From Zobellia alginiliquefaciens (GTDB lineage Bacteria; Bacteroidota; Bacteroidia; Flavobacteriales; Flavobacteriaceae), in contig NZ_CP119758.1 of the NCBI RefSeq assembly GCF_029323795.1, positions 4,278,001-4,342,000 on the forward strand: a DNA stretch of 64,000 nt. The letters run 5' to 3'. Under the pieces are notes generated by a model. That model did no database searches, was not told the DNA's origin, and worked only from the letters and a program-made list of their open reading frames with translations. Shown one piece after another: positions 1 through 64,000 of this stretch. Position 1 is the stretch's first letter. Every line of letters begins with the position of its first letter. The position numbers were made by a program, and so were the translations under genes.

Positions 1-183
1 AAACAAATGAGACTAGAAGTAGGTTCTTGAGCACTGATCAGTAGATTGTTTAGGAATATAACGATTTCAAAATACTAATTGTTTGCTAACCAGCTAAACT
101 TTTTTGATTAGGGGTAAGAAAAAGCGTTATACAAACACTTTTAGTTCCTATCGCTTTCAAAACTTTTGGAGCTTGTTTTTTGA
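1..183. other. Sequence beyond the distal end of the array
   Basis: No convincing coding region is visible. A GTTTGCTAAC string at about 87-96 resembles the ends of the gene-less cassettes further right, but no partner can be matched to it. This may be the decayed remnant of an older cassette. Confidence 0.4.
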
Positions 184-360
184 CACAGTACCTAAGCGTA
201 GTGCGGAAGTAAGGAAACTTTTCGTTTCCGTCTTAGCACGAAGCTAAAGCTTTTTGTTTAGTTTGATTTTTTTTGTCCAAAGCTAAATCCCAAAGATTTA
301 GCGACACAATAAATATACTCAGACCTTTCGGTTTTACCCAAAAGTCCGCATTACGTTTAG
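184..360 (-). repeat. attC-like site 1 (family I), distal and incomplete
   Basis: Family I palindrome: CTAAGCGTAGTGCGG near the left edge pairs with CCGCATTACGTTTAG at 346-360. Inner hairpins are GGAAAC/GTTTCC and CTAAATC/GATTTAG. The expected AACG core at the left edge is missing, so this is the decayed end of the array. The right end is cut by the IS110-family element and resumes as GTTTTGTTG at 1761. Confidence 0.75.
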
Positions 361-416
361 CATCGATGAAAAAGCAGCAAGTCAAGTATCTTTAAAGTTC
401 ACTAAAACAATAAGAT

Positions 417-1472
417 ATGAACACTCAACAAACTGCTTTCCCGAAGTTATACATTGGTATCGATATTCACAAACGAAGTTGGAAAGTACATTGTGCAACA
501 GATTTGTTCGCAGGTAAGTCTTTCAGTATGTCGCCCGACCCAAAGCAATTACATGCCTATGTTTCAAAACATTTCAAGGAGTATGAAGTTGCCGTGGCCT
601 ATGAAGCAGGTTGTTGCGGTTACCATGCCCATCGCTGTTTTGAGAGTTACGGTTGGCGTAGTTTAGTAGTCAATCCGACGGACATTCACAGAAAGGGCAA
701 GGAGAAACATGCCAAGACCGATAGGATAGATGCGCAGTTGATAGCTAGGGAGTTGAAGGATAACCGATTACAGAGTATCACAGTGCCGGATAGGAAACGG
801 GAAGAGCTTCGAAGTTTGTTCAGACGCAGGAACGACCTTGTAAAGGATTTTAGAAGGATAAAGAGCTATATAAAGATGCAGCTGTTGTATTTCGGAATCA
901 AAGAGCCTGAAGAATTTGATAATGACCATTGGAGCCATAAGTACCGCAATTGGCTGGATGATATAATGTTCGAGTACCCAACGGCGAAGGCCACATTGGA
1001 GAGTAGAATGCGTTTCTTTCGTTTTGTGGACCAAGAGCTTCGGGATGTATCGACCCAGCTGAGAAAGTATTGCAAAGTGCATTACAAGAAGGATTATCTA
1101 TTGCTTAGAAGTATACCGGGAATCGGAGGTATCGTGGCGTGCGGCATATTATGTGAACTAGGTGATTTATGACGTTTTAACAATATCAAGCATTTGGCAG
1201 GTTACGTAGGTCTGGCACCAAGTATGTATCAAAGCGGAAACAGTCAAAGGACAATGGGCATGACTCCACGTGCGAACCGTTTATTAAGGAGTTATTTCGT
1301 GGAGGCTTCCTGGCAAGCTATCCGTGCAGACCCTATTATGCAGGCTTACTATCGTAAACATCAAGGAAAGAACGTAAAAAGTATTATTGTCAAAGTAGCC
1401 AGAAAGCTACTGAGTAGAACCTTGGCGGTAATAAAGACGGAAGTTCCATATACCATTGGGGTTATTGAATAA
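417..1472 (+). pseudogene. IS110-family transposase interrupted by in-frame TGA
   Basis: The N-terminal DEDD RuvC-like domain begins YIGIDIHKRSWKVHC (catalytic Asp about residue 16), with HAKTDRIDAQLIA near residue 100. The C-terminal transposase_20 part contains SIPGIG near residue 230 and LAGYVGLAPSMYQSG. A TGA at 1170-1172 follows CELGDL and the same frame continues RFNNIKHLAGYVG without any frameshift. The family usually has Arg there (GDIRRF-like), so a CGA-to-TGA transition is the simplest explanation. The conserved catalytic Ser region lies after the stop, so a protein ending at the TGA should be inactive unless the stop is read through. Confidence 0.85.
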
Positions 1473-1758
1473 TAAGTAGAAAAACAATATAATAAGAATC
1501 ATAACAAAGCTCTAGAATAGTAGTGAGGACCGTATCACAAAACAAAACCCGTGACCTGTACCGTTCAGTATCACATTTTTAGCAAGTGACCGGTTTTATT
1601 ATAATTTATAATAATACAGATGCCGGTGACGTTTCAAGTGTTGAGACGATCACAAATAGGAGTGCGAGCAAGTTATATTAAAAGAAAAAAAGGTGGTTTA
1701 AAGTAAAAAGAAAATATTAATTAACTTTAGAGAGAACTGGACGAAGGCTTTTCATAGG
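1473..1758 (+). ncRNA. Possible bridge RNA region of the IS110-family element
   Basis: The 3' noncoding part of the element contains potential hairpins, and AACAAAACC at 1541-1549 is complementary to the right target flank GGTTTTGTT (1760-1768). IS110-family elements are known to encode a bridge RNA that pairs with target and donor; in the IS1111 group it lies 3' of the gene. A nine-base match is weak evidence and no left-target guide was found. Confidence 0.25.
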
Positions 1759-1779
1759 AGGTTTTGTTGTATGCAGTTT

Positions 1780-2178
1780 TTATTTCAATTCATGGAAAAC
1801 CTTAGTGAATTCTAGCTTTTCAGATACCTGCAATTCCTTTTTTTTAAATTCAAACTGCTCTAATGATAAAGGAACACTCTTACTTGCTCTAGCCACTTCA
1901 ATTATATGGTAATACGTCACATTTTTGTTCAGTCCGTTTACAGAATCTTTGGGATGGCTTTTTGCAATTATAAAATTATCATTATGTCCAACTTCAAAAA
2001 CAGTTTGTTCCACAATTAGCTTAGACTGATGTTCTCCAGGAAAATACCAAATACTCATTTCGTCCAGCGTATTATTAGCAGTTAACCAATATTTGTCCGT
2101 TATCTCTTGTTCCACTAATCCGGCACCAAATAAACAAGATTGAAGCAGAATTGTAAATACGACTACAAATTTTCTCAT
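1780..2178 (-). CDS. Cassette 16: small predicted lipoprotein, unknown function
   Basis: 132 aa. The ATG at 2178 was chosen because upstream in-frame codons run through the recombination site; it lies about 30 bp inside the cassette boundary. The N-terminus MRKFVVVFTILLQSC is a signal peptide with an LQSC lipobox, so the protein is probably anchored in the envelope. The remainder is a soluble, mixed-charge domain that I do not recognise. The cassette ends are GTTGTATGCA (left) and TGCATACAAC (right), and its recombination site is the one interrupted by the IS110-family element. Confidence 0.75.
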   Translation of the reverse strand: MRKFVVVFTILLQSCLFGAGLVEQEITDKYWLTANNTLDEMSIWYFPGEHQSKLIVEQTVFEVGHNDNFIIAKSHPKDSVNGLNKNVTYYHIIEVARASKSVPLSLEQFEFKKKELQVSEKLEFTKVFHELK

Positions 2179-2206
2179 GAGTTTATTTGGTGATTTTAAA
2201 TTGCAT

Positions 2207-2430
2207 ACAACGGTTGGGCTAAGCGTAGTGCGGTGGTACGCCATCTGCGACAGCAGTGGGCGAGTTGGCGCGCTGGCCAGTTTCCGTCTGCGCACGAAGC
2301 TAAAGCTTTTGGTTTAGTTTTATTTTTTCTTGTCAAAAGCTAAATCCCAAAGATTTAGCGACTTCATAAATATACACAGACCTTTCGATTTCGCCCTAGA
2401 GTCCGCATTACGTTTAGGTTTTGTTATCTC
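2207..2430 (-). repeat. attC-like site 2 (family I)
   Basis: Family I outer stem GGGCTAAGCGTAGTGCGG with CCGCATTACGTTTAGG. The terminal loop region differs from the other members (2240-2280 carries a GC-rich stretch with GGCGCGCTGGCC instead of the usual AAGGAAACTTTTC), showing that the inner loop can be replaced while the outer stem is kept. Cores are AACGG at 2209-2213 and GTTATC near 2424. Confidence 0.8.
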
Positions 2431-2558
2431 TTGTTTTTCTGCGTCTGGGTAAGCACGTTGTATTACTTTTACCTTAGCAACCAAGCTAAAAAGTCCATCT
2501 GCGCAACAGTTGCGTTTGAGTAAAGTCCATTTACGTAACCCTGAATTTTTAGGATTTT

Positions 2559-2939
2559 TTATTCGTATTGTTCGCATTCAAAAATCAAATGGCTTTTCAT
2601 TTCACTCGGTTTAATGACAATTGCATCAAATACGCGATTCGGAAATGCTCCAATCAAATAATTTTCCTGTTCTAGCTTATCTAACCACTCCAAAAACGGA
2701 CTTAATTCTACCCTCACAACATTATGATCAATCCAGTCCGAGTTTAGGAACTCCATTGCGAACTCCATTTCAGGCCATACCGGAATACATTCCGTTTCGC
2801 CATTCGAACAAGTAACGTAATCTCCATTTTTGTCCGAAATAAGGAATACTTGCTCAAAATCAGCAACTTTACGCACTAAAAAACCATACCTCTCGGATGG
2901 TTTTAAGTTAAAAACGTTCTCGATTTTTTGATGGTTCAT
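2559..2939 (-). CDS. Cassette 15: small hypothetical protein
   Basis: 126 aa, start ATG at 2939 (MNHQKIENVFNLKPSERYG), about 20 bp inside the right cassette end AAGAGATAAC. Acidic soluble protein with no signal peptide or membrane segment. It reads like a small barrel-type domain (DKNGDYVTCSNGE, PVWPEMEFA), and I do not recognise the family. Downstream of its stop, 2430-2558 is noncoding and holds a 40-base motif (2491-2530, core GCGCAACAGTTGCG) shared with the two gene-less cassettes. Confidence 0.7.
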   Translation of the reverse strand: MNHQKIENVFNLKPSERYGFLVRKVADFEQVFLISDKNGDYVTCSNGETECIPVWPEMEFAMEFLNSDWIDHNVVRVELSPFLEWLDKLEQENYLIGAFPNRVFDAIVIKPSEMKSHLIFECEQYE

Positions 2940-2965
2940 AATTTTTATAAAATAAGAGATAACGG

Positions 2966-4617
2966 CAGTCTGTCTCAAAACCACCTTTTATTTTGAATAA
3001 ATTTACACAATTTGGGATATACGAGATATGGGCCTGAAAGATGGGGGGATTTTCATAAATTCGGATATATGGGACAGGACCCCATCTTTCAGCCTTTTAA
3101 CGGTTAGAAGAGGCTTTTTTAAGATGTTCGTTCGGTGATTTTCCCTGATTTCGGGCTTCCAACCTAATTTGATAAGTCTTTTTAAATTATACGCCAATGC
3201 AATAAGCCCAAAGTCTGCACCGGCCGCAGGGATTCCCTTTTTGGTGATGATGTGGTCAAAGCCCCATTGCCTTTTTATGGTACCGAAAGGATGTTCGACA
3301 AGGGCCTGCCGTTTTTTGTAAACATCTGGTTGCTCCTCTACCCTACGGGCGTTACGTTCGATAAACGTTGTGAATTCGCTGCGCTGCAATATCTTTCCAT
3401 TTTGCTTTGCCGATGTGCATCGGTTGCGCACCGGGCAATTTTTGCACGCTTTCGTTTTGTATTGTTTGAACCGATAGTTGCGTGCCCTGTACCAGTTTCC
3501 GTTACTGGTAAGCTCATGGCGCTGTGGGCAGCGATAGCTGTCCCGTTGTGGGTCGTAGTTGAAATGTTCGGCATTATATGCCGGGTCCGGTGCCTGGCTG
3601 GCACGGCCGATACCGGGCACGGCCACCAGGGTGTCGACCCCAAGGTCGTCGGCCACCTTGAACTCGCTTCCGGTATGGTAGCCTTTGTCATATAATGCGG
3701 TAAAAGCGTTGGTGCTCAAAATGGCCTTTGCCCTTCTGAGCATACCGCCCATGGCCTTTTTGTCGTTTTGGTTGGTGATCTTGTAATCGATCAGGAGCTT
3801 ATGGTCGGCATCCACCGTTGTCTGTGCGGTATAACAGACTTCCGTTATGGTGCCCCTGACGATTTGGTGGCGGCTATCGGGATCGCTTGTGGATATCTGT
3901 GGGTTTTCCGTGGAGGTGTCCGCCCGTAGTTCCTCTTGGATACGGAGATATCTTTCCCTTTGTCGTTCCCTGTTTTCTGCCAGTTTACGGATATCCTCCT
4001 TTCGGTCGCCGTCCGCCTCGGCCAGCTCCTGTTGGTGTTCTTCGAGCTTTTTATCGATGTATTCCAGGTGGCGTGCGACCTTCTTTAGGTTAAAGTTGTT
4101 CTTTTTGCTGTTCTGCGCCCTGAGTTTGGTGGAATCTCCGGCAATGAGGATTGCGCCGATCAGCTCGTGGTTCCTGGCTATGGACACCGTGGCTCGGAAC
4201 ACCCGTTTTATCGCCTTGGGATTGTCCTTTCTAAAACGGGCAATAGTATTATGGTCTGGTTTTAGGTTGCCGAGCAGCCACATCAGTTCGATGTTGCGGG
4301 CACACTCCAACTCTAAATTTCTGGACGAACGTATCCGGTTCAAATACCCATAGATGTAAAGCTTCAAGAGATCGGCGGGGTCATAGGGCGGACGCCCTTG
4401 CGATGCCATGGGCCCAAACCCTAAGGCCTGTAGGTCCAGACCGTCCACAAAACGGTCAATGGTGCGTGCCGAATTTTCCTCGGCGATCATATCATCCAAA
4501 CAAGTGGTGTAGAGGGTAAGCTGGGTACGGGATTGTTTCTGTTGATACTCCATACTTAAAGATAAGGAATATCGAACCTTGCGAGGTAAAGCTATCTTTA
4601 AGTATTGAGACAGTCTG
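2966..4617 (-). mobile_element. IS1182-family insertion sequence splitting attC-like site 3
   Basis: 1652 bp with imperfect terminal inverted repeats (CAGTCTGTCTCAAAA at the left, CAGACTGTCTCAATA reading in from the right) and a 4-bp target duplication ACGG (2962-2965 and 4618-4621). Removing the element and one ACGG restores AACGGTCTCGTATAACCG, matching the start of site 9. The insertion sits exactly on the AACG recombination core. Confidence 0.9.
3003..4553 (-). CDS. IS1182-family transposase
   Basis: 516 aa, apparently intact. The N-terminal DUF772-type domain contains GRPPYDPADLLKLYIYGYLNRIRSSRNLE and the DDE region includes AGDSTKLRAQNSKKNN and ALYDKGYHTGSEF. A zinc-knuckle-like Cys cluster (CKNCPVRNRCT) lies near residue 390, and the terminal glutamate is in EHPFGTIKRQWGF. 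It catalyses cut-and-paste transposition of its own element. GC content and codon use are higher than in the surrounding cassettes, consistent with recent arrival. Confidence 0.95.
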   Translation of the reverse strand: MEYQQKQSRTQLTLYTTCLDDMIAEENSARTIDRFVDGLDLQALGFGPMASQGRPPYDPADLLKLYIYGYLNRIRSSRNLELECARNIELMWLLGNLKPDHNTIARFRKDNPKAIKRVFRATVSIARNHELIGAILIAGDSTKLRAQNSKKNNFNLKKVARHLEYIDKKLEEHQQELAEADGDRKEDIRKLAENRERQRERYLRIQEELRADTSTENPQISTSDPDSRHQIVRGTITEVCYTAQTTVDADHKLLIDYKITNQNDKKAMGGMLRRAKAILSTNAFTALYDKGYHTGSEFKVADDLGVDTLVAVPGIGRASQAPDPAYNAEHFNYDPQRDSYRCPQRHELTSNGNWYRARNYRFKQYKTKACKNCPVRNRCTSAKQNGKILQRSEFTTFIERNARRVEEQPDVYKKRQALVEHPFGTIKRQWGFDHIITKKGIPAAGADFGLIALAYNLKRLIKLGWKPEIRENHRTNILKKPLLTVKRLKDGVLSHISEFMKIPPSFRPISRISQIV

Positions 4618-4745
4618 ACGGTCTCGTATAACCGTCAGTTACGGGTTAAATTAGCGATTATTTTAGGTTTAGCACAGACGTTAGCAATTCCGAGTGGATT
4701 CGGACGTAGTCGAATCCGCCGTAATTGCGGTTATACATTGTTGTA
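4618..4745 (-). repeat. attC-like site 3 (family III)
   Basis: Family III: GTATAACCG near the left pairs with CGGTTATACAT at the right, and an inner stem contains GTGGATTCGGACGTAGTCGAATCCGCC-like arms. It is shorter (about 130 bp) than families I and II. Its left AACG core at 2961-2965 is separated from it by the IS1182-family element. Closest relative: site 9 at 11036-11168. Confidence 0.8.
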
Positions 4746-4754
4746 ACCAGTTTT

Positions 4755-5132
4755 TTATTCCACTTTCTCATAGTAATGATTCAAGTCGTAATTCAATATG
4801 ATTTTTGGTTTTTCATAAATCTTATTGCTGAAATATGTACTATGTCCCGCTTTTCCGAATTCATATTCGTAAGTCCAGTCAATTTCGGTTGTTAGTATTC
4901 CGTAATTAACTTTATAAGTTCCATTTCCGTAATATCCGCTCGTAAATGTTCGATCCGATTTTAATATTAAAGTGTCTGCTTTATGAGGTGATTCTAAACA
5001 GCAAATTTCATTACCGTAATTCGTATTTGCGTAAACTCCTTCAACAGTATTTTTCGTCATTGGAATATCACATCGCAAAACTAAAATTGCGATAAATAAA
5101 AATGTTCCAATTCCAATTAGGATGCGTTTCAT
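4755..5132 (-). CDS. Cassette 14, second gene: small envelope protein
   Basis: 125 aa. The N-terminal MKRILIGIGTFLFIAILVLRC is a hydrophobic signal with a Cys at residue 21 that could be lipidated, although Arg just before it makes a poor lipobox. The mature part has short beta-prone segments (TFTSGYYGNGTYKVNYGILTTEID), as in small lipocalin-like secreted domains; no family assigned. Its ATG overlaps the TGA of the upstream gene (ATGA), indicating translational coupling inside a two-gene cassette. Confidence 0.75.
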   Translation of the reverse strand: MKRILIGIGTFLFIAILVLRCDIPMTKNTVEGVYANTNYGNEICCLESPHKADTLILKSDRTFTSGYYGNGTYKVNYGILTTEIDWTYEYEFGKAGHSTYFSNKIYEKPKIILNYDLNHYYEKVE

Positions 5133-5485
5133 TTAATTTTAGGTTTTAAAATCAAAATTGCAAAGGTCGTAATGAAAATTATTGATGGTATCTGAAAAGC
5201 CAAATAGTTAAACTTCTCAATTGGTATTTCTGTTAAACGCCTAATTAATGGTGTGAGCATTAACCCAAAAATCAGGATTCTAAAAATTCTCTTTTTAAAA
5301 TATCTCGTAAAAAATGAAATAAGTCCAATTAATCCAATAATTGCAAAAATTTGGTCATTATTGCCAAATTCAAAACTTGTCCAAAATAGCCATACAATAA
5401 ATGGAATTCCAATCATTTGTCCCATTAGAATTATCAGCGAGTAAGAAGTCAAAGAAATGGTCTTTATGATGGTTTCAAATTTCAA
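5129..5485 (-). CDS. Cassette 14, first gene: small membrane protein
   Basis: About 118 aa from a TTG at 5485. No ATG lies near the cassette boundary in this frame, and longer versions would run through the recombination site, so the start is uncertain. Three or four hydrophobic segments (SYSLIILMGQMIGIPFIVWLF, IFAIIGLIGLISFF, ILIFGLMLTPL, IIFITTFAILIL) indicate an inner-membrane protein of unknown function. Its TGA stop overlaps the ATG of the following envelope gene by 4 bp. The cassette ends are GTTGTAACCA and TGGTTACAAC. Confidence 0.65.
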   Translation of the reverse strand: MKFETIIKTISLTSYSLIILMGQMIGIPFIVWLFWTSFEFGNNDQIFAIIGLIGLISFFTRYFKKRIFRILIFGLMLTPLIRRLTEIPIEKFNYLAFQIPSIIFITTFAILILKPKIK

Positions 5486-5507
5486 TTTCGAGGTTTTTCT
5501 TAAATTG

Positions 5508-5704
5508 GTTACAACGGTTGAGCTATGAACAGTACGGGAGCAAACTAGCGTTTGCATTCCGCCACGCACATAGCGAAATCTTTGTGTTTTGTTTTTTCTT
5601 TTTTTCTGCCCAAAGCAAAATCCCAAAGATTTTGCGGACTTCATAAAAATACACAAACCTTAGCGTTTAAAGCCTAAGCCCGTATTGTTTATAGGTGTTG
5701 TTGT
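5508..5704 (-). repeat. attC-like site 4 (family II)
   Basis: Family II: GAGCTATGAACAGTACGGG pairs with CCCGTATTGTTTATAGG. Inner stems include GCAAA/TTTGC and CAAAATC/GATTTTG. Cores are AACGG at about 5513 and GTTGTGCGC at 5700-5708. Confidence 0.85.
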
Positions 5705-6135
5705 GCGCTGGCTTTTCCACATTCTAATTGGCTTTCAACTATTTTTTCGAGTTCATTTTGTTTAAAATCAAACCATTTTTGCCTAAAATCTGATTGGTCG
5801 ATTATATTTTTAAAATTCTGAAATGGCTTTTTCTTTTCTAAAATGTCTCTTAATTTTAATTTGAATTTTTCGTCCGTCATTTGCTCAGAGAAACGTTCCA
5901 TTATTTTAAATGACTCAAAGCTTTCTAATACTTCAAATTTTATAAAATCCGCTTTGTGGTTCTTTATCTTATTTAAGTCATCTCGGAAAAACTCCTTTAA
6001 TTCTTGTTCGTCTGAAGTGTCAGAGAAGTTTGGAATTGTAACCATTTCCTTTGTTTTCAAATTGTAATAGCAGTTATTTCCACAATCCAGATTTTCAGCA
6101 ATTTCCTTGACAATATTTTGTTGAAAATTATCCAT
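5689..6135 (-). CDS. Cassette 13, second gene: UPF0158-like protein
   Basis: 148 aa, resembling UPF0158 family members: an N-terminal strand pair (DCGNNCYYNLKTKEMVTIPNF), a helical middle (FIKFEVLESFESFKIMERF) and a C-terminal PFQNFKNIIDQSDFRQKWFDFK like the family's 'F..FK..L......W..F' motif. Function of the family is unknown. It overlaps the preceding DUF3024 gene by 8 bp. Its stop codon (5689-5691) lies beyond the cassette boundary inside the attC-like site, so the last residues are encoded by the core sequence. A diverged copy is at 12103-12549. Confidence 0.75.
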   Translation of the reverse strand: MDNFQQNIVKEIAENLDCGNNCYYNLKTKEMVTIPNFSDTSDEQELKEFFRDDLNKIKNHKADFIKFEVLESFESFKIMERFSEQMTDEKFKLKLRDILEKKKPFQNFKNIIDQSDFRQKWFDFKQNELEKIVESQLECGKASAQQHL

Positions 6136-6472
6136 AAAAGCAATGGTGTTTATCTTCTTTTATGATTTGTATGATTTTTTCCAAATGTGTTGATTTTGGA
6201 AAAGGTTCGTACAATTCCCATTTTCCACTAGCACGCATCCAATATAGATTCCATTCTTGTTTGGACTTGTAGAATCTAATTTTAGCAAATTCAATTTGTT
6301 GTTGTTCTTTAGGATTGTTCCAGTCAGGTCTAATTTCATAAAGCAATGCAACTTTTCCGTCATATGAGTATCCGAAATCAAGTTGAGCACGAATCTCTGG
6401 ATTATCCGGACGTAATGATTCCACGTATTTTTTTAAGGTCGATTCGTTAATGTCAATTGTGGTGTTTTTCAT
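6128..6472 (-). CDS. Cassette 13, first gene: DUF3024 family protein
   Basis: 114 aa, start ATG at 6472 about 27 bp inside the cassette end. Contains the DUF3024-type core VALLYEIRPDWNNP...FAKIRFYKSKQEWNLYWMRASGKWELYEP, followed by a C-terminal DKHHCFYG. It is a small cytoplasmic protein of unknown function. It overlaps the UPF0158-like gene by 8 bp, and the same pair recurs in cassette 7, so the two probably act together, perhaps as an accessory stress or toxin-antitoxin-like pair (speculative). Confidence 0.8.
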   Translation of the reverse strand: MKNTTIDINESTLKKYVESLRPDNPEIRAQLDFGYSYDGKVALLYEIRPDWNNPKEQQQIEFAKIRFYKSKQEWNLYWMRASGKWELYEPFPKSTHLEKIIQIIKEDKHHCFYG

Positions 6473-6497
6473 TCAACTAAAATATTTTTCAACTTGC

Positions 6498-6690
6498 GCA
6501 CAACGGTTTAGCTATGAACAGTACGGGGGCAAACTAACGTTTGCTTTCCGCCACGCACATAGCGAAATCTTTTTGTTTTGATTTATTTTTTCTTGTCCAG
6601 AGCAAAATCCCAAAGATTTTGCGGACATCATAAAAATACGCAAACCTTTGATTTAAGCCTGAAGCCCGTATTGTTTATAGGTTTTGTTGT
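6498..6690 (-). repeat. attC-like site 5 (family II)
   Basis: GCTATGAACAGTACGGG pairs with CCCGTATTGTTTATAGG, with the same inner arms as site 4. Cores are AACGG near 6503 and GTTGTAAGCA near 6687. Confidence 0.85.
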
Positions 6691-6702
6691 AAGCAGTTTT
6701 AT

Positions 6703-7164
6703 TTAGCAATACAATTCGGGATTTTTCGTATGCTTTATTGGTTCATCATAAATCAAATGCCAGTCAATTATTCTGTCCGAAATCCAATCATAAATTTCAT
6801 CCCCCGTTTGTGGTTCGTCTTCAATTTTCAATAAATCCAATTCACTATTAATTTCGGAAATAATCTCTTTGTCAAATACACGCTCATCAGTTAGTTTTTC
6901 CCGCAAGTATTCCACTAATATTCCGTGGCATTTTTCATTAAAATTGATGTTTCCATTGCGATTAGCTTCGTCCCGCAATTTTTCGATTGCTCTTAATAAT
7001 TCTCCAACCACAAATTCCGCCTGTCCATTCTTTGGAACGTAATTAGCCCAAATTCCCCTAGCTTTTTCATCATAAGCTTTCTCCTCACGTATTTTCAAAT
7101 ACTGTTCGTATTCGCCTAACTCTTTTTCCTTTTTTCTACCGAAAAGGTTTTTAAAAAATCCCAT
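6703..7164 (-). CDS. Cassette 12: hypothetical helical protein
   Basis: 153 aa, ATG at 7164 about 27 bp from the right cassette end TGCTTACAAC, stop 17 bp from the left end. The N-terminal MGFFKNLFGRKKEKE is a basic amphipathic stretch as in peripheral membrane proteins. The rest is charged and mostly helical (FVVGELLRAIEKLRDEANRNG, ILVEYLREKLTDERVF). The C-terminus GDEIYDWISDRIIDWHLIYDEP recalls small immunity-type or adaptor proteins, but I cannot assign a family. Confidence 0.75.
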   Translation of the reverse strand: MGFFKNLFGRKKEKELGEYEQYLKIREEKAYDEKARGIWANYVPKNGQAEFVVGELLRAIEKLRDEANRNGNINFNEKCHGILVEYLREKLTDERVFDKEIISEINSELDLLKIEDEPQTGDEIYDWISDRIIDWHLIYDEPIKHTKNPELYC

Positions 7165-7186
7165 TTTAAATCTAAGGTTAAATTGC

Positions 7187-7375
7187 TTACAACGTCTCGG
7201 CTAAGCGTAGTGCGGTGGTAAGGAAACTTTTCGTTTCCGTCTTCGCACGAAGCTAAAGCTTTTGGTTTTGCTTTTTCTTTTTTTGTCCAAAGCTAAATCC
7301 CAAAGATTTAGCGACTTCATAAATATACACAGACCTTAGATTCTAGCCCATAAGTCCGCATTACGTTTAGGCATT
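7187..7375 (-). repeat. attC-like site 6 (family I), right end split by an IS
   Basis: CGGCTAAGCGTAGTGCGG pairs with CCGCATTACGTTTAGG. The right core is separated: CATT (7372-7375) is duplicated at 9100-9103 beyond the IS1182-family element, followed by GTTGTGTATA, the left end of cassette 11. Confidence 0.85.
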
Positions 7376-9099
7376 GTGCCTGTTGCACAAGTTAGGAAAA
7401 AATAGGGTTGTGATCATTGCCAATAGGGAGAAGGATCGTAACTTTAGGTATGCAGGGAAAAAAGGAGTATCAGGAAAAGCTTTTTGCACAATTTCAACTA
7501 AGCGAGCGCATCCCCAAGAACAATTTTTACAGGCGTTTGAAATGCGTTCTGGATTTGGAATTTCTTTATATGCTTACCCGTCCCTATTATGGAGAGAGCG
7601 GCCAGAAGAGCATCGACCCCGTTGTGTTCTTCAAGTTATGTCTTGTAGGCTACTTGGAGAACATCATCAGCGACCGTAAGCTTATCGACCATTGTTCTAT
7701 GCGCTTGGATATACTATATTTCATAGGCTACGATATCGACGAGGAGCTGCCATGGCATTCTACCATAAGCCGTACCCGCCAACTTTACCCGGAGTCGGTA
7801 TTCGAGGAAGTGTTCACCAAAGTCTTTTGCATGTGTGTTGAGAAGGGGATGGTCTCCGGTCATACCCAGGCGATCGACAGTGCGCCCGTGAAAGCGAACG
7901 CTTCTATGGATACCTTGGAGCCCAAGGTACCGGAAGATGAACTTGACGAGCACCTTAGAAAGGTACGTACCCTTAGTTCGATGGATAAAGAAGCGCCCCA
8001 CCGCAAGAGTAAAGGCGACAGGTCGGATAAAGGACAACGAAGTGTTACCGCCAACAATAAGGAACTTGATGCGATAAAGGGCAGGAACAAGAAATGGGCA
8101 AAAGATCAGGATCAGAGACCGGGCGCAGGTAACAAAGGAGCAAAGTATACGAGCAACAAGACCCATTACAGCCCTACCGACCCCGATGCCAGGATAAGCG
8201 TAAAGCCGGGCAAGGCCAGAAAGCTGAACTACCTCAGTCAGTTGAGCGTCGATACCGCCCATCATGTGATCACGGACATCAGGGCATACCATGCCGATGG
8301 AAAGGACAACCAGCAGTTACAGGATATCGTACAACGCCTACAAAGAAGATTATGGCAACAGGGCTTCGTTTTTGAGAACTGCGTGGCCGACACGGGCTAT
8401 AGCAGTGGCGAGAACTATGCCTTTTTGGAAAGCAGGGGGCTCAAGAGTTTCATACCCGCCCACGGAACCTTCAAGGGAGGTCCCGATGGTTTCGTTTATG
8501 AACAAGGGACGGACAGCTACCGCTGTCCCCAAGGGAAAACCATACCGTTCACCAAGGAGTTCAGGGACCATCGCACGGGAACAAGAAAGAAGGAATACAG
8601 GGCAAGAAAGCATATCTGCACCGGGTGCCCCATACGCAGTAGCTGCCTGGGCAAAAGTGCACAGGAGAAGAAGTTCGGCGTCACTTATTACCGTGCGGAA
8701 TATTTTCGTAACATCGCCCGGGTGAAGAGCCCCCAAGGACGCTATATGAAGGGTAAGCGGCAAAGCACGGTAGAGCCCGTATTCGGAACGTTGACCCAGT
8801 TCATGGGACTGAGGAAGATAAATACCATCGGGATCGAACAGGCCAACAAGGTAATGCACCTATCTGCGATCGCCTACAATCTGAAAAAGTATCTGAAATT
8901 CGACCAAAAACTTGTGGAAAGCGGGGTAGGAACACCCGCTTTTGCAACACTTGTCAAAAGTGCCTTTGAATTACTGTTCGGTCCTTCTTTAAAGCGTCCA
9001 AAATTAGCTTTCCCTTTCTGAGCGGCCAAAAAAAAAGCCCGGTAAAGAGGCTTGTATAAATCCGCTTTTTCAGGGATTAATGACTTGTGCAACGGTTAC
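7376..9099 (+). mobile_element. Second IS1182-family insertion sequence, in attC-like site 6
   Basis: 1724 bp. Imperfect terminal inverted repeats GTGCCTGTTGCACAAGTTA (left) and GTAACCGTTGCACAAGTCA (reading in from the right) with 4-bp target duplication CATT. Removing it restores GTTTAGGCATTGTTGTG, a normal site right edge. It is unrelated at the ends to the other IS1182-family element at 2966-4617. Confidence 0.85.
7450..9021 (+). CDS. IS1182-family transposase
   Basis: 523 aa from ATG 7450 (MQGKKEYQEKLF); an upstream in-frame ATG at 7417 would add 11 residues. DUF772-like N-terminus (SIDPVVFFKLCLVGYLENIISDRKL), DDE residues in QAIDSAPVKANASMD and VADTGYSSGENY, a Cys cluster (CTGCPIRSSCLG) near residue 410, and the terminal glutamate in QSTVEPVFGTLTQFMGLRK. 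Apparently full length. The sequence differs substantially from the other IS1182 transposase in this array, so the two insertions are independent. Confidence 0.95.
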   Translation: MQGKKEYQEKLFAQFQLSERIPKNNFYRRLKCVLDLEFLYMLTRPYYGESGQKSIDPVVFFKLCLVGYLENIISDRKLIDHCSMRLDILYFIGYDIDEELPWHSTISRTRQLYPESVFEEVFTKVFCMCVEKGMVSGHTQAIDSAPVKANASMDTLEPKVPEDELDEHLRKVRTLSSMDKEAPHRKSKGDRSDKGQRSVTANNKELDAIKGRNKKWAKDQDQRPGAGNKGAKYTSNKTHYSPTDPDARISVKPGKARKLNYLSQLSVDTAHHVITDIRAYHADGKDNQQLQDIVQRLQRRLWQQGFVFENCVADTGYSSGENYAFLESRGLKSFIPAHGTFKGGPDGFVYEQGTDSYRCPQGKTIPFTKEFRDHRTGTRKKEYRARKHICTGCPIRSSCLGKSAQEKKFGVTYYRAEYFRNIARVKSPQGRYMKGKRQSTVEPVFGTLTQFMGLRKINTIGIEQANKVMHLSAIAYNLKKYLKFDQKLVESGVGTPAFATLVKSAFELLFGPSLKRPKLAFPF

Positions 9100-9122
9100 C
9101 ATTGTTGTGTATAGTGCTTTTT

Positions 9123-9623
9123 TTATTCAATCCAACTCGTTTTATATACTTTTGATATTTCTCCATTCTCAAAAAAGAATAAATAAGCTATTCCATTTGC
9201 GCCTTCTTTTCCGACTCGGTTTGTTGTCACGTTAATCAGCAAATTATCGTTGTCCAATTTAGATAATTCCGCATTCGGTTTTCTTTTCTTTTTCACACAA
9301 TCTAATTCCAATTCGGAAATTTTGCGTTTGGTGTTTTCTAGTTTTTTATAAATCGGATAAGTTTTGGTCTTATCAAAATCAAATATCTTTTCTTTTTCAA
9401 CACCTAATTGATGAGCAACATATTCTGATGAAAAAATATCATAATTCCATCCGTTTCCAATTTTGGAATCAAATCTAAAATTCCGAGTTTTTAATTCCTT
9501 ATCAGCTTTAAGGTATTTAACCGCTGATTTGATTTGTCCGCACAGTTGTCCGTCAGAAATTTTCTCCAAATTCTGTCCATAAACCGAAGTCGTTAACAAT
9601 AAAAGAAGTATTATATTTTTCAT
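9123..9623 (-). CDS. Cassette 11: secreted hypothetical protein
   Basis: 166 aa from ATG 9623. The N-terminal MKNIILLLLLTTSVYG is a cleavable signal peptide (cut before QNLEK), so the product is exported to the periplasm or outside. The mature part is Lys-rich and helical in its first half, with a C-terminal IAYLFFFENGEISKVYKTSWIE strand pair. No family recognised. Cassette ends GTTGTGTATA and TATACACAAC match; the left core now lies just beyond the IS1182-family element. Confidence 0.75.
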   Translation of the reverse strand: MKNIILLLLLTTSVYGQNLEKISDGQLCGQIKSAVKYLKADKELKTRNFRFDSKIGNGWNYDIFSSEYVAHQLGVEKEKIFDFDKTKTYPIYKKLENTKRKISELELDCVKKKRKPNAELSKLDNDNLLINVTTNRVGKEGANGIAYLFFFENGEISKVYKTSWIE

Positions 9624-9646
9624 TCGAGACGGTTTTTCCGCATTAT

Positions 9647-9846
9647 ACACAACGGTACGGCTATGGCAAGTTGGGCAGCAAGGAAACCTTTTTGTTTCCG
9701 TCTGCGCTCGTAGCCAGAGCTTTTTGTTTTGTAATTAATTTCATTTTTTAATTGCCAAATCCAAAAGATTTGGCGGACTTGGCAAACACGCCCAATCCTT
9801 TAAATTCAGCACTTTATGCCCTATTTGCTATAGGTTTTGTTAGCAA
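9647..9846 (-). repeat. attC-like site 7 (single-member type)
   Basis: Outer arms GGCTATGGCAAGTTGGGC and GCCCTATTTGCTATAGG; inner arms GGAAAC/GTTTCC and GCCAAATC/GATTTGGC. Same layout as family I but with its own bases. Cores are AACGG near 9651 and GTTAGCAAC near 9839. Confidence 0.8.
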
Positions 9847-10259
9847 CTGCTATTTTTCCACACGTTCTGTTTTTCCGCTTTTTTATATAATTTTTTTAGT
9901 CGTTTTTCAATTTCTCGATACGCTTTGCGATATTGCCTTTCTGTCCAAATTGCTCCTAAACAATTCACATCTTTATCCATCATTATCAAATTCAGAGTCT
10001 GAGTCGGCTTTTCAATTTTTATTTTGTCAGTTGTCAGTCCAATCATTTGAAATTCCAGAGTGTCATTTTCCGTTGCGATTATTTCATAGCCACCATTTTG
10101 GTCAGATATAGATTCCGCTCCGCTATTCAGGTTCGTGATTTTTACTCCGAATAAACAAGTCAGTTTTTCATCCACTATTTTTCCGCTCAAGTTTGGTCCA
10201 ATTTGAGCAAAAGTCAAATTAGAAATGCCAATTAATATTATGAGCAGGATTCTTTTCAT
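9840..10259 (-). CDS. Cassette 10: secreted CarboxypepD_reg-like domain protein
   Basis: 139 aa. Signal peptide MKRILLIILIGISNLTFA, then a carboxypeptidase-regulatory-like beta domain (LSGKIVDEKLTCLFGVKITNLNSGAESISDQNGGYEI...LEFQMIGLTTDKIKI) of the kind found at the N-terminus of TonB-dependent receptors, here free-standing. A basic helical tail (KAYREIEKRLKKLYKKAEKQ) follows. The TAA stop (9840-9842) overlaps the GTTAGC cassette core: the boundary itself provides the stop codon. Function unknown, location probably periplasm or outer surface. Confidence 0.8.
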   Translation of the reverse strand: MKRILLIILIGISNLTFAQIGPNLSGKIVDEKLTCLFGVKITNLNSGAESISDQNGGYEIIATENDTLEFQMIGLTTDKIKIEKPTQTLNLIMMDKDVNCLGAIWTERQYRKAYREIEKRLKKLYKKAEKQNVWKNSSC

Positions 10260-10263
10260 AGTT

Positions 10264-10463
10264 GTTGCTAACGGTCTGGGCTAAGCGTAGTGCGGGGGCA
10301 AGGAAACTTTTCGTTTCCGTCTGCGCACGAAGCTAAAACTTTTGGTTTAGTTTTATTTTTTCTTGTCTTAAGCTAAATCCCAAAGATTTAGCGACATTAT
10401 AAATATACACAGACCTTTCGTTTTTGCCCTACAGTCCGCATTACGTTTAGGTTGTGTTGTGCA
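10264..10463 (-). repeat. attC-like site 8 (family I), copy A of the duplicated unit
   Basis: GGGCTAAGCGTAGTGCGGGGG pairs with the CCGCATTACGTTTAGG arm; identical to site 12. Cores are AACGG at 10270-10274 and GTTGTGCAAC near 10458. Confidence 0.85.
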
Positions 10464-11044
10464 ACGTTTTTTTACGCGATTTCATTTCCGTCAAAGTCCC
10501 ACTTATACACTTTTTTGTCCCAATCCAACGCTTTGATATAGTTGTCCGAAATTTCAAAATCATCTGTTTTATCAGCTGACACAAAAATATCCGCCCCTCC
10601 ATTTTTCCATACTATTTGTCCATCGTCGTCAATTCTTGAAATTTCCATTTCTCCATGAACTATATAGCCATTTTCTATCTTAAAAATCTCAAAACAAGTA
10701 AACTCGTCCACTTTGGATTTCCAGATTAGATTTAGGTCTGGTATTCCTAAACAAAAAATCGTGTCGCCGCAACAAACTAATATTCGCTCTTTTTCAATTA
10801 TTTGTGAAGTCTCGTGTAATCCAGAAGCACCCCCTTCGGCGCCAATAATTGCGTTTTGAGATTCAAGTCCATTTTCTAAAATCTGTATTCCGAATTTTGT
10901 TGCAAGAATAAAGTCTGATTCAGTAAAAAAGCTTTTTCGATACTCGATATTATTGTCCTTCGAACCTATTTGAAAATCAGATTCGTTTAATAATTTGACG
11001 ATATATTTTCCAATTTCGAATGTCATTTGAAATGTTGCACAACG
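10270..11044 (-). repeat. Exact 775-bp duplicated cassette unit, copy A
   Basis: Site 8 plus cassette 9 appears identical to 13617-14391 (site 12 plus cassette 5). Similarity begins and ends within the tetranucleotide AACG at both edges, with unrelated sequence outside. This defines one complete mobile unit. Confidence 0.9.
10472..11026 (-). CDS. Cassette 9: beta-propeller-like hypothetical protein, copy A
   Basis: 184 aa, ATG at 11026 about 13 bp inside the cassette end GTTGCACAAC. The sequence has repeated short beta strands with blade-like turns (RILVCCGDTIFCLGIPDLNLIWKSK, YIVHGEMEISRIDDDGQIVWKNGG, YIKALDWDKKVYKWDFDG), resembling PQQ- or WD-type propeller blades. No signal peptide, so probably cytoplasmic. 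Function unknown. The protein is identical to that at 13819-14373. Confidence 0.8.
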   Translation of the reverse strand: MTFEIGKYIVKLLNESDFQIGSKDNNIEYRKSFFTESDFILATKFGIQILENGLESQNAIIGAEGGASGLHETSQIIEKERILVCCGDTIFCLGIPDLNLIWKSKVDEFTCFEIFKIENGYIVHGEMEISRIDDDGQIVWKNGGADIFVSADKTDDFEISDNYIKALDWDKKVYKWDFDGNEIA

Positions 11045-11168
11045 GTAGGTATAACCGAAGTTACGGGATTAAAGTTAATGTTTTTCGGCTTATCACAGGC
11101 TTTAGCAATTGTGAGTGGATTCGGACGTAGTCGTATCCGCCGTAATTGCGGTTATACATCGTTGTGCT
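11036..11168 (-). repeat. attC-like site 9 (family III)
   Basis: GGTATAACCG pairs with CGGTTATACATC; the inner arms contain GTGGATTCGGACGTAG and GTATCCGCC. Closely related to site 3. Cores are AACGG at 11041-11045 and GTTGTGCTTA at 11161-11170. Confidence 0.85.
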
Positions 11169-11179
11169 TAGTGTTTTTT

Positions 11180-11908
11180 TCACTCTGTTAATTTTCGGAT
11201 AATCATAAAACTACCATAATCTGCTAAATCAATCGGAAATCTTTTAATTTTTTCCGTTACTATTTTTTGTCCGTTTTTGGTTAATTCCACTTGCCAATCA
11301 CTTGAGACTGGGAAAATAATCGGTTTTGTCAAAGTCTCATTGTCCTCTGCGAAATTCAAGTCCCAATTCCATTTTGGTTTTTCTCTGTCCGCTTGATAAG
11401 GTTCACAATTCCACAAGCTGATTTTTGTTTCCGATTCTGCTTTTTCAGTCGGCTTTAAAGTCTCAACGAGTGGTTTGAACATATTGATTCTTGAGTTGTG
11501 TGGTAAATCAGGGGAATTTTCAAACCCAATTCTTTTCCAAAAAGGCTCTGAATTTTCAGGCGAACAAAATAATTCACAAACTAAAATACCTTTTTGACCA
11601 AAGTATTCTAAAGTGTCATTAATTAATTTTCTTGCAATTCCTTTTTTCCTTTCAGTTGGTTTAGTTTCGGCTATGTCGATTACTGCTTGAAATTCATAGA
11701 TTCTATAAACTGTAAATCCGATTGCAAAATCATTTTTGGTGATTACAGCTACGTTATTTTTCGCAAACTCGTCTTCAATTATATTCCAATTGCAATAAAA
11801 TCCGCTGTTCGTTTTATTCCATTCTTCAATCAGCCAATTTTTTATATCAGCAAGATGTTTTTCGGAAGGATGAAAGTTTGTTTTTAGCACGATTTCAACA
11901 TTAAGCAC
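11180..11908 (-). CDS. Cassette 8: GNAT N-acetyltransferase with C-terminal extension
   Basis: 242 aa. GNAT fold in the first about 150 residues: an acetyl-CoA loop in TKPTERKKGIARKLINDTLEYF, followed by ELFCSPENSEPFWKRIGFE as in strand and helix 5-6 of the family. The C-terminal part (about 150-242) is unassigned. The substrate is unknown. The likely start is GTG at 11908, inside the terminal core sequence GTTGTGCTTAA itself, or a GTG at 11890; an ATG at 11901 is out of frame. A second, smaller GNAT protein is in cassette 2. Confidence 0.8.
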   Translation of the reverse strand: MLNVEIVLKTNFHPSEKHLADIKNWLIEEWNKTNSGFYCNWNIIEDEFAKNNVAVITKNDFAIGFTVYRIYEFQAVIDIAETKPTERKKGIARKLINDTLEYFGQKGILVCELFCSPENSEPFWKRIGFENSPDLPHNSRINMFKPLVETLKPTEKAESETKISLWNCEPYQADREKPKWNWDLNFAEDNETLTKPIIFPVSSDWQVELTKNGQKIVTEKIKRFPIDLADYGSFMIIRKLTE

Positions 11909-12120
11909 AACGGTTTAGCTATGAACAGTACGGGAGCAAACCAGCGTTTGCTTTCCGCCACGCACATAGCGAAATCTTTTTGTTTTGTTTTTTCTTTTCC
12001 TTGTTTAAAGCAAAATCCCAAAGATTTTGCGGACTTCATAAAAATACACAAAACCTGCGATCCTGCCTGCCGGCAGGCAGGTAAGCCCGAAGCCCGTATT
12101 GTTTATAGGTTGTGTTGTGC
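11905..12120 (-). repeat. attC-like site 10 (family II)
   Basis: GCTATGAACAGTACGGG pairs with CCCGTATTGTTTATAGG. It is longer than its relatives because of an inserted perfect GC-rich palindrome, CCTGCCTGCCGGCAGGCAGG, at 12062-12081. Cores are AACGG at 11909-11913 and GTTGTGCGC at about 12115. Confidence 0.85.
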
Positions 12121-12549
12121 GCTGGCTTTTCCACGTTCTAATTGGCTTTCTACTATTTTTTCGAGTTCATTCTGTTTAAAATCAAACCATTCTTGTCTAA
12201 AATCTGATTGGTCGATAGTATTTTTAAAATTCTGAAAAGGCTTTTTCTTTTCTAAAATGTCTCTCAATTTGAATTTGAATTTTTCGTCCGTCAATTGCTC
12301 AGAGAAACGTTCCATTATTTTAAATGATTCAAAGCTTTCTAATACTTCAAATTTTATAAAATCCGCTTTGTGGTCATTTATCTTATTTAAGTCATCTCGA
12401 AAAAATTCTTTTAGTTCTTGTTCGTCCGAGGTGTTTGAGAAATTTGGAATTGTAACAATTTCATTTGTTTTGGAATTGAAATAACAATTGTTTCCGCAAT
12501 CCAGATTTTCCACAATTTCCTTGATAATATTTTTTTGAGAATTATCCAT
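12103..12549 (-). CDS. Cassette 7, second gene: UPF0158-like protein (paralogue)
   Basis: 148 aa from ATG 12549, aligning along its whole length with the product of 5689-6135 (same start MDN, core LDCGNNCYFNSKTNEIVTIPNF, tail KIVESQLERGKASAQ). It overlaps the upstream DUF3024 gene by 8 bp exactly as in cassette 13, and again its stop lies inside the attC-like site. The divergence between the copies shows an old duplication or independent acquisition of the same cassette type. Confidence 0.75.
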   Translation of the reverse strand: MDNSQKNIIKEIVENLDCGNNCYFNSKTNEIVTIPNFSNTSDEQELKEFFRDDLNKINDHKADFIKFEVLESFESFKIMERFSEQLTDEKFKFKLRDILEKKKPFQNFKNTIDQSDFRQEWFDFKQNELEKIVESQLERGKASAQHNL

Positions 12550-12886
12550 AAAAGCAATGGTGTTTATCTTCTTTGATAATTTCAATAATTTTTTCTAAAT
12601 ATGTTGATTTGGGAAACGGTTCGTAAAGTTCCCATTTCCCACTAGCACGCATCCAATATAGATTCCATTCCTGCTTAGATTTGTAGAACCTTATTTTCGC
12701 AAATTCACTTTGTTGTAGTTTTTTAGGATTGTTCCAATCAGGTCGAACTTCATAAAGAATCTCAACTTTTCCGTCATAAGAATATCCATAATCTAGTTGA
12801 GAACGAATTTCTGGATTCTCCGGACGTAAAGATTCCACATACTTTTTTATAGTCGATTCGTTAATGTCAATCGTGGTATTTTTCAT
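12542..12886 (-). CDS. Cassette 7, first gene: DUF3024 family protein (paralogue)
   Basis: 114 aa, collinear with 6128-6472 and nearly identical in the core (QEWNLYWMRASGKWELYEPFPKS) and tail (KEDKHHCFYG). It starts about 25 bp inside the cassette end. The cassette boundaries are the same GTTGTGCGC / GCGCACAAC pair as in cassette 13, and both cassettes carry a family II site, so gene pair and site descend together. Confidence 0.8.
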   Translation of the reverse strand: MKNTTIDINESTIKKYVESLRPENPEIRSQLDYGYSYDGKVEILYEVRPDWNNPKKLQQSEFAKIRFYKSKQEWNLYWMRASGKWELYEPFPKSTYLEKIIEIIKEDKHHCFYG

Positions 12887-12909
12887 TCAACTAAAATATT
12901 TTTTCAGCT

Positions 12910-13116
12910 TGCGCACAACGCCTGAGCTATGATTAGTGCGGAACCAAGGAAACTGTAAAGTTTCCGTCTTCGCGCTAAGCCGAAGCTTTTTGTTTGCGTT
13001 TTTTCTTTTTTAATTATTAAAATGTCAAATCAAACTGATTTGGCGACCTTATAAAATTACGCAAAACTTAGAATTAAACACCAAACCACCCGCATTAATT
13101 CATAGGTTTTGTTGTG
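12910..13116 (-). repeat. attC-like site 11 (single-member type)
   Basis: GAGCTATGATTAGTGCGG pairs with CCGCATTAATTCATAGG; inner arms GGAAAC/GTTTCC and CAAATCA/TGATTTG. Cores are AACG near 12917 and GTTGTGCTTA at about 13111. Confidence 0.8.
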
Positions 13117-13577
13117 CTTAGTTTTTCTACTTCCAGTCGAGATTTCGATAGTTTGACTATTCTAAATTTATTAGATACAAGTCTTTTGGGAGAACCAAAT
13201 TTAGCAAACTCCTCGGGATGTTTTTCTTTAAGTTCTTTTATGACCTTTTTATTACGGTACATAATTATTAATCCATTTTTAACATCATATTCCCATGTTC
13301 CTTTTTCTGTATAAGTAACTGGGCAAATATAAGGGTGAAGCATCTGCTCTTCACTTTCATTATATGCCAAAAGGGAAATTTCAGAACTTTTTATTGTTAG
13401 TTTAGGATTCGAATCTTCACAACGTTTATAAATTAGCTTCCTTGGACGACTTCCATCTTCGTTTCGTTCTAAAATCCAACAGCCATATAAATCAAATTCA
13501 GCAATCGGATTTTCCTGTCCATTTACGGTAGTTCCAACAGTCAGAAAAATTAGGAAGATAACAGCTAGTTTTTTCAT
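13095..13577 (-). CDS. Cassette 6: secreted small lipocalin-like protein
   Basis: 160 aa from ATG 13577. Signal peptide MKKLAVIFLIFLTVGTTVNG, then FDLYGCWILERNEDGSRPRKLIYKRC...CPVTYTEKGTWEYDVKNGLIIMYRNKKVI, a pattern of strand repeats typical of small secreted lipocalin-like proteins ('GCW' in place of 'GxW'). Function unknown. The frame runs past the cassette boundary: the last residues (TTKPMN) and the TAA at 13095-13097 are provided by the attC-like site. Confidence 0.75.
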   Translation of the reverse strand: MKKLAVIFLIFLTVGTTVNGQENPIAEFDLYGCWILERNEDGSRPRKLIYKRCEDSNPKLTIKSSEISLLAYNESEEQMLHPYICPVTYTEKGTWEYDVKNGLIIMYRNKKVIKELKEKHPEEFAKFGSPKRLVSNKFRIVKLSKSRLEVEKLSTTKPMN

Positions 13578-13611
13578 ATTAGTTGAATCATCAAAAATTG
13601 CTCCAAAATTA

Positions 13612-13811
13612 AGCACAACGGTCTGGGCTAAGCGTAGTGCGGGGGCAAGGAAACTTTTCGTTTCCGTCTGCGCACGAAGCTAAAACTTTTGGTTTAGTTT
13701 TATTTTTTCTTGTCTTAAGCTAAATCCCAAAGATTTAGCGACATTATAAATATACACAGACCTTTCGTTTTTGCCCTACAGTCCGCATTACGTTTAGGTT
13801 GTGTTGTGCAA
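13612..13811 (-). repeat. attC-like site 12 (family I), copy B
   Basis: Identical to site 8. Cores are AACGG at 13617-13621 and GTTGTGCAAC near 13805. Confidence 0.85.
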
Positions 13812-14391
13812 CGTTTTTTTACGCGATTTCATTTCCGTCAAAGTCCCACTTATACACTTTTTTGTCCCAATCCAACGCTTTGATATAGTTGTCCGAAATT
13901 TCAAAATCATCTGTTTTATCAGCTGACACAAAAATATCCGCCCCTCCATTTTTCCATACTATTTGTCCATCGTCGTCAATTCTTGAAATTTCCATTTCTC
14001 CATGAACTATATAGCCATTTTCTATCTTAAAAATCTCAAAACAAGTAAACTCGTCCACTTTGGATTTCCAGATTAGATTTAGGTCTGGTATTCCTAAACA
14101 AAAAATCGTGTCGCCGCAACAAACTAATATTCGCTCTTTTTCAATTATTTGTGAAGTCTCGTGTAATCCAGAAGCACCCCCTTCGGCGCCAATAATTGCG
14201 TTTTGAGATTCAAGTCCATTTTCTAAAATCTGTATTCCGAATTTTGTTGCAAGAATAAAGTCTGATTCAGTAAAAAAGCTTTTTCGATACTCGATATTAT
14301 TGTCCTTCGAACCTATTTGAAAATCAGATTCGTTTAATAATTTGACGATATATTTTCCAATTTCGAATGTCATTTGAAATGTTGCACAACG
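13617..14391 (-). repeat. Exact 775-bp duplicated cassette unit, copy B
   Basis: Site 12 plus cassette 5, the second copy of 10270-11044. Outside the AACG edges the two copies have unrelated neighbours (cassette 6 and site 13 here, cassette 10 and site 9 for copy A). Confidence 0.9.
13819..14373 (-). CDS. Cassette 5: beta-propeller-like hypothetical protein, copy B
   Basis: 184 aa, identical in sequence to the product of 10472-11026. The absence of any difference suggests a recent copy event rather than selection on protein alone, because the noncoding site is also unchanged. Function unknown, cytoplasmic. Confidence 0.8.
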   Translation of the reverse strand: MTFEIGKYIVKLLNESDFQIGSKDNNIEYRKSFFTESDFILATKFGIQILENGLESQNAIIGAEGGASGLHETSQIIEKERILVCCGDTIFCLGIPDLNLIWKSKVDEFTCFEIFKIENGYIVHGEMEISRIDDDGQIVWKNGGADIFVSADKTDDFEISDNYIKALDWDKKVYKWDFDGNEIA

Positions 14392-14509
14392 TCTAATGTA
14401 TGATCTGTACGGCTTTGAAATCCGTAGGATTTCCCGCCGTACGATTACATTCTAAATATACGTAGATTTTCCGACGGAAAATCGGACAGTATAGATTATA
14501 CATATTGTT
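14384..14509 (-). repeat. attC-like site 13 (family IV)
   Basis: TCTAATGTATGATCTGTACGG pairs in part with ACAGTATAGATTATACAT; inner hairpins are GAAATCCGTAGGATTTC and GATTTTCCGACGGAAAATC. Cores are AACG at 14388-14391 and GTTAGCAAAC at 14497-14506. Confidence 0.8.
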
Positions 14510-14876
14510 AGCAAACGTGTTGCAGCGCAAACCCTTAATCTTGTCGCAGAACACTGATTTATTCCCCAAACTCTTTTAAAATGGTTTCTTTTTTTAAGTC
14601 CGTCGAGCCTAAATAGTAACCGATTTAAGTTTTTCGTTTTCGAACAGAAAATAGCAAATAACTAGCAAGTCCGTTCGCGCAACAGTTGCGTCTGAGTAAA
14701 GTCCGTCCGAGCGAGAACTTTGGCAAGGTGATTTATTAATTAAACAGCTGAATTTTGAGAAAGTAACAAGCCTCAAGAAACCATTTTAAAAATGCTGATT
14801 TGCCCGAACCAAACTCTTATTATTTTTTAGATATTCAGGCTAATTGCGCAACGATTTTATTTTTATGGCAATATGT
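14510..14876 (-). other. Cassette 4: gene-less cassette with long inverted repeat
   Basis: No ORF with coding character. It contains a 17-base inverted repeat, TTTTAAAATGGTTTCTT near 14574 and AAGAAACCATTTTAAAA near 14779, enclosing a 40-base segment (14667-14706, core GCGCAACAGTTGCG) that also occurs in cassettes 3 and 15. Cassette ends GTTAGCAAAC and GTTTGCTAAC match. It is a diverged copy of cassette 3. It may specify a structured RNA or be a degraded gene. Confidence 0.6.
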
Positions 14877-15010
14877 TTGCTAACGTCTAATGTATGATCT
14901 GTACGGTTTTGAAATCCGTAGGATTTCCCGCCGTACGATTACATTCTAAATATACGTAGATTTTCCGACGGAAAATCGGACAGTATAGATTATACATATT
15001 GTTAGCAAAC
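14874..15010 (-). repeat. attC-like site 14 (family IV)
   Basis: Almost identical to site 13 (the first hairpin differs by about one base, GGTTTT for GGCTTT). Cores are AACG at 14882-14885 and GTTAGCAAAC at 15001-15010. Confidence 0.8.
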
Positions 15011-15365
15011 GTGTTGCAGCGCAAACCCTTGGTCTTGTCACAGAACACTGATTAGTTTCCCAAACACTTTTAAAATGGTTTCTTTTTTAGTCCGCCGTAC
15101 TTTAAAAGTATACAATTTTGGTCTTTCGGTTTTGCCCGAACTTTGGTAAGAAAGCCGCAAGTCCGTCTGCGCAACAGTTGCGTCTGAGTGAAGTCCGTCC
15201 GAGCGAGAACTTTGGCAAGGTAATTTATTAAAGAAATATCTGAAGTTTGAGAAAGTAACAAGCCTAAAGAAACCATTTTAAAAATGCGGATTTGCCCGAA
15301 CCAAACTCTTATTATTTTTTAGATATTCAGGCTAATTGCGAACCGATTGGACTTTTCTTGCAATA
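15011..15365 (-). other. Cassette 3: gene-less cassette, diverged copy of cassette 4
   Basis: It has the same inverted repeat (AAAATGGTTTCTTTTTT near 15072, AAAGAAACCATTTTAAAA near 15268) and the same 40-base segment at 15159-15198 as cassette 4, but the intervening bases differ. A 68-codon ORF at 15070-15276 has no coding character and no counterpart in cassette 4. Conserved structure with diverged sequence suggests an RNA or a repeat rather than a protein. Confidence 0.6.
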
Positions 15366-15500
15366 TGTTTGCTAACGTGTTTGGCTATGGTTTCGTTGTG
15401 GAATTGTCCGCAAGGACTATTCCGCGAGAACCAAGCGATGATTGAAAGATAGGAATTTTCGGTGGAAAATTCCGCCACAATGAATTATAGCCGTTGTTGT
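15366..15500 (-). repeat. attC-like site 15 (single-member type)
   Basis: TTGGCTATGGTTTCGTTGTGG pairs with CCACAATGAATTATAGCCG; inner arms are GGAATTGTCC... and GGTGGAAAATTCC. Cores are AACG at 15373-15376 and GTTGTACAC at 15496-15504. Confidence 0.8.
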
Positions 15501-15513
15501 ACACTGGCATAAT

Positions 15514-15939
15514 TTAAGCTTTAAGTTTTAATCTCAAAACTTCATTTCCGCTTTCTTCGTGGCTATATTTTTTTATTCTTTCGAAACCATACTTGTCATA
15601 AAACGCTCTTCCAATAACATTTTTTTCAAAGACCTCGACTTCAAGCTCAGAATGTTTTTGACTAATAAAATCGACCAATTTTGTCCCAATTCCTTTAGAA
15701 TGATTATTTGGTAAAACAAAAAGCCCACCAATTTCGTTCTCCAACATACTTATAAATCCAACTATTGAATTTTCAACTTCATAAACCCACGTTTCCGAGT
15801 TCGGAATATAAATATTAGTCATATCCGATTTTATTTTTTCCACGAAACTAGAATTCAAAAAAGGATGAGCCAATGTGGATGATTTATACCAAACATTAAT
15901 AATTTGCTCAAGATCTTGTTCCTTATGTTTTCTTATCAT
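15514..15939 (-). CDS. Cassette 2: GNAT N-acetyltransferase
   Basis: 141 aa, complete GNAT fold: MIRKHKEQDLEQIINVWYKSS (strand 1, helix 1), VGFISMLENEIGGLFVLPNNHSKGIGTKLVDF with acetyl-CoA loop HSKGIG near residue 82, then VFEKNVIGRAFYDKYGFERI (helix and strand 6-7). It resembles YjaB/PhnO-like small-molecule or protein acetyltransferases; substrate unknown. The ATG at 15939 is about 20 bp inside the cassette end GTGTACAAC. Confidence 0.9.
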   Translation of the reverse strand: MIRKHKEQDLEQIINVWYKSSTLAHPFLNSSFVEKIKSDMTNIYIPNSETWVYEVENSIVGFISMLENEIGGLFVLPNNHSKGIGTKLVDFISQKHSELEVEVFEKNVIGRAFYDKYGFERIKKYSHEESGNEVLRLKLKA

Positions 15940-15954
15940 TTCTAATTTTTAGCT

Positions 15955-16154
15955 TGTGTACAACGATCTAGCTATGAACAGTACGGGAGCAAAATAGCGT
16001 TTACTTTCCGCCACGCACATAGCAAAATCTTTTGGTTTTGTTTTCTCTTTTTTTTCTCCACAAAGCAAAATCCCAAAGATTTTGCGGTCATCATAAATAT
16101 ACGCAAACCCTGCGATTAAGCCCTGAAGCCCGTATTGTTTATAGGTTTTGTTAT
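15955..16154 (-). repeat. attC-like site 16 (family II), nearest the recombinase
   Basis: AGCTATGAACAGTACGGG pairs with CCCGTATTGTTTATAGG. Cores are AACG at 15962-15965 and GTTATCTGC at 16150-16158. Confidence 0.85.
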
Positions 16155-16284
16155 CTGCTGGCTTTTCTGTTGGGGTTAAATTTCGATTAGGTCTGACATT
16201 ATTAGCTTTAAAATGAAAAAGAATTTAAACTGTAACAAAACTTTTACTGGTTCGTCTTTGAAATATAGTAAAACACTAAAATTT

Positions 16285-17328
16285 ATGAAACATTTTTTTT
16301 CTACTCTTTTATTGGTAGTTATTTCAACAACTTTCATGAACTGTAAAAGTCATACTTCTATAGATTCTTATATGAAAGAGCTAGTAGCAGATGGTGATTT
16401 TAATGGAAATGTTTTAGTGGTTTTAAATGGAGAAGAAGTTTACCAAAATTCTTTCGGGTTTTCAGATGGCTCTAAAACAGTTAAGTTAACTAAAGATTTT
16501 CGTTTCGATTTAGGGTCAGTATACAAAGAGTTTCCAGCAGTTTCAATCATGCAACTTCAAGAAAAAGGATTGCTTAATGTAGAGCATAAAATAAATAAAT
16601 ATTTAAAAGATTTGCCAAGTTGGGCATCAACAATTTCAATTAAAAATTTATTGCAATACACAAGTGGTCTTCCTGAAGTTGAATGGGATAAGTACTTTGA
16701 GAAAAATGAACGGATTACTGATGAAAAAATTAAGGAAGATTTAATAGATATAGAAGAGTTGGAGTTTGAGCCAGGTGCAGATTACTTATATACGAATCAT
16801 AGTCCAATGTTATTGTCGCAAATTGTAGAAAAAGTCACAAATCAAACTTTTAAAGTGTATGTTACTCAAAATTTATTCATTCCATTTTCTTTAAAAGATG
16901 CAGTAATTCATCCAGAAGCCCCATATTTAGATAAAAGCTTAATGGCTATTCCTTTTAATGAAAATTATGAGGAAGATTCTTATAAAGTAACAATCTCGGG
17001 AGCTATTTTTAGTTTAACTGCAAACGATTTATATAATTGGATAGAAAACCTTCATTCTTATAAAATTATAAATCAAGAATCCATAAAGTTCTTGTCTGAA
17101 GAAGCCGATTTTTTTGGGAATATCCAATCTCCTTTGGGTTCTGTAGAATGGACAAAGAATAGAATTATTGAGCATTCTCATCATGGTTCTGCTGGGAATT
17201 ATGAATGTATAGTAAGAAGATTTAATAATGATAAAGATGTATTAACGATAATCGTTCAAACAAATCAGAAACATGAAAATGTAGGCGATATTTCAGATGA
17301 AATTAAAAATATTTTAAAATTCAATTAA
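16285..17328 (+). CDS. Cassette 1: serine hydrolase (beta-lactamase family) lipoprotein
   Basis: 347 aa from ATG 16285; an upstream in-frame ATG at 16213 would add 24 residues before the signal peptide. N-terminal MKHFFSTLLLVVISTTFMNC is a signal with a probable lipidated Cys20. The penicillin-binding-like serine hydrolase motifs are SVYK (Ser78-Lys81), YTN (169-171) and HGSAG (300-304). Family members include class C beta-lactamases, DD-peptidases and esterases; the substrate here is unknown. This is the only cassette gene on the plus strand, facing the recombinase, so it must have its own promoter or be silent in an array-wide transcript. Confidence 0.85.
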   Translation: MKHFFSTLLLVVISTTFMNCKSHTSIDSYMKELVADGDFNGNVLVVLNGEEVYQNSFGFSDGSKTVKLTKDFRFDLGSVYKEFPAVSIMQLQEKGLLNVEHKINKYLKDLPSWASTISIKNLLQYTSGLPEVEWDKYFEKNERITDEKIKEDLIDIEELEFEPGADYLYTNHSPMLLSQIVEKVTNQTFKVYVTQNLFIPFSLKDAVIHPEAPYLDKSLMAIPFNENYEEDSYKVTISGAIFSLTANDLYNWIENLHSYKIINQESIKFLSEEADFFGNIQSPLGSVEWTKNRIIEHSHHGSAGNYECIVRRFNNDKDVLTIIVQTNQKHENVGDISDEIKNILKFN

Positions 17329-17414
17329 GTGTCAAAAAAGGGCTTACGTTAAAATTGTGATTTCGGAAGTTTATTCCATTTGACATTATTTAAGTTAAGA
17401 TATTTTTTCAGCTT

Positions 17415-17450
17415 GCAGATAACGTAGTAATATAGATCATATGATCTATA
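17415..17450. other. Candidate attI: cassette 1 end plus 20-bp palindrome
   Basis: GCAGATAAC (17415-17423) is the reverse complement of the start of cassette 1 (GTTATCTGC, 16150-16158), followed by G and, at 17431-17450, a perfect palindrome with half-site TATAGATCAT. No attC-like hairpin follows; the recombinase stop codon is only about 20 bp further. It is the only core in the array without a site attached, as expected for attI. Confidence 0.65.
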
Positions 17451-17468
17451 TATATTATATATGCGGAA

Positions 17469-18596
17469 CTAAGATAAGAGATCTTTTATGCTTTTAAACG
17501 AGGTTTCTGCCACATGAGTGTAAACTTCCGTGGTTTTGGTACTACTGTGGCCTAGCAGCAGTTGAATGTGCCTTATATCAGTGCCGTTTTCAAGAAGGTG
17601 GGTAGCAAAGCTATGACGTAACATGTGAGGTGTAACTTTCTTACGGATGCCCGATCTCATGGCAGCCATAGAGGTAATTTTTAATACACTTGAAGCGGTA
17701 TAGGCTTTTTGACCGGGGCCTTCAAATAGATAGTGCTGTGGTCTATACTCTTTGTAATAAGCACGTAGTTCTTTTAAGAGTGTGGGGCTTAGGACGGTCA
17801 TTCTATCTTTATTGCCCTTGGTCGCCTTAACGCAGATAAGCATTCGCTTTCCATCTATATCGTCTATTTTTAAGTTCAGAAGCTCACTTCTTCTAAGGCC
17901 TGCCGAATATAATAGGGAAATGATACAGCGATGTTTTAAGTTGCGGGTATACTCAATAAGGCTTAGAACTTCTTCTTTTGAAAGTACTTTGGGCAGTTGT
18001 TTTTGTTTAATGGGCCGTTCAATGTTATAGAAGCGGTTGGGCATACCCATGACCACCTCAAAATAGAATTTGATGCTGTTGACTGCTTGGTTTAAATAAG
18101 AGTGTGAACGGACATCCCTTGTTAGCTTTTGCAAATACTTCCTTACCTCTATCTCAGTAATGGCATTGGGTGGTATGCCGTGAAAATGATTTATAAAGGT
18201 TTCAAAATGGTGTACGTAGGTCTTTACCGTATTTTCCGCATATCTGCTTAATTCCAACTTGTCCAGGTACTCTTCCGGACATCTTTTAAAACCTTCTTTC
18301 AGCTCCCTGTTCCTGTACCAGTTTATGTTATGGGGTTTGTCTGGGTTTAGTCCATGGCTATTCTCGAAAAAATAATTTCCGTTTATCCAGACCTCTCCAC
18401 GAAATGTACTCCAAAGTGTACTAAGGTTGGTTTTATTGTTGAGGACATGATACATGCCATATTCCTGGCTCCAACATATGTGTGGTAATTTCTCCACAAG
18501 CGCTTGGATTACTTTATCAGATTTGAACTGGAGTCCAATATGTTTTACGTTATTTATCAATAAATGTTTTAACGTAATGCTTCTACCTTTAAACAT
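17469..18596 (-). CDS. Tyrosine recombinase, probable integrase of the cassette array
   Basis: 375 aa. Residues 1-104 form an unassigned N-terminal extension; about 105-185 is a SAM-like core-binding domain (YLDKLELSRYAENTVKTYVHHFETF); about 200-370 is the catalytic domain with Arg235 (SAGLRRSELL), Lys260 (KATKGNKDR), His324 and Arg327 (TPHMLRHSFATHLL), His350 (LLGH) and Tyr359 (TTEVYTH). The spacing between Lys260 and His324 is as in XerC/XerD and leaves no room for the extra IntI-specific domain. It lies at the end of the array, transcribed toward it, an orientation known from the Treponema denticola integron but unlike most. Its role in cassette exchange is inferred from position. Confidence 0.9.
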   Translation of the reverse strand: MFKGRSITLKHLLINNVKHIGLQFKSDKVIQALVEKLPHICWSQEYGMYHVLNNKTNLSTLWSTFRGEVWINGNYFFENSHGLNPDKPHNINWYRNRELKEGFKRCPEEYLDKLELSRYAENTVKTYVHHFETFINHFHGIPPNAITEIEVRKYLQKLTRDVRSHSYLNQAVNSIKFYFEVVMGMPNRFYNIERPIKQKQLPKVLSKEEVLSLIEYTRNLKHRCIISLLYSAGLRRSELLNLKIDDIDGKRMLICVKATKGNKDRMTVLSPTLLKELRAYYKEYRPQHYLFEGPGQKAYTASSVLKITSMAAMRSGIRKKVTPHMLRHSFATHLLENGTDIRHIQLLLGHSSTKTTEVYTHVAETSFKSIKDLLS

Positions 18597-18681
18597 GTTA
18601 TTTTTTTTCCAAGTTCATTAATAAAAATGATTTAATCGTATCTTAATCGAATAATGTTCGCATAAAGATTCACTTAAGTTT

Positions 18682-19074
18682 ATGGAAATGAGACTACAAC
18701 ATGAGTGTTTGTACTGTAAAAAGCCACTTACGGGTAGAACGGATAAAAAATATTGCAATCTACATTGCAAGAGTGCTTTCCAATATCAAAAAGAAAAGGA
18801 AAGACCGGAACGCTTTTACAATAAAGTAGACAATCAGCTAAAACTGAACCGGAAGATTCTTAAACAATATAACAAAGGGGGCAAGGTAACGATAAGATGT
18901 AAGGTTCTTTCGGAGCAGGGATTCGATTCCAACTTTTTCACCCACTATTGGAAGAACAAAAAGGGAGACGTATATTTTTTTATTTATGAATACGGTTTCT
19001 TGAAAAAAATCGAATATGGAAAAGAAAAATACATTCTGGTTACCTGGCAAGATTATATGAACAAGGGAATGTAA
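18682..19074 (+). CDS. Small zinc-ribbon protein, function unknown
   Basis: 130 aa, divergent from the recombinase with an 85-bp gap. A putative zinc site near the N-terminus is Cys9-x2-Cys12-x12-Cys25-x3-Cys29 (CLYCKKPL...KKYCNLHC), similar to DUF2116-like ribbons. The middle (KVTIRCKVLSEQGFDSNFFTHYWKNKKGDVYFFIYEYGF) looks like a small beta domain. Such proteins are common beside mobile DNA in Bacteroidetes (from memory), but no function is known. A regulatory or accessory role for the recombinase is possible only by proximity. Confidence 0.7.
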   Translation: MEMRLQHECLYCKKPLTGRTDKKYCNLHCKSAFQYQKEKERPERFYNKVDNQLKLNRKILKQYNKGGKVTIRCKVLSEQGFDSNFFTHYWKNKKGDVYFFIYEYGFLKKIEYGKEKYILVTWQDYMNKGM

Positions 19075-19077
19075 CGG

Positions 19078-19457
19078 GAGGAATAGAAGTTAATTGATTG
19101 TTTATCAATATAATTGGCATTGGCAGTAAACTTGGGTTGTTGTTTCAGTATGTCGTTCGCTAAGGTATGGTTGACCCTCCTTTGCCCGTAGCGCATTACA
19201 AAAATAGGGTTACTATTAATATTCTTTTTAAAATATATGGTTAAAGTAACTAAGTAATTAACCATAAGGGGGCAACCATAGCTATGGTGCTCCTGAATGT
19301 GTATTTGGACAAAATAAGGTTACTTTTTATAGCTTATATGGTGGTATCTAAAAAAAGTATGGTTATATTTTATGTGGTTAAAAAGCTTAGTAGGATATTA
19401 GGCCAATATAATTTAGGACAGTATAAGACAACCATATTTTGGCCTATGCCTATGGTG
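19078..19457. promoter_or_regulatory. Intergenic region with clustered ATGGTT motifs
   Basis: 380 bp without a convincing gene. About ten copies of ATGGTT/AACCAT-type hexamers (ATGGTG variants included) occur in both orientations between 19165 and 19460, including the perfect palindrome ACCATAGCTATGGT at 19275-19288. It could be a binding array for a regulator or for the arm-binding domain of the integrase at 20240-21637. Confidence 0.35.
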
Positions 19458-20243
19458 CTATTTAGACGACTTGGAGAAAACCGAATTTAACAGGAAGTCT
19501 ATGGCTTCGTCATCGGAAATGATAGCGTCTTTTTTCTTACGTTCTGTACTTTTCTCCTTTAGTTGTTGAACAGTGTGCAGTTTATTCTCAATTTTCTTGG
19601 GTGGGTCGTCCACCGTTTCAAATTGAAATTGCTCGTTCAAGGTCAATAGGATCCCAAGTGATGCCTCAAATTTTAATGTTTCGTTCAGTACAGGAAACTT
19701 ATCTATTAGGGAATCTTCAAAATATGCAACGTTTCCGATCAGGAAGTGGGCCAGGGGCACTGGACATTCTGTGGCAAGACGCTCCTGTAGTGCCTCCTTC
19801 CGCAGCTCAAAGAGCTCTACTTTCTTAGCTCTACGTATGCTTAGGTGTCCATTGGGCAAATTTACAGGCTTCAGTATATCAAATTCATTTTTAATGGCAA
19901 GTTGGGCAATTCTTTTGTAATGCTCCAAAGCAACTTTTCGAGTATCCGGTTCATCCAGCCCCATCATATCCTCTTCATACACATAATAAAACCCAATGAG
20001 GCTATTTTCAATTATATCTTGATACACATCCACTATAAACCCATAAAACTCCTCGGTCATGTTAGGGTCGGGAACATAAACGGTTTCACTGTTCTTGGGG
20101 GAAATGGCATTAGGTATTCCCTCAACGGACAGCGGTACCCGTGTTACCTCTTGGAGTATGCCCCTTGAGAGCTGTACACGAGTGAGCTCGTCCATTGTCA
20201 ACGAGTTCAGGTCCAAATTCTTTAAAAGTCCAAAGTAACTCAT
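19458..20243 (-). CDS. Hypothetical protein coupled to the phage-type integrase
   Basis: 261 aa, acidic, no signal peptide or membrane segment. Recognisable features are limited to a helical middle (EEFYGFIVDVYQDIIENSLIGFYYVYEEDM) and a Lys/Glu-rich C-terminal third (LHTVQQLKEKSTERKKKDAIISDDEAIDFLLNSVF). Its ATG overlaps the integrase stop by 4 bp (ATGA), so the two are translationally coupled. It may be an integrase partner or directionality factor, though it is large for the latter. Family not recognised. Confidence 0.7.
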   Translation of the reverse strand: MSYFGLLKNLDLNSLTMDELTRVQLSRGILQEVTRVPLSVEGIPNAISPKNSETVYVPDPNMTEEFYGFIVDVYQDIIENSLIGFYYVYEEDMMGLDEPDTRKVALEHYKRIAQLAIKNEFDILKPVNLPNGHLSIRRAKKVELFELRKEALQERLATECPVPLAHFLIGNVAYFEDSLIDKFPVLNETLKFEASLGILLTLNEQFQFETVDDPPKKIENKLHTVQQLKEKSTERKKKDAIISDDEAIDFLLNSVFSKSSK

Positions 20244-21637
20244 TTGTCGGTTTTGTTGATGGATCGGTTCAATAGGTTTGAGTAATCCTGGGGTAGTTCG
20301 GCATCTATGTCCCTAAGGTATTTTTCAAGTGCATCAAGGGTGGCATGGCCCGTAATGAGCATCAGTTTGCTTTTAACCTCTTCAGGCGTCCCCGTTTTTA
20401 TCATCTCACGGTAGAGCATGGTTATATACGTATGTCTGAAACTGTACAGCCCATATTCATTGCCCAAATTAAAATGGTCCTTTACTTTTTTAAAGCGTTT
20501 GGAAAAGTAGTTCCGTTTGTCGTTATCGGCAAGGTTCCATTCTCCGCCAAAGCCTTGTGGAGTGAATAGGGAATGTTTGGCGTCCATCTTGGAAAGGTCC
20601 GGCAATTGCCCAAGCATTATATCCGGTATGATCTTTATCTTAACAGGTTTGTTCTTGGCTTTGACATATATTTTCTTGTCATTGATGTCAATATCACCTA
20701 CTTTAAGGCGACATATTTCTATAGGCCTCAACATATTATAGCTGACCATTTGGACGAACATCCGCATCAAAAGGTCATTGTTCATAAGATGTGCGTCAAT
20801 TTCCGCCAACTGTGTGGGTGTGTAGGTCTTGTTTCGCTTCGGAACGGATTTTAGTATGTTTATCTTACGAATAAAGTTGTCGTCGATCAGTTCATTGTTC
20901 TCCAAGGTGCCAAAGAGCGCACTGAGAGCGGTTCTGGTATTGTTCCTGTTTCTAGGGCTGGAGGTGCGCAAAACATCGTTCAGGTGGCGCACTACGGTCT
21001 TTTTGTCAATGTTATTAATATCGGAAACATCCACCTCATTTTCGGCAAGCCATCTTTCAAACTTGGTTATTCGACTTTTCTGCTTCTTGAACGAATTATC
21101 GTTCAATGTGCTCTTTTTAATGTTTAGGCCCAGTTCGAATGCTTCGGCCACTGAAACTTTGTTCTCGTCCACCACATTGTTTTCTATTTCTGAAATAGGT
21201 ACTGGATTTGGTTTAGCGTTTTCATTGGCAAGGTCAATACGCTCTCTATTTACTGCTGCTGTAGATTCTTTTTCCACTTCTTTCTTCGCTGGAAAGTTGT
21301 TTATGGGGCGTTCTTCTTTTATTGCTCTCCGTCTAAATTCGTCTTCTAACTCTGTATTGTCTTTATAAGGGTCGAATCCGGCTTCCAATAACAGAAGGAG
21401 GTTTCGTTGTAGCACTTTTAAGAACTGTAAACGTTTAGTTTTTCCTTTGAAGCGGTTGGCTCCGGCTTTGATAAAAGGTTGCTTTTTTAGTTTGCCGGTA
21501 TCAGGGTCCCTGAAAGAGAAATATACAAACCAGGCTTTTGCAAGGGCATCGTTGCGTTGCTTTTTGTCAAGGGCGGACCATTGGGTGATATCGACACCAC
21601 CTGTAAAGATTTTAGGTTCGGTGTAGTTCAATTTCAT
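20240..21637 (-). CDS. Phage-type tyrosine integrase next to tRNA-Met
   Basis: 465 aa from ATG 21637 (MKLNYTEPKIFTGG); an upstream ATG at 21718 would place the start in the tRNA terminator. An N-terminal arm-binding region (WFVYFSFRDPDTGKLKKQPFIKAG) is followed by a core-binding domain near 190-270 and a catalytic domain with Arg in MLRPIEICRLKVGDID, Lys in KAKNKPVKIKI, SFRHTYITMLYRE and GHATLDALEKYLRDID with the Tyr nucleophile. It is of the kind found in Bacteroidetes integrative elements inserted at tRNA genes. It is unrelated in architecture to the array recombinase. It probably mobilised the accessory region to its left. Confidence 0.9.
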   Translation of the reverse strand: MKLNYTEPKIFTGGVDITQWSALDKKQRNDALAKAWFVYFSFRDPDTGKLKKQPFIKAGANRFKGKTKRLQFLKVLQRNLLLLLEAGFDPYKDNTELEDEFRRRAIKEERPINNFPAKKEVEKESTAAVNRERIDLANENAKPNPVPISEIENNVVDENKVSVAEAFELGLNIKKSTLNDNSFKKQKSRITKFERWLAENEVDVSDINNIDKKTVVRHLNDVLRTSSPRNRNNTRTALSALFGTLENNELIDDNFIRKINILKSVPKRNKTYTPTQLAEIDAHLMNNDLLMRMFVQMVSYNMLRPIEICRLKVGDIDINDKKIYVKAKNKPVKIKIIPDIMLGQLPDLSKMDAKHSLFTPQGFGGEWNLADNDKRNYFSKRFKKVKDHFNLGNEYGLYSFRHTYITMLYREMIKTGTPEEVKSKLMLITGHATLDALEKYLRDIDAELPQDYSNLLNRSINKTDK

Positions 21638-21693
21638 TTTAAAAGTGTTTACGTTTTCGTTTACGGAACGTAATAAAAGGGAAATACAAGACA

Positions 21694-21723
21694 TAAAAAA
21701 ACGGATTGTAGTACGCAATCCGT
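21694..21723 (-). terminator. Terminator of tRNA-Met
   Basis: Perfect stem ACGGATTG/CAATCCGT with a 7-base loop (21701-21723), followed on the minus strand by a run of seven T. Lies 25 bp beyond the 3' end of the tRNA. Confidence 0.8.
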
Positions 21724-21747
21724 TAATTTACAGCATTTTAAGCCTTG

Positions 21748-21821
21748 TAGCGAGAGGGGGGCACGATCCCCCGACCTCCGGGTTATGAATCCGACGCTCT
21801 AACCAACTGAGCTACCTCGCC
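21748..21821 (-). tRNA. tRNA-Met (anticodon CAT), elongator type
   Basis: 74 nt, no encoded CCA. 5' GGCGAGG acceptor strand, D-arm GCTC/GAGC, anticodon loop TTCATAA, T-stem GGGGG/CCCCC and 3' strand TCTCGCT plus A73 (G-U pairs at both ends of the acceptor stem). The T-loop reads ATCGTGC rather than TTCRAnn. Marks the border between accessory and conserved regions. Confidence 0.9.
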
Positions 21822-21957
21822 GTATTATTATTTTGAAACGGCTGCAAATATAAAGTTTATTTCTTGTTCTGACGCAATACTTTGCTAAAATTATTCTATC
21901 TCTTTTATTTTTTTATCATAAGGAAATCTATATATTGCCCAACGTAAACACTTAAGA

Positions 21958-22341
21958 ATGGACGATAAAATAAAATTTGAACTAGAATTTGTAATACAAT
22001 CTTCACCGCAATTACTATATACATATATATCAACCCCGTCAGGACTTTCCGAATGGTTTGCTGATAATGTGAACTCTAGAGGTGAAATGTTCAGTTTTAT
22101 ATGGGACGGTTCGGAAGAGGAAGCAAAGTTATTGAAGCGTAAAAGTGATGAGTTTGTAAAGTTCGCATGGGTAGATAATGAAGACGATTCGTTTTTTGAA
22201 TTGAAAATCATTGTTGATGAAATTACCAAGGACGTTTCTCTATTTATAACAGATTTTGCAGAAGAAGACGAAGTTGACGAAGCTAAAATGCTATGGACAA
22301 ATCAAGTAACGGATTTGAAGCAGGTTTTAGGTTCCAAGTAG
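21958..22341 (+). CDS. START-like domain protein
   Basis: 127 aa. An SRPBCC/START-type fold is suggested by FELEFVIQSSPQLLYTYISTPSGLSEWFADNVNSRGEMFSFIWDG, which matches AHSA1-like domains (helix-grip with 'SxxxLxxWF'), followed by strands VKFAWVDNEDDSFFELKIIVDE. Presumably binds a small hydrophobic ligand or assists a partner protein; ligand unknown. Directly upstream of the class IV aminotransferase, 56 bp apart, same strand. Confidence 0.85.
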   Translation: MDDKIKFELEFVIQSSPQLLYTYISTPSGLSEWFADNVNSRGEMFSFIWDGSEEEAKLLKRKSDEFVKFAWVDNEDDSFFELKIIVDEITKDVSLFITDFAEEDEVDEAKMLWTNQVTDLKQVLGSK

Positions 22342-22397
22342 CCGTATTCTTCTAATATCACCTTATATTTGGTCCCGATAATTATCGGGACTTTTTT

Positions 22398-23243
22398 ATG
22401 ATTAATTACAACGGAAATCTTCTAGAAGAAAACACTCAGTTCTTAGACCACCAAAACAGGGGCTTGCGGTATGGTGATGCCCTTTTTGAAACTATGAGAA
22501 TGGTTAACGGAAAATTATTTTTCTGGGAAGACCATTATCTTAGACTCATGGCATCTATGCGCGTGCTGCGTATGGAAATTCCTATGGATTTTACCATGGA
22601 ATTTTTGGAGTCTAAAATTAGTGAAACCGTTGAAGCAAATGGTCTGGCCAATTCCCAAGCCCGTATAAGGTTTTCAGTTTTTAGGGAAAAAGGAGGTTTT
22701 TATTTACCTACTACGAACGATATTAGTTATTGCATTGAAGCCCTGCCGCTTCAAAGTCCTTTTTATGTAGTAAATGATGCGCCCTACGAAGTAGAGCTTT
22801 TTAAAGATTTCTACGTTAATGCAGATATGTTATCCACCTTAAAGACCAATAATAAAATTATAAATGTTGTTGGAAGCATTTACGCTAAAGAAAACGATTA
22901 TCAGAACTGCCTCCTTCTAAATAGTTCAAAACAAGTAGTGGAGGCTTTAAACGGTAATATTTTTATTGTAAAGAATGGAAGCATAAAAACGCCACCTATA
23001 AAAGAGGGTTGTTTGAACGGAATTGTTCGTAAAAAGCTGATAGAGATTCTAAGTAAAATTGATGAGTATCAGTTTGAGGAGGCGTCAATATCTCCTTTTG
23101 AATTGCAAAAAGCAGATGAGATATTCATTACAAACAGTATAGTGGGCATTCAGCCTATTTCTAAGTATAGAAAAAAAGAATTTGCCAATACCGTAGCAAA
23201 AGGACTTTTAGGGAAGTTAAATGCCGCAGCAAGACTTTCTTAA
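22398..23243 (+). CDS. Class IV aminotransferase (ADC lyase or BCAT-like)
   Basis: 281 aa PLP enzyme of fold type IV. Characteristic segments: FLDHQNRGLRYGDALFETMRMVNGKLFFWEDHYLRL at the N-terminus, Lys in TLKTNNKIINVVGSIYAKEN, EALNGNIFIVKNGSIKTPPIKEGCLNGIVR (glutamate and substrate loop) and a C-terminal ADEIFITNSIVGIQPIS. The family covers 4-amino-4-deoxychorismate lyase (folate synthesis) and branched-chain or D-amino-acid transaminases; the pattern ITNS fits the lyase-like group best. The exact reaction cannot be fixed from sequence alone. Confidence 0.9.
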   Translation: MINYNGNLLEENTQFLDHQNRGLRYGDALFETMRMVNGKLFFWEDHYLRLMASMRVLRMEIPMDFTMEFLESKISETVEANGLANSQARIRFSVFREKGGFYLPTTNDISYCIEALPLQSPFYVVNDAPYEVELFKDFYVNADMLSTLKTNNKIINVVGSIYAKENDYQNCLLLNSSKQVVEALNGNIFIVKNGSIKTPPIKEGCLNGIVRKKLIEILSKIDEYQFEEASISPFELQKADEIFITNSIVGIQPISKYRKKEFANTVAKGLLGKLNAAARLS

Positions 23244-23258
23244 AGGTTGATGTTATAG

Positions 23259-23819
23259 CTAGTTTAAGTTAGGGTTTTCAGGTGAATTGGACCAAAGAAG
23301 ATAATCCCCTCCTAATTCTACCATTTTTTCTTTCCAAAAAGCGTCCGATGATTTATGAATGAGTCCGCTTTCATAGTCGTTTTCTACCACCACCCAAGAT
23401 TTAGATAGTAACTCCTTATCTAATTGAAGGGAAGACCAACCGGAATACCCTAAGAAAAACCGAATATCTTCTTCCGATATCACTTTTTGATTAATAAGGT
23501 CGATGGTATTCTCAAAATCACCGCCCCAATAAATTCCATCTGAAATCTCAATACTATTGGAAATTAATTCCGGAACCTTATGTATAAAGTACAGATTATC
23601 TTGCTCCACAGGACCACCGTTGTATACTTGAAACGGTATTTCTATTTCGTTTATAAGCTCGCCAATAGTATATTCCAGCGGTTTGTTTAAAATAAAACCT
23701 ACAGAGCCTTCTTTATTATGTTCCGCTAAAAGAACGACCGAACGATTGAAAGATACGTCTCCGGTCAAAGTTGGTTCGGCAATAAGGAGTTTGCCTTTCT
23801 CTGGTTTTAAGTCTACCAT
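23259..23819 (-). CDS. YqgE/AlgH family protein
   Basis: 186 aa, DUF179. Contains GKLLIAEPTLTGDVSFNRSVVLLAEHNKEGSVGFILNKPLEYTIGEL and VYNGGPVEQDNLYFIHK, the conserved core of the family. Cytoplasmic protein of unclear biochemical role (named after an alginate regulator). Convergent with the aminotransferase gene; followed upstream by the HU gene. Confidence 0.95.
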   Translation of the reverse strand: MVDLKPEKGKLLIAEPTLTGDVSFNRSVVLLAEHNKEGSVGFILNKPLEYTIGELINEIEIPFQVYNGGPVEQDNLYFIHKVPELISNSIEISDGIYWGGDFENTIDLINQKVISEEDIRFFLGYSGWSSLQLDKELLSKSWVVVENDYESGLIHKSSDAFWKEKMVELGGDYLLWSNSPENPNLN

Positions 23820-23881
23820 AATTACATAGCTAGTTATAACTAAAAATAAGACATTTCTTATAAAAAAAGCAAATACGAATA

Positions 23882-23912
23882 AAAAAAAAGCGTCTGCATT
23901 GCAGACGCTTCT
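23882..23912 (-). terminator. Rho-independent terminator of the HU gene
   Basis: Stem AGCGTCTGCA/TGCAGACGCT with essentially no loop (23890-23911), preceded on the plus strand by a run of nine A, which becomes the U-tract on the minus-strand transcript. Confidence 0.85.
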
Positions 23913-23933
23913 CTATATTATGGCTCGTAAGAC

Positions 23934-24206
23934 TTAGTTTACTGAACTGGCCAAGTCAGATCCTGCTTTGAACTTAACAACGTTCTTAGCTGCAATTTTG
24001 ATAGTTTTACCTGTAGAAGGGTTTCTTCCTTCTCTAGCATTTCTTTTAGATACTGACCAAGATCCAAAACCAACCAAAGAAACTCTGTTACCTCCTTTAA
24101 GAGATCCTTCAACATTTCCTAAGAAAGATTCCAATGCTTTTTTTGCTGCGGCTTTTGTGATGCCGGCATCTGCTGCCATTGCATCGATCAATTCTGTTTT
24201 GTTCAT
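23934..24206 (-). CDS. hup: DNA-binding protein HU
   Basis: 90 aa, the standard HU length. MNKTELIDAMAADAGITKAAAKKALESFLGNVEGSL is the helical dimerisation body; VGFGSWSVSKRNAREGRNPSTGKTIKI is the beta-arm with the GRNPSTG tip that intercalates into DNA; KFKAGSDLASSVN closes the fold. A nucleoid-associated homodimer that bends DNA. Single gene with its own promoter (24250-24257) and terminator. Confidence 0.97.
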   Translation of the reverse strand: MNKTELIDAMAADAGITKAAAKKALESFLGNVEGSLKGGNRVSLVGFGSWSVSKRNAREGRNPSTGKTIKIAAKNVVKFKAGSDLASSVN

Positions 24207-24249
24207 AATTTAATTAATTAATTGTTGTTAAACGTATTTTACTGTTAAA

Positions 24250-24257
24250 CAAATTTA
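24250..24257 (-). promoter_or_regulatory. Probable -7 element of the HU promoter
   Basis: TAAATTTG on the minus strand matches the Bacteroidetes consensus TAnnTTTG, 44 bp before the HU start; a TTG lies about 17 bp further upstream. Confidence 0.55.
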
Positions 24258-24380
24258 TACGGATTTGCGCCCAACGCAAGTAAAATGGGGGGAAATCACT
24301 GTTTTTGTTAATAACTATAGGTCTTTGTTGATAAAGTAGGGGTTTTTTTACGCTTCTCGCAGCCCAATGATACTAGGCGT

Positions 24381-25328
24381 TTACACCATTTGGGCATTTT
24401 TTTGCAAGTTTAGGCCATTTAGAACATCTTGTATCTTCATTCTTCTCTTACCCGGCAATTGTATTTCCAGTAGGTGTATATAGCCGCCATTAACCGCAAC
24501 TTTCAGTTCCTTTTTACTTACTTCTATATCTCCCACTTGTAATTCATGGTCAGTATTTTCTTTCGAGGTTTCAAAAATCTTTATGAAGAGTTTTTCATCT
24601 CCATTTACCAAAGTTGTCCAAGCGCCAGGATAGGGGCTTAATCCTCTTATGTGATTGTAAATGTCATTTATTGACGCGTTCCAATTAATTTTACAAGTAT
24701 CCTTATGTATTTTAAAGGCTTCTTTTAATTCTTTTGAAGTGGGTTGCGCTACTGTGGTCACTGGTCCTTTGCCAATGGCTTCAGCAGTTTTAAGCACAAG
24801 ATCAGCGCCCATAACCATTAAATTATCATGTAATTCTCCAGCGGACATATCTTCATTGATACTCGTACGATCCTGCAGGATGATTTCTCCGGTATCTATT
24901 TTATCATCTATAAAGAAAGTGGTAACCCCGGTTTCTTTTTCTCCGTTGATGATGGCCCAGTTTATTGGCGCGGCCCCCCTGTAATCTGGTAGTAGTGAAG
25001 CATGAAGGTTGAATGTACCATATTCTGGCATGGCCCACACCGCTTTTGGTAACATGCGAAAAGCTACGACAACCTGAAGGTTTGCGTTTAAAGACTTTAG
25101 TTTGGCTAAAAAATCTTCATTTTTAAGATTGGTAGGTTGTAGGATTTTTAATCCCTTTTCAAGCGCGTATTTCTTTACATGAGATTGTTGTAGGCTTCTG
25201 CCTCTTCCGGCCGGTCTGTCCGGAGCGGTAATTACACCAACTACATTATAATTATTTTCAACAAGCTTTGCTAGTATGGTAGTGGCAAACTCTGGCGTTC
25301 CCATAAAAACGATGCGTAAATCTTTCAT
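24381..25328 (-). CDS. fmt: Methionyl-tRNA formyltransferase
   Basis: 315 aa. N-terminal Rossmann formyltransferase domain: LRIVFMGTPEFATTIL, ITAPDRPAGRGR, catalytic segment NLHASLLPDYRGAAPINWAIINGEKETGVTTFFIDDKIDTGEII with the SLLPxYRG signature. C-terminal OB-like domain from about residue 205 (INDIYNHIRGLSPYPGAWT). Formylates Met-tRNAi using 10-formyl-THF. Directly downstream of recQ, same strand, 31-bp gap. Confidence 0.97.
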   Translation of the reverse strand: MKDLRIVFMGTPEFATTILAKLVENNYNVVGVITAPDRPAGRGRSLQQSHVKKYALEKGLKILQPTNLKNEDFLAKLKSLNANLQVVVAFRMLPKAVWAMPEYGTFNLHASLLPDYRGAAPINWAIINGEKETGVTTFFIDDKIDTGEIILQDRTSINEDMSAGELHDNLMVMGADLVLKTAEAIGKGPVTTVAQPTSKELKEAFKIHKDTCKINWNASINDIYNHIRGLSPYPGAWTTLVNGDEKLFIKIFETSKENTDHELQVGDIEVSKKELKVAVNGGYIHLLEIQLPGKRRMKIQDVLNGLNLQKNAQMV

Positions 25329-25359
25329 TGTATTCCTTTAGTTTACACCTATATAAGGT

Positions 25360-27258
25360 TTATTTTATTCTGTATTGATTTCTTGTGTTTATCTCAATAT
25401 CACCGTCCTCCAGCATCAATTGTAAAGCTCTTAAAATTATTTTTTCTTTATAGTCCATGACCGCTGCAAGTGCACGTGATGTTTGTGGGGATACTGCTAA
25501 TAAGGTTTTGATTTCCTCTGAAACCTGATTGTAAGTTGGTTCCGCTACATTTCTTTTCCTTAGGCAAACATCACAGATGCCACAGTCTTCCGTATCGTTT
25601 TCTCCAAAATATTCTAAAATCTGCCTACTTCTACATTTTTTATCATTCTTAATGTAACCTATCATTTGGAAAATCTTATCCGTTTTTACTCGGTTTTGTT
25701 CTTGTACTTCTTTTGCAAATACATTTATGGTAAGGTCGTCTTCGCGAGGAACAAGAAAGATAATCTCTAAATCACTCTGTTGTGCTTCATAGGTAATGAT
25801 TCCGTCTTTTTTTAGTTGGTCCAAAACTTTAAGGACATGTTGTTCTGAACTATTCGTTTTTTTCGCAATGAGTCCAGGGTTTATTTTGGTTTCAAAGTCG
25901 AAAATACCTCCGTAGGTTCTTAAAATGGTCTGGATGATGTTTGCAGCAGTTTTATGTAAATCCAGATAATCGAAAATGGCATCTTTTTCTGAAATAAACT
26001 GTACTATCGTCCTTTTTGAAAATGATTCCGATAATGAAATTACAGAGTTACGGTCTAAAACTTTTAATCCGTTATAAGCTAAAAACGAATTGAGCCCATA
26101 GGTTCCTACAAACTCGTTAAAGTTGAATTGCAGTATTTCATTGCTGCCTTCGCCATACCCTATTTGGAAGTAGTTATTAAGTTTATTGTATATTTTTTTT
26201 AAAAATGCCGTATCTGGTAAAACGCTTAAAAACTGATTCTTGAGTTGCTCTTCGTCATTTGAATTCGTAATTAGAACAGCTTCTGCAGGAGAACCATCGC
26301 GACCTGCTCTTCCCGCTTCTTGATAATAATTCTCTAAACAGTCCGGTATTTGGTAATGTACAACTAATGAAACATCTGGTTTGTCCACTCCCATGCCAAA
26401 AGCATTTGTAGCCACCATAATCTGAACTTTGTTCGTCAGCCATTGATCCAGTTTTTTCTCCTTCTCCTTTTTGGTAATTCCACCATGAAAAAAAGTAGCG
26501 CTACATCCTTTGGAATTTAAAAATTGAGAGAGTTCTACCGTACTTCTTCGTGTACCTACGTAAACAATTCCACTTTTCTGTATTTGCGAACATAACTGCC
26601 CTAGACGATACAACTTATCTTGTTCCCATAGAATTTTAAAGGAAATGTTCTTTCTCGCAAAAGAGTCTTTTACAATTGTAGGAGCTGTTAAATGTAACGT
26701 TTCCACAATGTCATTGGCAACTTTGTCCGTAGCCGTGGCGGTAAGTGCCACCACGGGTGTTTGGGGCAGCAATTTGCGTAGTTGGGCACATTCTAGATAG
26801 GCCGGTCTAAAATCATGGCCCCATTGAGAAATACAATGCGCTTCATCTATAGCCACAAGATTCACGTTCATTTGTTGAATCTTTTCCTGTACCAAATCTT
26901 GTTGTAGACGTTCTGGAGATAGGTATACAAATTTATATCCTCCGTATAAACAATTATCCAGTAAGTCCAAAAGCTCGGTAAAGGGGATACCTCCGGTAAG
27001 GGCAATAGCCTTAATTCCTTTTCTTTTAAGACTTTCTACCTGATCTTGTATAAGGGCGATGAGAGGAGAAACTACTATACAGAGCCCTTCTTGCGCCATG
27101 GCGGGAACTTGAAAACAAACGGATTTGCCCCCACCGGTGGGTAACAAGGCTAGCACATCTTGTTTGTTTAAAACAGCATCTATAATCTTTTTTTGGGAGC
27201 CTTTAAAACTCGTAAAGCCCCAATATTGCCGTAAAATGGATATCGGGTCTTTATGCAT
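25360..27258 (-). CDS. recQ: ATP-dependent DNA helicase RecQ
   Basis: 632 aa superfamily 2 helicase. Walker A in LLPTGGGKSVCFQVPA (about residue 40), DEAH box in VAIDEAHCISQWGHDFRPAY, motif VI in QEAGRAGRDGSPAEA. The zinc-binding Cys set is split CRSRQILEYFGENDTEDCGICDVC in the RQC region. The C-terminus ends soon after the winged-helix, without a separate HRDC domain, as in the shorter RecQ type. Unwinds DNA 3'-5' in repair and recombination. Its ATG overlaps the stop of the P-loop gene. Confidence 0.95.
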   Translation of the reverse strand: MHKDPISILRQYWGFTSFKGSQKKIIDAVLNKQDVLALLPTGGGKSVCFQVPAMAQEGLCIVVSPLIALIQDQVESLKRKGIKAIALTGGIPFTELLDLLDNCLYGGYKFVYLSPERLQQDLVQEKIQQMNVNLVAIDEAHCISQWGHDFRPAYLECAQLRKLLPQTPVVALTATATDKVANDIVETLHLTAPTIVKDSFARKNISFKILWEQDKLYRLGQLCSQIQKSGIVYVGTRRSTVELSQFLNSKGCSATFFHGGITKKEKEKKLDQWLTNKVQIMVATNAFGMGVDKPDVSLVVHYQIPDCLENYYQEAGRAGRDGSPAEAVLITNSNDEEQLKNQFLSVLPDTAFLKKIYNKLNNYFQIGYGEGSNEILQFNFNEFVGTYGLNSFLAYNGLKVLDRNSVISLSESFSKRTIVQFISEKDAIFDYLDLHKTAANIIQTILRTYGGIFDFETKINPGLIAKKTNSSEQHVLKVLDQLKKDGIITYEAQQSDLEIIFLVPREDDLTINVFAKEVQEQNRVKTDKIFQMIGYIKNDKKCRSRQILEYFGENDTEDCGICDVCLRKRNVAEPTYNQVSEEIKTLLAVSPQTSRALAAVMDYKEKIILRALQLMLEDGDIEINTRNQYRIK

Positions 27259-27821
27259 TATTTTAGGTTTAACTGTTTTAGAATAAAATCGGTACGTTCT
27301 TCAATTGTTCCCGTAGGTACTATTGTAATTGTATAACCTACTTGCTCATAGGTGGTTTTAAGGTGTTGGTAAATCCGTTCTGCTTCCTCAAAAGATTCAA
27401 AACGTTCATTATCTACTACATGGATTTCTTTCCATGGCGGCATCAATAGAATTTGCTCGTATCTATAAGTGTAACATGGCTTTTCAAACGCCTCGGAGTA
27501 GGTTTGCCCAAAACAGTTCATATACGCATGTACATCTGGAATTCCCCGGTCAAAAAACACAATTTCTTCAGTAGTGCTGTCCGCGTCCGTATATTGTTTA
27601 ATTCTGCCGTCTAAAAGGTTTTGATTGAACTTTTTAGGGTCTTTTACGGAAACTATAGGGTTAACTGCAAAATCTGGAGCGTCATTCTCATTCTTTTCGG
27701 ACGAAGTCATACTTCGGATGAGCTCGTGTACGCAGTGATACCCTTTTCTCTCAAGATTTTCAATAACCGATGTTTTGCCCGTACTAGGGCCACCTGTAAT
27801 AACTACTTTTTTAAGATCCAA
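27258..27821 (-). CDS. P-loop ATPase, AAA_28 family
   Basis: 187 aa. N-terminal VVITGGPSTGKTSVIENLERKGYHCVHELIRS is a Walker A motif with the GGPSTGKTS form found in NadR-like kinase domains; FDRGIPDVHAYMNCFG holds the DRG motif, and the C-terminal segment is TYEQVGYTITIVPTGTIEERTDFIL. Fold resembles nucleoside or nicotinamide riboside kinases; substrate unknown. It ends exactly where recQ starts (1-bp overlap), so they form an operon with fmt. Confidence 0.85.
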   Translation of the reverse strand: MDLKKVVITGGPSTGKTSVIENLERKGYHCVHELIRSMTSSEKNENDAPDFAVNPIVSVKDPKKFNQNLLDGRIKQYTDADSTTEEIVFFDRGIPDVHAYMNCFGQTYSEAFEKPCYTYRYEQILLMPPWKEIHVVDNERFESFEEAERIYQHLKTTYEQVGYTITIVPTGTIEERTDFILKQLNLK

Positions 27822-27886
27822 TACATAATTGTTAGTCTAGCAAAAGTAATCAATCCCTAATGATTTTAAAATTGACGGTTAACCGT

Positions 27887-27894
27887 TATCTTTG
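27887..27894 (+). promoter_or_regulatory. -7 promoter element TATCTTTG
   Basis: Matches TAnnTTTG, 16 bp before the chosen ATG (27910) of the DUF493 gene. It makes upstream alternative starts at 27892 and 27901 unlikely, since they would lie at or before the expected transcription start. Confidence 0.6.
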
Positions 27895-27909
27895 TGGAAA
27901 ATGAATATT

Positions 27910-28197
27910 ATGGACAAAGAGAATCCTGAAGCGTTTTATAAGCGTCTACATGAGCAATTGGAAGAGAGCGCCAAATGGCCTTCTAATTACCTATATAAAT
28001 TTATAGTAGAAAGTAAACCTGAAAAAGTAAGTCAAATTCATAAAATATTTGATAACACGGGTGCCGTAATAGATTTGAAGGAGTCTAAAAACGGAAAATA
28101 TACGAGCGTTTCCATTACGGTGAACATGAAAAATCCCGATGCTGTAATAGAGAAATATAAAGAAGTTGGCCAAGTTGAAGGGGTAATCTCCCTTTAA
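27910..28197 (+). CDS. DUF493 family protein
   Basis: 95 aa ferredoxin-like fold protein: ALEQL-type start ...FYKRLHEQLEESAKWPSNYLYKFIVESKPEKVSQIHKIFDNTGAVIDLKESKNGKYTSVSITVNMKNPDAVIEKYKEVGQVEGV, matching the DUF493 (YbeD) family, with its typical 'YxFKFI' and C-terminal GVxxL. Small ACT-like regulatory protein of unknown role. ATG 27910 is preferred because a promoter element ends just upstream. Confidence 0.9.
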   Translation: MDKENPEAFYKRLHEQLEESAKWPSNYLYKFIVESKPEKVSQIHKIFDNTGAVIDLKESKNGKYTSVSITVNMKNPDAVIEKYKEVGQVEGVISL

Positions 28198-28278
28198 ATA
28201 GCATTTAAGCCATAATTTTCTTAATTTGCAGACGTTATAAGAACACTTCCTTATTTTTTTTAAGCAAAATTTTTCAAT

Positions 28279-28935
28279 TTGAATTTAGTAGAAAACCTAG
28301 AATATAACACGGAAAGGTCAAAATTGATCATTCCCGAGTATGGGCGTCATTTTCAGAAAATGGTAGATCATGCCATTTCCATAGAGGACGATGAAGAGCG
28401 AAACAAAGTAGCCCAAGCTATTATTAGTGTTATGGGTAATATTCAGCCGCATTTAAGAGATGTGCCCGATTTTCAACATAAACTTTGGGATCAGTTATTT
28501 ATCATGTCCGATTTTAAATTAGATGTGAAATCACCTTTTCCTATCACTAGTAAAGAGGTTTTGAGACAGCGTCCAGAGCCGTTAGAATACCCTCAGAATT
28601 TTCCAAAATACCGTTTTTATGGAAATAACATCAAACGAATGATAGATGTTGCCGTTAAATGGGAAAAGGGAGATATGCGTGATGGCCTGGAATATGCCAT
28701 TGCCAACCACATGAAAAAATGTTACCTGAATTGGAACAAAGATACTGTGGATGACTCAGCTATTTTCAAACACCTACTTGAACTTAGTGACGGTCAAATA
28801 GATTTAAAAGGAGAAAGCCTTACCGATAGCGGTCAATTTTTGAAAAACCGGGTGGCAAAAACTCCAAGAAATAATAATTCAGGAAAGAAAAATAACCAAC
28901 GTAACAATAACAATCGCGGTAAAAAGCGATACTAA
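28279..28935 (+). CDS. DUF4290 domain protein
   Basis: 218 aa from TTG 28279 (MNLVENLEYNTERSKLIIPEYGRH), which matches the usual family start; no in-frame ATG is close. Bacteroidetes-specific family, mainly helical (MVDHAISIEDDEERNKVAQAIISVMG; HKLWDQLFIMSDFKLD). The C-terminal 25 residues are Asn/Lys/Arg-rich and disordered (NNNSGKKNNQRNNNNRGKKRY), suggesting nucleic-acid contact. Located 16 bp before murA, an arrangement I recall in other flavobacteria. Function unknown. Confidence 0.9.
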   Translation: MNLVENLEYNTERSKLIIPEYGRHFQKMVDHAISIEDDEERNKVAQAIISVMGNIQPHLRDVPDFQHKLWDQLFIMSDFKLDVKSPFPITSKEVLRQRPEPLEYPQNFPKYRFYGNNIKRMIDVAVKWEKGDMRDGLEYAIANHMKKCYLNWNKDTVDDSAIFKHLLELSDGQIDLKGESLTDSGQFLKNRVAKTPRNNNSGKKNNQRNNNNRGKKRY

Positions 28936-28951
28936 TACTCCTCAATCTTAC

Positions 28952-30259
28952 ATGGGTACCTTTAAAATTGAAGGCGGTCACCAACTTACTGGTGAAATAA
29001 CGCCACAAGGGGCAAAAAACGAAGCCCTACAAATTCTTTGTGCCGTATTACTTACGAATGAAACGGTTACCATTAAAAACATTCCTAACATCGTAGATGT
29101 CAATAAGCTTATTGCTCTGCTTGAAGATTTGGGCGTAAAGATCCAAAAGAAAGCAAAAGGATCGTACAGCTTTAAGGCAGATGATATTAATTTAGATTAT
29201 CTACAGTCGGACCAATTTAAAGAAGATGGCCGTGGTCTTAGAGGGTCTATTATGCTGGTAGGTCCGCTTTTGGCGCGTTTTGGAAAAGGATATATTCCTA
29301 AACCGGGCGGTGATAAAATAGGACGTAGACGTTTGGATACCCACTTTGAAGGGTTTATAAAGTTAGGGGCCAAGTTCAGGTACAACAAAGAAGAATACTT
29401 CTATGGTGTTGAGGCTAAAAAATTAAAGGGTACCTACATGTTACTGGATGAAGCTTCCGTAACGGGTACAGCTAATATTCTTATGGCAGCTGTTCTGGCA
29501 GAAGGTAAAACAACGATTTACAATGCTGCTTGCGAGCCCTATTTGCAACAGCTGTGTAAAATGTTGAACCGTATGGGTGCTAAGATTTCCGGAGTTGGTT
29601 CTAATTTATTGGAAATTGAAGGTGTTGAGTCCTTAGGGGGAACAGAACACACCATGCTTCCGGATATGATTGAAATTGGTAGTTGGATCGGTCTGGCCGC
29701 TATGACCAAAAGTGAACTTACCATTAAAAATGTAAGTTGGGACGATTTGGGTCAGATACCAACGGTATTTAGAAAGTTGGGAATTACGGTAGAAAGAAAA
29801 GGCGATGATATTTTCATTCCCAAGCATACAAATGGATATGAGATACAGAACTTTATAGATGGTTCTATTCTTACTATTGCAGATGCACCATGGCCCGGAC
29901 TTACGCCAGATTTATTAAGTATAATTCTTGTTGTAGCAACACAGGCAAAAGGAGAGGTGCTTATTCATCAAAAGATGTTTGAGAGCCGTTTGTTCTTTGT
30001 AGATAAACTTATTGATATGGGTGCAAAGATTATTCTATGTGATCCGCACCGCGCTACCGTAATCGGTCATGATTTTAAATCTACTTTAAAAGCTACTACT
30101 ATGGTGTCTCCGGATATTAGAGCGGGAGTTTCTTTGTTAATAGCGGCATTATCTGCAAAAGGTACTTCTACTATTCACAATATTGAGCAGATAGATCGTG
30201 GGTATGAAGATATTGATACCCGTTTGCGTGCTATTGGTGCTAAAATCACTAGAGTATAA
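28952..30259 (+). CDS. murA: UDP-N-acetylglucosamine 1-carboxyvinyltransferase (MurA)
   Basis: 435 aa EPSP-synthase fold, first committed step of peptidoglycan synthesis. GAKNEALQILCAVLLT near residue 21 carries the UDP-GlcNAc-binding Lys-Asn; RGSIMLVGPLLARFGKGYIPKPGGDKIGRRRLDTH includes the active-site loop, where residue 121 is Asp in place of the usual Cys (E. coli Cys115). C-terminal DIRAGVSLLIAALSAKGTSTIHNIEQIDRGYE is the family signature. The Asp form is known to be active and insensitive to fosfomycin in other bacteria. Confidence 0.97.
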   Translation: MGTFKIEGGHQLTGEITPQGAKNEALQILCAVLLTNETVTIKNIPNIVDVNKLIALLEDLGVKIQKKAKGSYSFKADDINLDYLQSDQFKEDGRGLRGSIMLVGPLLARFGKGYIPKPGGDKIGRRRLDTHFEGFIKLGAKFRYNKEEYFYGVEAKKLKGTYMLLDEASVTGTANILMAAVLAEGKTTIYNAACEPYLQQLCKMLNRMGAKISGVGSNLLEIEGVESLGGTEHTMLPDMIEIGSWIGLAAMTKSELTIKNVSWDDLGQIPTVFRKLGITVERKGDDIFIPKHTNGYEIQNFIDGSILTIADAPWPGLTPDLLSIILVVATQAKGEVLIHQKMFESRLFFVDKLIDMGAKIILCDPHRATVIGHDFKSTLKATTMVSPDIRAGVSLLIAALSAKGTSTIHNIEQIDRGYEDIDTRLRAIGAKITRV

Positions 30260-30287
30260 GTTTTATAAACACTAGCTTGTTAACTCC

Positions 30288-30608
30288 ATGTCAAAAAGAG
30301 ATTTTACCCAGATACCACTTGTAAACAAGAAAGGTGAAAAAGGTAGGTTTGAGATTGATGTTGACGGACAAATAGCGTTTATGGAATATATGATTTCTAA
30401 GCAGAATATCATCTATTTGACCCATACGGAAGTTCCTAAGTCATTAGGAGGCCAAGGAGTGGGAAGTGCTTTGGTTTCCAAAGTGTTTGAGTTTATTAAG
30501 CAAGCTGATATGAAAATGGCGCCTTTGTGCCCGTTCGTGGCAGCTTATATTAAACGCCATCCAGAAGAAGGAAAAGCTATATTGGCTCCTGGGTATTCCA
30601 TAAAGTAG
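30288..30608 (+). CDS. YidJ-like small GNAT acetyltransferase
   Basis: 106 aa, COG2388 type: EKGRFEIDVDGQIAFMEYMI followed by YLTHTEVPKSLGGQGVGSALVSKVFEFIKQADMKMAPLCPFVAAYIKRHPE. The acetyl-CoA loop is LGGQGVGSAL, and the C-terminal PFVAAYIKRHPE is characteristic. Substrate unknown. Follows murA by 28 bp, with a terminator downstream. Confidence 0.9.
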   Translation: MSKRDFTQIPLVNKKGEKGRFEIDVDGQIAFMEYMISKQNIIYLTHTEVPKSLGGQGVGSALVSKVFEFIKQADMKMAPLCPFVAAYIKRHPEEGKAILAPGYSIK

Positions 30609-30628
30609 ATTGAATATAATATAATAAA

Positions 30629-30655
30629 AAAGAGGCCTCATCGGCCTCTTTTTAT
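30629..30655. terminator. Bidirectional terminator
   Basis: Stem AGAGGCC/GGCCTCT with loop TCATC (30631-30649), flanked by A-run on the left and T-run on the right, so it can end both the murA operon and the converging VOC gene. Confidence 0.85.
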
Positions 30656-30658
30656 GTT

Positions 30659-31108
30659 TTAATGTTCTGCAGTATTGATTTCTATCCAGTACTTATCAGG
30701 GTCTTGAAAGTAAATTTGTCGTACGCCGTCAGTACGTAGGGTAACGGCTCCTTCTTTGCCAGGCCAATCCCAATACTTAATGTTGTTTTTTTTAAGATGC
30801 GCAATCATTCCGTCTAAATCTTGCGTAGATAGGCATAAGTGCATGGATTTATTTTTTTCAAATGGGGCGAATTCTTTTTCAATTAGATGTATTTGAGAGT
30901 TGCCACTTACAATGAACCACCTAAAACCGGGTTTTTTATCCGGGTGTGGGGTTTCTTCTAATTTTAGAATGTTGGCATAAAAATCGGCGCTAACATCTGA
31001 GTCTTCTACGACCAATGCAAAGTGGTCGATTTTAAAATCAAACTGTTGTGCTTGTACATATAAAGTTGAGCTGGTTGCGAATAGGAAAGCGAGAAATATT
31101 CTTTTCAT
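30659..31108 (-). CDS. Secreted VOC (glyoxalase/bleomycin-resistance) domain protein
   Basis: 149 aa. Signal peptide MKRIFLAFLFATSSTLYVQA, then one VOC domain: FKIDHFALVVEDSDVSADFYANILKLEE, FRWFIVSGNSQIHLIEKE, MHLCLSTQDLDGMIAHLKKNN and VRQIYFQDPDKYWIEI, with metal ligands likely at the His of 'IDHFAL' and Glu of 'WIEI'. Exported, unlike most family members. Substrate unknown. Confidence 0.9.
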   Translation of the reverse strand: MKRIFLAFLFATSSTLYVQAQQFDFKIDHFALVVEDSDVSADFYANILKLEETPHPDKKPGFRWFIVSGNSQIHLIEKEFAPFEKNKSMHLCLSTQDLDGMIAHLKKNNIKYWDWPGKEGAVTLRTDGVRQIYFQDPDKYWIEINTAEH

Positions 31109-31429
31109 TTGGTCTATACTAATAAAATTAATTTTTTAAATCGATGTTCAACAAACTGCACGTTGATTTTTCGACTGGTAAGATACAAAAGCATTTTAAA
31201 GGACTAGTGTACTATTTGTACTCTTCTATTTTTCGCATCAGTATAAAATAACAGGGACGCGGTACAATTAGAGTCTTTTTTATACTACAACTTGAGAAAT
31301 TAGGTAATTGGTCGATATTATTGACTATAGCGGGGCAAAACGCAATAATACGGGGCGCTTTCAGTTTATAACGAACCTACTTGGCTTTTTGAAAAAATCA
31401 AAAAGTATAATGATTTTAATTTTTGTCCC
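31109..31429. other. Intergenic region
   Basis: About 320 bp between divergent genes. I see AT-rich sequence but no clear hairpin, promoter consensus or conserved RNA in it. Confidence 0.5.
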
Positions 31430-32479
31430 ATGAAAAATCTTAACCAATTACTATCTGCGGGTATTGTTTTACTTCTTTTATCCGGTTGTGTTTCCACTAA
31501 TAAATTAACAATGGGTGCAACGGAGCCTGCCCGAATAAGTTTACCGTCAAATGCGGTACGAGTTGGTCTGATTAACAGAAGCATTCCATCGGAAGAAAAT
31601 AAGGTGGTAGATAAAATAGATAAGATTCTGTCTTTGGAAGGGCTAAATCTTGATAGGGAAGGAGCGGAGTCTGCCGTAACGGGACTTTTTGATGAACTTA
31701 CACGAAACGAACGTTTTGAAGAGATTGTAATAATAAACGACACCGATATTCAAAGAAAAGGACTTGGTATTTTCCCAGCAGCCTTGAACTGGCAAGCTGT
31801 TCAGGAAATCTGTGAAGCTAATGGTGTAGATGTACTTTTCTCTTTGGAATATTATGATACGGATACAAAAGTAGATTATGAAGCTACCATGGTAAGTGTA
31901 CCAAACGACTTTGGAATAAAAGCAAATTTACCCGGACATAAGGTAACGCTTAATACGGCTATTAAAAACGGATGGAGAGTTTATGATCCACAAAGTAAGC
32001 TGATTTTAGATGAGTACACGAATAATAATTACGTAACGTCTATGGGTTCTGGAATTAATCCTATGAAAGCCGTTGAGGCTGTAATAGGAAGAAAAGAAGC
32101 GGTATTGCAACGAAGTAGTGATATCGGCAACTCATATGGTTATGATGTTCGTCCGTTGAGAAAAAGAATTTCTAGAGATTACTTTGTTAAAGGCACGGAT
32201 AATTTTGTAATTGCAAAAAGAAGAGCGCAAACCGGTGATTGGGACGGAGCTGCTGAACTATGGGAAAAAGAGGTGAACAATCCAGATATGAAAGTTGCCG
32301 GTAGAGCATGCTATAACATGGCTATAATTAACGAAATTAATGGTAATCTTGAAAAAGCCATGGAATGGGCTTCAAAATCATATACCGATTATAATAATGG
32401 CGATGCATTACGATATGTAAACATATTAAAGTACCGCATGGCAGAAAAGCGTCAATTAGAGAGACAGCTTTCTCGTTAA
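31430..32479 (+). CDS. DUF6340 family lipoprotein with TPR-like C-terminus
   Basis: 349 aa. Lipobox LLLSGC (Cys20). The middle contains FDELTRNERFEEIVIINDTD and NGVDVLFSLEYYDTDTKV, resembling the DUF6340 group of Bacteroidetes envelope proteins. The C-terminal third (about 255-340: AKRRAQTGDWDGAAELWEKE...ACYNMAIINEINGNLEKAMEWASKSY) is a pair of TPR repeats. Probably outer-membrane lipoprotein; function unknown. Confidence 0.85.
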   Translation: MKNLNQLLSAGIVLLLLSGCVSTNKLTMGATEPARISLPSNAVRVGLINRSIPSEENKVVDKIDKILSLEGLNLDREGAESAVTGLFDELTRNERFEEIVIINDTDIQRKGLGIFPAALNWQAVQEICEANGVDVLFSLEYYDTDTKVDYEATMVSVPNDFGIKANLPGHKVTLNTAIKNGWRVYDPQSKLILDEYTNNNYVTSMGSGINPMKAVEAVIGRKEAVLQRSSDIGNSYGYDVRPLRKRISRDYFVKGTDNFVIAKRRAQTGDWDGAAELWEKEVNNPDMKVAGRACYNMAIINEINGNLEKAMEWASKSYTDYNNGDALRYVNILKYRMAEKRQLERQLSR

Positions 32480-32495
32480 TAATTGTTATCGGTAT

Positions 32496-33806
32496 TTAGT
32501 TGAGTGCTTCCTTGTATGTACTTAAACAACGTTCCCGGGCTTCCTTGTGATCCACCATTTTTTGAGCATAGGAATCTGTTTCGTGCTCGGGAACCCATTT
32601 AGAAATATATTTTCTGTCCTTATCAAATTTATCTACCTGCGTCATTGGGTTAAAAATGCGGAAATACGGAGCTGCATCAACACCACTTCCAGCAGCCCAT
32701 TGCCAATTACCCACATTACTGCTCATTTCATAATCCAGTAGTTTTTCTGCAAAATAGGCTTCGCCCCAACGCCAATCTATAAGTAAATGTTTGCAAAGAA
32801 AGCTTGCGACCAGCATACGCACCCGGTTGTGCATATATCCTGTTTCATTAAGTTCCCGCATTCCGGCATCCACCAGCATAAAACCGGTTTCGCCATTTTT
32901 CCATTTGTTAAACTCCTCTTCATTGTTCCGCCAGTTGATACGGTCATACTTTTTCTTGAAAGCTTCACTTACGGTTCTTGGAAAATGCCATAGAATTTGC
33001 ATGAAAAACTCTCGCCAAATAAGCTCGCTCCAGAACACTTCATTTTTTTCGGCAATTACCTTTTTCATCATTTTGCGAACGGAAACTGTTCCAAATCGCA
33101 AATGAGGGCCCAATCTAGAAGTTCCGTTTTCAATGGCAGGGTAATTTCGGGTATCTTCATAATTGTCAATTAAGGAGGGAGTGACAATAGGGTCAGGGAC
33201 TTTTAAAGAGGAAGCTTTGAAACCTATATCCGCTAATGATAGATTTGGTAATCTGGAATTTTGAATCAGGTTATCCCTGTACTGACTAGTGTAATGAATG
33301 GTTAAATGTTTCTCAGGATTAAAATGTTCTTTCCATTTGTTCTTATAGGGCGTATAAACAATGTATGGATCTCCGTCCCCTTTTAGAATATCGTCTTTTT
33401 CAAAAATAACTTGGTCTTTAAACGTCTGAAAGAGAATATCATTTTCTTTTAAAAGGTTATGGATTTGTTCGTCCCGCTGCTTGGCGTATGGCTCATAATC
33501 ATGATTCGTATACACCGCACCAATGTTATATTCGTTTATAAGTGTTTTAAATATTGAAGTTGTATTGCCATGATACATACCTACAGAGCTTGAGTTTTCG
33601 TCTTGCAAGGTATTCCTCATCTTTAGCAGTGTTTCAAAAATGAACGTAACCCGGGCATCATCTTTAGGTAGGTTCTCAAGAATCTCGGTATCAAAAATGA
33701 AAATGGGCATAACAGGATTATCTCCCTTCAGCGCTTCAAGAAATCCCATATTATCATCCAAACGTAAATCTCTCCTAAACCAAAAAACTGAAATCTTTTC
33801 TGACAT
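32496..33806 (-). CDS. phr: Deoxyribodipyrimidine photolyase / cryptochrome family
   Basis: 436 aa. N-terminal photolyase alpha/beta domain (SVFWFRRDLRLDDNMGFLEALKG...PIFIFDTEIL) binds the antenna; C-terminal FAD domain contains TSRLGPHLRFGTVSVR, ELIWREFFMQILWHFP, and the signature DAGMRELNETGYMHNRVRMLVASFL...WRWGEAYFAEKLLDYEMSSNVGNWQWAAGSG. The pattern is that of class I CPD photolyases, which repair UV dimers with light. Forms an operon with SDR (3-bp gap) and SRPBCC genes upstream. Confidence 0.95.
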   Translation of the reverse strand: MSEKISVFWFRRDLRLDDNMGFLEALKGDNPVMPIFIFDTEILENLPKDDARVTFIFETLLKMRNTLQDENSSSVGMYHGNTTSIFKTLINEYNIGAVYTNHDYEPYAKQRDEQIHNLLKENDILFQTFKDQVIFEKDDILKGDGDPYIVYTPYKNKWKEHFNPEKHLTIHYTSQYRDNLIQNSRLPNLSLADIGFKASSLKVPDPIVTPSLIDNYEDTRNYPAIENGTSRLGPHLRFGTVSVRKMMKKVIAEKNEVFWSELIWREFFMQILWHFPRTVSEAFKKKYDRINWRNNEEEFNKWKNGETGFMLVDAGMRELNETGYMHNRVRMLVASFLCKHLLIDWRWGEAYFAEKLLDYEMSSNVGNWQWAAGSGVDAAPYFRIFNPMTQVDKFDKDRKYISKWVPEHETDSYAQKMVDHKEARERCLSTYKEALN

Positions 33807-33809
33807 AAA

Positions 33810-34502
33810 CTAACTTAAATTTAAGGTTGATATACCACCGTCTACACCAATAATTTGCCCAGTAATCCAAGAACTTTTTTCACTGAGTAAAAATACAGCT
33901 GTATTGGCAATATCTTCAGCTAGACCAATGCGTTTTAAGGGGTGTCTTTGAGACATATTTTCTACCTTTTTGTCACTACTTAAAAGACGATTTGCCAGAG
34001 GTGTATTCACCAAAGAAGGAGCAATGACGTTTACACGTATTTTTGGTGCATATTCCGCTGCCAATGATTTTCCGAAACCTTCAACAGCACCTTTTGCCGC
34101 CGCAACACTGGTGTGGTAAGGCATTCCGGAACCTACGGCTACCGTACTAAAAAGTACCATCGAGCTTTCTTTGGCCATTAAAGGTATAATTTCTTTGATG
34201 ACCTTTACCATACTGAAAAAATTTAACTGCATATCGGATTCAAAAGTGTCTAGAGACATCATTTTAAATGGTTTTAAATTGATAGAACCGGGACAATAGG
34301 CAAAACCGTGAAGCTCATTTGGTAAGTTCGTTATGTCAAGTACATCGGTATTTGCATCAAAGGGGATATACGTAATATTTGTTTCGTTCAGCTTTTCAGA
34401 AGTTCTAGATGCAACATAAACCGCATATTCTTCTGATAGTTGTTTTGCTATTTCAAGTCCTATTCCATATGATCCACCAATTAAAAGTATGTTCTTCTTC
34501 AT
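33810..34502 (-). CDS. Atypical SDR-family protein in photolyase operon
   Basis: 230 aa Rossmann protein. Cofactor loop LLIGGSYGIGLEIAKQL near residue 8; APSLVNTPLA and ITGQIIGVDGGIS are typical C-terminal SDR motifs. The active-site Tyr of YxxxK is absent: the segment reads HTSVAAAKGAVEG, with Val133 at the Tyr position and Lys137 kept; Tyr129 lies 8 residues before the Lys. Either it uses another residue or it is not a classical dehydrogenase. Flanked by SRPBCC and photolyase genes. Confidence 0.85.
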   Translation of the reverse strand: MKKNILLIGGSYGIGLEIAKQLSEEYAVYVASRTSEKLNETNITYIPFDANTDVLDITNLPNELHGFAYCPGSINLKPFKMMSLDTFESDMQLNFFSMVKVIKEIIPLMAKESSMVLFSTVAVGSGMPYHTSVAAAKGAVEGFGKSLAAEYAPKIRVNVIAPSLVNTPLANRLLSSDKKVENMSQRHPLKRIGLAEDIANTAVFLLSEKSSWITGQIIGVDGGISTLNLS

Positions 34503-34512
34503 ATTGCAAATT

Positions 34513-35010
34513 TTAAATTGATTTAAAATGGAGTTCTTTCTTACCGTTTTCTAATGCTCCAAAGAGTTCTATTAGCTTTTGTTCCCTAAAAAAGAAAATT
34601 TGCTTTAGCTGCTTTTTTACTAGTAATGGATGCGCTAGTTGCCCTAGGATGCCAAACGGAATTTTATAATCAATTATATCCTCCATCTCAACACCGCCAG
34701 GTACTGGTTTTATAAAATGTTTGTGATGCCAAAGAGCATATGGCCCAAAACGTTGCTCGTCCACAAAATATTCGCCCTCTTTTACATGGGTTATTTCGGT
34801 AACCCATTTTGTGGTATATCCGGGAAAAGGAGAAACTGTATATTGTATAATCTGACCTGGGAACATGGGGCGGTCATCACCAGAGAGTATCTTAAAACCC
34901 ATATGTTTAGGCGTAATAACTTTGAGGTTATTGGGGTCGGATAAAAACGTCCAAGCTTCAGCGGTACTTATAGGAAAAGATTGTTTGGAGTGTAGTTGGT
35001 ATAATTTCAT
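34513..35010 (-). CDS. SRPBCC family protein in photolyase operon
   Basis: 165 aa, ligand-binding helix-grip fold: SFPISTAEAWTFLSDPNNLKVITPKHMGFKIL is the start of the family, IIQYTVSPFPGYTTKWVTEITHVKEGEYFVDEQRFGPYALWHHKHF the strands, and GGVEMEDIIDYKIPFGILGQLAHPLLVKKQLKQIF the closing helix. The ligand is unknown; the same trio with SDR and photolyase occurs in other marine bacteria and may serve light-stress response (inference). Confidence 0.9.
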   Translation of the reverse strand: MKLYQLHSKQSFPISTAEAWTFLSDPNNLKVITPKHMGFKILSGDDRPMFPGQIIQYTVSPFPGYTTKWVTEITHVKEGEYFVDEQRFGPYALWHHKHFIKPVPGGVEMEDIIDYKIPFGILGQLAHPLLVKKQLKQIFFFREQKLIELFGALENGKKELHFKSI

Positions 35011-35161
35011 ATTACAAAGGTAAAAACATTTTGTTTAACAAATTAATGCAATCGATAAACAAATTAACATATAGGCTACTCGATTTTGATGCTAAAAAGG
35101 TAATATCAACAAATTGAAGGATATGGAATAGGTCTATGGAGACAATTTTGTACATTTCAAG

Positions 35162-36475
35162 TTGAATTTAAATATGAAGAGAGGTGTATTTTTATTAGTA
35201 TTTCTTTTTGTGAGCTTTTTTCTTTCATCTCAACATACTGTGGAAGAAATTGGGACTTTGCCTATGGAGTTATCCGAAAGCTCAGGGTTACTTTATTTTA
35301 ATAATAGACTAATAACCCATAATGATTCAGGAAATCTGCCTCAGCTCTATGAAATAGACACGGTCTCCCTAGAAATTCAGCGAACCATAACCATAACTAA
35401 TGCAGAGAATAGAGACTGGGAGGATATAGCGCAAGATGAAACTTACATCTATATTGGAGATATTGGAAATAATAATGGTACTAGAAAAGATTTACTGGTC
35501 TACCGCATTCTAAAATCTGAATATTTAGCATCTGATACCATAGAGGCAGAGAAGATTGAATTTGAGTATGAAAATCAGGATAACTTTGTTAACAATGGAA
35601 ATAGCGATTGGGACGCTGAGGCATTGTTAGTTTTACAGGATAAGTTGATAATCTTGACCAAGCAATGGAATAACTACGGAACCGTAGCGTATAGTCTACC
35701 AACGGAACCGGGTAAATACATGGCCAAAGAGTTGGACGGTTACCAAGTAAATGGACTGGTAACAGGAGCTGATTTTAACCCTACGACCGAGCAATTATAT
35801 ATTGTTGGATACTCTTCTATTTTAGCTCCTTTTGTATATGTCATAGATGGAGCGACAACAAATACTATTTTTGGAGGGGTAGTTGAAAATCTTAAAATAG
35901 ATATGGAAACTTCACAAGTGGAAAGTATTGTTCATGTAAACGCGAATACATACTATCTAACATCGGAACAATTCGAACGGCAAAGTTTTAATCTTTCATT
36001 TGAACCAAAACTTTATAGTCTTTTAGTCACCAATTCTTTTCTAGAGAATGAGGAAGAAGAAGAAGAAGAAGAAGAAGAAGAAGAAGAAGAAGAAGAAGAA
36101 GAAGAAGAAGAAGAAGAAGAAGAACCTGGCTTGGATGATGAAGGAGAAACGGAAACTGACCCAGATCAAGAGGAAAATGAAGAGGCAGTCGATATTTCTG
36201 ACGGTATTGATTCAGTAGATGATAACGTAGACGGTAATTCAGGATTAATCGTTGTAAAAAGTGCAACTGAAACTAATTTGATGTACCTAGTTGATGAGGA
36301 TGATTTAGTTTTAATCAGAGCAGTTTATGATGCGTCCGGTAGGAGATTGTTACTTCATCATAGAAACGAAATAGAGAACTCATCAATAAATATTTCGAGT
36401 TTAAAATCGGGGATTTATTACCTCACGCTTTCCTTGGATAGCAAGGTGGTTTCAAAACCGTTTGTAGTTCAATAA
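35162..36475 (+). CDS. Secreted protein with poly-Glu linker and T9SS sorting domain
   Basis: 437 aa. Signal-like MKRGVFLLVFLFVSFFLSSQH near the N-terminus; about residues 25-290 form a beta-propeller-like region resembling SdiA-regulated-type domains (PMELSESSGLLYFNNRLITHNDSGN, RDWEDIAQDETYIYIGDIGNNNG). A run of 25 Glu (36050-36124) follows, then an acidic stretch. The C-terminal about 75 residues look like a type A sorting domain (VYDASGRRLLL...ISSLKSGIYYLTL). Expected to be exported by the type IX system to the surface. Function unknown. Confidence 0.85.
   Translation: MNLNMKRGVFLLVFLFVSFFLSSQHTVEEIGTLPMELSESSGLLYFNNRLITHNDSGNLPQLYEIDTVSLEIQRTITITNAENRDWEDIAQDETYIYIGDIGNNNGTRKDLLVYRILKSEYLASDTIEAEKIEFEYENQDNFVNNGNSDWDAEALLVLQDKLIILTKQWNNYGTVAYSLPTEPGKYMAKELDGYQVNGLVTGADFNPTTEQLYIVGYSSILAPFVYVIDGATTNTIFGGVVENLKIDMETSQVESIVHVNANTYYLTSEQFERQSFNLSFEPKLYSLLVTNSFLENEEEEEEEEEEEEEEEEEEEEEEEEEPGLDDEGETETDPDQEENEEAVDISDGIDSVDDNVDGNSGLIVVKSATETNLMYLVDEDDLVLIRAVYDASGRRLLLHHRNEIENSSINISSLKSGIYYLTLSLDSKVVSKPFVVQ
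36050..36124 (+). repeat. (GAA)24 trinucleotide microsatellite within coding sequence
   Basis: One GAG and 24 perfect GAA codons in frame, encoding a poly-Glu linker. Pure trinucleotide repeat, so length changes would keep the frame. Confidence 0.97.
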
Positions 36476-36521
36476 TTCAGATATTTAAGATTTCGTTAAC
36501 ACATCTAGAAAGGTTTATATT

Positions 36522-36529
36522 TAGTTTTG
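36522..36529 (+). promoter_or_regulatory. -7 promoter element TAGTTTTG
   Basis: Matches TAnnTTTG, 25 bp before the ATG (36554) chosen for the DUF2911 gene; a proper -33 box is not evident. Confidence 0.5.
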
Positions 36530-36553
36530 TTAGAAACATATAAACCAATTAAA

Positions 36554-37402
36554 ATGAGAAAAATATTTCTTTTAGCTAGTATAGTATTTGCCACTGCTAC
36601 AATGCAGGCTCAAATTCAAACACCAGCGCCCAGCCCGGCTTCTAAGCTACAGCAGACCGTAGGTTTAACCGAGGTAACAGTAGACTATTCAAGACCTTCT
36701 ATGCGCGGTAGAACCATTTTTGGAGATCTTGTTCCCCACGGCAAGTTGTGGAGAACAGGAGCTAATGCTTATACTAAAATCACTTTTAGTGACGATGTTC
36801 AAATTGCAGGGCAAGACGTAAAAGCAGGTACATACTCAATCTTCACAAAACCGGAAGCCACTTCTTGGGAGGTTTTCTTTTATACTGATGTTGATGGTGG
36901 TGGAACGCCAAAGGAATGGGATGAAAGTAAAGTAGCGGCTAAGACAACTGCAGAAGTTTATACATTACCGGTAGATATCGAAGCTTTCACAATTACTATT
37001 GATGATATGACCACTGGGTCAGCTAACTTGGGTATGATGTGGGAGCGTACCTATGTGGCCGTACCTTTTGAAGTTCCTACGGATGAGAAGGTAATGGCCG
37101 ATATAGAAAAAACAATGGCTGGCTCTCCAAAAGCAGATGATTACTACGCAGCCGCTGTATACTATTCATCGGAAGATAAGGACATTAAAAAAGCATCTGA
37201 ATGGATGGACAAAGCTATGTCTGAAACTGAGGAACCCGCTTTTTGGCAGTTGCGTCAACAATCACTTATCCAGGCAAAAGCAGGAGACAAAAAAGCGGCT
37301 ATTAAAACGGCAAAAAAGTCTTTAGAAAAAGCTAAGGAAGCTGGTAATGATGATTACATTAAAATGAACACAGAGTCTATTGCGGAGTGGAAAGCTAAGT
37401 AA
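36554..37402 (+). CDS. DUF2911 family secreted protein
   Basis: 282 aa from ATG 36554; a TTG-initiated ORF nine residues longer is less likely because it overlaps the promoter element. Signal peptide MRKIFLLASIVFATATMQAQ. DUF2911 core: KLQQTVGLTEVTVDYSRPSMRGRTIFGDLVPHGKLWRTGANAYTKITFS...KAGTYSIFTKP. A helical C-terminal TPR-like part (DYYAAAVYYSSEDKDIKKASEWMDKAMSE, AGDKKAAIKTAKKSLEKAKEAG) follows. Widespread in Bacteroidetes; function unknown. Confidence 0.95.
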   Translation: MRKIFLLASIVFATATMQAQIQTPAPSPASKLQQTVGLTEVTVDYSRPSMRGRTIFGDLVPHGKLWRTGANAYTKITFSDDVQIAGQDVKAGTYSIFTKPEATSWEVFFYTDVDGGGTPKEWDESKVAAKTTAEVYTLPVDIEAFTITIDDMTTGSANLGMMWERTYVAVPFEVPTDEKVMADIEKTMAGSPKADDYYAAAVYYSSEDKDIKKASEWMDKAMSETEEPAFWQLRQQSLIQAKAGDKKAAIKTAKKSLEKAKEAGNDDYIKMNTESIAEWKAK

Positions 37403-37425
37403 ACTCAATTCTCTCAAAATTTATT

Positions 37426-37456
37426 AAACCCGGCTCTCCATTGAGGGCCGGGTTTT
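37426..37456 (+). terminator. Rho-independent terminator after DUF2911 gene
   Basis: Stem AAACCCGGC/GCCGGGTTT with a 12-base interior (37426-37456), ending in T5. Confidence 0.85.
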
Positions 37457-37543
37457 TAATTTTCTAACTAAAGGAAAAAATATTTAATTCTATTGACTGG
37501 AAGTGTAGTATTCTCAAGCAAGTGTGATTTCTTAAACAGAAAT

Positions 37544-39277
37544 CTAATTACTTACAGGCGGCTTCTTCAACAACCTGTCAAATCCTTCAAAAGCCATAGC
37601 CATTGCAATAACCATTGCGGCGCCAATAAAGTTCAACCATAAGTATCCTAATTTTTCTTCCCCACTTGGATGGATGAATATAAGGTTGTAGAATAGCACA
37701 AAGATAATTAGTTGCGTTAATAGAGCCGCGAAAAATACGGCATTACCTTTAACAAACTTAAAGAAGAACGCTAATAGAAATATACCTAGAACGTTCCCAT
37801 AAAAAATAGAACCTATAATATTTACCAATTGAATGAGATTGTCAAACAGATTGGCGATACTGGCAATAAGAATAGCAATTACTCCCCATAATAATGTAAA
37901 TGCTTTTGTAGCCCGCACATAGTGCTCATCGGTCAGCGGTCCTGTTATATTTCTTTTGTACAGGTCCAAAGCGGTAATGGTACCCAAGGCATTTAGTTCT
38001 GAAGCCGTTGAGGACATGGCAGCAGAAAGAATAACGGCCAAAAGCAGACCAATAAGTCCTCTCGGTAGATTATGAAGTATAAAATGAATAAAGACATAAT
38101 CCTTATCATTGGTTTCGACCACGCTATCCGCTTCTTTTATCAATGCTCTCGCCGCTGCTCGGTTAGTACTGTCTTTTACATTAAGACTAATAATTTGTTG
38201 TTTTGCCTCTTCAACGGCACTATATTCCTTAAGCTCCAAAGCAGCGGAAAATTTGTTTTGGGCCATTTTCTTTTCTTCCTCTAATTTTTCCTGTCCTTCT
38301 TGAAGAATGGAGTAGTCCTTGGCGTATTCGGAACTCATTACCGCTTCCGTGGCAGCAGGGTTAAAGTTTAAAGGGGAGGGGTTGTATTGGTAAAAAACAA
38401 AAACCATAACACCTACTAATAGAATAAAGAATTGCATAGGTATTTTTAAAAGTCCGTTAAAAACCAGACCTAACTGACTTTCCCGAAGTGATTTGCCGGA
38501 AAGGTAGCGCTGTACCTGACTTTGATCTGTTCCAAAGTAAGATAATGCCAAGAAAAGTCCACCGGTAATTCCGCTCCAAAATGTATATCTACTGGTAGTG
38601 TCAAAACTGAAGTCAACTATATTTAGCTTATTGCTGGCTCCGGCAATTTTAAGTGCTTTACTAAAATTAATATCGGCAGGTAAGTATCCTAAGATGAAAA
38701 AGAAGGTGATGAACATACCTGTCATGATAATGAACATCTGCTGTTTTTGTGTAACACTTACAGCTTTGGTACCTCCCGAAACGGTATAGATAATTACTAG
38801 GACCCCAATAATGATATTTAAGGTTCGGAGGTCCCAACCAAGCACTGCTGAAAGTATAATGGACGGTGCAAAAATAGTAATCCCGGCAGCAAGACCTCTC
38901 TGTATTAAAAACAGAATGGCCGCCAATGAACGGGTTTTTAAATCAAACCGATTTTCAAGAAATTCGTATGCGGTATATACTTTTAACCTGTGGTATATAG
39001 GGAGAAAAACTAAACAAATAATAATCATGGCCAAAGGAAGGCCAAAGTAGAATTGCACAAAGCCCATTCCATCATGAAAGGCTTGCCCTGGGGTTGAAAG
39101 GAAAGTTATGGCACTGGCTTGTGTGGCCATTACGGATAAACCTATAGTCCACCACTTGGCATCTTTGCCACCAGCTACATAATCTTCTACGCTTTTGCTC
39201 CCTTTGGTTTTCCAAACACCATAGGCAACTATGAAGAGCAGTGTACTCGATAAGATAATCCAGTCTAATGTTCCCAT
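37544..39277 (-). CDS. Sodium:solute symporter
   Basis: 577 aa, SSS family (LeuT fold) with about 13-14 hydrophobic segments. N-terminal VAYGVWKTKGSKSVEDYVAGGKDAKWWTIGLSVMATQASAITFLSTPGQAFHDGMGF is typical; GTDQSQVQRYLSGKS and LAVILSAAMSSTASELNALG are conserved. A long hydrophilic insert (about residues 305-380, EEGQEKLEEEKK-like coiled coil) is characteristic of a Bacteroidetes subgroup. Substrate probably a sugar or organic acid. It is downstream of a PIG-L deacetylase gene, separated only by a 33-aa ORF, so the three may form an operon for uptake and deacetylation of an N-acetylated compound (inference). Confidence 0.93.
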   Translation of the reverse strand: MGTLDWIILSSTLLFIVAYGVWKTKGSKSVEDYVAGGKDAKWWTIGLSVMATQASAITFLSTPGQAFHDGMGFVQFYFGLPLAMIIICLVFLPIYHRLKVYTAYEFLENRFDLKTRSLAAILFLIQRGLAAGITIFAPSIILSAVLGWDLRTLNIIIGVLVIIYTVSGGTKAVSVTQKQQMFIIMTGMFITFFFILGYLPADINFSKALKIAGASNKLNIVDFSFDTTSRYTFWSGITGGLFLALSYFGTDQSQVQRYLSGKSLRESQLGLVFNGLLKIPMQFFILLVGVMVFVFYQYNPSPLNFNPAATEAVMSSEYAKDYSILQEGQEKLEEEKKMAQNKFSAALELKEYSAVEEAKQQIISLNVKDSTNRAAARALIKEADSVVETNDKDYVFIHFILHNLPRGLIGLLLAVILSAAMSSTASELNALGTITALDLYKRNITGPLTDEHYVRATKAFTLLWGVIAILIASIANLFDNLIQLVNIIGSIFYGNVLGIFLLAFFFKFVKGNAVFFAALLTQLIIFVLFYNLIFIHPSGEEKLGYLWLNFIGAAMVIAMAMAFEGFDRLLKKPPVSN

Positions 39278-39278
39278 A

Positions 39279-39380
39279 CTAGGTGAATGCAGTCATTAAA
39301 TAACAAAAAATAAGCACGTATACAATATTCAGTATGAGTACCAATGTGTATTCTTTTTTCCAATCGAATTTATCTAACAT
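39279..39380 (-). CDS. Small 33-aa single-span membrane protein
   Basis: ATG at 39380, stop TAG at 39279-39281, two bases before the symporter ATG. The product begins MLDKFDWKKEYTLVLI and continues through one hydrophobic span (LNIVYVLIFCYLM). Tight packing between the PIG-L and symporter genes suggests a small subunit or leader; I cannot name a family. It may also be fortuitous, given its length. Confidence 0.5.
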   Translation of the reverse strand: MLDKFDWKKEYTLVLILNIVYVLIFCYLMTAFT

Positions 39381-39385
39381 CCCGT

Positions 39386-41911
39386 TTAATTCAATTTGGT
39401 GGGTTTCACGTTCTTTTCTACCGAAAGCATATTGGCAAATAGCTTGTACGCTCCAGGTACCCCAGCAGGCAGTTCCCTAAAAAAACTTAACCCTGTGTAT
39501 ATATAATTTCCTTTTCCATAAGGGGCTATCAAAAGACTTCCTTTTTTTGCGGACTCTCCTTTGTCACTCATAGATAGGATAGGCGTAAATTCCTTAGACC
39601 ATTTATTGGGGAAATATAGTCCGCGTTCTTGTACCCATCCGTTAAAGTCATTGGCCTCTATTTTATTCGGATAATTTACCAAAGAATTTTTCTTGGCCAC
39701 TATTTCTACTTCTGAATTTTCATCCGTTACTCGATCACGGGATAACGTAATAGGGTAGGGCGCCAAATTTTCAAACTGGTCTCCCCATCTGCCGGCAGTA
39801 TTATACTGTACAACAAGATTACCACCTTTTTCTACATAATCGAAAAGATATCGTTGTTTAAATTTTAATTCATCTAATACATTGTACGCTCTAATACCAA
39901 CAACTACTGCATCATACTTATCCAATGATCCTTTTGCAATACTACTAGGCGCAACTGTGTGAACAATGTAGCCAATTTGTCTTAAGCTTTCTGGCACTTC
40001 ATCTCCGGCACCCACAATATAGCCAATGTGTTCTCCGGATTTTTTAATATTTAGGCGAACCACTTTGGCCTCCGAAGGCAGTAATACGGACTGTGTTGGG
40101 ATATGGTCATACTCAATTCTCACCAATTCCTTAGTGATTTCTTTTCCGTTTAATTTTACAACAGGAGAGATGTAGCTTTCATCTTCGTCTGCAGGTGGTG
40201 TTAAAGTGAAAATTAAAGTTTGTTCATCACCTTTATTAGCAATTTCAAATGGTTTTGATTCAACATCTACCGTCCACCCTTTGGAATGCTTCAGTTGCAA
40301 ACTTCCCTTAATATTGTCTGCATTGGCCTTTACGGTAACCGGAATTTTTTTCGATTTTCCATCAGCGAATATTAATACTTTATCACTAAAACTAGCAGTA
40401 GCCTCTGGGAGTATTTCAAAAGGTTGAAACAATTCCCCTTTATCAGGTTTTGCGTAGTGGTATATAACGGGCTTTTCAAAAACCACGGATTTTCCATTGA
40501 AATCAAGTTCAAATTCTGCTATGAATGCACGTGGCGTTTCAGGTTTGCCAATAAGGGATTGTTTATCCACTTTATACATACCTAAACTCCCTTTTTCTTT
40601 GAGCCAATACGGACTTGTGTACTCCGTTGTTTCAGGAATTTCTAAATCAATTTCAAAATTTTGCTTTACATTATTTTTTAAAGCTATTGAAGGTTGTAGC
40701 GCTGTACCCGTATTTGATATGGAAATAGATTTTAAAACAATATTGCTAGAACTACGGTTCACTACTTCAACTTTCACTTTTACTTTACCTCCAGGATTGG
40801 AAAAAGCAGTTTCGGCAGATGCTTCAAGATAAAGTCCTCCTACATTTAAAATAATATTTCTTAACTCTAGGGATTTTAAAGCTTTCCAATAGGGATCATC
40901 AACTTTTTGAAGCAATTCATACGCTTCTATTAATTGAGGCAAATGTTTTGAAGGATTGGAGAAGTCAAAATCCTTTTCAATCGCATAAAGAATCTCACCT
41001 ACAGCTTTACCACCATTGACACGAGACCATGAAGTATCAATCCCCTCAAATAAATCATTTGAATTTTTGGGCATATCGCCTTTCAATAGCTCAACGTATT
41101 CATTTTCCGTTCCTCTTTGTGATAAGCGACCAAAACCTTGGCATAAGTGCTGACTACTGGCTAAAGCGGCAATTTCGTTATTGGATTTCCCTAAAGAAGC
41201 ATAGTAGGTGCCGATGTCTAAATTGACCATTTTGGATTTATCGGCATTCTCAAATTTTTCCTGACTCCCGTAGAACCACCAAGAAGTATTGAAAAATAGC
41301 CTTTGTGGTTGCCATGTTTCGGTAAGCTCTAATTGCTGGCTATAAGCGCTTTTGTCATTGGCCAAATCAAAAGCTTCATAACTTAGCATGGCAGAAGAAG
41401 TATGATGCCCGTGAGTTGTACCTGGACTCCTATGGTCAAAACGATTGATGATTACATCAGGTTTAAAATTACGAATGGCCCAAACCACATCACCTAAAAC
41501 CTCTTCCTTATTCCATATTTCCAAGGTTTCATCCGGATGTTTGGAATACCCAAAATCATTTGCTCTCGAAAAAAATTGTTCGCCACCATCTACACGCCTT
41601 GCAGCCAGCAGTTCTTGCGTACGCAAAACACCAAGAAGTTCACGAAGTTCTGGCCCAATAAGATTTTGGCCGCCATCTCCTCTTGTTAAAGATAAGTAAC
41701 CGGTCCTAGCTTTTGTTTTATTGGATAGGTAGGAAATAAGTCTTGTGTTCTCGTCATCTGGGTGTGCAGCAATATAGAGTGCGGTTCCCAGAAAATTCAG
41801 CTTTTCAAGGGAATGGTAAATTTCGGAAGTTGATTGTTGCACAGGTTTCTGTGCACTGACAATATTTAAAGACAAGAGTATTCCGGCAACGAATGCCAAA
41901 AGATAGCGCAT
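39386..41911 (-). CDS. Secreted PIG-L family deacetylase
   Basis: 841 aa from ATG 41911. Signal peptide MRYLLAFVAGILLSLNIVSAQ. PIG-L domain: AAHPDDENTRLISYLS (His50-Pro-Asp-Asp-Glu54) and SPGTTHGHHTSSAML supply the zinc site and catalytic Asp. Residues about 380-590 are beta-sandwich type (KVKVEVVNRSSSNIVLKS), and the C-terminal 230 residues resemble a glutamine-amidotransferase-like fold (SLDKYDAVVVGIRAYNVLDELKFKQRYLFDYVEKGGNLVVQYNTAGRW). Predicted N-acetylglucosamine-type deacetylase, periplasmic or extracellular. Confidence 0.93.
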   Translation of the reverse strand: MRYLLAFVAGILLSLNIVSAQKPVQQSTSEIYHSLEKLNFLGTALYIAAHPDDENTRLISYLSNKTKARTGYLSLTRGDGGQNLIGPELRELLGVLRTQELLAARRVDGGEQFFSRANDFGYSKHPDETLEIWNKEEVLGDVVWAIRNFKPDVIINRFDHRSPGTTHGHHTSSAMLSYEAFDLANDKSAYSQQLELTETWQPQRLFFNTSWWFYGSQEKFENADKSKMVNLDIGTYYASLGKSNNEIAALASSQHLCQGFGRLSQRGTENEYVELLKGDMPKNSNDLFEGIDTSWSRVNGGKAVGEILYAIEKDFDFSNPSKHLPQLIEAYELLQKVDDPYWKALKSLELRNIILNVGGLYLEASAETAFSNPGGKVKVKVEVVNRSSSNIVLKSISISNTGTALQPSIALKNNVKQNFEIDLEIPETTEYTSPYWLKEKGSLGMYKVDKQSLIGKPETPRAFIAEFELDFNGKSVVFEKPVIYHYAKPDKGELFQPFEILPEATASFSDKVLIFADGKSKKIPVTVKANADNIKGSLQLKHSKGWTVDVESKPFEIANKGDEQTLIFTLTPPADEDESYISPVVKLNGKEITKELVRIEYDHIPTQSVLLPSEAKVVRLNIKKSGEHIGYIVGAGDEVPESLRQIGYIVHTVAPSSIAKGSLDKYDAVVVGIRAYNVLDELKFKQRYLFDYVEKGGNLVVQYNTAGRWGDQFENLAPYPITLSRDRVTDENSEVEIVAKKNSLVNYPNKIEANDFNGWVQERGLYFPNKWSKEFTPILSMSDKGESAKKGSLLIAPYGKGNYIYTGLSFFRELPAGVPGAYKLFANMLSVEKNVKPTKLN

Positions 41912-42062
41912 AAAGTTGGTTTTTGTATGGGTGAGGCTACTGATTAACAGAGACGACACCATATCAAAGATAGAAAGTTTAATAAGGGTAGGTGGGTTTT
42001 TTAGAACTACTTTAACAAAAATAAAGAGATGTGGTACTCAGGTGAAAGAGTCATGCTATGCA

Positions 42063-42608
42063 TTAAGCCTCTTCACTTCCGTCCGGTGTATCTTCAGAGT
42101 TATAGATTAAGGTAACCGCTTTTTGCATCATTAGATTGTTTGGGTATACTAATAGCTCTCCATTGGATTTCCTTAAACTTACGTGAAAAGCTCTAATGTC
42201 CTCTATCAAAAAAGGTTCTTCAGATTCTATGTCCTTATCTAAAATCTTTACGCGATCCCCTATTTTAAATGGGAATGAAAAGAATAAAATTGCACCAGCG
42301 GTAATGTTGCTCAAAATAGACCAACTGGCAAACAAGGCAACGCCAATTACTGCGAATACCGAAGAAAACACGAGACCTACTTCTTTGAAATTTACGCCCC
42401 AGATAAACGAAATAACGCCAAACCCTATTAAAGTTAGGAGCAGAGAGGCGTATTTGGTAATCAAAAGGGTGCGTGCTTCTACAATATCACTAATTCTACC
42501 AATCTTGCGAATGGTTTTATCCGTTACGAATTTTAGTATAAGAAGCAAACAAAATGCTATAGCGGTCGCTATCATTTCGTTCTTGTTCGATAATAAAAAC
42601 TCTTGCAT
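42063..42608 (-). CDS. MscS-like mechanosensitive channel family protein
   Basis: 181 aa. Three hydrophobic helices (MIATAIAFCLLLILKF, TLLITKYASLLLTLIGFGVISFIW, VGLVFSSVFAVIGVALFASWSILSNITAGAILFFSFPFKIGDRVKI), the last being the pore helix TM3, followed by a beta domain (IEDIRAFHVSLRKSNGELLVYPNNLMMQKAV). It is a minimal version that lacks the large C-terminal vestibule. Last gene of the operon starting at 45454. Confidence 0.9.
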   Translation of the reverse strand: MQEFLLSNKNEMIATAIAFCLLLILKFVTDKTIRKIGRISDIVEARTLLITKYASLLLTLIGFGVISFIWGVNFKEVGLVFSSVFAVIGVALFASWSILSNITAGAILFFSFPFKIGDRVKILDKDIESEEPFLIEDIRAFHVSLRKSNGELLVYPNNLMMQKAVTLIYNSEDTPDGSEEA

Positions 42609-42611
42609 AAA

Positions 42612-43559
42612 TTATAGGCCTAAACTATCGCGCAAAGATATATGCTTATTTCCATTCCGCTGCCAATATGGTGTTTTTAATGTTTTAATTTTTGTAGCTG
42701 TTGAAGTCATTTGTTTGGCGTTTTTACCAAAGCCACTAATGAAGGTATCAGACCAGCTTTCAATACGGTAAGGAAAAGTAGATGTGAAGTTAATGGTTAG
42801 CGTTCTTTCTAACTCTGGATAGGATATTTTATAAGAAGTAATTCCATTTTTATCACTTAAAGAAGCAGTTGCTTCGTACGGCTTTAATTCCCTGTGAGAC
42901 AATCGTATATGTTCTAGGGACGGTATTATTTTTAAATTACCGGTCGGTAATGATTCGGGGGCAATTCTAATTTTGTTCCAGAGTTCATTTTCCAATGTAG
43001 CTTTTTCCAATTCAAAGTTTTGGTCGGCTTCAGTTTCAAAATATGAATGGGACATTACATCAAAATTTTCACGATTGTTTAGCTGAGCGTAAACCTGTCC
43101 GCACCACTCCTGTGCAGAGAAAGAGACTTTAAGAGCGTGGTCATTGTCGCGTACAGGATAAAAACTACTGGTCATGATGGAATAGGGGTAGATTCCCGTA
43201 AGATAATTTTTAGTGCCGTTCAATTTTAAAACAGGTATATTGTCTGGGTTTTGTCCATCGGCTTTTACTTGTTTCTTCTTGAGAAAAGGCTCGGTGACAT
43301 AGATAAGAACAGCTTCTCCGTCGCGAATTTCTCCATAGCGTGCTTGTTCTAATTTGTAAGAGGTAATTTCTGCTTCGCCGGCGTACCAGTATTTTTTGAA
43401 TTCGCTCGAAAGTTCCTTCTTTGGCAGCTCTTCCGCTTTTTCCTTGTTAAGCGCCATGTCCTTAGCGGTCTCTTTTTCAACCTCTTTACAAGATTGGGAA
43501 AAAGCAAGCAGTATAGTAAAAAACAGGAGCGAAGGACTATATTTTGTTCTGGTTTTCAT
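42612..43559 (-). CDS. Lipoprotein of unknown function next to maf
   Basis: 315 aa. N-terminal KYSPSLLFFTILLAFSQSC is a signal with a Cys at residue 24. The body (FKKYWYAGEAEITSYKLEQARYGEIRDGEAVLIYVTEPFLKKKQVKAD...SFSAQEWCGQVYAQLNNR) is conserved in flavobacterial homologues as far as I recall, beta-rich, and apparently envelope-located. It is sometimes labelled after its neighbour maf, but has none of the Maf motifs. Function unknown. Confidence 0.8.
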   Translation of the reverse strand: MKTRTKYSPSLLFFTILLAFSQSCKEVEKETAKDMALNKEKAEELPKKELSSEFKKYWYAGEAEITSYKLEQARYGEIRDGEAVLIYVTEPFLKKKQVKADGQNPDNIPVLKLNGTKNYLTGIYPYSIMTSSFYPVRDNDHALKVSFSAQEWCGQVYAQLNNRENFDVMSHSYFETEADQNFELEKATLENELWNKIRIAPESLPTGNLKIIPSLEHIRLSHRELKPYEATASLSDKNGITSYKISYPELERTLTINFTSTFPYRIESWSDTFISGFGKNAKQMTSTATKIKTLKTPYWQRNGNKHISLRDSLGL

Positions 43560-43594
43560 TGTAGAGTAGTTTTTTTAAAATTAATTAAAAAGAA

Positions 43595-44176
43595 CTACTT
43601 GACCATGGCGCTTAACATTTTGTATACCAATTGCGTTGGTAGGCCTACAACATTTGGGTAAGACCCTTTTATTTCTTCAATACCGGTTAGGCCAATCCAT
43701 TCCTGAATGCCATAAGCACCAGCTTTGTCATAGGGTTTGAAGGTGTTGATGTAGTAGTATATTTCTTCATCCAGCAGTTGTCTGAACTTTACTTTGGTAA
43801 TTTGGTTGGCAACCTCTTGAGAGCTGGGGGTTGTAAAACAAACTGAAGTTATGACTTCATGCCAATCGCCGGAGAGGGCCTTTATCATACTAAAGGCTTC
43901 CTCTGCGTCGGCCGCTTTTGCCAATGAAAGGCCATTGTGCCAAACCACCGTGTCCGAGGTAATTAGGATCTCGCCTGTTTTTAAAGAACCCTTAAAAGCA
44001 TCGGCTTTTAGCTTAGCAAGATAATCACTGATTTCACTTCCTTTTAATTCAGGAGGATAAACTTCATCTACAGGTTTTAGGCGTACTTCAAAAGGGAGCC
44101 CCATTTCTGTAAGAAACTGATGTCTTCTAGGGGAACCACTAGCAAGAATTATGGAATGGTTGTTTAAATCGAGCAT
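43595..44176 (-). CDS. maf: Maf-family nucleotide pyrophosphatase
   Basis: 193 aa. Signature IILASGSPRRHQFLTEMGLPFEV at the N-terminus, LITSDTVVWHN in the middle, YDKAGAYGIQEWIGLTGIEEIKGSYPNVVGLPTQLVY at the C-terminus. Family hydrolyses noncanonical or modified NTPs (dTTP, UTP, m7GTP types). It follows the KdsC-like gene by 2 bp. Confidence 0.95.
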   Translation of the reverse strand: MLDLNNHSIILASGSPRRHQFLTEMGLPFEVRLKPVDEVYPPELKGSEISDYLAKLKADAFKGSLKTGEILITSDTVVWHNGLSLAKAADAEEAFSMIKALSGDWHEVITSVCFTTPSSQEVANQITKVKFRQLLDEEIYYYINTFKPYDKAGAYGIQEWIGLTGIEEIKGSYPNVVGLPTQLVYKMLSAMVK

Positions 44177-44178
44177 AA

Positions 44179-44706
44179 TTAATCATTTGCAGCACTAAAA
44201 TTTGTCATCCAATCTCCCTTAACTTTTAGGACCTGCTCTATAACATCTCGAACGCAACCTTCACCACCATTTTTGTGGGAAACATACATGGATGTTGCTT
44301 TTACTTCGGGAACGGCATTTTGAGGGCATGTGGGTAGGGCTACAGTTCTCATTGGTGGAATATCCGGAATATCATCTCCCATGTACAGCATTGTGCTAGG
44401 GGTGATATTGTTATTGGCCATGTATTCATTTAACGCATCCATTTTATGGTGTGCGCCTAAATAGATGTCCGTAACTCCAAGTTCGTTTAGTCGTTTACGG
44501 ACTCCTTCGTTGGTTCCTCCTGAGATAATACAGATTTTATATCCCTTCTGTAGGGCAGTCTTAACGGCATAACCATCTTTAACGCTCATTCTACGGAGCA
44601 TTTCTCCTTCTGTGGTAATAATTAAGGTGCTGTCCGTAAAAACACCATCCACGTCAAAAACAAAAGTATCTATGTTCTTAAGGTATTCTTTATAGCTCTT
44701 TTCCAT
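44179..44706 (-). CDS. KdsC-like 3-deoxy-manno-octulosonate-8-phosphate phosphatase
   Basis: 175 aa HAD superfamily, C0 type. Motif I FVFDVDGVFTDSTLII (nucleophile Asp), motif II IISGG, Lys in the GAHHKMDALNEYM segment and MYMGDDIPDIPPM (motif IV). Generates Kdo for lipopolysaccharide, or a related acyl-neuraminate phosphatase. Overlaps the DUF2520 gene by 17 bp. Confidence 0.9.
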   Translation of the reverse strand: MEKSYKEYLKNIDTFVFDVDGVFTDSTLIITTEGEMLRRMSVKDGYAVKTALQKGYKICIISGGTNEGVRKRLNELGVTDIYLGAHHKMDALNEYMANNNITPSTMLYMGDDIPDIPPMRTVALPTCPQNAVPEVKATSMYVSHKNGGEGCVRDVIEQVLKVKGDWMTNFSAAND

Positions 44707-45454
44707 AAGTTTTTTCTATTGATTTGCTTAACAGTTCGTAAACTGCTTTGTAGTCAGGATTTTTTAATTGTTCTAAATGGGATGATATAGTATTGGAATC
44801 GCCACGTTTTGCAGGGCCCGTTTGTGCCTCTAAAGGTGACAGGGTTTCAATCTTTTCTGCGGTTTCTTGAATAAGCGGTCTCAGAATGTCAAAAGAAACA
44901 TTGTTTTCTTTACAGATTTGAGCGCCCATATGATAAAGGTGATTCGTGAAATTATTGACAAAAACAGCGGAAAGGTGAAGACTTTTTCGTTGTTTGGAAT
45001 CTATCTCGTACACATTTTCAGAAACACTATTTGCTAGCCTTTTTAATAACGTAAGGTCTTCTTTGGTATTCGCTTCTAAACAGATGGGTACCTGGTTAAA
45101 ATCAACCATTTTTTCTTTGCTAAATGTTTGTAATGGGTAGAAAACTCCATGTCTCTCATGTCCGGAAAGTTGACTCATAGAGGTGCTTCCCGAGGTATGG
45201 ACTACTAATCCTCTGTTAGTTCCAATTTGCTCTGATACAGTTTGTATTGAGTTGTCACTTAAAGCAATAATATATATGTCTGAAGGTTTTAAGTTGGAGA
45301 AATCCGAAGTAGTTTTCTCTTCTTGCCCAAAAGCAAGAAGCGCTTTTTTATTGCGGCCTGCAACTTGCACTATTTCTATTTCATTAGACTTTGAGAAAGC
45401 CTTGAAAAGGTGGGTTGCAACATTGCCGGTTCCTAAAATACTAACCTTGATCAT
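44690..45454 (-). CDS. Rossmann-like / DUF2520 protein
   Basis: 254 aa. NADP-binding N-terminus MIKVSILGTGNVATHLFKAF, then DIYIIALSDNSIQTVSEQI, VVHTSGSTSMSQLSG and the helical DUF2520 C-terminal domain (SLHLSAVFVNNFTNHLYHMGAQICKENNVSFDILRPLIQET). Resembles ketopantoate or pyrroline-5-carboxylate reductases; no enzymatic function established. First gene of the envelope operon. Confidence 0.88.
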   Translation of the reverse strand: MIKVSILGTGNVATHLFKAFSKSNEIEIVQVAGRNKKALLAFGQEEKTTSDFSNLKPSDIYIIALSDNSIQTVSEQIGTNRGLVVHTSGSTSMSQLSGHERHGVFYPLQTFSKEKMVDFNQVPICLEANTKEDLTLLKRLANSVSENVYEIDSKQRKSLHLSAVFVNNFTNHLYHMGAQICKENNVSFDILRPLIQETAEKIETLSPLEAQTGPAKRGDSNTISSHLEQLKNPDYKAVYELLSKSIEKTYGKEL

Positions 45455-45749
45455 AGGGCGAAAATAAGCATATATTTAGGTTTGGCATTTTCTGCAAATA
45501 AAAAATAACACTGATTTTGCAAATTTGGTAAATGAAACAATTGGTTTTGAGAATATTGAAATTTTTCCGTTTTGTACAAATCAGGCATATAGTTGTACAA
45601 TTCATAAATAGGTGATGTTTTTAAAGTTGATTTCAGAAAAAATTCACTTATAATTAACAGTTTTGCGAAGACTTTAGGGGCGTTCCTTCACCTCTAAATA
45701 ATAAAAAGGGCGTATTTTTGCCTGCTGAAAACCAATTTAGCTGCTGCTG

Positions 45750-48700
45750 ATGAACATGCTCAAGAAATTCTTTTTCTCTACAAGATTGATGTCCGTTCTT
45801 TTTATAGTATTTGCCGTTGCCATGGGGCTGGGTACGTTTATTGAAAGTAAGTACAGTACGGAAACAGCAAGAATTTGGATTTATAATACGTTGTGGTTTG
45901 AGGCTATTATGGTGTTTTTTGTTATCAATTTTATTGGTAACATGTTCAGATATCGCCTTTTAAGGTGGGAAAAATGGGCCGTATTAACACTTCACCTTTC
46001 ATGGATATTTATAATAGTTGGCGCCTTTGTTACAAGGTATATCAGTTATGAAGGTATGATGCCAATTCGTGAGGGTAAATCAGAAAAAGTATTTTATTCG
46101 GATAAAACCTATTTAACGGCCTACGTTGACGGAGAAATAAATGGAGAGCCCAAGAGAAAGACGTTACAGGAAGATTTAATTGTTACGGCAGAAGACATAA
46201 AGTCTAATTTACCTTGGAAGTCAGATTTTAATGGCCAGTCCTTTTCTATTGCTTATGTAGATTTTATTGATGGCGCAAAGGAAGGAATGATTCCTGATGA
46301 AAACGGAAAAACCTATTTAAAGATAGTTGAAGCAGGTGATGGAGAGCGTCATGAACATTTTTTAGAAAGTGGTAAAGTTTCAAGCATTCATAATGTGCTT
46401 TTTTCTTTGAACTATGAAACGGATGGTGCAATAAATATTTTTGAGAAAGACGGTGCATATCAAATAAAAACCCCTTTTGAGGGTAGTTTTATGAGAATGG
46501 CAGACCAGTTTCAAGGGCAGGTCGTTAAGGATAGCTTGCAAGAATTTCAATTGCGGTCCTTGTATTCTACAGCGGGTATGCAATTCGTTATTCCGGAGCC
46601 GGTAGTAACCGGTTCTTACGGAATAGTAAAAGTGCCAAAAGAAGAAATTACCGATGCAACTATGGATGCTTTGGTGGTTGAAATCTCAGCAAATGGCGAA
46701 ACCGTTCAGCAAAAATTGTTGGGAGGAAGAGGGGTTGCTGATTTTTCGGATAAGGTAACCGTAGGCGGTCTAGATTTTAGTTTGAGTTATGGTTCCAAGG
46801 TTTATGAACTTCCTTTTAGTATTAAGTTGAATGATTTTATAGCAGAAAAATACCCTGGTACAGAGCAAGGATATAAATCTTTTATGAGTAAGGTTACCGT
46901 AGAAGATGAACGCCCGTTCGATTATAAAATCTTTATGAACAATATTTTGGATCATAGAGGGTATCGTTTCTTTCAGTCTAGTTTCCACCCAGATGAAAAA
47001 GGTACCGTTCTGTCCGTGAACCATGATCAGTGGGGTACGCGCATTACATATTTGGGGTACTATTTACTTTACATTGGTTTAATGGGTATTATGTTTTTTG
47101 GAAAAACAAGGTTTAAAGATTTAGCGGTTTCTCTGGAGAAGTTAAAAAGCAAAAAAGCAAAACTGACCACGGTTCTGGTTTTGGGAATGTTGTTGAATGT
47201 AAATGCTCAGGAACATTCAGCAGATGATGGTCATGATCATAGTAGCACCACACCTACTCAATCTCAAATAGACTCCCTTTTGCAAACTACAATTGTTTCT
47301 GAGGAGCATGCGGAGAAGTTTGGGAAACTTGTAATTCAGGATGAAGGTGGCCGTATGAAGCCTATCCATACGTTTTCATCAGAGTTGTTAAGAAAACTAA
47401 GCTTAAAGGATGTGTATAAGGATATGAATGCCGATCAGGTGTTTTTATCCATGATGTTGAGTCCGGCAGCGTGGTACAATGCAAAATTCTTGGCTGTTGA
47501 TAAAAAGGGAAAGAACGATAGTATACGACACGTAATAGGTGTTCCGGAAGGACAGAAATTTGCTAAGGCTACCGACTTTTTTGATGCTGAAGGCAATTAT
47601 AAATTACAACCCTTTTTAGCTAAAGCAACTTCAACCAATATTCCCAATCAGTTTGATACGGATCTAAAGGATGCCAATATTCGTTTAAGTCTATTAGATC
47701 AGGCTTTAAGTGGGCGTATCATTAAAATTTTCCCATTGTTGAATGACGAAAACAACAAATGGATATCGGCTATAGAATATAGAGGAGGGCAGTATCAGGT
47801 TTCGGATTCGCTTTACGCCAACTTTATAAAGAATTCGGTTCCCTATTATCTTATGACTTTGCGTAAAGCAAAGGAAACAGGAGACTATACTAATGCCGAT
47901 AAATTGTTGGATGCTTTTAAGCAAAATCAATTGAATCATGGTAAAGAAGTACTTCCTTCTGAAGCTAAAATCAATACGGAGGTCATCTATAATAAGCTGG
48001 ATATTTTCAACACATTGTATCGTCTTTATGCTGTAGTAGGGGTGGTAATGTTCTTTATTTTGGTATTCCAGATTTTTAAAGATCGTTCTATTTGGCGGGT
48101 TTCCGTGTACGCCTTAAAGGGTACTATTTTTATTCTGTTCCTATGGCATACGGCAGGTCTTATTTTACGTTGGTATATTTCAGGACATGCCCCTTGGACA
48201 AATGCCTATGAGAGTATTCTTTACGTTTCCTGGGCAACCATGGGAATGGGACTCTTGTTTGCTAGAAAAAGTAATATAACCATTGCAGCCTCGGCTTTTG
48301 TTGCGAGTATGTTGCTTACCATTGCGCATTGGAACTGGGTAGATCCTGCTATTTCTAATTTGGTGCCGGTGCTTGATAGTTATTGGCTTATGGTTCACGT
48401 TGCCGTAATCGTTGCAAGTTATGGGCCGTTATCCGTAGCTATGATTCTTGGTTTGGTTTCTTTGTTGCTTATGATTTTTACCAACAAGAAGAACAAAGCC
48501 AAAATGGATCTGAATATTAAAGAGCTGACTATTATCAATGAACTATCTATGACTGTAGGGCTTGTTATGCTCACCATTGGAAACTTCTTAGGGGGGCAAT
48601 GGGCAAACGAAAGTTGGGGTAGATATTGGGGTTGGGATCCTAAAGAAACTTGGGCATTGATATCCATAATGGTGTATGCCTTTGTCCTTCACATACGTCT

Positions 48701-48929
48701 CGTACCCGCTTTACGAAGTAAATGGACGTTCAATTTTCTAAGTGTTATAGCTTTTGGAAGTATTATGATGACCTATTTTGGAGTGAATTATTACTTGGTA
48801 GGTCTACATAGTTACGGACAAAGTGGTGCAGCTGCAATTACTCCAGATTATGTTTGGTATATAGCTTTAGGAGCATTGATTCTTGGCATCATAAGTTACT
48901 GGAGGTATAGGGTTAATTATGTGAAGTAG
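45750..48929 (+). CDS. Cytochrome c biogenesis protein, fused CcsB-CcsA (ResB-ResC)
   Basis: 1059 aa. The ResB-like N-terminal half has membrane segments in the first 110 residues (LMSVLFIVFAVAMGLGTFIESKYSTETARIWIYNTLWFEAIMVFFVI) and a large periplasmic domain; the CcsA-like C-terminal half has the haem-handling motif GQWANESWGRYWGWDPKETWALISI with conserved His in transmembrane helices (LMVHVAVIVASYG; FVLHIRLVPALR). System II cytochrome c synthase, attaching haem to CXXCH in the periplasm. The first ATG is 45750, with ATG 45756 another option. Confidence 0.95.
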   Translation: MNMLKKFFFSTRLMSVLFIVFAVAMGLGTFIESKYSTETARIWIYNTLWFEAIMVFFVINFIGNMFRYRLLRWEKWAVLTLHLSWIFIIVGAFVTRYISYEGMMPIREGKSEKVFYSDKTYLTAYVDGEINGEPKRKTLQEDLIVTAEDIKSNLPWKSDFNGQSFSIAYVDFIDGAKEGMIPDENGKTYLKIVEAGDGERHEHFLESGKVSSIHNVLFSLNYETDGAINIFEKDGAYQIKTPFEGSFMRMADQFQGQVVKDSLQEFQLRSLYSTAGMQFVIPEPVVTGSYGIVKVPKEEITDATMDALVVEISANGETVQQKLLGGRGVADFSDKVTVGGLDFSLSYGSKVYELPFSIKLNDFIAEKYPGTEQGYKSFMSKVTVEDERPFDYKIFMNNILDHRGYRFFQSSFHPDEKGTVLSVNHDQWGTRITYLGYYLLYIGLMGIMFFGKTRFKDLAVSLEKLKSKKAKLTTVLVLGMLLNVNAQEHSADDGHDHSSTTPTQSQIDSLLQTTIVSEEHAEKFGKLVIQDEGGRMKPIHTFSSELLRKLSLKDVYKDMNADQVFLSMMLSPAAWYNAKFLAVDKKGKNDSIRHVIGVPEGQKFAKATDFFDAEGNYKLQPFLAKATSTNIPNQFDTDLKDANIRLSLLDQALSGRIIKIFPLLNDENNKWISAIEYRGGQYQVSDSLYANFIKNSVPYYLMTLRKAKETGDYTNADKLLDAFKQNQLNHGKEVLPSEAKINTEVIYNKLDIFNTLYRLYAVVGVVMFFILVFQIFKDRSIWRVSVYALKGTIFILFLWHTAGLILRWYISGHAPWTNAYESILYVSWATMGMGLLFARKSNITIAASAFVASMLLTIAHWNWVDPAISNLVPVLDSYWLMVHVAVIVASYGPLSVAMILGLVSLLLMIFTNKKNKAKMDLNIKELTIINELSMTVGLVMLTIGNFLGGQWANESWGRYWGWDPKETWALISIMVYAFVLHIRLVPALRSKWTFNFLSVIAFGSIMMTYFGVNYYLVGLHSYGQSGAAAITPDYVWYIALGALILGIISYWRYRVNYVK

Positions 48930-49049
48930 GTTTTGGAATCTATCGTTTATTAGTTATAAGGCATCATATTTATCTAAAAATTAGTGTTCTTTTTACTGTT
49001 ATTGTAATTTTAAGTCTATTTTTTATAGATTTAGCATCTTGATTGTTGT

Positions 49050-49622
49050 GTGATGAAGATGATAACAGAGGATTCCGCGTTCTTAAAGGGCATGAAAGAA
49101 GATGATAACTCTTCTTTCAAGGCTATTTATGACAAATATTCTCGGGCTATGTTCATATATGCGCACAACATAATTAAGGACAGGGCTGTATGTGAAGATA
49201 TTATTCAAGAGGTTTTTATTTCGCTTTGGTCAAAAAGAAAAACAAATAAGATTACTTCCTTAAAACCTTACCTGTTTCAAGCTGTAAAGTTTCAGATATT
49301 CAATCATTTTAGGAACAATAAGTTATCGACGGAAGATTTAACCCGATTGAACATTATTGACGTTTCAATGAACGTATCTCAAAAACTGGAGTACTCAGAA
49401 CTTGATCAAATTATACGTGATCATGTAGCTAAACTTCCAAAAAGGTGTCGTCATATTTTTGTTCTGAGCCGGTACCATCACAAATCGAACAAAGAAATTG
49501 CCGAAGAACTAGAAATATCCGTGCAAGCGGTAAAAAATCAAATTTCAAAAGCATTGGCTTCTCTTAGAAACAATCTTCAGTTAGAGGAAGCCATTATTCT
49601 TTCTCTCCTTCTTCTTTATTAA
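49050..49622 (+). CDS. ECF RNA polymerase sigma factor
   Basis: 190 aa, FecI-type. Region 2: FKAIYDKYSRAMFIYAHNIIKDRAVCEDIIQEVFISLWSKR; region 4: LPKRCRHIFVLSRYHHKSNKEIAEELEISVQAVKNQISKALASLR (helix-turn-helix). Followed by a FecR anti-sigma gene and an STN-containing SusC, the standard trans-envelope signalling set. Start ATG at 49050, or ATG 49053/49059. Confidence 0.95.
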   Translation: MMKMITEDSAFLKGMKEDDNSSFKAIYDKYSRAMFIYAHNIIKDRAVCEDIIQEVFISLWSKRKTNKITSLKPYLFQAVKFQIFNHFRNNKLSTEDLTRLNIIDVSMNVSQKLEYSELDQIIRDHVAKLPKRCRHIFVLSRYHHKSNKEIAEELEISVQAVKNQISKALASLRNNLQLEEAIILSLLLLY

Positions 49623-49814
49623 ACCTTTCTGCTAAACATTGTTAACGAGTGTTTTAAAGCTCCTTTTAGTTAAGATGTCAGGTGGTTGTAATTGGGTTAA
49701 TCGCAATTTAATCATCAATATTTTATTGATTTTAAAAAATAATCGACTTCTAACGTGTACCATCGCATTATTTTGGGTACTTAATAATGATATCGGTTTC
49801 TAATAGAGGTATAG

Positions 49815-50942
49815 ATGAACGCAAAAAATGCAAAAAAGCTATTTAAGAAATACTTGAATAATGAGTGCTCTGCAGAGGAAAGAGAGTTGTTGGAGAGGTT
49901 TCTTGAATCGTATCAAGGTGATGACACTGAAATGTCAAATTTTAAGTTTGACAATTCGGTAAAGCAGGAGGTTTGGCAAAAAATCACAAATGAAACGAAT
50001 CCATCCAAAATCAAGAAAGTTAATTTTAATCTTTCTTTTTTAAGGTATGCGGCCATATTTGTTGGGGTAGTGGGGCTTATGGGATCATATTTTTTTCTGA
50101 CCCAAGATAAATCGGAAGAATCGGAATTGGTAGTGGATGATACCGCTATTGTGCTGAAAACCGGTGATAATAAAACAAAGGAAATCGTTGTTGGTAGTGA
50201 GGAATCCATAAAAGATGCAGATGGGAACATTTTGGCATCGCAAGCTAATGATCAAATGGTGTACCATGGCAAGCCTACTACTGAGCTTGTGTATAATGAG
50301 ATAATTATTCCAAAGGGAAAGACCTTTGAATTACTACTTTCCGATGGCACATTAGTGCATTTAAATGCAGATACTTCACTCAAGTATCCCGTAAGTTTTG
50401 TGAAAGGTGTAGAGCGAAAAGTTTTTTTAAAGGGGGAGGCCTATTTTGAAGTTGCCAAGGACCCAGATCATCAATTCACCGTGGTGGCCCAGAATATGGA
50501 TGTTCAGGTGCTAGGAACCCATTTTAACGTTAGTTGTTATGCGAACGAAGAAGCCTATACGGTACTTGCCGAAGGTAGTGTGGCTATAAATGATAATAGA
50601 AGTGAACAGATAAAGCAAGAACCAAGTATTCTTGAGCCTGGACAAAAAGCAGCTATGAAAGAAGAAGCTGTTGTAATCAGTGAGGTTGATATAAACGATT
50701 ACCTTAATTGGCGAGAAGGTGATTTAACCTTCAACAATGAGCCTTTTGAAGATATTATACGAAAAATAGAACGTCGCTATGGTGTACGTATTCAAAATGG
50801 TTATACAGAATTGGAAGCCGTTCGGTTTAGGGGGGCTTTTAAAAATGAGACGATACAAGACTTGTTAGACACTTTCAAGGAGAGTGCAGAGTTCGATTAT
50901 GAGATAGCCAATAACCAAATATTAATCAAAAAACCAGTATAA
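49815..50942 (+). CDS. FecR-type anti-sigma factor
   Basis: 375 aa. The N-terminal cytoplasmic part binds sigma (KLFKKYLNNECSAEERELLERFLESY), one transmembrane helix at about residues 78-96 (YAAIFVGVVGLMGSYFFLT), then the periplasmic FecR domain (IIPKGKTFELLLSDGTLVHLNADTSLKYPVSF...GEAYFEVAKDPDHQFTVV) and DUF4974 C-terminus (NNEPFEDIIRKIERRYGVRI...FRGAFKNETIQDLLDTFKES). It senses the SusC N-terminal domain and releases the ECF factor. Confidence 0.95.
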   Translation: MNAKNAKKLFKKYLNNECSAEERELLERFLESYQGDDTEMSNFKFDNSVKQEVWQKITNETNPSKIKKVNFNLSFLRYAAIFVGVVGLMGSYFFLTQDKSEESELVVDDTAIVLKTGDNKTKEIVVGSEESIKDADGNILASQANDQMVYHGKPTTELVYNEIIIPKGKTFELLLSDGTLVHLNADTSLKYPVSFVKGVERKVFLKGEAYFEVAKDPDHQFTVVAQNMDVQVLGTHFNVSCYANEEAYTVLAEGSVAINDNRSEQIKQEPSILEPGQKAAMKEEAVVISEVDINDYLNWREGDLTFNNEPFEDIIRKIERRYGVRIQNGYTELEAVRFRGAFKNETIQDLLDTFKESAEFDYEIANNQILIKKPV

Positions 50943-51045
50943 ATATGATGTAGCTTAAAATATAAAAAAATCGGGGTACGCTGCCACGTCCCCGATCAAT
51001 AGTGATTTCAGTCCGAGTAATAACAAACCAAAATCATTTAAAATT

Positions 51046-54000
51046 ATGGAAAAAAAACCATTGTTTTTCATTCTCATGAAAAACATTCTTAACAAGAATC
51101 GCACAGTGAAAATATCCATTTTAATGTTTGCTTTTGCCTTGTTCAATCTTCATGCGAATTCCTATTCGCAAAACAAGAAGGTTTCAATAGAAGCGAACAA
51201 CGAAACTATTGAAAGTGTATTGGAGAAAATAGAAGCGCAAAGTCAGTTCCGTTTTTTTTATAAAACGGGACAGTTAAACGTATCTAGAAGAGTAACACTC
51301 AATGTAGAAAAACGCCCTATAAAAGAAGTCTTGAACTTGGTTTTTGGGGAAAATGTCACCTATACTTTAGTTAAAAACCAAATTGTTTTAAAAAGGAGTG
51401 CACATGATGTATCAGGTATTCCCCAAAATAATGTTATAAATGAAGACCAACAGTCTGTTAGCGGTACTATCACAGACGAAACCGGAGTTCCCCTAGCGGG
51501 TGCCAATGTGGTAGAAAAAGGAACCACAAACGGTGTTACGGCAGATTTTGACGGTAATTTTAGTCTTGAAGTAACCTCTGATGATGCAATTTTAGTAGTC
51601 TCTTACATTGGTTTTGCTACCAAGGAAATTCCCGTTAACAATCAAACATCCATTAACGTTCAGCTAGTGGAAAGTGCTGCTGGTCTAGAAGAGGTGGTTG
51701 TTGTGGGTTTTGGCACACAAAAGAAAGTGAACGTAATTGGATCTGTCTCGCAAGTATCCTCCAAAGATATAGAGAACAGACCGGTTACTCAGGTATCTCA
51801 GGCCATTACCGGTCAAATGCCGGGTGTTACGGTGGTTCAACGCTCTGGGCGACCTGGTCAGAGTGGTGGAAACATAAGTGTTAGAGGTGTAGGTTCTTTT
51901 GGAGCAACACCGGACGCACTTGTTTTGATAGATGGTATTGCTGGAAGTATGAATGATATTAATCCGGATGATATTAAATCTATTTCTGTTCTAAAGGATG
52001 CTTCTTCTGCGGCAATTTATGGAGCGCGTTCGGCAAATGGGGTAATTCTTATTACTACAAAAAATGGAAGCGAGAACAAGTTCTCTATAAATTACAATAG
52101 CTACGTTGGCTTTAATGCGGCAACAGAGCTTCCGGAATTTGTTGATTCTTGGGAATATGCCGAAATGTATAATATAGCTTCTGGCAGTAATAGTTTTACT
52201 GCGGAGGATATTGCAAAATATAAGGCACAAGATGACCCGGATAATTATCCGAACACAAAATTTCTAGAAGATTTATTTTCAAAAAACGGAATCCAGACTT
52301 CACATACGCTAACCTTGAATGGTGGAGACGAAAAAAATAAATACTATGTATCTGCCGGAATCTTACAACAAGACGGTATCGTTCCAAAAAATAGTTTTAA
52401 CCGTTATAATGTGCGTATGAACCTTCAGAATAAGTTGGGGGATAAGTTTACATTAAATACCCGGTTTTTTGGTAGTGTAGAAAAAAGAGAAGAGCCTCAG
52501 GTGACAGGGAATAAAGGCCCAGGGTACCAGAGTGAAGCTAGTAGGGCATCTGACGCAACTGATAATGCGGGCAGTTTTGTGAGTCAATTGGTATCTAATG
52601 CCGTAAGATATCCAGCAATTGAGCTAGGGCAAGATTCTCAAGGTAATTTTGGAATCGGTCCTGAAAGTGGTGGAACTCCAGTGGCTTGGTTGGCTTCTGA
52701 TTCTTATTTGGAAAACCCACGGACAAAAGCAGGTGTAAACGTTAAACTAGACTATAAGCCTAATGATAACTTAGTGTTTTCGGCAATAGGCGGGTATAAT
52801 TTTACACTGCACGAAGAACGCTCATACTACGCGTCTCAACGTTTGAACGACCAGATTAATTTGAGTCAGTCTTATTTGAACCAGTACAGTAATAAAGAAC
52901 TTTATAAAACACTGCAATTTACAGGTGAATGGTCAAAAGAAGTAGGCATACATGATTTTAGCTTCTTGGGAGGTTATTCTTTTGAGAACGAAGAGTTTTC
53001 ATTTTTTAATGGCTACCGTCAAGACTTTGCTAGTAATGATTACACTGTACTAGATTTAGGTAGTGCGGAAAATCAGCAAACTGCGGGTTATGATGCGGAG
53101 TGGGCCTTACAGTCTTTCTTTTCTCGCTTAAAATATAGTTTTGATGAGCGCTACCTTTTTGAAGCTACGCTTCGTTATGATGGATCATCAAGATTCCCAA
53201 AGAGTAATAAATATGCGGTATTTCCAGCGGCGGCTGTTGGTTGGAGAGCATCACAGGAATCTTTCTTACAAGATGTAGATTGGCTTTCAAACTTAAAAGT
53301 GAAAGGATCTTGGGGTATTTTAGGTAACCAGAATATTGGGAACTATCCATATCAGACCGTACTGGCCTCAGGGCGTGATTATGCATTGGGCGGTGGACTT
53401 TCAACAGGTGCTGCGTATTCTACATATCGAGATGCCGACATTAAATGGGAGTCAACGGAAACTACCGATATAGGTGTCGAAACTGGATTTTTTGATGGTA
53501 GATTGACGTTTAACGCTACGTATTTTAGAAGAAATACTACAGATGTTCTCTTTAAGCCGTCTTCAAGTGTATCCTCGGTTCTAGGGGTTGGCATTAGTGA
53601 AACCAATACGGGAGCGGTCAAAAATACAGGTTGGGAATTTGATTTAGGATACAGAGGAAGTAAAGGTGATTTCAGCTATTCGGTTAACGGAAACTTTTCG
53701 GTAATAGATAATGAGGTTGTAACATTGGGCTTAGGTAACGTAGAACAACCTAACGGGTATGTTGGTAACGGATCTGATCTTTTTATTGGCTACCCTATGC
53801 AAATGTATTATGGGTATGAAACGGACGGTGTTTTTCTAAATGACGGAGAAGTATCTAGCTGGGCAGACCAGACAGCAGTTAACCCTAGTTCACAGGCTGG
53901 AGATTTTAGATATAAAGATATCAGTGGACCGGATGGGGTACCGGATGGTCAAGTTGATCCAACATATGACCGTAAATATTTAGGAAGTCGTATTCCAAAG

Positions 54001-54480
54001 TACACCTATGGAGCTAACATTAACCTTAATTACAAAAACTTCGATTTTTCCCTTTTCCTTCAAGGTGTTGGAGGGGTTAAAGGGCAGTTGACCAATTATG
54101 CTGGTTATGCTTTTTACAATTTAGGTAATATCCAAAGGTGGCAAATGGAAGGAAGGTTTGACCCGGAAAACCCGGTACGTTACCCAGACTATCCTAGACT
54201 TGAAGTGATTACCAACAGTGGTACACCAAATACGGAAACTTCGGATTTTTGGGTGATAGACGCTGGGTACCTTCGAGTTAAAAATGTGCAATTGGGCTAT
54301 AATTTCCCTGATCCGGTAACCGATTTAATCGGTATAGATAACCTAAGGATCTATTTGGGCGCAGAGAATTTGCATACGTTCAATTCCTATAGAGATGGAT
54401 GGGATCCTGAGATTAATTCTTCTGGGGGCTATTATCCTATTCTAACTACCTACACCTTTGGTTTAAACTTAAAATTTTAG
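51046..54480 (+). CDS. SusC/RagA-family TonB-dependent receptor with STN domain
   Basis: 1144 aa. Signal (KISILMFAFALFNLHANSYS) then STN domain about residues 45-110 (ESVLEKIEAQSQFRFFYKTGQ), CarboxypepD_reg-like domain about 140-210, TonB plug from about 225 (RPVTQVSQAITGQMPGVTVVQRSGRPGQSGG...ALVLIDGIAGSMNDINPDDIKSISVLKDASSAAIYGARSANGVILITTK, which is SusC-specific), and a 22-strand barrel. Terminal segment YTFGLNLKF ends in Phe as outer-membrane proteins do. Imports an oligosaccharide or similar ligand with SusD; STN couples it to the FecR cascade. Confidence 0.97.
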   Translation: MEKKPLFFILMKNILNKNRTVKISILMFAFALFNLHANSYSQNKKVSIEANNETIESVLEKIEAQSQFRFFYKTGQLNVSRRVTLNVEKRPIKEVLNLVFGENVTYTLVKNQIVLKRSAHDVSGIPQNNVINEDQQSVSGTITDETGVPLAGANVVEKGTTNGVTADFDGNFSLEVTSDDAILVVSYIGFATKEIPVNNQTSINVQLVESAAGLEEVVVVGFGTQKKVNVIGSVSQVSSKDIENRPVTQVSQAITGQMPGVTVVQRSGRPGQSGGNISVRGVGSFGATPDALVLIDGIAGSMNDINPDDIKSISVLKDASSAAIYGARSANGVILITTKNGSENKFSINYNSYVGFNAATELPEFVDSWEYAEMYNIASGSNSFTAEDIAKYKAQDDPDNYPNTKFLEDLFSKNGIQTSHTLTLNGGDEKNKYYVSAGILQQDGIVPKNSFNRYNVRMNLQNKLGDKFTLNTRFFGSVEKREEPQVTGNKGPGYQSEASRASDATDNAGSFVSQLVSNAVRYPAIELGQDSQGNFGIGPESGGTPVAWLASDSYLENPRTKAGVNVKLDYKPNDNLVFSAIGGYNFTLHEERSYYASQRLNDQINLSQSYLNQYSNKELYKTLQFTGEWSKEVGIHDFSFLGGYSFENEEFSFFNGYRQDFASNDYTVLDLGSAENQQTAGYDAEWALQSFFSRLKYSFDERYLFEATLRYDGSSRFPKSNKYAVFPAAAVGWRASQESFLQDVDWLSNLKVKGSWGILGNQNIGNYPYQTVLASGRDYALGGGLSTGAAYSTYRDADIKWESTETTDIGVETGFFDGRLTFNATYFRRNTTDVLFKPSSSVSSVLGVGISETNTGAVKNTGWEFDLGYRGSKGDFSYSVNGNFSVIDNEVVTLGLGNVEQPNGYVGNGSDLFIGYPMQMYYGYETDGVFLNDGEVSSWADQTAVNPSSQAGDFRYKDISGPDGVPDGQVDPTYDRKYLGSRIPKYTYGANINLNYKNFDFSLFLQGVGGVKGQLTNYAGYAFYNLGNIQRWQMEGRFDPENPVRYPDYPRLEVITNSGTPNTETSDFWVIDAGYLRVKNVQLGYNFPDPVTDLIGIDNLRIYLGAENLHTFNSYRDGWDPEINSSGGYYPILTTYTFGLNLKF

Positions 54481-54483
54481 GAC

Positions 54484-56154
54484 ATGACAAACTTATTAAA
54501 CACATATATAGGTCGCATATCATCCACCGCTCGGTTCGCTGTTTTAAGCATGGCATTGATTACCCTATGGGGCTGCGACGAAGAACTAGAACAATTTCCA
54601 AGTAATGCTTTTGCAAAAGATAACTTTTGGACATCGGAGTCCAATGCAGATATAGCCTTGACAGGGGCATATCGCGGGGCTATAGAATACGGAACGCAAG
54701 TAGTACCCTCTGATTGGTGGACGTATTGTGGAATCGTTTTTATGGAATTTGCAACGGATAACGCGTATGATCGTAGGGGGGATAACTCCACTCAAAATCG
54801 TCTTACCGACGGTACTTTGTTACCAAATAATAATGTTATTAATGGGTATTGGACAGGTTCTTATAAGCGAATCGCCATCTGTAACGACTTTTTAGAAAAC
54901 ATTGGTAATGTTGATATGGATCAGGCCAAGATTGATAGAATGAGTGCCGAGGTTCGTTTCCTAAGGGCGGCAACGTATTTTTATATTTCCCAGTTTTGGG
55001 GAAGTGCTCCTTTGGTGACCACAACCTTAACGCCAGATGAGGCAAACAATGTAGATAAAGTATCAAAGGCAGAATTGGTTTCTTTTGTAATCAGTGAATT
55101 ACAAGCAGCCGCTGCAGATTTACCATCTTTTGCAGAGTTGTCCGGTACAGAGGCAGGTAGGGCCAGCAAGCAAGCGGCTTTGGCTTTCTTGGGTAGAATG
55201 TACCTTGGAGAAAAGAACTTTGTGGAAGCATCAAAGGTGTACAAAGAGATTATAGATATGGGCGAGAATATAATAGACCCGGACTATGCCTCTCTTTTTA
55301 CTCCGGCTAATGAAGCAAGCAGTGAAAATATTTTCAGTACACAATATTTTGGAGGACAGGCCGGGAATGCTTTGCCTCAACATGCTTACCCAGCAGTATC
55401 TTCGGGTTGGCATATTGTGAACCCCTTGGGTAGCTTGGCAGATGCCTATGGTTTTGATGATGGTACGCCATTGTCCTATGACGATCCTAGATTTGATTAT
55501 GATGATATGGGTGCCAATAGAGACCCAAGGTTTAGATATAATTTGCTTTGGGACGGTTCTTCTTTTGGAGACAAAATTTATGACTGTCACCCTGATCATA
55601 CAGAATCTTTGGATCAGTTAACGTATTCCAAACAGGCAACGCGAACGGGTTATGGGCTAAGAAAGTTTTTTGACGAGTCTTTCAGTGGCAATCTGCAATC
55701 TGATTATGGCGGAAATATTCCAATTGTAAGGTATGCCGAAGTTTTATTGAGTTATTTGGAAGCTGAGCTTGAAGCGGGTAACCCTATAACACAAGCGTTG
55801 TTAGACGAGACTATTAATAAGGTTAGAGGTAGAGCTTCTGTAGGACTGCCACCGATAACCGAAACCGATCCGGCTACACTTCGTCCTATTTTAAGAAACG
55901 AAAGAAGAATTGAATTGGCATTGGAAGGTCAGCGCCTTTGGGATATTTTTAGATGGGATATAGGAGACGAAGTCCTAGTTGGCGATTTCTGGGGAGCTCC
56001 TTTTCCAAACTCCACTTTGTATCCAACTACATCCAAGAAAATCGACCCACAATCAAGATGGTACGTGACGACCAAAAATTTCAGGGCAGGAACGGATGAT
56101 ATTTGGCCTATTCCGGAATCTGAGGTTAACGTTAATCCTAAATTAGGAAACTAA
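54484..56154 (+). CDS. SusD/RagB-family nutrient-binding lipoprotein
   Basis: 556 aa, 3 bp after susC. Lipobox LITLWGC (Cys31). SusD N-terminal half: DNFWTSESNADIALTGAYRGAIEYGT and the TPR-like helices AEVRFLRAATYFYISQFWGSAPLVTTTL, characteristic of the family; C-terminal GRASVGLPPITETDPATLRPILRNERRIELALEGQRLWDIFRWD is the RagB domain. It caps the SusC channel and captures ligand at the cell surface. Confidence 0.97.
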   Translation: MTNLLNTYIGRISSTARFAVLSMALITLWGCDEELEQFPSNAFAKDNFWTSESNADIALTGAYRGAIEYGTQVVPSDWWTYCGIVFMEFATDNAYDRRGDNSTQNRLTDGTLLPNNNVINGYWTGSYKRIAICNDFLENIGNVDMDQAKIDRMSAEVRFLRAATYFYISQFWGSAPLVTTTLTPDEANNVDKVSKAELVSFVISELQAAAADLPSFAELSGTEAGRASKQAALAFLGRMYLGEKNFVEASKVYKEIIDMGENIIDPDYASLFTPANEASSENIFSTQYFGGQAGNALPQHAYPAVSSGWHIVNPLGSLADAYGFDDGTPLSYDDPRFDYDDMGANRDPRFRYNLLWDGSSFGDKIYDCHPDHTESLDQLTYSKQATRTGYGLRKFFDESFSGNLQSDYGGNIPIVRYAEVLLSYLEAELEAGNPITQALLDETINKVRGRASVGLPPITETDPATLRPILRNERRIELALEGQRLWDIFRWDIGDEVLVGDFWGAPFPNSTLYPTTSKKIDPQSRWYVTTKNFRAGTDDIWPIPESEVNVNPKLGN

Positions 56155-56156
56155 GC

Positions 56157-58685
56157 ATGACCATTAAAAGAAGAAAGTTTATACAAAATTTAGGACTTGC
56201 CGTGCCCATGCTGGCAAGTCCTTTTAATCCTATTCTTGCCAAAGAAATGGTATTTGAGAAAGGGACATTATTAGATTCTGCTAGCTCTAGTTTTTCAGCG
56301 GATTTTAAAAAGTTGAATGATAGAGTGTGGATTGGTAGCTCTTTCTGGGCGGTACCCATGGAAGATTGGGAAATAAAAAACAACCGATTGGAATTTTCCG
56401 GTGTAGAAAAACAGTCAAGGCTACATATCTTAACCCATGTGTTAGGTGAGAATCAAGGTGATTTTGTGCTGAAAGGAAACTTAGGGTTACTAGCGGATAA
56501 GGGCAAAAAAGGAGGTGTTGGTTTTTCCGTAGGAATTAAAGATTTCACCGATCCTAAAAGTGTAAAAGCTGCCTGTTATTTTGGGAAAGGTATATCCGTA
56601 GGGGTAAATCTAGATAGGGAAATATATCTTGATAAGAAGAAAGAATCGCTTCCAGCGGAATTCGACTTTAAAAATTTCTCCCTTCAACTGAATGGACAAA
56701 CTAAAGCTAAGGCTACAGAATTGACCCTTGAAGTAATTGATAGTGCAGGTATCTCTAAAACTCTAGAGTATTCAGTAGATAAAAATATAAACGGGTTAGT
56801 CGCTCTTGAGAATAAAGGGAGAGAAAAAGAGGAAAGTACTTTTTGGTGGGGTGCTATAAATCTATCGGGCACAAAGGTTCAACATGAACCAGATAACAGT
56901 TTTGGTCCTATTTTATGGGCAATGTATACCTTGTCGCAAGGGAATTTAAAGCTTACCGCTCAATTACCGCCTGTAGGGGCCAAAGACTCACAAAAGGTGG
57001 AACTGCAGTTTTTGAGGAATGGGAAATGGGTAAAAGCAGATAAGGTACAAATAGATCCTGTTTCTTTTACTTCAATTTTTTCTGTTGCTAACTGGGATGC
57101 TTCTGAAGATGTAAAATACCGTCTACGTTACAGTTTGAATAAGAAAAAACATAGTTACGAAGGCGTTATACGTGAAGAACCTACGGATAGAGCGTTAACC
57201 TTTGGCGGACTAACATGTCAGCATGCTATGGGGTTTCCGTACCGTCCTTTGGTTGAAAATTTAGATAAGTCCAATCCGGATATGCTCTATTTTTCAGGAG
57301 ACCAATTGTATGAAGGTAACGGTGGTTATCCTATTAAAAGACAACCGGAAAATAAGGCTATTTTAAATTATTTGGGCAAATGGTATATGTTCGGATGGGC
57401 GTTTGGCGATGTTCTAAAAAATAGACCAAGCGTATGTACACCGGATGATCATGATGTGTATCAAGGAAACCTTTGGGGAGAAGGGGGAGAAGGAATCTCA
57501 TTTGAAGAATGGGAGAAAGTGCGTGATGCCCATGGTGGTTTGGTACAGACTCCCAATTTTGTAAATGTGGTGAACCAGACACAATGTGGTCACATGCCAG
57601 ATGCTTATGATGCTACACCTTTAAAATCCGGCATGACCACTTGGTATACGGAGCTGGTATATGGTAAGGTCAGTTTTGCCATTGTCAGTGATCGTCTTTT
57701 TAAATCCGGACCAGAAATGGTTAGGGAAGGCGAGGGCAGAATAGATCACTTGACCGCTCCTGCAAAAGAAGGGGAATTGGAAGCGGAAACCCTTTCTTTT
57801 ATGGGGCAAAGACAACTCCATTTTCTAGAAAAATGGGTTGCAGATTGGCAAGGGGCCAATATGAAAGTATTGCTGAGTCAGACGCTTTTCTCCAATGTGG
57901 GAACACATCACGGGCCAACAAAAGAATTTCTTTTTGGAGACCTTGATTCGGGAGGATGGCCAAAATCAAAACGGGATAAGGTTGTTGAAACAATTAGAAA
58001 AGCTTGTGCTTTTCACATTAATGGTGATCAGCATTTGCCATTTATGGTACAATACAGTGTAAATGAACCAAGGGATGGAGGTTGGACATTTTGTACGCCA
58101 GCTATTTCTACAGGGTACCCAAGATGGGGACAACCAGATTCAGTAAACGTTCCTTATACGGATAGACCGGCACACGGATTACCGAACACAGGATGTTATC
58201 GTGATGGTTTTGGAAACGATAACTTCATTTATGCCGTTGGTAACCCCACAGATGATTTTGATGAAGAATTCAACAGATACCAAAAGGCGCAGAAAAAAGC
58301 TTCGGGGTATGGGCTCGTTACTTTTAATACTTCTGAACGTACTATAAAAATGGAGGCTATTCGATTTTTAGCGGATTTGAATAACAATTCTGAAGAGAAC
58401 ACCTATCCCGGGTGGCCGTTAACGATTCAACAAACGGATAATGACGGAAGAAGAGCAATAGGATTTCTTCCAAAGTTAAAGTTAAAAACAGAAGATCAGT
58501 TGGTGAAGCTTATCAATGAAGATACCAAAGAACTGGTACATGCTATGCGGATTAAAGGGAATAGTTATACGCCCTCCGTATACGAAAAGGGGAAATACAC
58601 CCTACTTATAGGAGAAGGGGCAACAGAAAAAACCATAAGTGGTATAGAAATAACCATTGATCCTAAAAAGGTAATTTCTATTTAA
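56157..58685 (+). CDS. Tat-exported PhoD-like metallophosphatase
   Basis: 842 aa. Tat signal MTIKRRKFIQNLGLAVPMLA with the twin-Arg motif. N-terminal about 300 residues are beta-sandwich domains; the catalytic PhoD-like part from about residue 350 has GGLTCQHAMGFPYRPLVENLDKSNPDMLYFSGDQLYEG, VCTPDDHDVYQGNLWGEGG and FHINGDQHLPFMVQ, with metal ligands Asp and His in these segments. Alkaline phosphatase or phosphodiesterase in the periplasm. It starts 3 bp after susD, thus in the same operon; a phosphorylated ligand is likely. Confidence 0.92.
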   Translation: MTIKRRKFIQNLGLAVPMLASPFNPILAKEMVFEKGTLLDSASSSFSADFKKLNDRVWIGSSFWAVPMEDWEIKNNRLEFSGVEKQSRLHILTHVLGENQGDFVLKGNLGLLADKGKKGGVGFSVGIKDFTDPKSVKAACYFGKGISVGVNLDREIYLDKKKESLPAEFDFKNFSLQLNGQTKAKATELTLEVIDSAGISKTLEYSVDKNINGLVALENKGREKEESTFWWGAINLSGTKVQHEPDNSFGPILWAMYTLSQGNLKLTAQLPPVGAKDSQKVELQFLRNGKWVKADKVQIDPVSFTSIFSVANWDASEDVKYRLRYSLNKKKHSYEGVIREEPTDRALTFGGLTCQHAMGFPYRPLVENLDKSNPDMLYFSGDQLYEGNGGYPIKRQPENKAILNYLGKWYMFGWAFGDVLKNRPSVCTPDDHDVYQGNLWGEGGEGISFEEWEKVRDAHGGLVQTPNFVNVVNQTQCGHMPDAYDATPLKSGMTTWYTELVYGKVSFAIVSDRLFKSGPEMVREGEGRIDHLTAPAKEGELEAETLSFMGQRQLHFLEKWVADWQGANMKVLLSQTLFSNVGTHHGPTKEFLFGDLDSGGWPKSKRDKVVETIRKACAFHINGDQHLPFMVQYSVNEPRDGGWTFCTPAISTGYPRWGQPDSVNVPYTDRPAHGLPNTGCYRDGFGNDNFIYAVGNPTDDFDEEFNRYQKAQKKASGYGLVTFNTSERTIKMEAIRFLADLNNNSEENTYPGWPLTIQQTDNDGRRAIGFLPKLKLKTEDQLVKLINEDTKELVHAMRIKGNSYTPSVYEKGKYTLLIGEGATEKTISGIEITIDPKKVISI

Positions 58686-58737
58686 GCGAAAAGGAATAAA
58701 TTTGAGAGTAGATTAATTTATAAATACAAAATAGTTC

Positions 58738-60300
58738 ATGACAAGTTTAAGGAAGTATTTTTTGAGTGGCGCCATCTTATTGCTGGTGTTATCTGGCTGT
58801 AAGTCAAAGGAAGAAAAAACGGTAGTTCAGGACGAAAGTCCAAAGCGGCCCAATATCGTTTTCATTTATATGGATGATTTGGGGTACGGAGACCTTAGTT
58901 CCTATGGAGCAACCGAATTGAGTACGCCCAATATTGACGCTTTGGCGGAAGGTGGTGTTCAATTCACCAATGGTTATGCTACTTCAGCCACATGTACGCC
59001 AAGTCGTTATGCCATTCTTACCGGTAGGTATCCTTGGAGAAACAAAGATGCGAAAATACTTCCGGGAACGGCACCTTTAATTATAAGTACGGATCAGTTG
59101 ACCGTACCTAAAATGCTAAAGGAAAAAGGCTATGCTACGGGTATAGTAGGTAAATGGCACTTGGGCTTAGGAAGTGGAAATGTAAATTGGAACGAAAGAG
59201 TATCACCAGGGCCGAACGAAGTCGGTTTTGATTATTCTTATATTCTTGCGGCAACACAAGATAGGGTTCCAACAGTATATATAGACAATGGCAATGTAGA
59301 CGGTCTAGACCCCAATGATCCGATCGAGGTTGATTATAAGAAGAACTTTGAAGGGGAGCCGACAGGCTTGGACAACCCGGAGTTGACTACCATGAAATGG
59401 CATCACGGCCACAATAATAGTATTGTAAACGGAATTCCACGTATTGGTTACATGAAAGGTGGCGAAGCTGCTCAATGGAAGGATGTGGATATGGCAGATC
59501 ACTTTTTGGAGAAAGCGCAAGCCTATGTAACAGACCATAAAGATGAACCTTTCTTCTTATACTACGCATTACAACAACCACATGTGCCGCGTACGCCACA
59601 TCCAAGATTTGTGGGTAAATCAGGAATGGGACCACGTGGCGATGTTATTCTTGAGGCGGATTGGGTTGTAGGTGAATTCATGAAAACTTTGGAAGCCCAA
59701 GGGTTATTGGAAAATACGCTGATTGTTTTTTCAAGTGATAACGGTCCTGTGGTAAATGATGGTTATTATGACGATTCAGAAGAGAAATTAGGTGACCATA
59801 CGCCAGCGGGAGTACTGCGTGGCGGAAAATATAGTCTTTTTGAAGCGGGTACGCGTGTTCCATTTATTACCTATTGGAAAGGAAAGATAGCTCCGGGGAA
59901 ATCAGATGCTTTGGTTTGTCAGGTGGATTTACTTACGTCCTTGGCGACATTGGTAGGCAGCGATAAAAAAGGAGAGGATAGTGAGAATCTCTTAGAGGCC
60001 TTTATGGGTGAAACTAAGGAAGCAAGAACGGAACTAGTATTGGAAGCCGGTTCTAGAACGGCTTTAAGAAAAGGAGATTGGGCAATGATTCCACCATATA
60101 AGGGTGCTGCAGTTAATACGCAAGTTAATATTGAATTAGGTAACGACAGCGAGTACCAGTTGTATAATGTAAAAGAGGATTTAAGTCAAACTAAAAACGT
60201 GGCAGAGGAAAATCCTGAAAAACTACAAGAGCTAATTGCTGATTATGAGGCAATAAGAGGTACGTCTGATGTGGAGATCAAAGAGTTGGAATTGAAATAA
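58738..60300 (+). CDS. Formylglycine-dependent sulfatase lipoprotein
   Basis: 520 aa. Lipobox LLLVLSGC (Cys21). Alkaline phosphatase fold with NIVFIYMDDLGYGDLSSYGATELSTPNIDALA (metal-binding Asp pair) and the sulfatase signature SATCTPSRYAILTGR in which Cys86 becomes formylglycine; GIVGKWHLGLG is the second motif and FSSDNGPV gives the third metal site. Type S1 sulfatase. Last gene of the SusCD locus; removes sulfate from a sulfated glycan or similar compound. Confidence 0.95.
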   Translation: MTSLRKYFLSGAILLLVLSGCKSKEEKTVVQDESPKRPNIVFIYMDDLGYGDLSSYGATELSTPNIDALAEGGVQFTNGYATSATCTPSRYAILTGRYPWRNKDAKILPGTAPLIISTDQLTVPKMLKEKGYATGIVGKWHLGLGSGNVNWNERVSPGPNEVGFDYSYILAATQDRVPTVYIDNGNVDGLDPNDPIEVDYKKNFEGEPTGLDNPELTTMKWHHGHNNSIVNGIPRIGYMKGGEAAQWKDVDMADHFLEKAQAYVTDHKDEPFFLYYALQQPHVPRTPHPRFVGKSGMGPRGDVILEADWVVGEFMKTLEAQGLLENTLIVFSSDNGPVVNDGYYDDSEEKLGDHTPAGVLRGGKYSLFEAGTRVPFITYWKGKIAPGKSDALVCQVDLLTSLATLVGSDKKGEDSENLLEAFMGETKEARTELVLEAGSRTALRKGDWAMIPPYKGAAVNTQVNIELGNDSEYQLYNVKEDLSQTKNVAEENPEKLQELIADYEAIRGTSDVEIKELELK

Positions 60301-60392
60301 TTGAGGTTAAAAACCTTAGTACATTCACAACCTGAAATAACAAGCCGTTTCGAGTACTAATGTTCGTTTGGACATAGGTATACGAGGCGGTT

Positions 60393-61238
60393 TTACTTTC
60401 CTCCATGCGCCTTTAAATCGGCTAAACATTGAGAATCAAAGTTGGGCACCGTACCTCCACTAAGCATGTTTACCAGTCCTTCACCGGTTTCCGCAGTCCA
60501 GTACATCAAACATTTATCATCGGTACAATGGCGACCATGTTCTGTATCTTGGTGTTCAGTTTGCATTGGTGTACCGGCATTTACCATTCCCAATAGATGT
60601 CCAAATTCATGTTTCAGAACAGTGCTTTCTAAAACAGCAAGACTCGGACCAAGTGTTTGACCGCTAAAACTTTTTACGGTTTCCTCGAATATAACAAAAG
60701 ATGTATTTTGATACGCAATACCAAGAACAGACCCGTTCTCCGTGTTTTTAGAATATTCGCCATCAAGAAATATACCGAACACGGCAATAGTACTCTCTAG
60801 GTTATATTGGGTGCGTATATCATCTTCAAGGTCACGAATATCCTCTATGGAATACACCTCTTGCCCAGGAGATTCAATTTCTATTAATTCTAGACTAATT
60901 TGTTCGGGTTTATTCAATCGTTGAGAAACGAATTCCTCAAAGTTTTCAATTGTGCTTTCCGTTGGTTTAAATCCTGCTACATAAAACAGTTCAAATATAA
61001 TGGCGTTATAGGTGTCTTGGCTCAATAGATCATTAGAAGAATCACCTACAGACTTTTTATTTCCTGAAACATCTACTTCTTTAGTGTTGCCTTCGTCATC
61101 TGTTACAGTTTGGATTTGTTCTTTAGAATTTTCTCCGGTATCGGTGTTTTTATCAGAATTTTTGGAACATGCACTTGCGATCAGACATGTGAATAATAGA
61201 GTGAAAATATGCTTATATATATGCTGACTGTATTTCAT
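60393..61238 (-). CDS. Zinc metalloprotease lipoprotein (metzincin-like)
   Basis: 281 aa from ATG 61238; an upstream in-frame ATG at 61331 adds 31 residues before the signal. Lipobox LIASAC (Cys24). A Ser/Thr/Lys-rich linker precedes a catalytic domain with HEFGHLLGMVN (His210-Glu211-x2-His214, then Gly217 and Asn220) and a downstream MYW turn (KCLMYWTAETG) as a candidate Met-turn. The third metal ligand expected at residue 220 is Asn, where metzincins have His or Asp. Convergent with the sulfatase gene. Confidence 0.88.
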   Translation of the reverse strand: MKYSQHIYKHIFTLLFTCLIASACSKNSDKNTDTGENSKEQIQTVTDDEGNTKEVDVSGNKKSVGDSSNDLLSQDTYNAIIFELFYVAGFKPTESTIENFEEFVSQRLNKPEQISLELIEIESPGQEVYSIEDIRDLEDDIRTQYNLESTIAVFGIFLDGEYSKNTENGSVLGIAYQNTSFVIFEETVKSFSGQTLGPSLAVLESTVLKHEFGHLLGMVNAGTPMQTEHQDTEHGRHCTDDKCLMYWTAETGEGLVNMLSGGTVPNFDSQCLADLKAHGGK

Positions 61239-61463
61239 ACTGCTAACTTTAAGTAAGTTATAAACGCAAAACGAAGTAGTTCTAGTGTGTTTTTTCTTTT
61301 TTTGGAGGAGTCGATTCACTTTTTTTTGCATCTTTGCAACATCATGAAGTTATAGAAATTATGTTCCATATAAATGTCGCTAGGTTTTTGCCTAGAAATG
61401 AATCGTGCTTTCTTCGTTCGGTTTTGACATACTTTTCTTTTTATCAACATAATTTCATTTCAA

Positions 61464-62873
61464 ATGCCACACTTAAATAGAATCACATTTAAAAGACTGT
61501 TTCAGTACTTTATAGTTGCCGTTACGGGTAAAGAAACAGAGTTTACCACCGGAAGTATCCGCAAGGCTATTTTTATGCTCTCCATCCCCATGATTTTGGA
61601 GATGATGATGGAATCTATTTTCGCCATTGTAGATATAGCTTATGTATCACAGGTAAGCGTAAATGCCGTAGCAACCATTGGACTTACCGAATCCGTAGTT
61701 ACTTTGGTATATGCGGTTGCCATTGGCCTGAGCATGGCAGCTACTGCAATCGTTGCTCGGAGAATTGGGGCAAAAGACATCAAAGGTGCACAAGAAGCCG
61801 CCGTGCAAGCAATTGCTCTAGGAGTATTAGTTTCGGTAATTGTAGGTGTTTTGGGGGTTTTCTACGCCAAAGACATTCTGGCTCTTATGGGAGCTGAACC
61901 AGATTTGATAGCGGAGGGCTATGGTTATACCCAACTTTTATTAGGAGGTAATATTACTATTCTACTTTTGTTTCTTATCAATGCTATATTTCGGGGAGCG
62001 GGTGACGCTTCCGTTGCTATGTGGGCCTTGGTTCTTTCTAACGGACTCAATATTATTCTTGACCCTATTTTTATCTTCGGATGGGGTCCAATACCGGAAT
62101 ACGGAGTAATGGGAGCTGCTATAGCAACCAATATTGGAAGAGGAACTGCCGTTTTGTTTCAACTAGCGGTTTTATTCTTTGGATGGAGCCGTATAAAAAT
62201 AGGGTTCAAAGATATTGTCATTCGTTTTAGTGTAATGTTCAATCTTATTAAGGTTTCTCTTGGGGGAATCGCTCAATTTCTAATTGGCACTTCTAGCTGG
62301 GTATTTTTAATGCGCATGATGTCGGAATTTGGTAGCGAGGTATTGGCTGGTTATACGATTGCCATCCGGGTAATGTTATTTACGTTAATGCCTTCTTGGG
62401 GTATGAGCAATTCAGCGGCTACATTAGTTGGGCAGAACCTAGGTGCCCAACAACCGGAACGCGCAGAAAAATCGGTCTGGAAAACAGGAAAGTACAATGC
62501 CATTTTTATGGGGGTTGTTTCGGTGATTTATCTCCTCTTTGCTTACGATATCGTTGCGTGGTTCAATACTAATCCCATAGTGGTGGAAAATGGAGGGTTG
62601 TGTCTTCAGATAATAGCTATAGGGTATATTTTCTATGCCTATGGTATGGTGGTGACTCAGGCTTTTAATGGGGCTGGAGATACAGGTACACCTACTAAGA
62701 TTAATCTTATTGCTTTTTGGTTGTTTCAACTGCCATTTGCTTACTTGGCCGCCATAACATTTAATTTGGGGGCTATGGGCGTGTTCATTGCAATTACCGC
62801 TGCAGAGGTTCTATTGGCCATAATTTCTATGATTTGGTTTAAAAAAGGAAACTGGAAAAAGGTGAGCGTCTAA
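61464..62873 (+). CDS. MATE-family efflux transporter
   Basis: 469 aa with 12 hydrophobic segments in two homologous halves: AIFMLSIPMILEMMMESIFAIVDIAYVSQVSVNAVATIGLTESV opens the first half; FLIGTSSWVFLMRMMSEFGSEVLAGYTIAIRV opens the second. NorM/DinF-type Na+ or H+ antiporter for drugs or other organic cations. The start at 61464 follows a 130-bp intergenic region without a strong promoter match. Confidence 0.93.
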   Translation: MPHLNRITFKRLFQYFIVAVTGKETEFTTGSIRKAIFMLSIPMILEMMMESIFAIVDIAYVSQVSVNAVATIGLTESVVTLVYAVAIGLSMAATAIVARRIGAKDIKGAQEAAVQAIALGVLVSVIVGVLGVFYAKDILALMGAEPDLIAEGYGYTQLLLGGNITILLLFLINAIFRGAGDASVAMWALVLSNGLNIILDPIFIFGWGPIPEYGVMGAAIATNIGRGTAVLFQLAVLFFGWSRIKIGFKDIVIRFSVMFNLIKVSLGGIAQFLIGTSSWVFLMRMMSEFGSEVLAGYTIAIRVMLFTLMPSWGMSNSAATLVGQNLGAQQPERAEKSVWKTGKYNAIFMGVVSVIYLLFAYDIVAWFNTNPIVVENGGLCLQIIAIGYIFYAYGMVVTQAFNGAGDTGTPTKINLIAFWLFQLPFAYLAAITFNLGAMGVFIAITAAEVLLAIISMIWFKKGNWKKVSV

Positions 62874-62913
62874 TCCGCTTTTTGTAACTTTATCCTTCTT
62901 AATCTTGGAAAAT

Positions 62914-64000
62914 ATGCAGCAGAAGAAAATAGGCCTGAATACAATTTGTACCCATGTGGGTGAAGTGAAAGATGAACAGTTTAAAGGAGCAATTTCGCCC
63001 TTATACATGAGCAGTTCGTATGCTTTTGAAGGCGTTGATGCAAAACGGTACCCTAGATACTTTAATACGCCAAATCAAGAAGCACTGTGCAGAAAAATTG
63101 CAGCTTTGGAGCATGCTGAAGCAGGACTCATTTTTGGCAGTGGTATGGCTGCTATTACTACTTCGCTTATGGCTTTTTTAAAAGCTGGAGACCATATTGT
63201 TCTTCAACAGGTTTTGTATGGAGGGACGTATAATTTGGTGGTAGAGGAGTTTGAGAAATTTGGTATAGAATATTCTTTTACCGAAGGATGGCGTCCTGAG
63301 GATTTTGAAAAAAAGATTAGGTCTAACACCAAGGTCATTTATATTGAAACCCCCTCTAATCCATTGTTAACCATAACCGATCTGGATGCTATAGGAATGT
63401 TGGCTAAAAAGCATGACCTAGTTTCCATGATCGATAATACGTTTGCTAGTCCTGTCAATCAAAATCCTATTGACTTTGGTATTGATGTAGTTGTTCATAG
63501 TGCGACTAAATATATGGGGGGGCATTCCGATATTTTGGCAGGAGCTGTTGCATCATCCGAAGAAAATATCAATCGTATTTTTGGTTTGGCAAAGAATTTT
63601 GGCGGAAGCCTTAGTGATTACACGGTCTGGCTTTTAGAAAGAAGTTTAAAGACTATGGGAATACGGGTGAAGGCACAAAATGAGAATGCCCAGCGTATGG
63701 CGGAATATCTTCATGAGAACAACGCTGTTAATAAAGTGTATTACCCAGGTTTACCAAGTCACCCTGATCATGAACTGGCAAAATCCCAAATGCATGGTTT
63801 TGGAGGTATGCTGTCTTTTGAATTAAACGAAGATTATGATGCAGCTCAGTTTCAGAGAGAACTACAATTAATTAAACCTTCTATGAGTTTGGCAGGGGTG
63901 GAGAGTACCGTACTTTCGCCGACCAAAACTTCGCACGCACTTTTGAGTGCCGAGGAAAGAGCTAAACAGGGAATTCAAGACGGTTTAATTCGCTTTTCAG
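62914..64000 (+). CDS. Cys/Met-metabolism PLP-dependent enzyme (partial)
   Basis: 362 residues visible from ATG 62914, and the gene runs off the window, so its end is unknown (about 20-30 residues missing). Signature: SPLYMSSSYAFEGVDAKRYPRYFNTPNQEALCRKIAALEHAEAGLIFGSGMAAITTSLMAFLKAGDHIV, and SATKYMGGHSDILAGAV with the PLP-binding Lys. Family includes cystathionine gamma-synthase, beta-/gamma-lyases and methionine gamma-lyase; the specific reaction cannot be told from this part. It follows the MATE gene by 40 bp. Confidence 0.93.
   Translation, partial: MQQKKIGLNTICTHVGEVKDEQFKGAISPLYMSSSYAFEGVDAKRYPRYFNTPNQEALCRKIAALEHAEAGLIFGSGMAAITTSLMAFLKAGDHIVLQQVLYGGTYNLVVEEFEKFGIEYSFTEGWRPEDFEKKIRSNTKVIYIETPSNPLLTITDLDAIGMLAKKHDLVSMIDNTFASPVNQNPIDFGIDVVVHSATKYMGGHSDILAGAVASSEENINRIFGLAKNFGGSLSDYTVWLLERSLKTMGIRVKAQNENAQRMAEYLHENNAVNKVYYPGLPSHPDHELAKSQMHGFGGMLSFELNEDYDAAQFQRELQLIKPSMSLAGVESTVLSPTKTSHALLSAEERAKQGIQDGLIRFS

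Follow-up and report, generated by a model that had tools for sequence, protein, structure and literature searches.

We analysed a window of 64,000 nucleotides, positions 4278001-4342000 of the 5.07-Mb genome of Zobellia alginiliquefaciens, which consists of a single contig. An array of about 14 cassettes occupies approximately 4620-17424 of the window and lies beside the gene for a tyrosine recombinase on the minus strand. All cassette genes but one are on the minus strand. They are small and encode GNAT acetyltransferases, DUF3024 and UPF0158-like proteins, a CarboxypepD_reg-like protein and hypothetical proteins. On the minus strand each unit reads as a box, the gene, an inner box, a hairpin and CGTT, and every cassette of the array ends in a hairpin site of 120-205 nt. 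The array therefore has the integron arrangement in which each gene is combined with a 3' attC-type site. The features are as follows.

4620..5516, minus: the well preserved cassette furthest to the left, cut short by an IS at 3003-4553
5513..6505, minus: cassette with UPF0158-like and DUF3024 ORFs, a diverged relative of 11909-12920
6502..7194, minus: cassette with a 153-aa ORF; own box 10 nt
7191..9654, minus: cassette with an IS (DDE transposase 7417-9021) inside the inner box region
9651..10273, minus: cassette with a CarboxypepD_reg-like ORF
10270..11044, minus: cassette copy 1, bounded by AACG, with a 184-aa ORF (10472-11026) and a hairpin site (10270-10462); own box GTTGTGCAAC, 10 nt
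11041..11912, minus: cassette with a GNAT acetyltransferase
11909..12920, minus: cassette with UPF0158-like and DUF3024 ORFs
12917..13620, minus: cassette with a 173-aa ORF
13617..14391, minus: cassette copy 2, identical to copy 1 (ORF 13819-14373, site 13617-13809)
14388..14885, minus: cassette without an obvious ORF
14882..15377, minus: cassette without an obvious ORF, related to 14388..14885
15374..15965, minus: cassette with a GNAT acetyltransferase
15962..17424, minus: cassette nearest the recombinase; its gene (16213-17328, plus strand) belongs to the serine hydrolase / beta-lactamase family
17421..17468, minus: attI-like site, located directly after the recombinase stop codon and made up of a palindrome ATATAGATCATATGATCTATAT and then NACGTT
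17469..18596, minus: tyrosine recombinase of 375 aa, with a 100-aa N-terminal extension, SAM-like and catalytic domains and no IntI patch
18682..19074, plus: 130-aa zinc-ribbon ORF, divergent from the recombinase gene and conserved beside it in 21 loci

The duplicated unit and the own-box rule

The original prediction was that an exactly duplicated unit maps the crossover to AACG. A base-by-base comparison of 10270-11044 with 13617-14391 gives 0 differences over 775 bases, the hairpin site included, and extending the identity by one base on either side results in a mismatch (left neighbours GCT versus CAC, right neighbours G versus T). AACG is present at each end of each copy, and the breakpoint must therefore lie inside AACG, which is CGTT on the coding strand. 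Between the copies lie 2.57 kb with three other cassettes (11041-13620), so they are not in tandem. A perfect repeat of 775 bp is far longer than chance would produce. Both copies are present in the single contig, with no collapse to one copy, and the AACG breakpoint recurs independently in other genomes; misassembly of the repeat is very unlikely.

Two comparisons outside the array place the crossover in the same position. The GNAT cassette at 11041-11912 occurs in another genus with 90% identity and different neighbours, and both its ends are at AACG, which provides the one-copy state with clean junctions that the prediction had called for. Within the same genome, a second platform is 98.9% identical to that of the window; the identity begins at the same AACG, beyond which the first cassettes differ. 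As judged from these junctions, the crossover maps to AACG as a four-base interval, in agreement with the integron-like crossover that had been proposed. The view that the duplication is recent is also supported as an interpretation, and the duplication would represent one re-insertion of an excised cassette.

In integrons, the end of a linear attC belongs to the next cassette, and the start of a cassette pairs with its own inner core only in the circle. The start boxes in the window consist of GTT plus 6-7 nt and have several different sequences. All 12 intact cassettes show complementarity over 9-10 nt between their start box and their own inner box, the two IS-interrupted units having been left out as uninformative; the box of the linear neighbour usually matches over 3-7 nt. 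The mobile unit proposed earlier, a site on the left plus a gene on the right in plus-strand view, is thus borne out as gene then site on the coding strand. The same rule holds for the first cassette of the second platform. In arrays beside homologous recombinases in other genera, own-box matches of at least 8 nt are found in 92 of 122 cassettes; the corresponding figures are 3 of 172 for linear neighbours and 3 of 162 for other boxes of the same array. Core and inverse core are thus complementary within one cassette, as in integrons, and this own-box complementarity is a signature of a circularised cassette. Another genome (G087, locus L061) carries the gene of the 9651-10273 cassette with a box changed on both sides, from GTTAGCAAC to GTTGGCAAC and from TGCTAACG to TGCCAACG, which is a compensatory change. 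Simple cassette exchange does not account for this locus, where the two genomes have the gene in common but not the hairpin.

Hairpin sites, recombinase and attI-like site

The hairpin sites fall into two length classes of about 123 nt (short) and 188 nt (long). Alignments of 34 short-class and 25 long-class sites from many genera reveal stem pairs changed on both sides at 14 of 20 positions in the short class and 23 of 34 in the long class. Two G.T wobbles hardly vary: they are present in 25/25 and 24/25 of the long-class sites and in 25/34 and 32/34 of the short-class sites. Both are found on the non-coding strand only, the coding strand having A.C mismatches. In a strand-bias scan that scored A.C and G.T equally, 172 sites were on the expected strand and 5 on the opposite one. 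Over the sites there are 542 G.T against 91 A.C, with more G.T in 157 sites and more A.C in 3. The best-folding strand is the non-coding (bottom) strand, and the hairpins show a central unpaired spacer and a variable loop. The classical attC is a bottom-strand hairpin with UCS, EHB and VTS (PMC2727003). Extrahelical bases were not seen in the short- and long-class alignments, which have the conserved G.T wobbles in their place. The boxes consist of GTTR plus about 6 variable nucleotides, with the GTT invariant by virtue of the detection; 12 of 119 fit GTTRRRY against 7.4 expected, which does not make them R boxes of the integron type. An Rfam scan of 1-24500 returned a tRNA only, and the hairpins match no described RNA family.

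The closest relatives of the recombinase are from Maribacter (81%). TIGR02249 matches it in two pieces, skipping profile positions 185-246, with a whole-protein score of 190 bits against a cut-off of 265, and no IntI above this cut-off is found in the genome itself. NF040815, “XerA/integron integrase”, is just passed (226 versus 220 bits). The solved relatives are, in order, archaeal XerA (154 bits), IntI4 in two pieces, and XerD. In an alignment to two IntI proteins, the recombinase lacks the insertion before the second catalytic motif. In a tree with only two IntI proteins, it clusters with these and with certain other simple recombinases, away from XerA/C/D (100/99). A position with the integron integrases in the phylogeny marks an “integron-like” subgroup of tyrosine recombinases (PMC8138268), to which it may belong. 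The predicted structure has modest confidence (pLDDT 77, pTM 0.48), and for that reason its fold matches, XerA and then IntI4, serve only as support.

Messier and Roy are said to have described the additional, IntI-specific domain of the integron integrase in 2001. This domain is a defining feature of IntI (PMC9668308), and the recombinase, which does not have it, is therefore not an integron integrase by that definition. The I2 helix docks the extrahelical bases of attC and is thought to allow single-strand attC recombination (PMC7790495). Joint absence of the helix and of extrahelical bases, as read from protein and site alignments, is a coherent difference. A Pfam scan of the N-terminal extension gave sub-threshold matches only; a HARP-like W...W motif was spotted there by eye. 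A 492-aa recombinase was also considered as the cassette enzyme and rejected, as it accompanies only 5 loci; located beside tRNA-Met, it looks like the integrase of an island that carries the platform.

The palindrome and NACGTT after the recombinase stop codon are kept in about 20 loci, in which the sequence beyond GTT is variable and leads into unrelated first cassettes. This corresponds to an attI next to the integrase gene of an integron. More distant recombinase clades have other sequences in the equivalent position.

Distribution and resistance cassettes

Short-class sites are present in 174 of 199 Flavobacteriaceae genomes (E 1e-4 or better), and recombinase homologues in 123 of 199 (E 1e-50 or better), about 37 of them at 54% identity or more. 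As sites are commoner than the homologues, some arrays may be relics or may be served by more distant recombinases. Across the phylum, 35 of 118 sampled genomes have sites (E 1e-6 or better). Where sites and recombinase share a contig, the sites are usually downstream and on the opposite strand, and arrays lie on the same side of the recombinase gene in many genera. They can span some 50 kb (G113, G068). The Zobellia genome itself has site clusters in the window array, at the second platform and in two arrays near 1.52 and 1.59 Mb. The UPF0158/DUF3024 cassette of 5513-6505 is also found in another genome (G212) with 87-90% identity. For Bacteroidetes proper, the IntegronFinder 2.0 survey named one complete integron, that of Salinibacter (PMC9024848), in contrast to the sites found here in most Flavobacteriaceae genera sampled. 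Our literature search, which covered open-access journal papers, found no description of such a cassette system in Bacteroidota.

Plasmid homologues of the recombinase led to tet(X3) of Acinetobacter. The Acinetobacter “xerD” is a truncated, 3' fragment of the recombinase family (53% identity), and it is followed by an attI-like palindrome, GTTATGTGCC and tet(X3), with GTT leading into the start box of tet(X). This start box finds no match in the site downstream of tet(X3), which implies that the tet(X3) copy has been altered. Five Weeksellaceae genomes have tet(X) as a complete 1331-bp cassette with a 10-nt own-box match. Four of these genomes, each of a different genus, share it at 100% identity between the two CGTT ends, within different flanks. 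Plasmids from Empedobacter, Myroides, Bacteroides and Sphingobacterium carry the same 1331-bp unit at 100% identity, and the Riemerella copy shows 3 differences. The unit shared in this way is that of tet(X2), a perfect cassette of the system. The catB and ere(D) units also obey the own-box rule, over 10 nt as in tet(X), and in one genome the unit after tet(X) bears a box seen at aadS. The tet(X) unit shows every mark of a cassette of the system, and it seems that the system has carried this last-resort resistance gene from one species to another.

Mechanism and class of the system

The region is very probably an integron-like platform, composed of a recombinase, an attI-like site and a cassette array, with single-strand excision and insertion and with duplication by re-insertion. 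At the sequence level this is supported by the unit boundaries, the own-box complementarity, the covarying and strand-biased hairpins, the attI junctions and the transfer of whole cassettes between genera. We infer that the 375-aa recombinase is the enzyme acting on the sites, as suggested by its position, the conservation of attI and their co-occurrence. Strand bias and pairing point to a single-strand route, in which the recombinase would bind one folded strand, the non-coding (bottom) one. It would then cut at a presumed position within CGTT to release a circle that brings the start box back to the inner box of the same cassette; insertion would follow at attI or at the site of another cassette.

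Who moves the cassettes could be answered differently. Integrases can act in trans and the overall layout resembles that of classical integrons, so that a classical IntI integron elsewhere in the cell might do so, the local recombinase being unrelated to the process. The lack of an IntI above the cut-off in this genome, the near-background count of GTTRRRY, and an attI-like site that is attached to the 375-aa recombinase and changes with the recombinase clade leave this explanation hardly credible. Host XerC/XerD, as in pdif modules or CTX-type elements, are slightly better candidates but still highly improbable: the recombinase belongs to a family related to Xer, and IMEX elements rely on the Xer proteins of their host (PMC7790495), but the hairpins with their 9-10-nt cassette-specific boxes are not short dif sites, the recombinase clade groups with IntI rather than with XerA/C/D, and conservation next to the arrays extends to a dedicated recombinase and its attI. 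Least probable of all is a reading in which the hairpins act as structured RNA or as terminators and an ordinary homologous or segmental duplication produced the two copies. Their location at gene 3' ends and their covariation would agree with this. However, the non-coding strand folds best and carries the invariant G.T, leaving A.C on the transcript, where a structured RNA would be expected to show the opposite strand bias; the Rfam matches amount to a tRNA, and breaks at AACG occur in many independent cases.

A more serious competitor, though an unlikely one, accepts the platform and cassettes as described but has the recombinase act on double-stranded DNA in the Xer manner, with the hairpins as inverted binding sites. 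The absence of the I2 helix, thought to be what allows single-strand attC recombination (PMC7790495), and of classical extrahelical bases is in its favour. The asymmetry of G.T and A.C between strands, the compensatory changes along the whole stem and an R-box pairing that returns in the excised circle alone are in keeping with a folded strand, and we retain the single-strand route.

In its class, the system resembles integrons and superintegrons in the recombinase beside an attI-like site, the one-gene cassettes with 3' hairpin sites, a crossover compatible with G^TT, bottom-strand folding, the central unpaired spacer, and an R box that is completed by the next cassette of the array and complementary only within the circle. 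It differs in the recombinase without the IntI-specific domain, which in this clade reads toward the array, in the box sequence, in G.T wobbles instead of extrahelical bases, in an attI that is a palindrome directly after the recombinase stop, and in the conserved divergent zinc-ribbon ORF. XerA/XerC/XerD share the catalytic domain, archaeal XerA being the best solved relative and NF040815 just passed, but differ in the 100-aa N-terminal extension, the cassette arrays and the separate tree clade found here. XerC/D-dif modules have short dif-like sites, unlike the long hairpins with cassette-specific boxes. The xerD-tet(X3) region of Acinetobacter plasmids shares the recombinase-family fragment, palindrome, GTT and start box, and differs in the truncation and the mismatched downstream site. 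Judged from its sequences, the system works like an integron but falls outside the current definition of an IntI integron.

The mechanism of tet(X) transfer has been called poorly understood (PMC7494873), and for tet(X14), beside which no mobile element or integron was found, it was asked whether “XerD” mobilises tet(X) (PMC7473080). The cassette system offers an answer to this clinical question. We consider it somewhat more probable than not that a second integron lineage, free of the IntI domain, extends across Bacteroidota, using folded single strands without the I2 helix and G.T wobbles in place of extrahelical bases in strand choice. On this reading it was the system in which tet(X), catB, ere(D) and aadS were brought together and disseminated, and their transport to Acinetobacter and Enterobacterales by other elements came later. 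The prevailing model has integrons depend on the I2 helix of IntI, and a related clade without I2 but with arrays of strand-biased hairpins makes this model directly testable.

Platforms and their neighbouring genes

The genome carries two platforms, each comprising the recombinase gene and an attI-like site beside a cassette array, that are 98–99% identical and separated by about 88 kb:

17421-21789 of the window, first platform
4207425-4211770 of the genome (G000), second platform

The 3' end of tRNA-Met is repeated over 43 bp, which suggests that the twin platforms are carried by tandem integrative islands. As part of the same reading, the 492-aa recombinase (20240-21718) may be the island integrase. 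Near 1.52 and 1.59 Mb of G000:C1, site arrays with no recombinase copy nearby resemble the CALIN elements of integrons.

One ORF is divergent from the 375-aa tyrosine recombinase:

18682-19074, +, zinc-ribbon ORF of 130 aa

This ORF has no Pfam match, and it is kept divergently beside the recombinase at 21 loci, with 40–87% identity. Outside Bacteroidota, a Spirochaetes MAG encodes a recombinase 50% identical to that of the window, with a similar N-terminal extension.

Unusual cassettes and interrupted sites

Cassette 9651-10273 and its counterpart L061 in another genome (G087) have genes 90.6% identical and a box with a compensatory change, and their hairpins belong to different length classes. 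The hairpin seems to have been exchanged. Elsewhere in the array, IS elements interrupt two sites:

3003-4620, IS at the left end of a site, near 4620
7385-9100, IS near the inner box in cassette 7191-9654

Two neighbouring, mutually related cassettes (14388-15377) have no obvious ORF. The cassette nearest the recombinase holds a serine-hydrolase/beta-lactamase-family gene in reverse orientation (16213-17328, +).

Resistance-gene cassettes

In Acinetobacter plasmids, the "xerD" upstream of tet(X3) (L084:3986-4841) is a truncated recombinase related to that of the window; after it come an attI-like palindrome and the tet(X) start box. The tet(X)/tet(X2) unit of 1331 bp is identical across several genera, with differing flanks (loci L086-L090 and L114-L118); judged by its sequence, it reads as a perfect cassette of the window's integron-like system. 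The catB and ere(D) units also follow the rule that the start box is complementary to the cassette's own inner box, as the aadS unit probably does.
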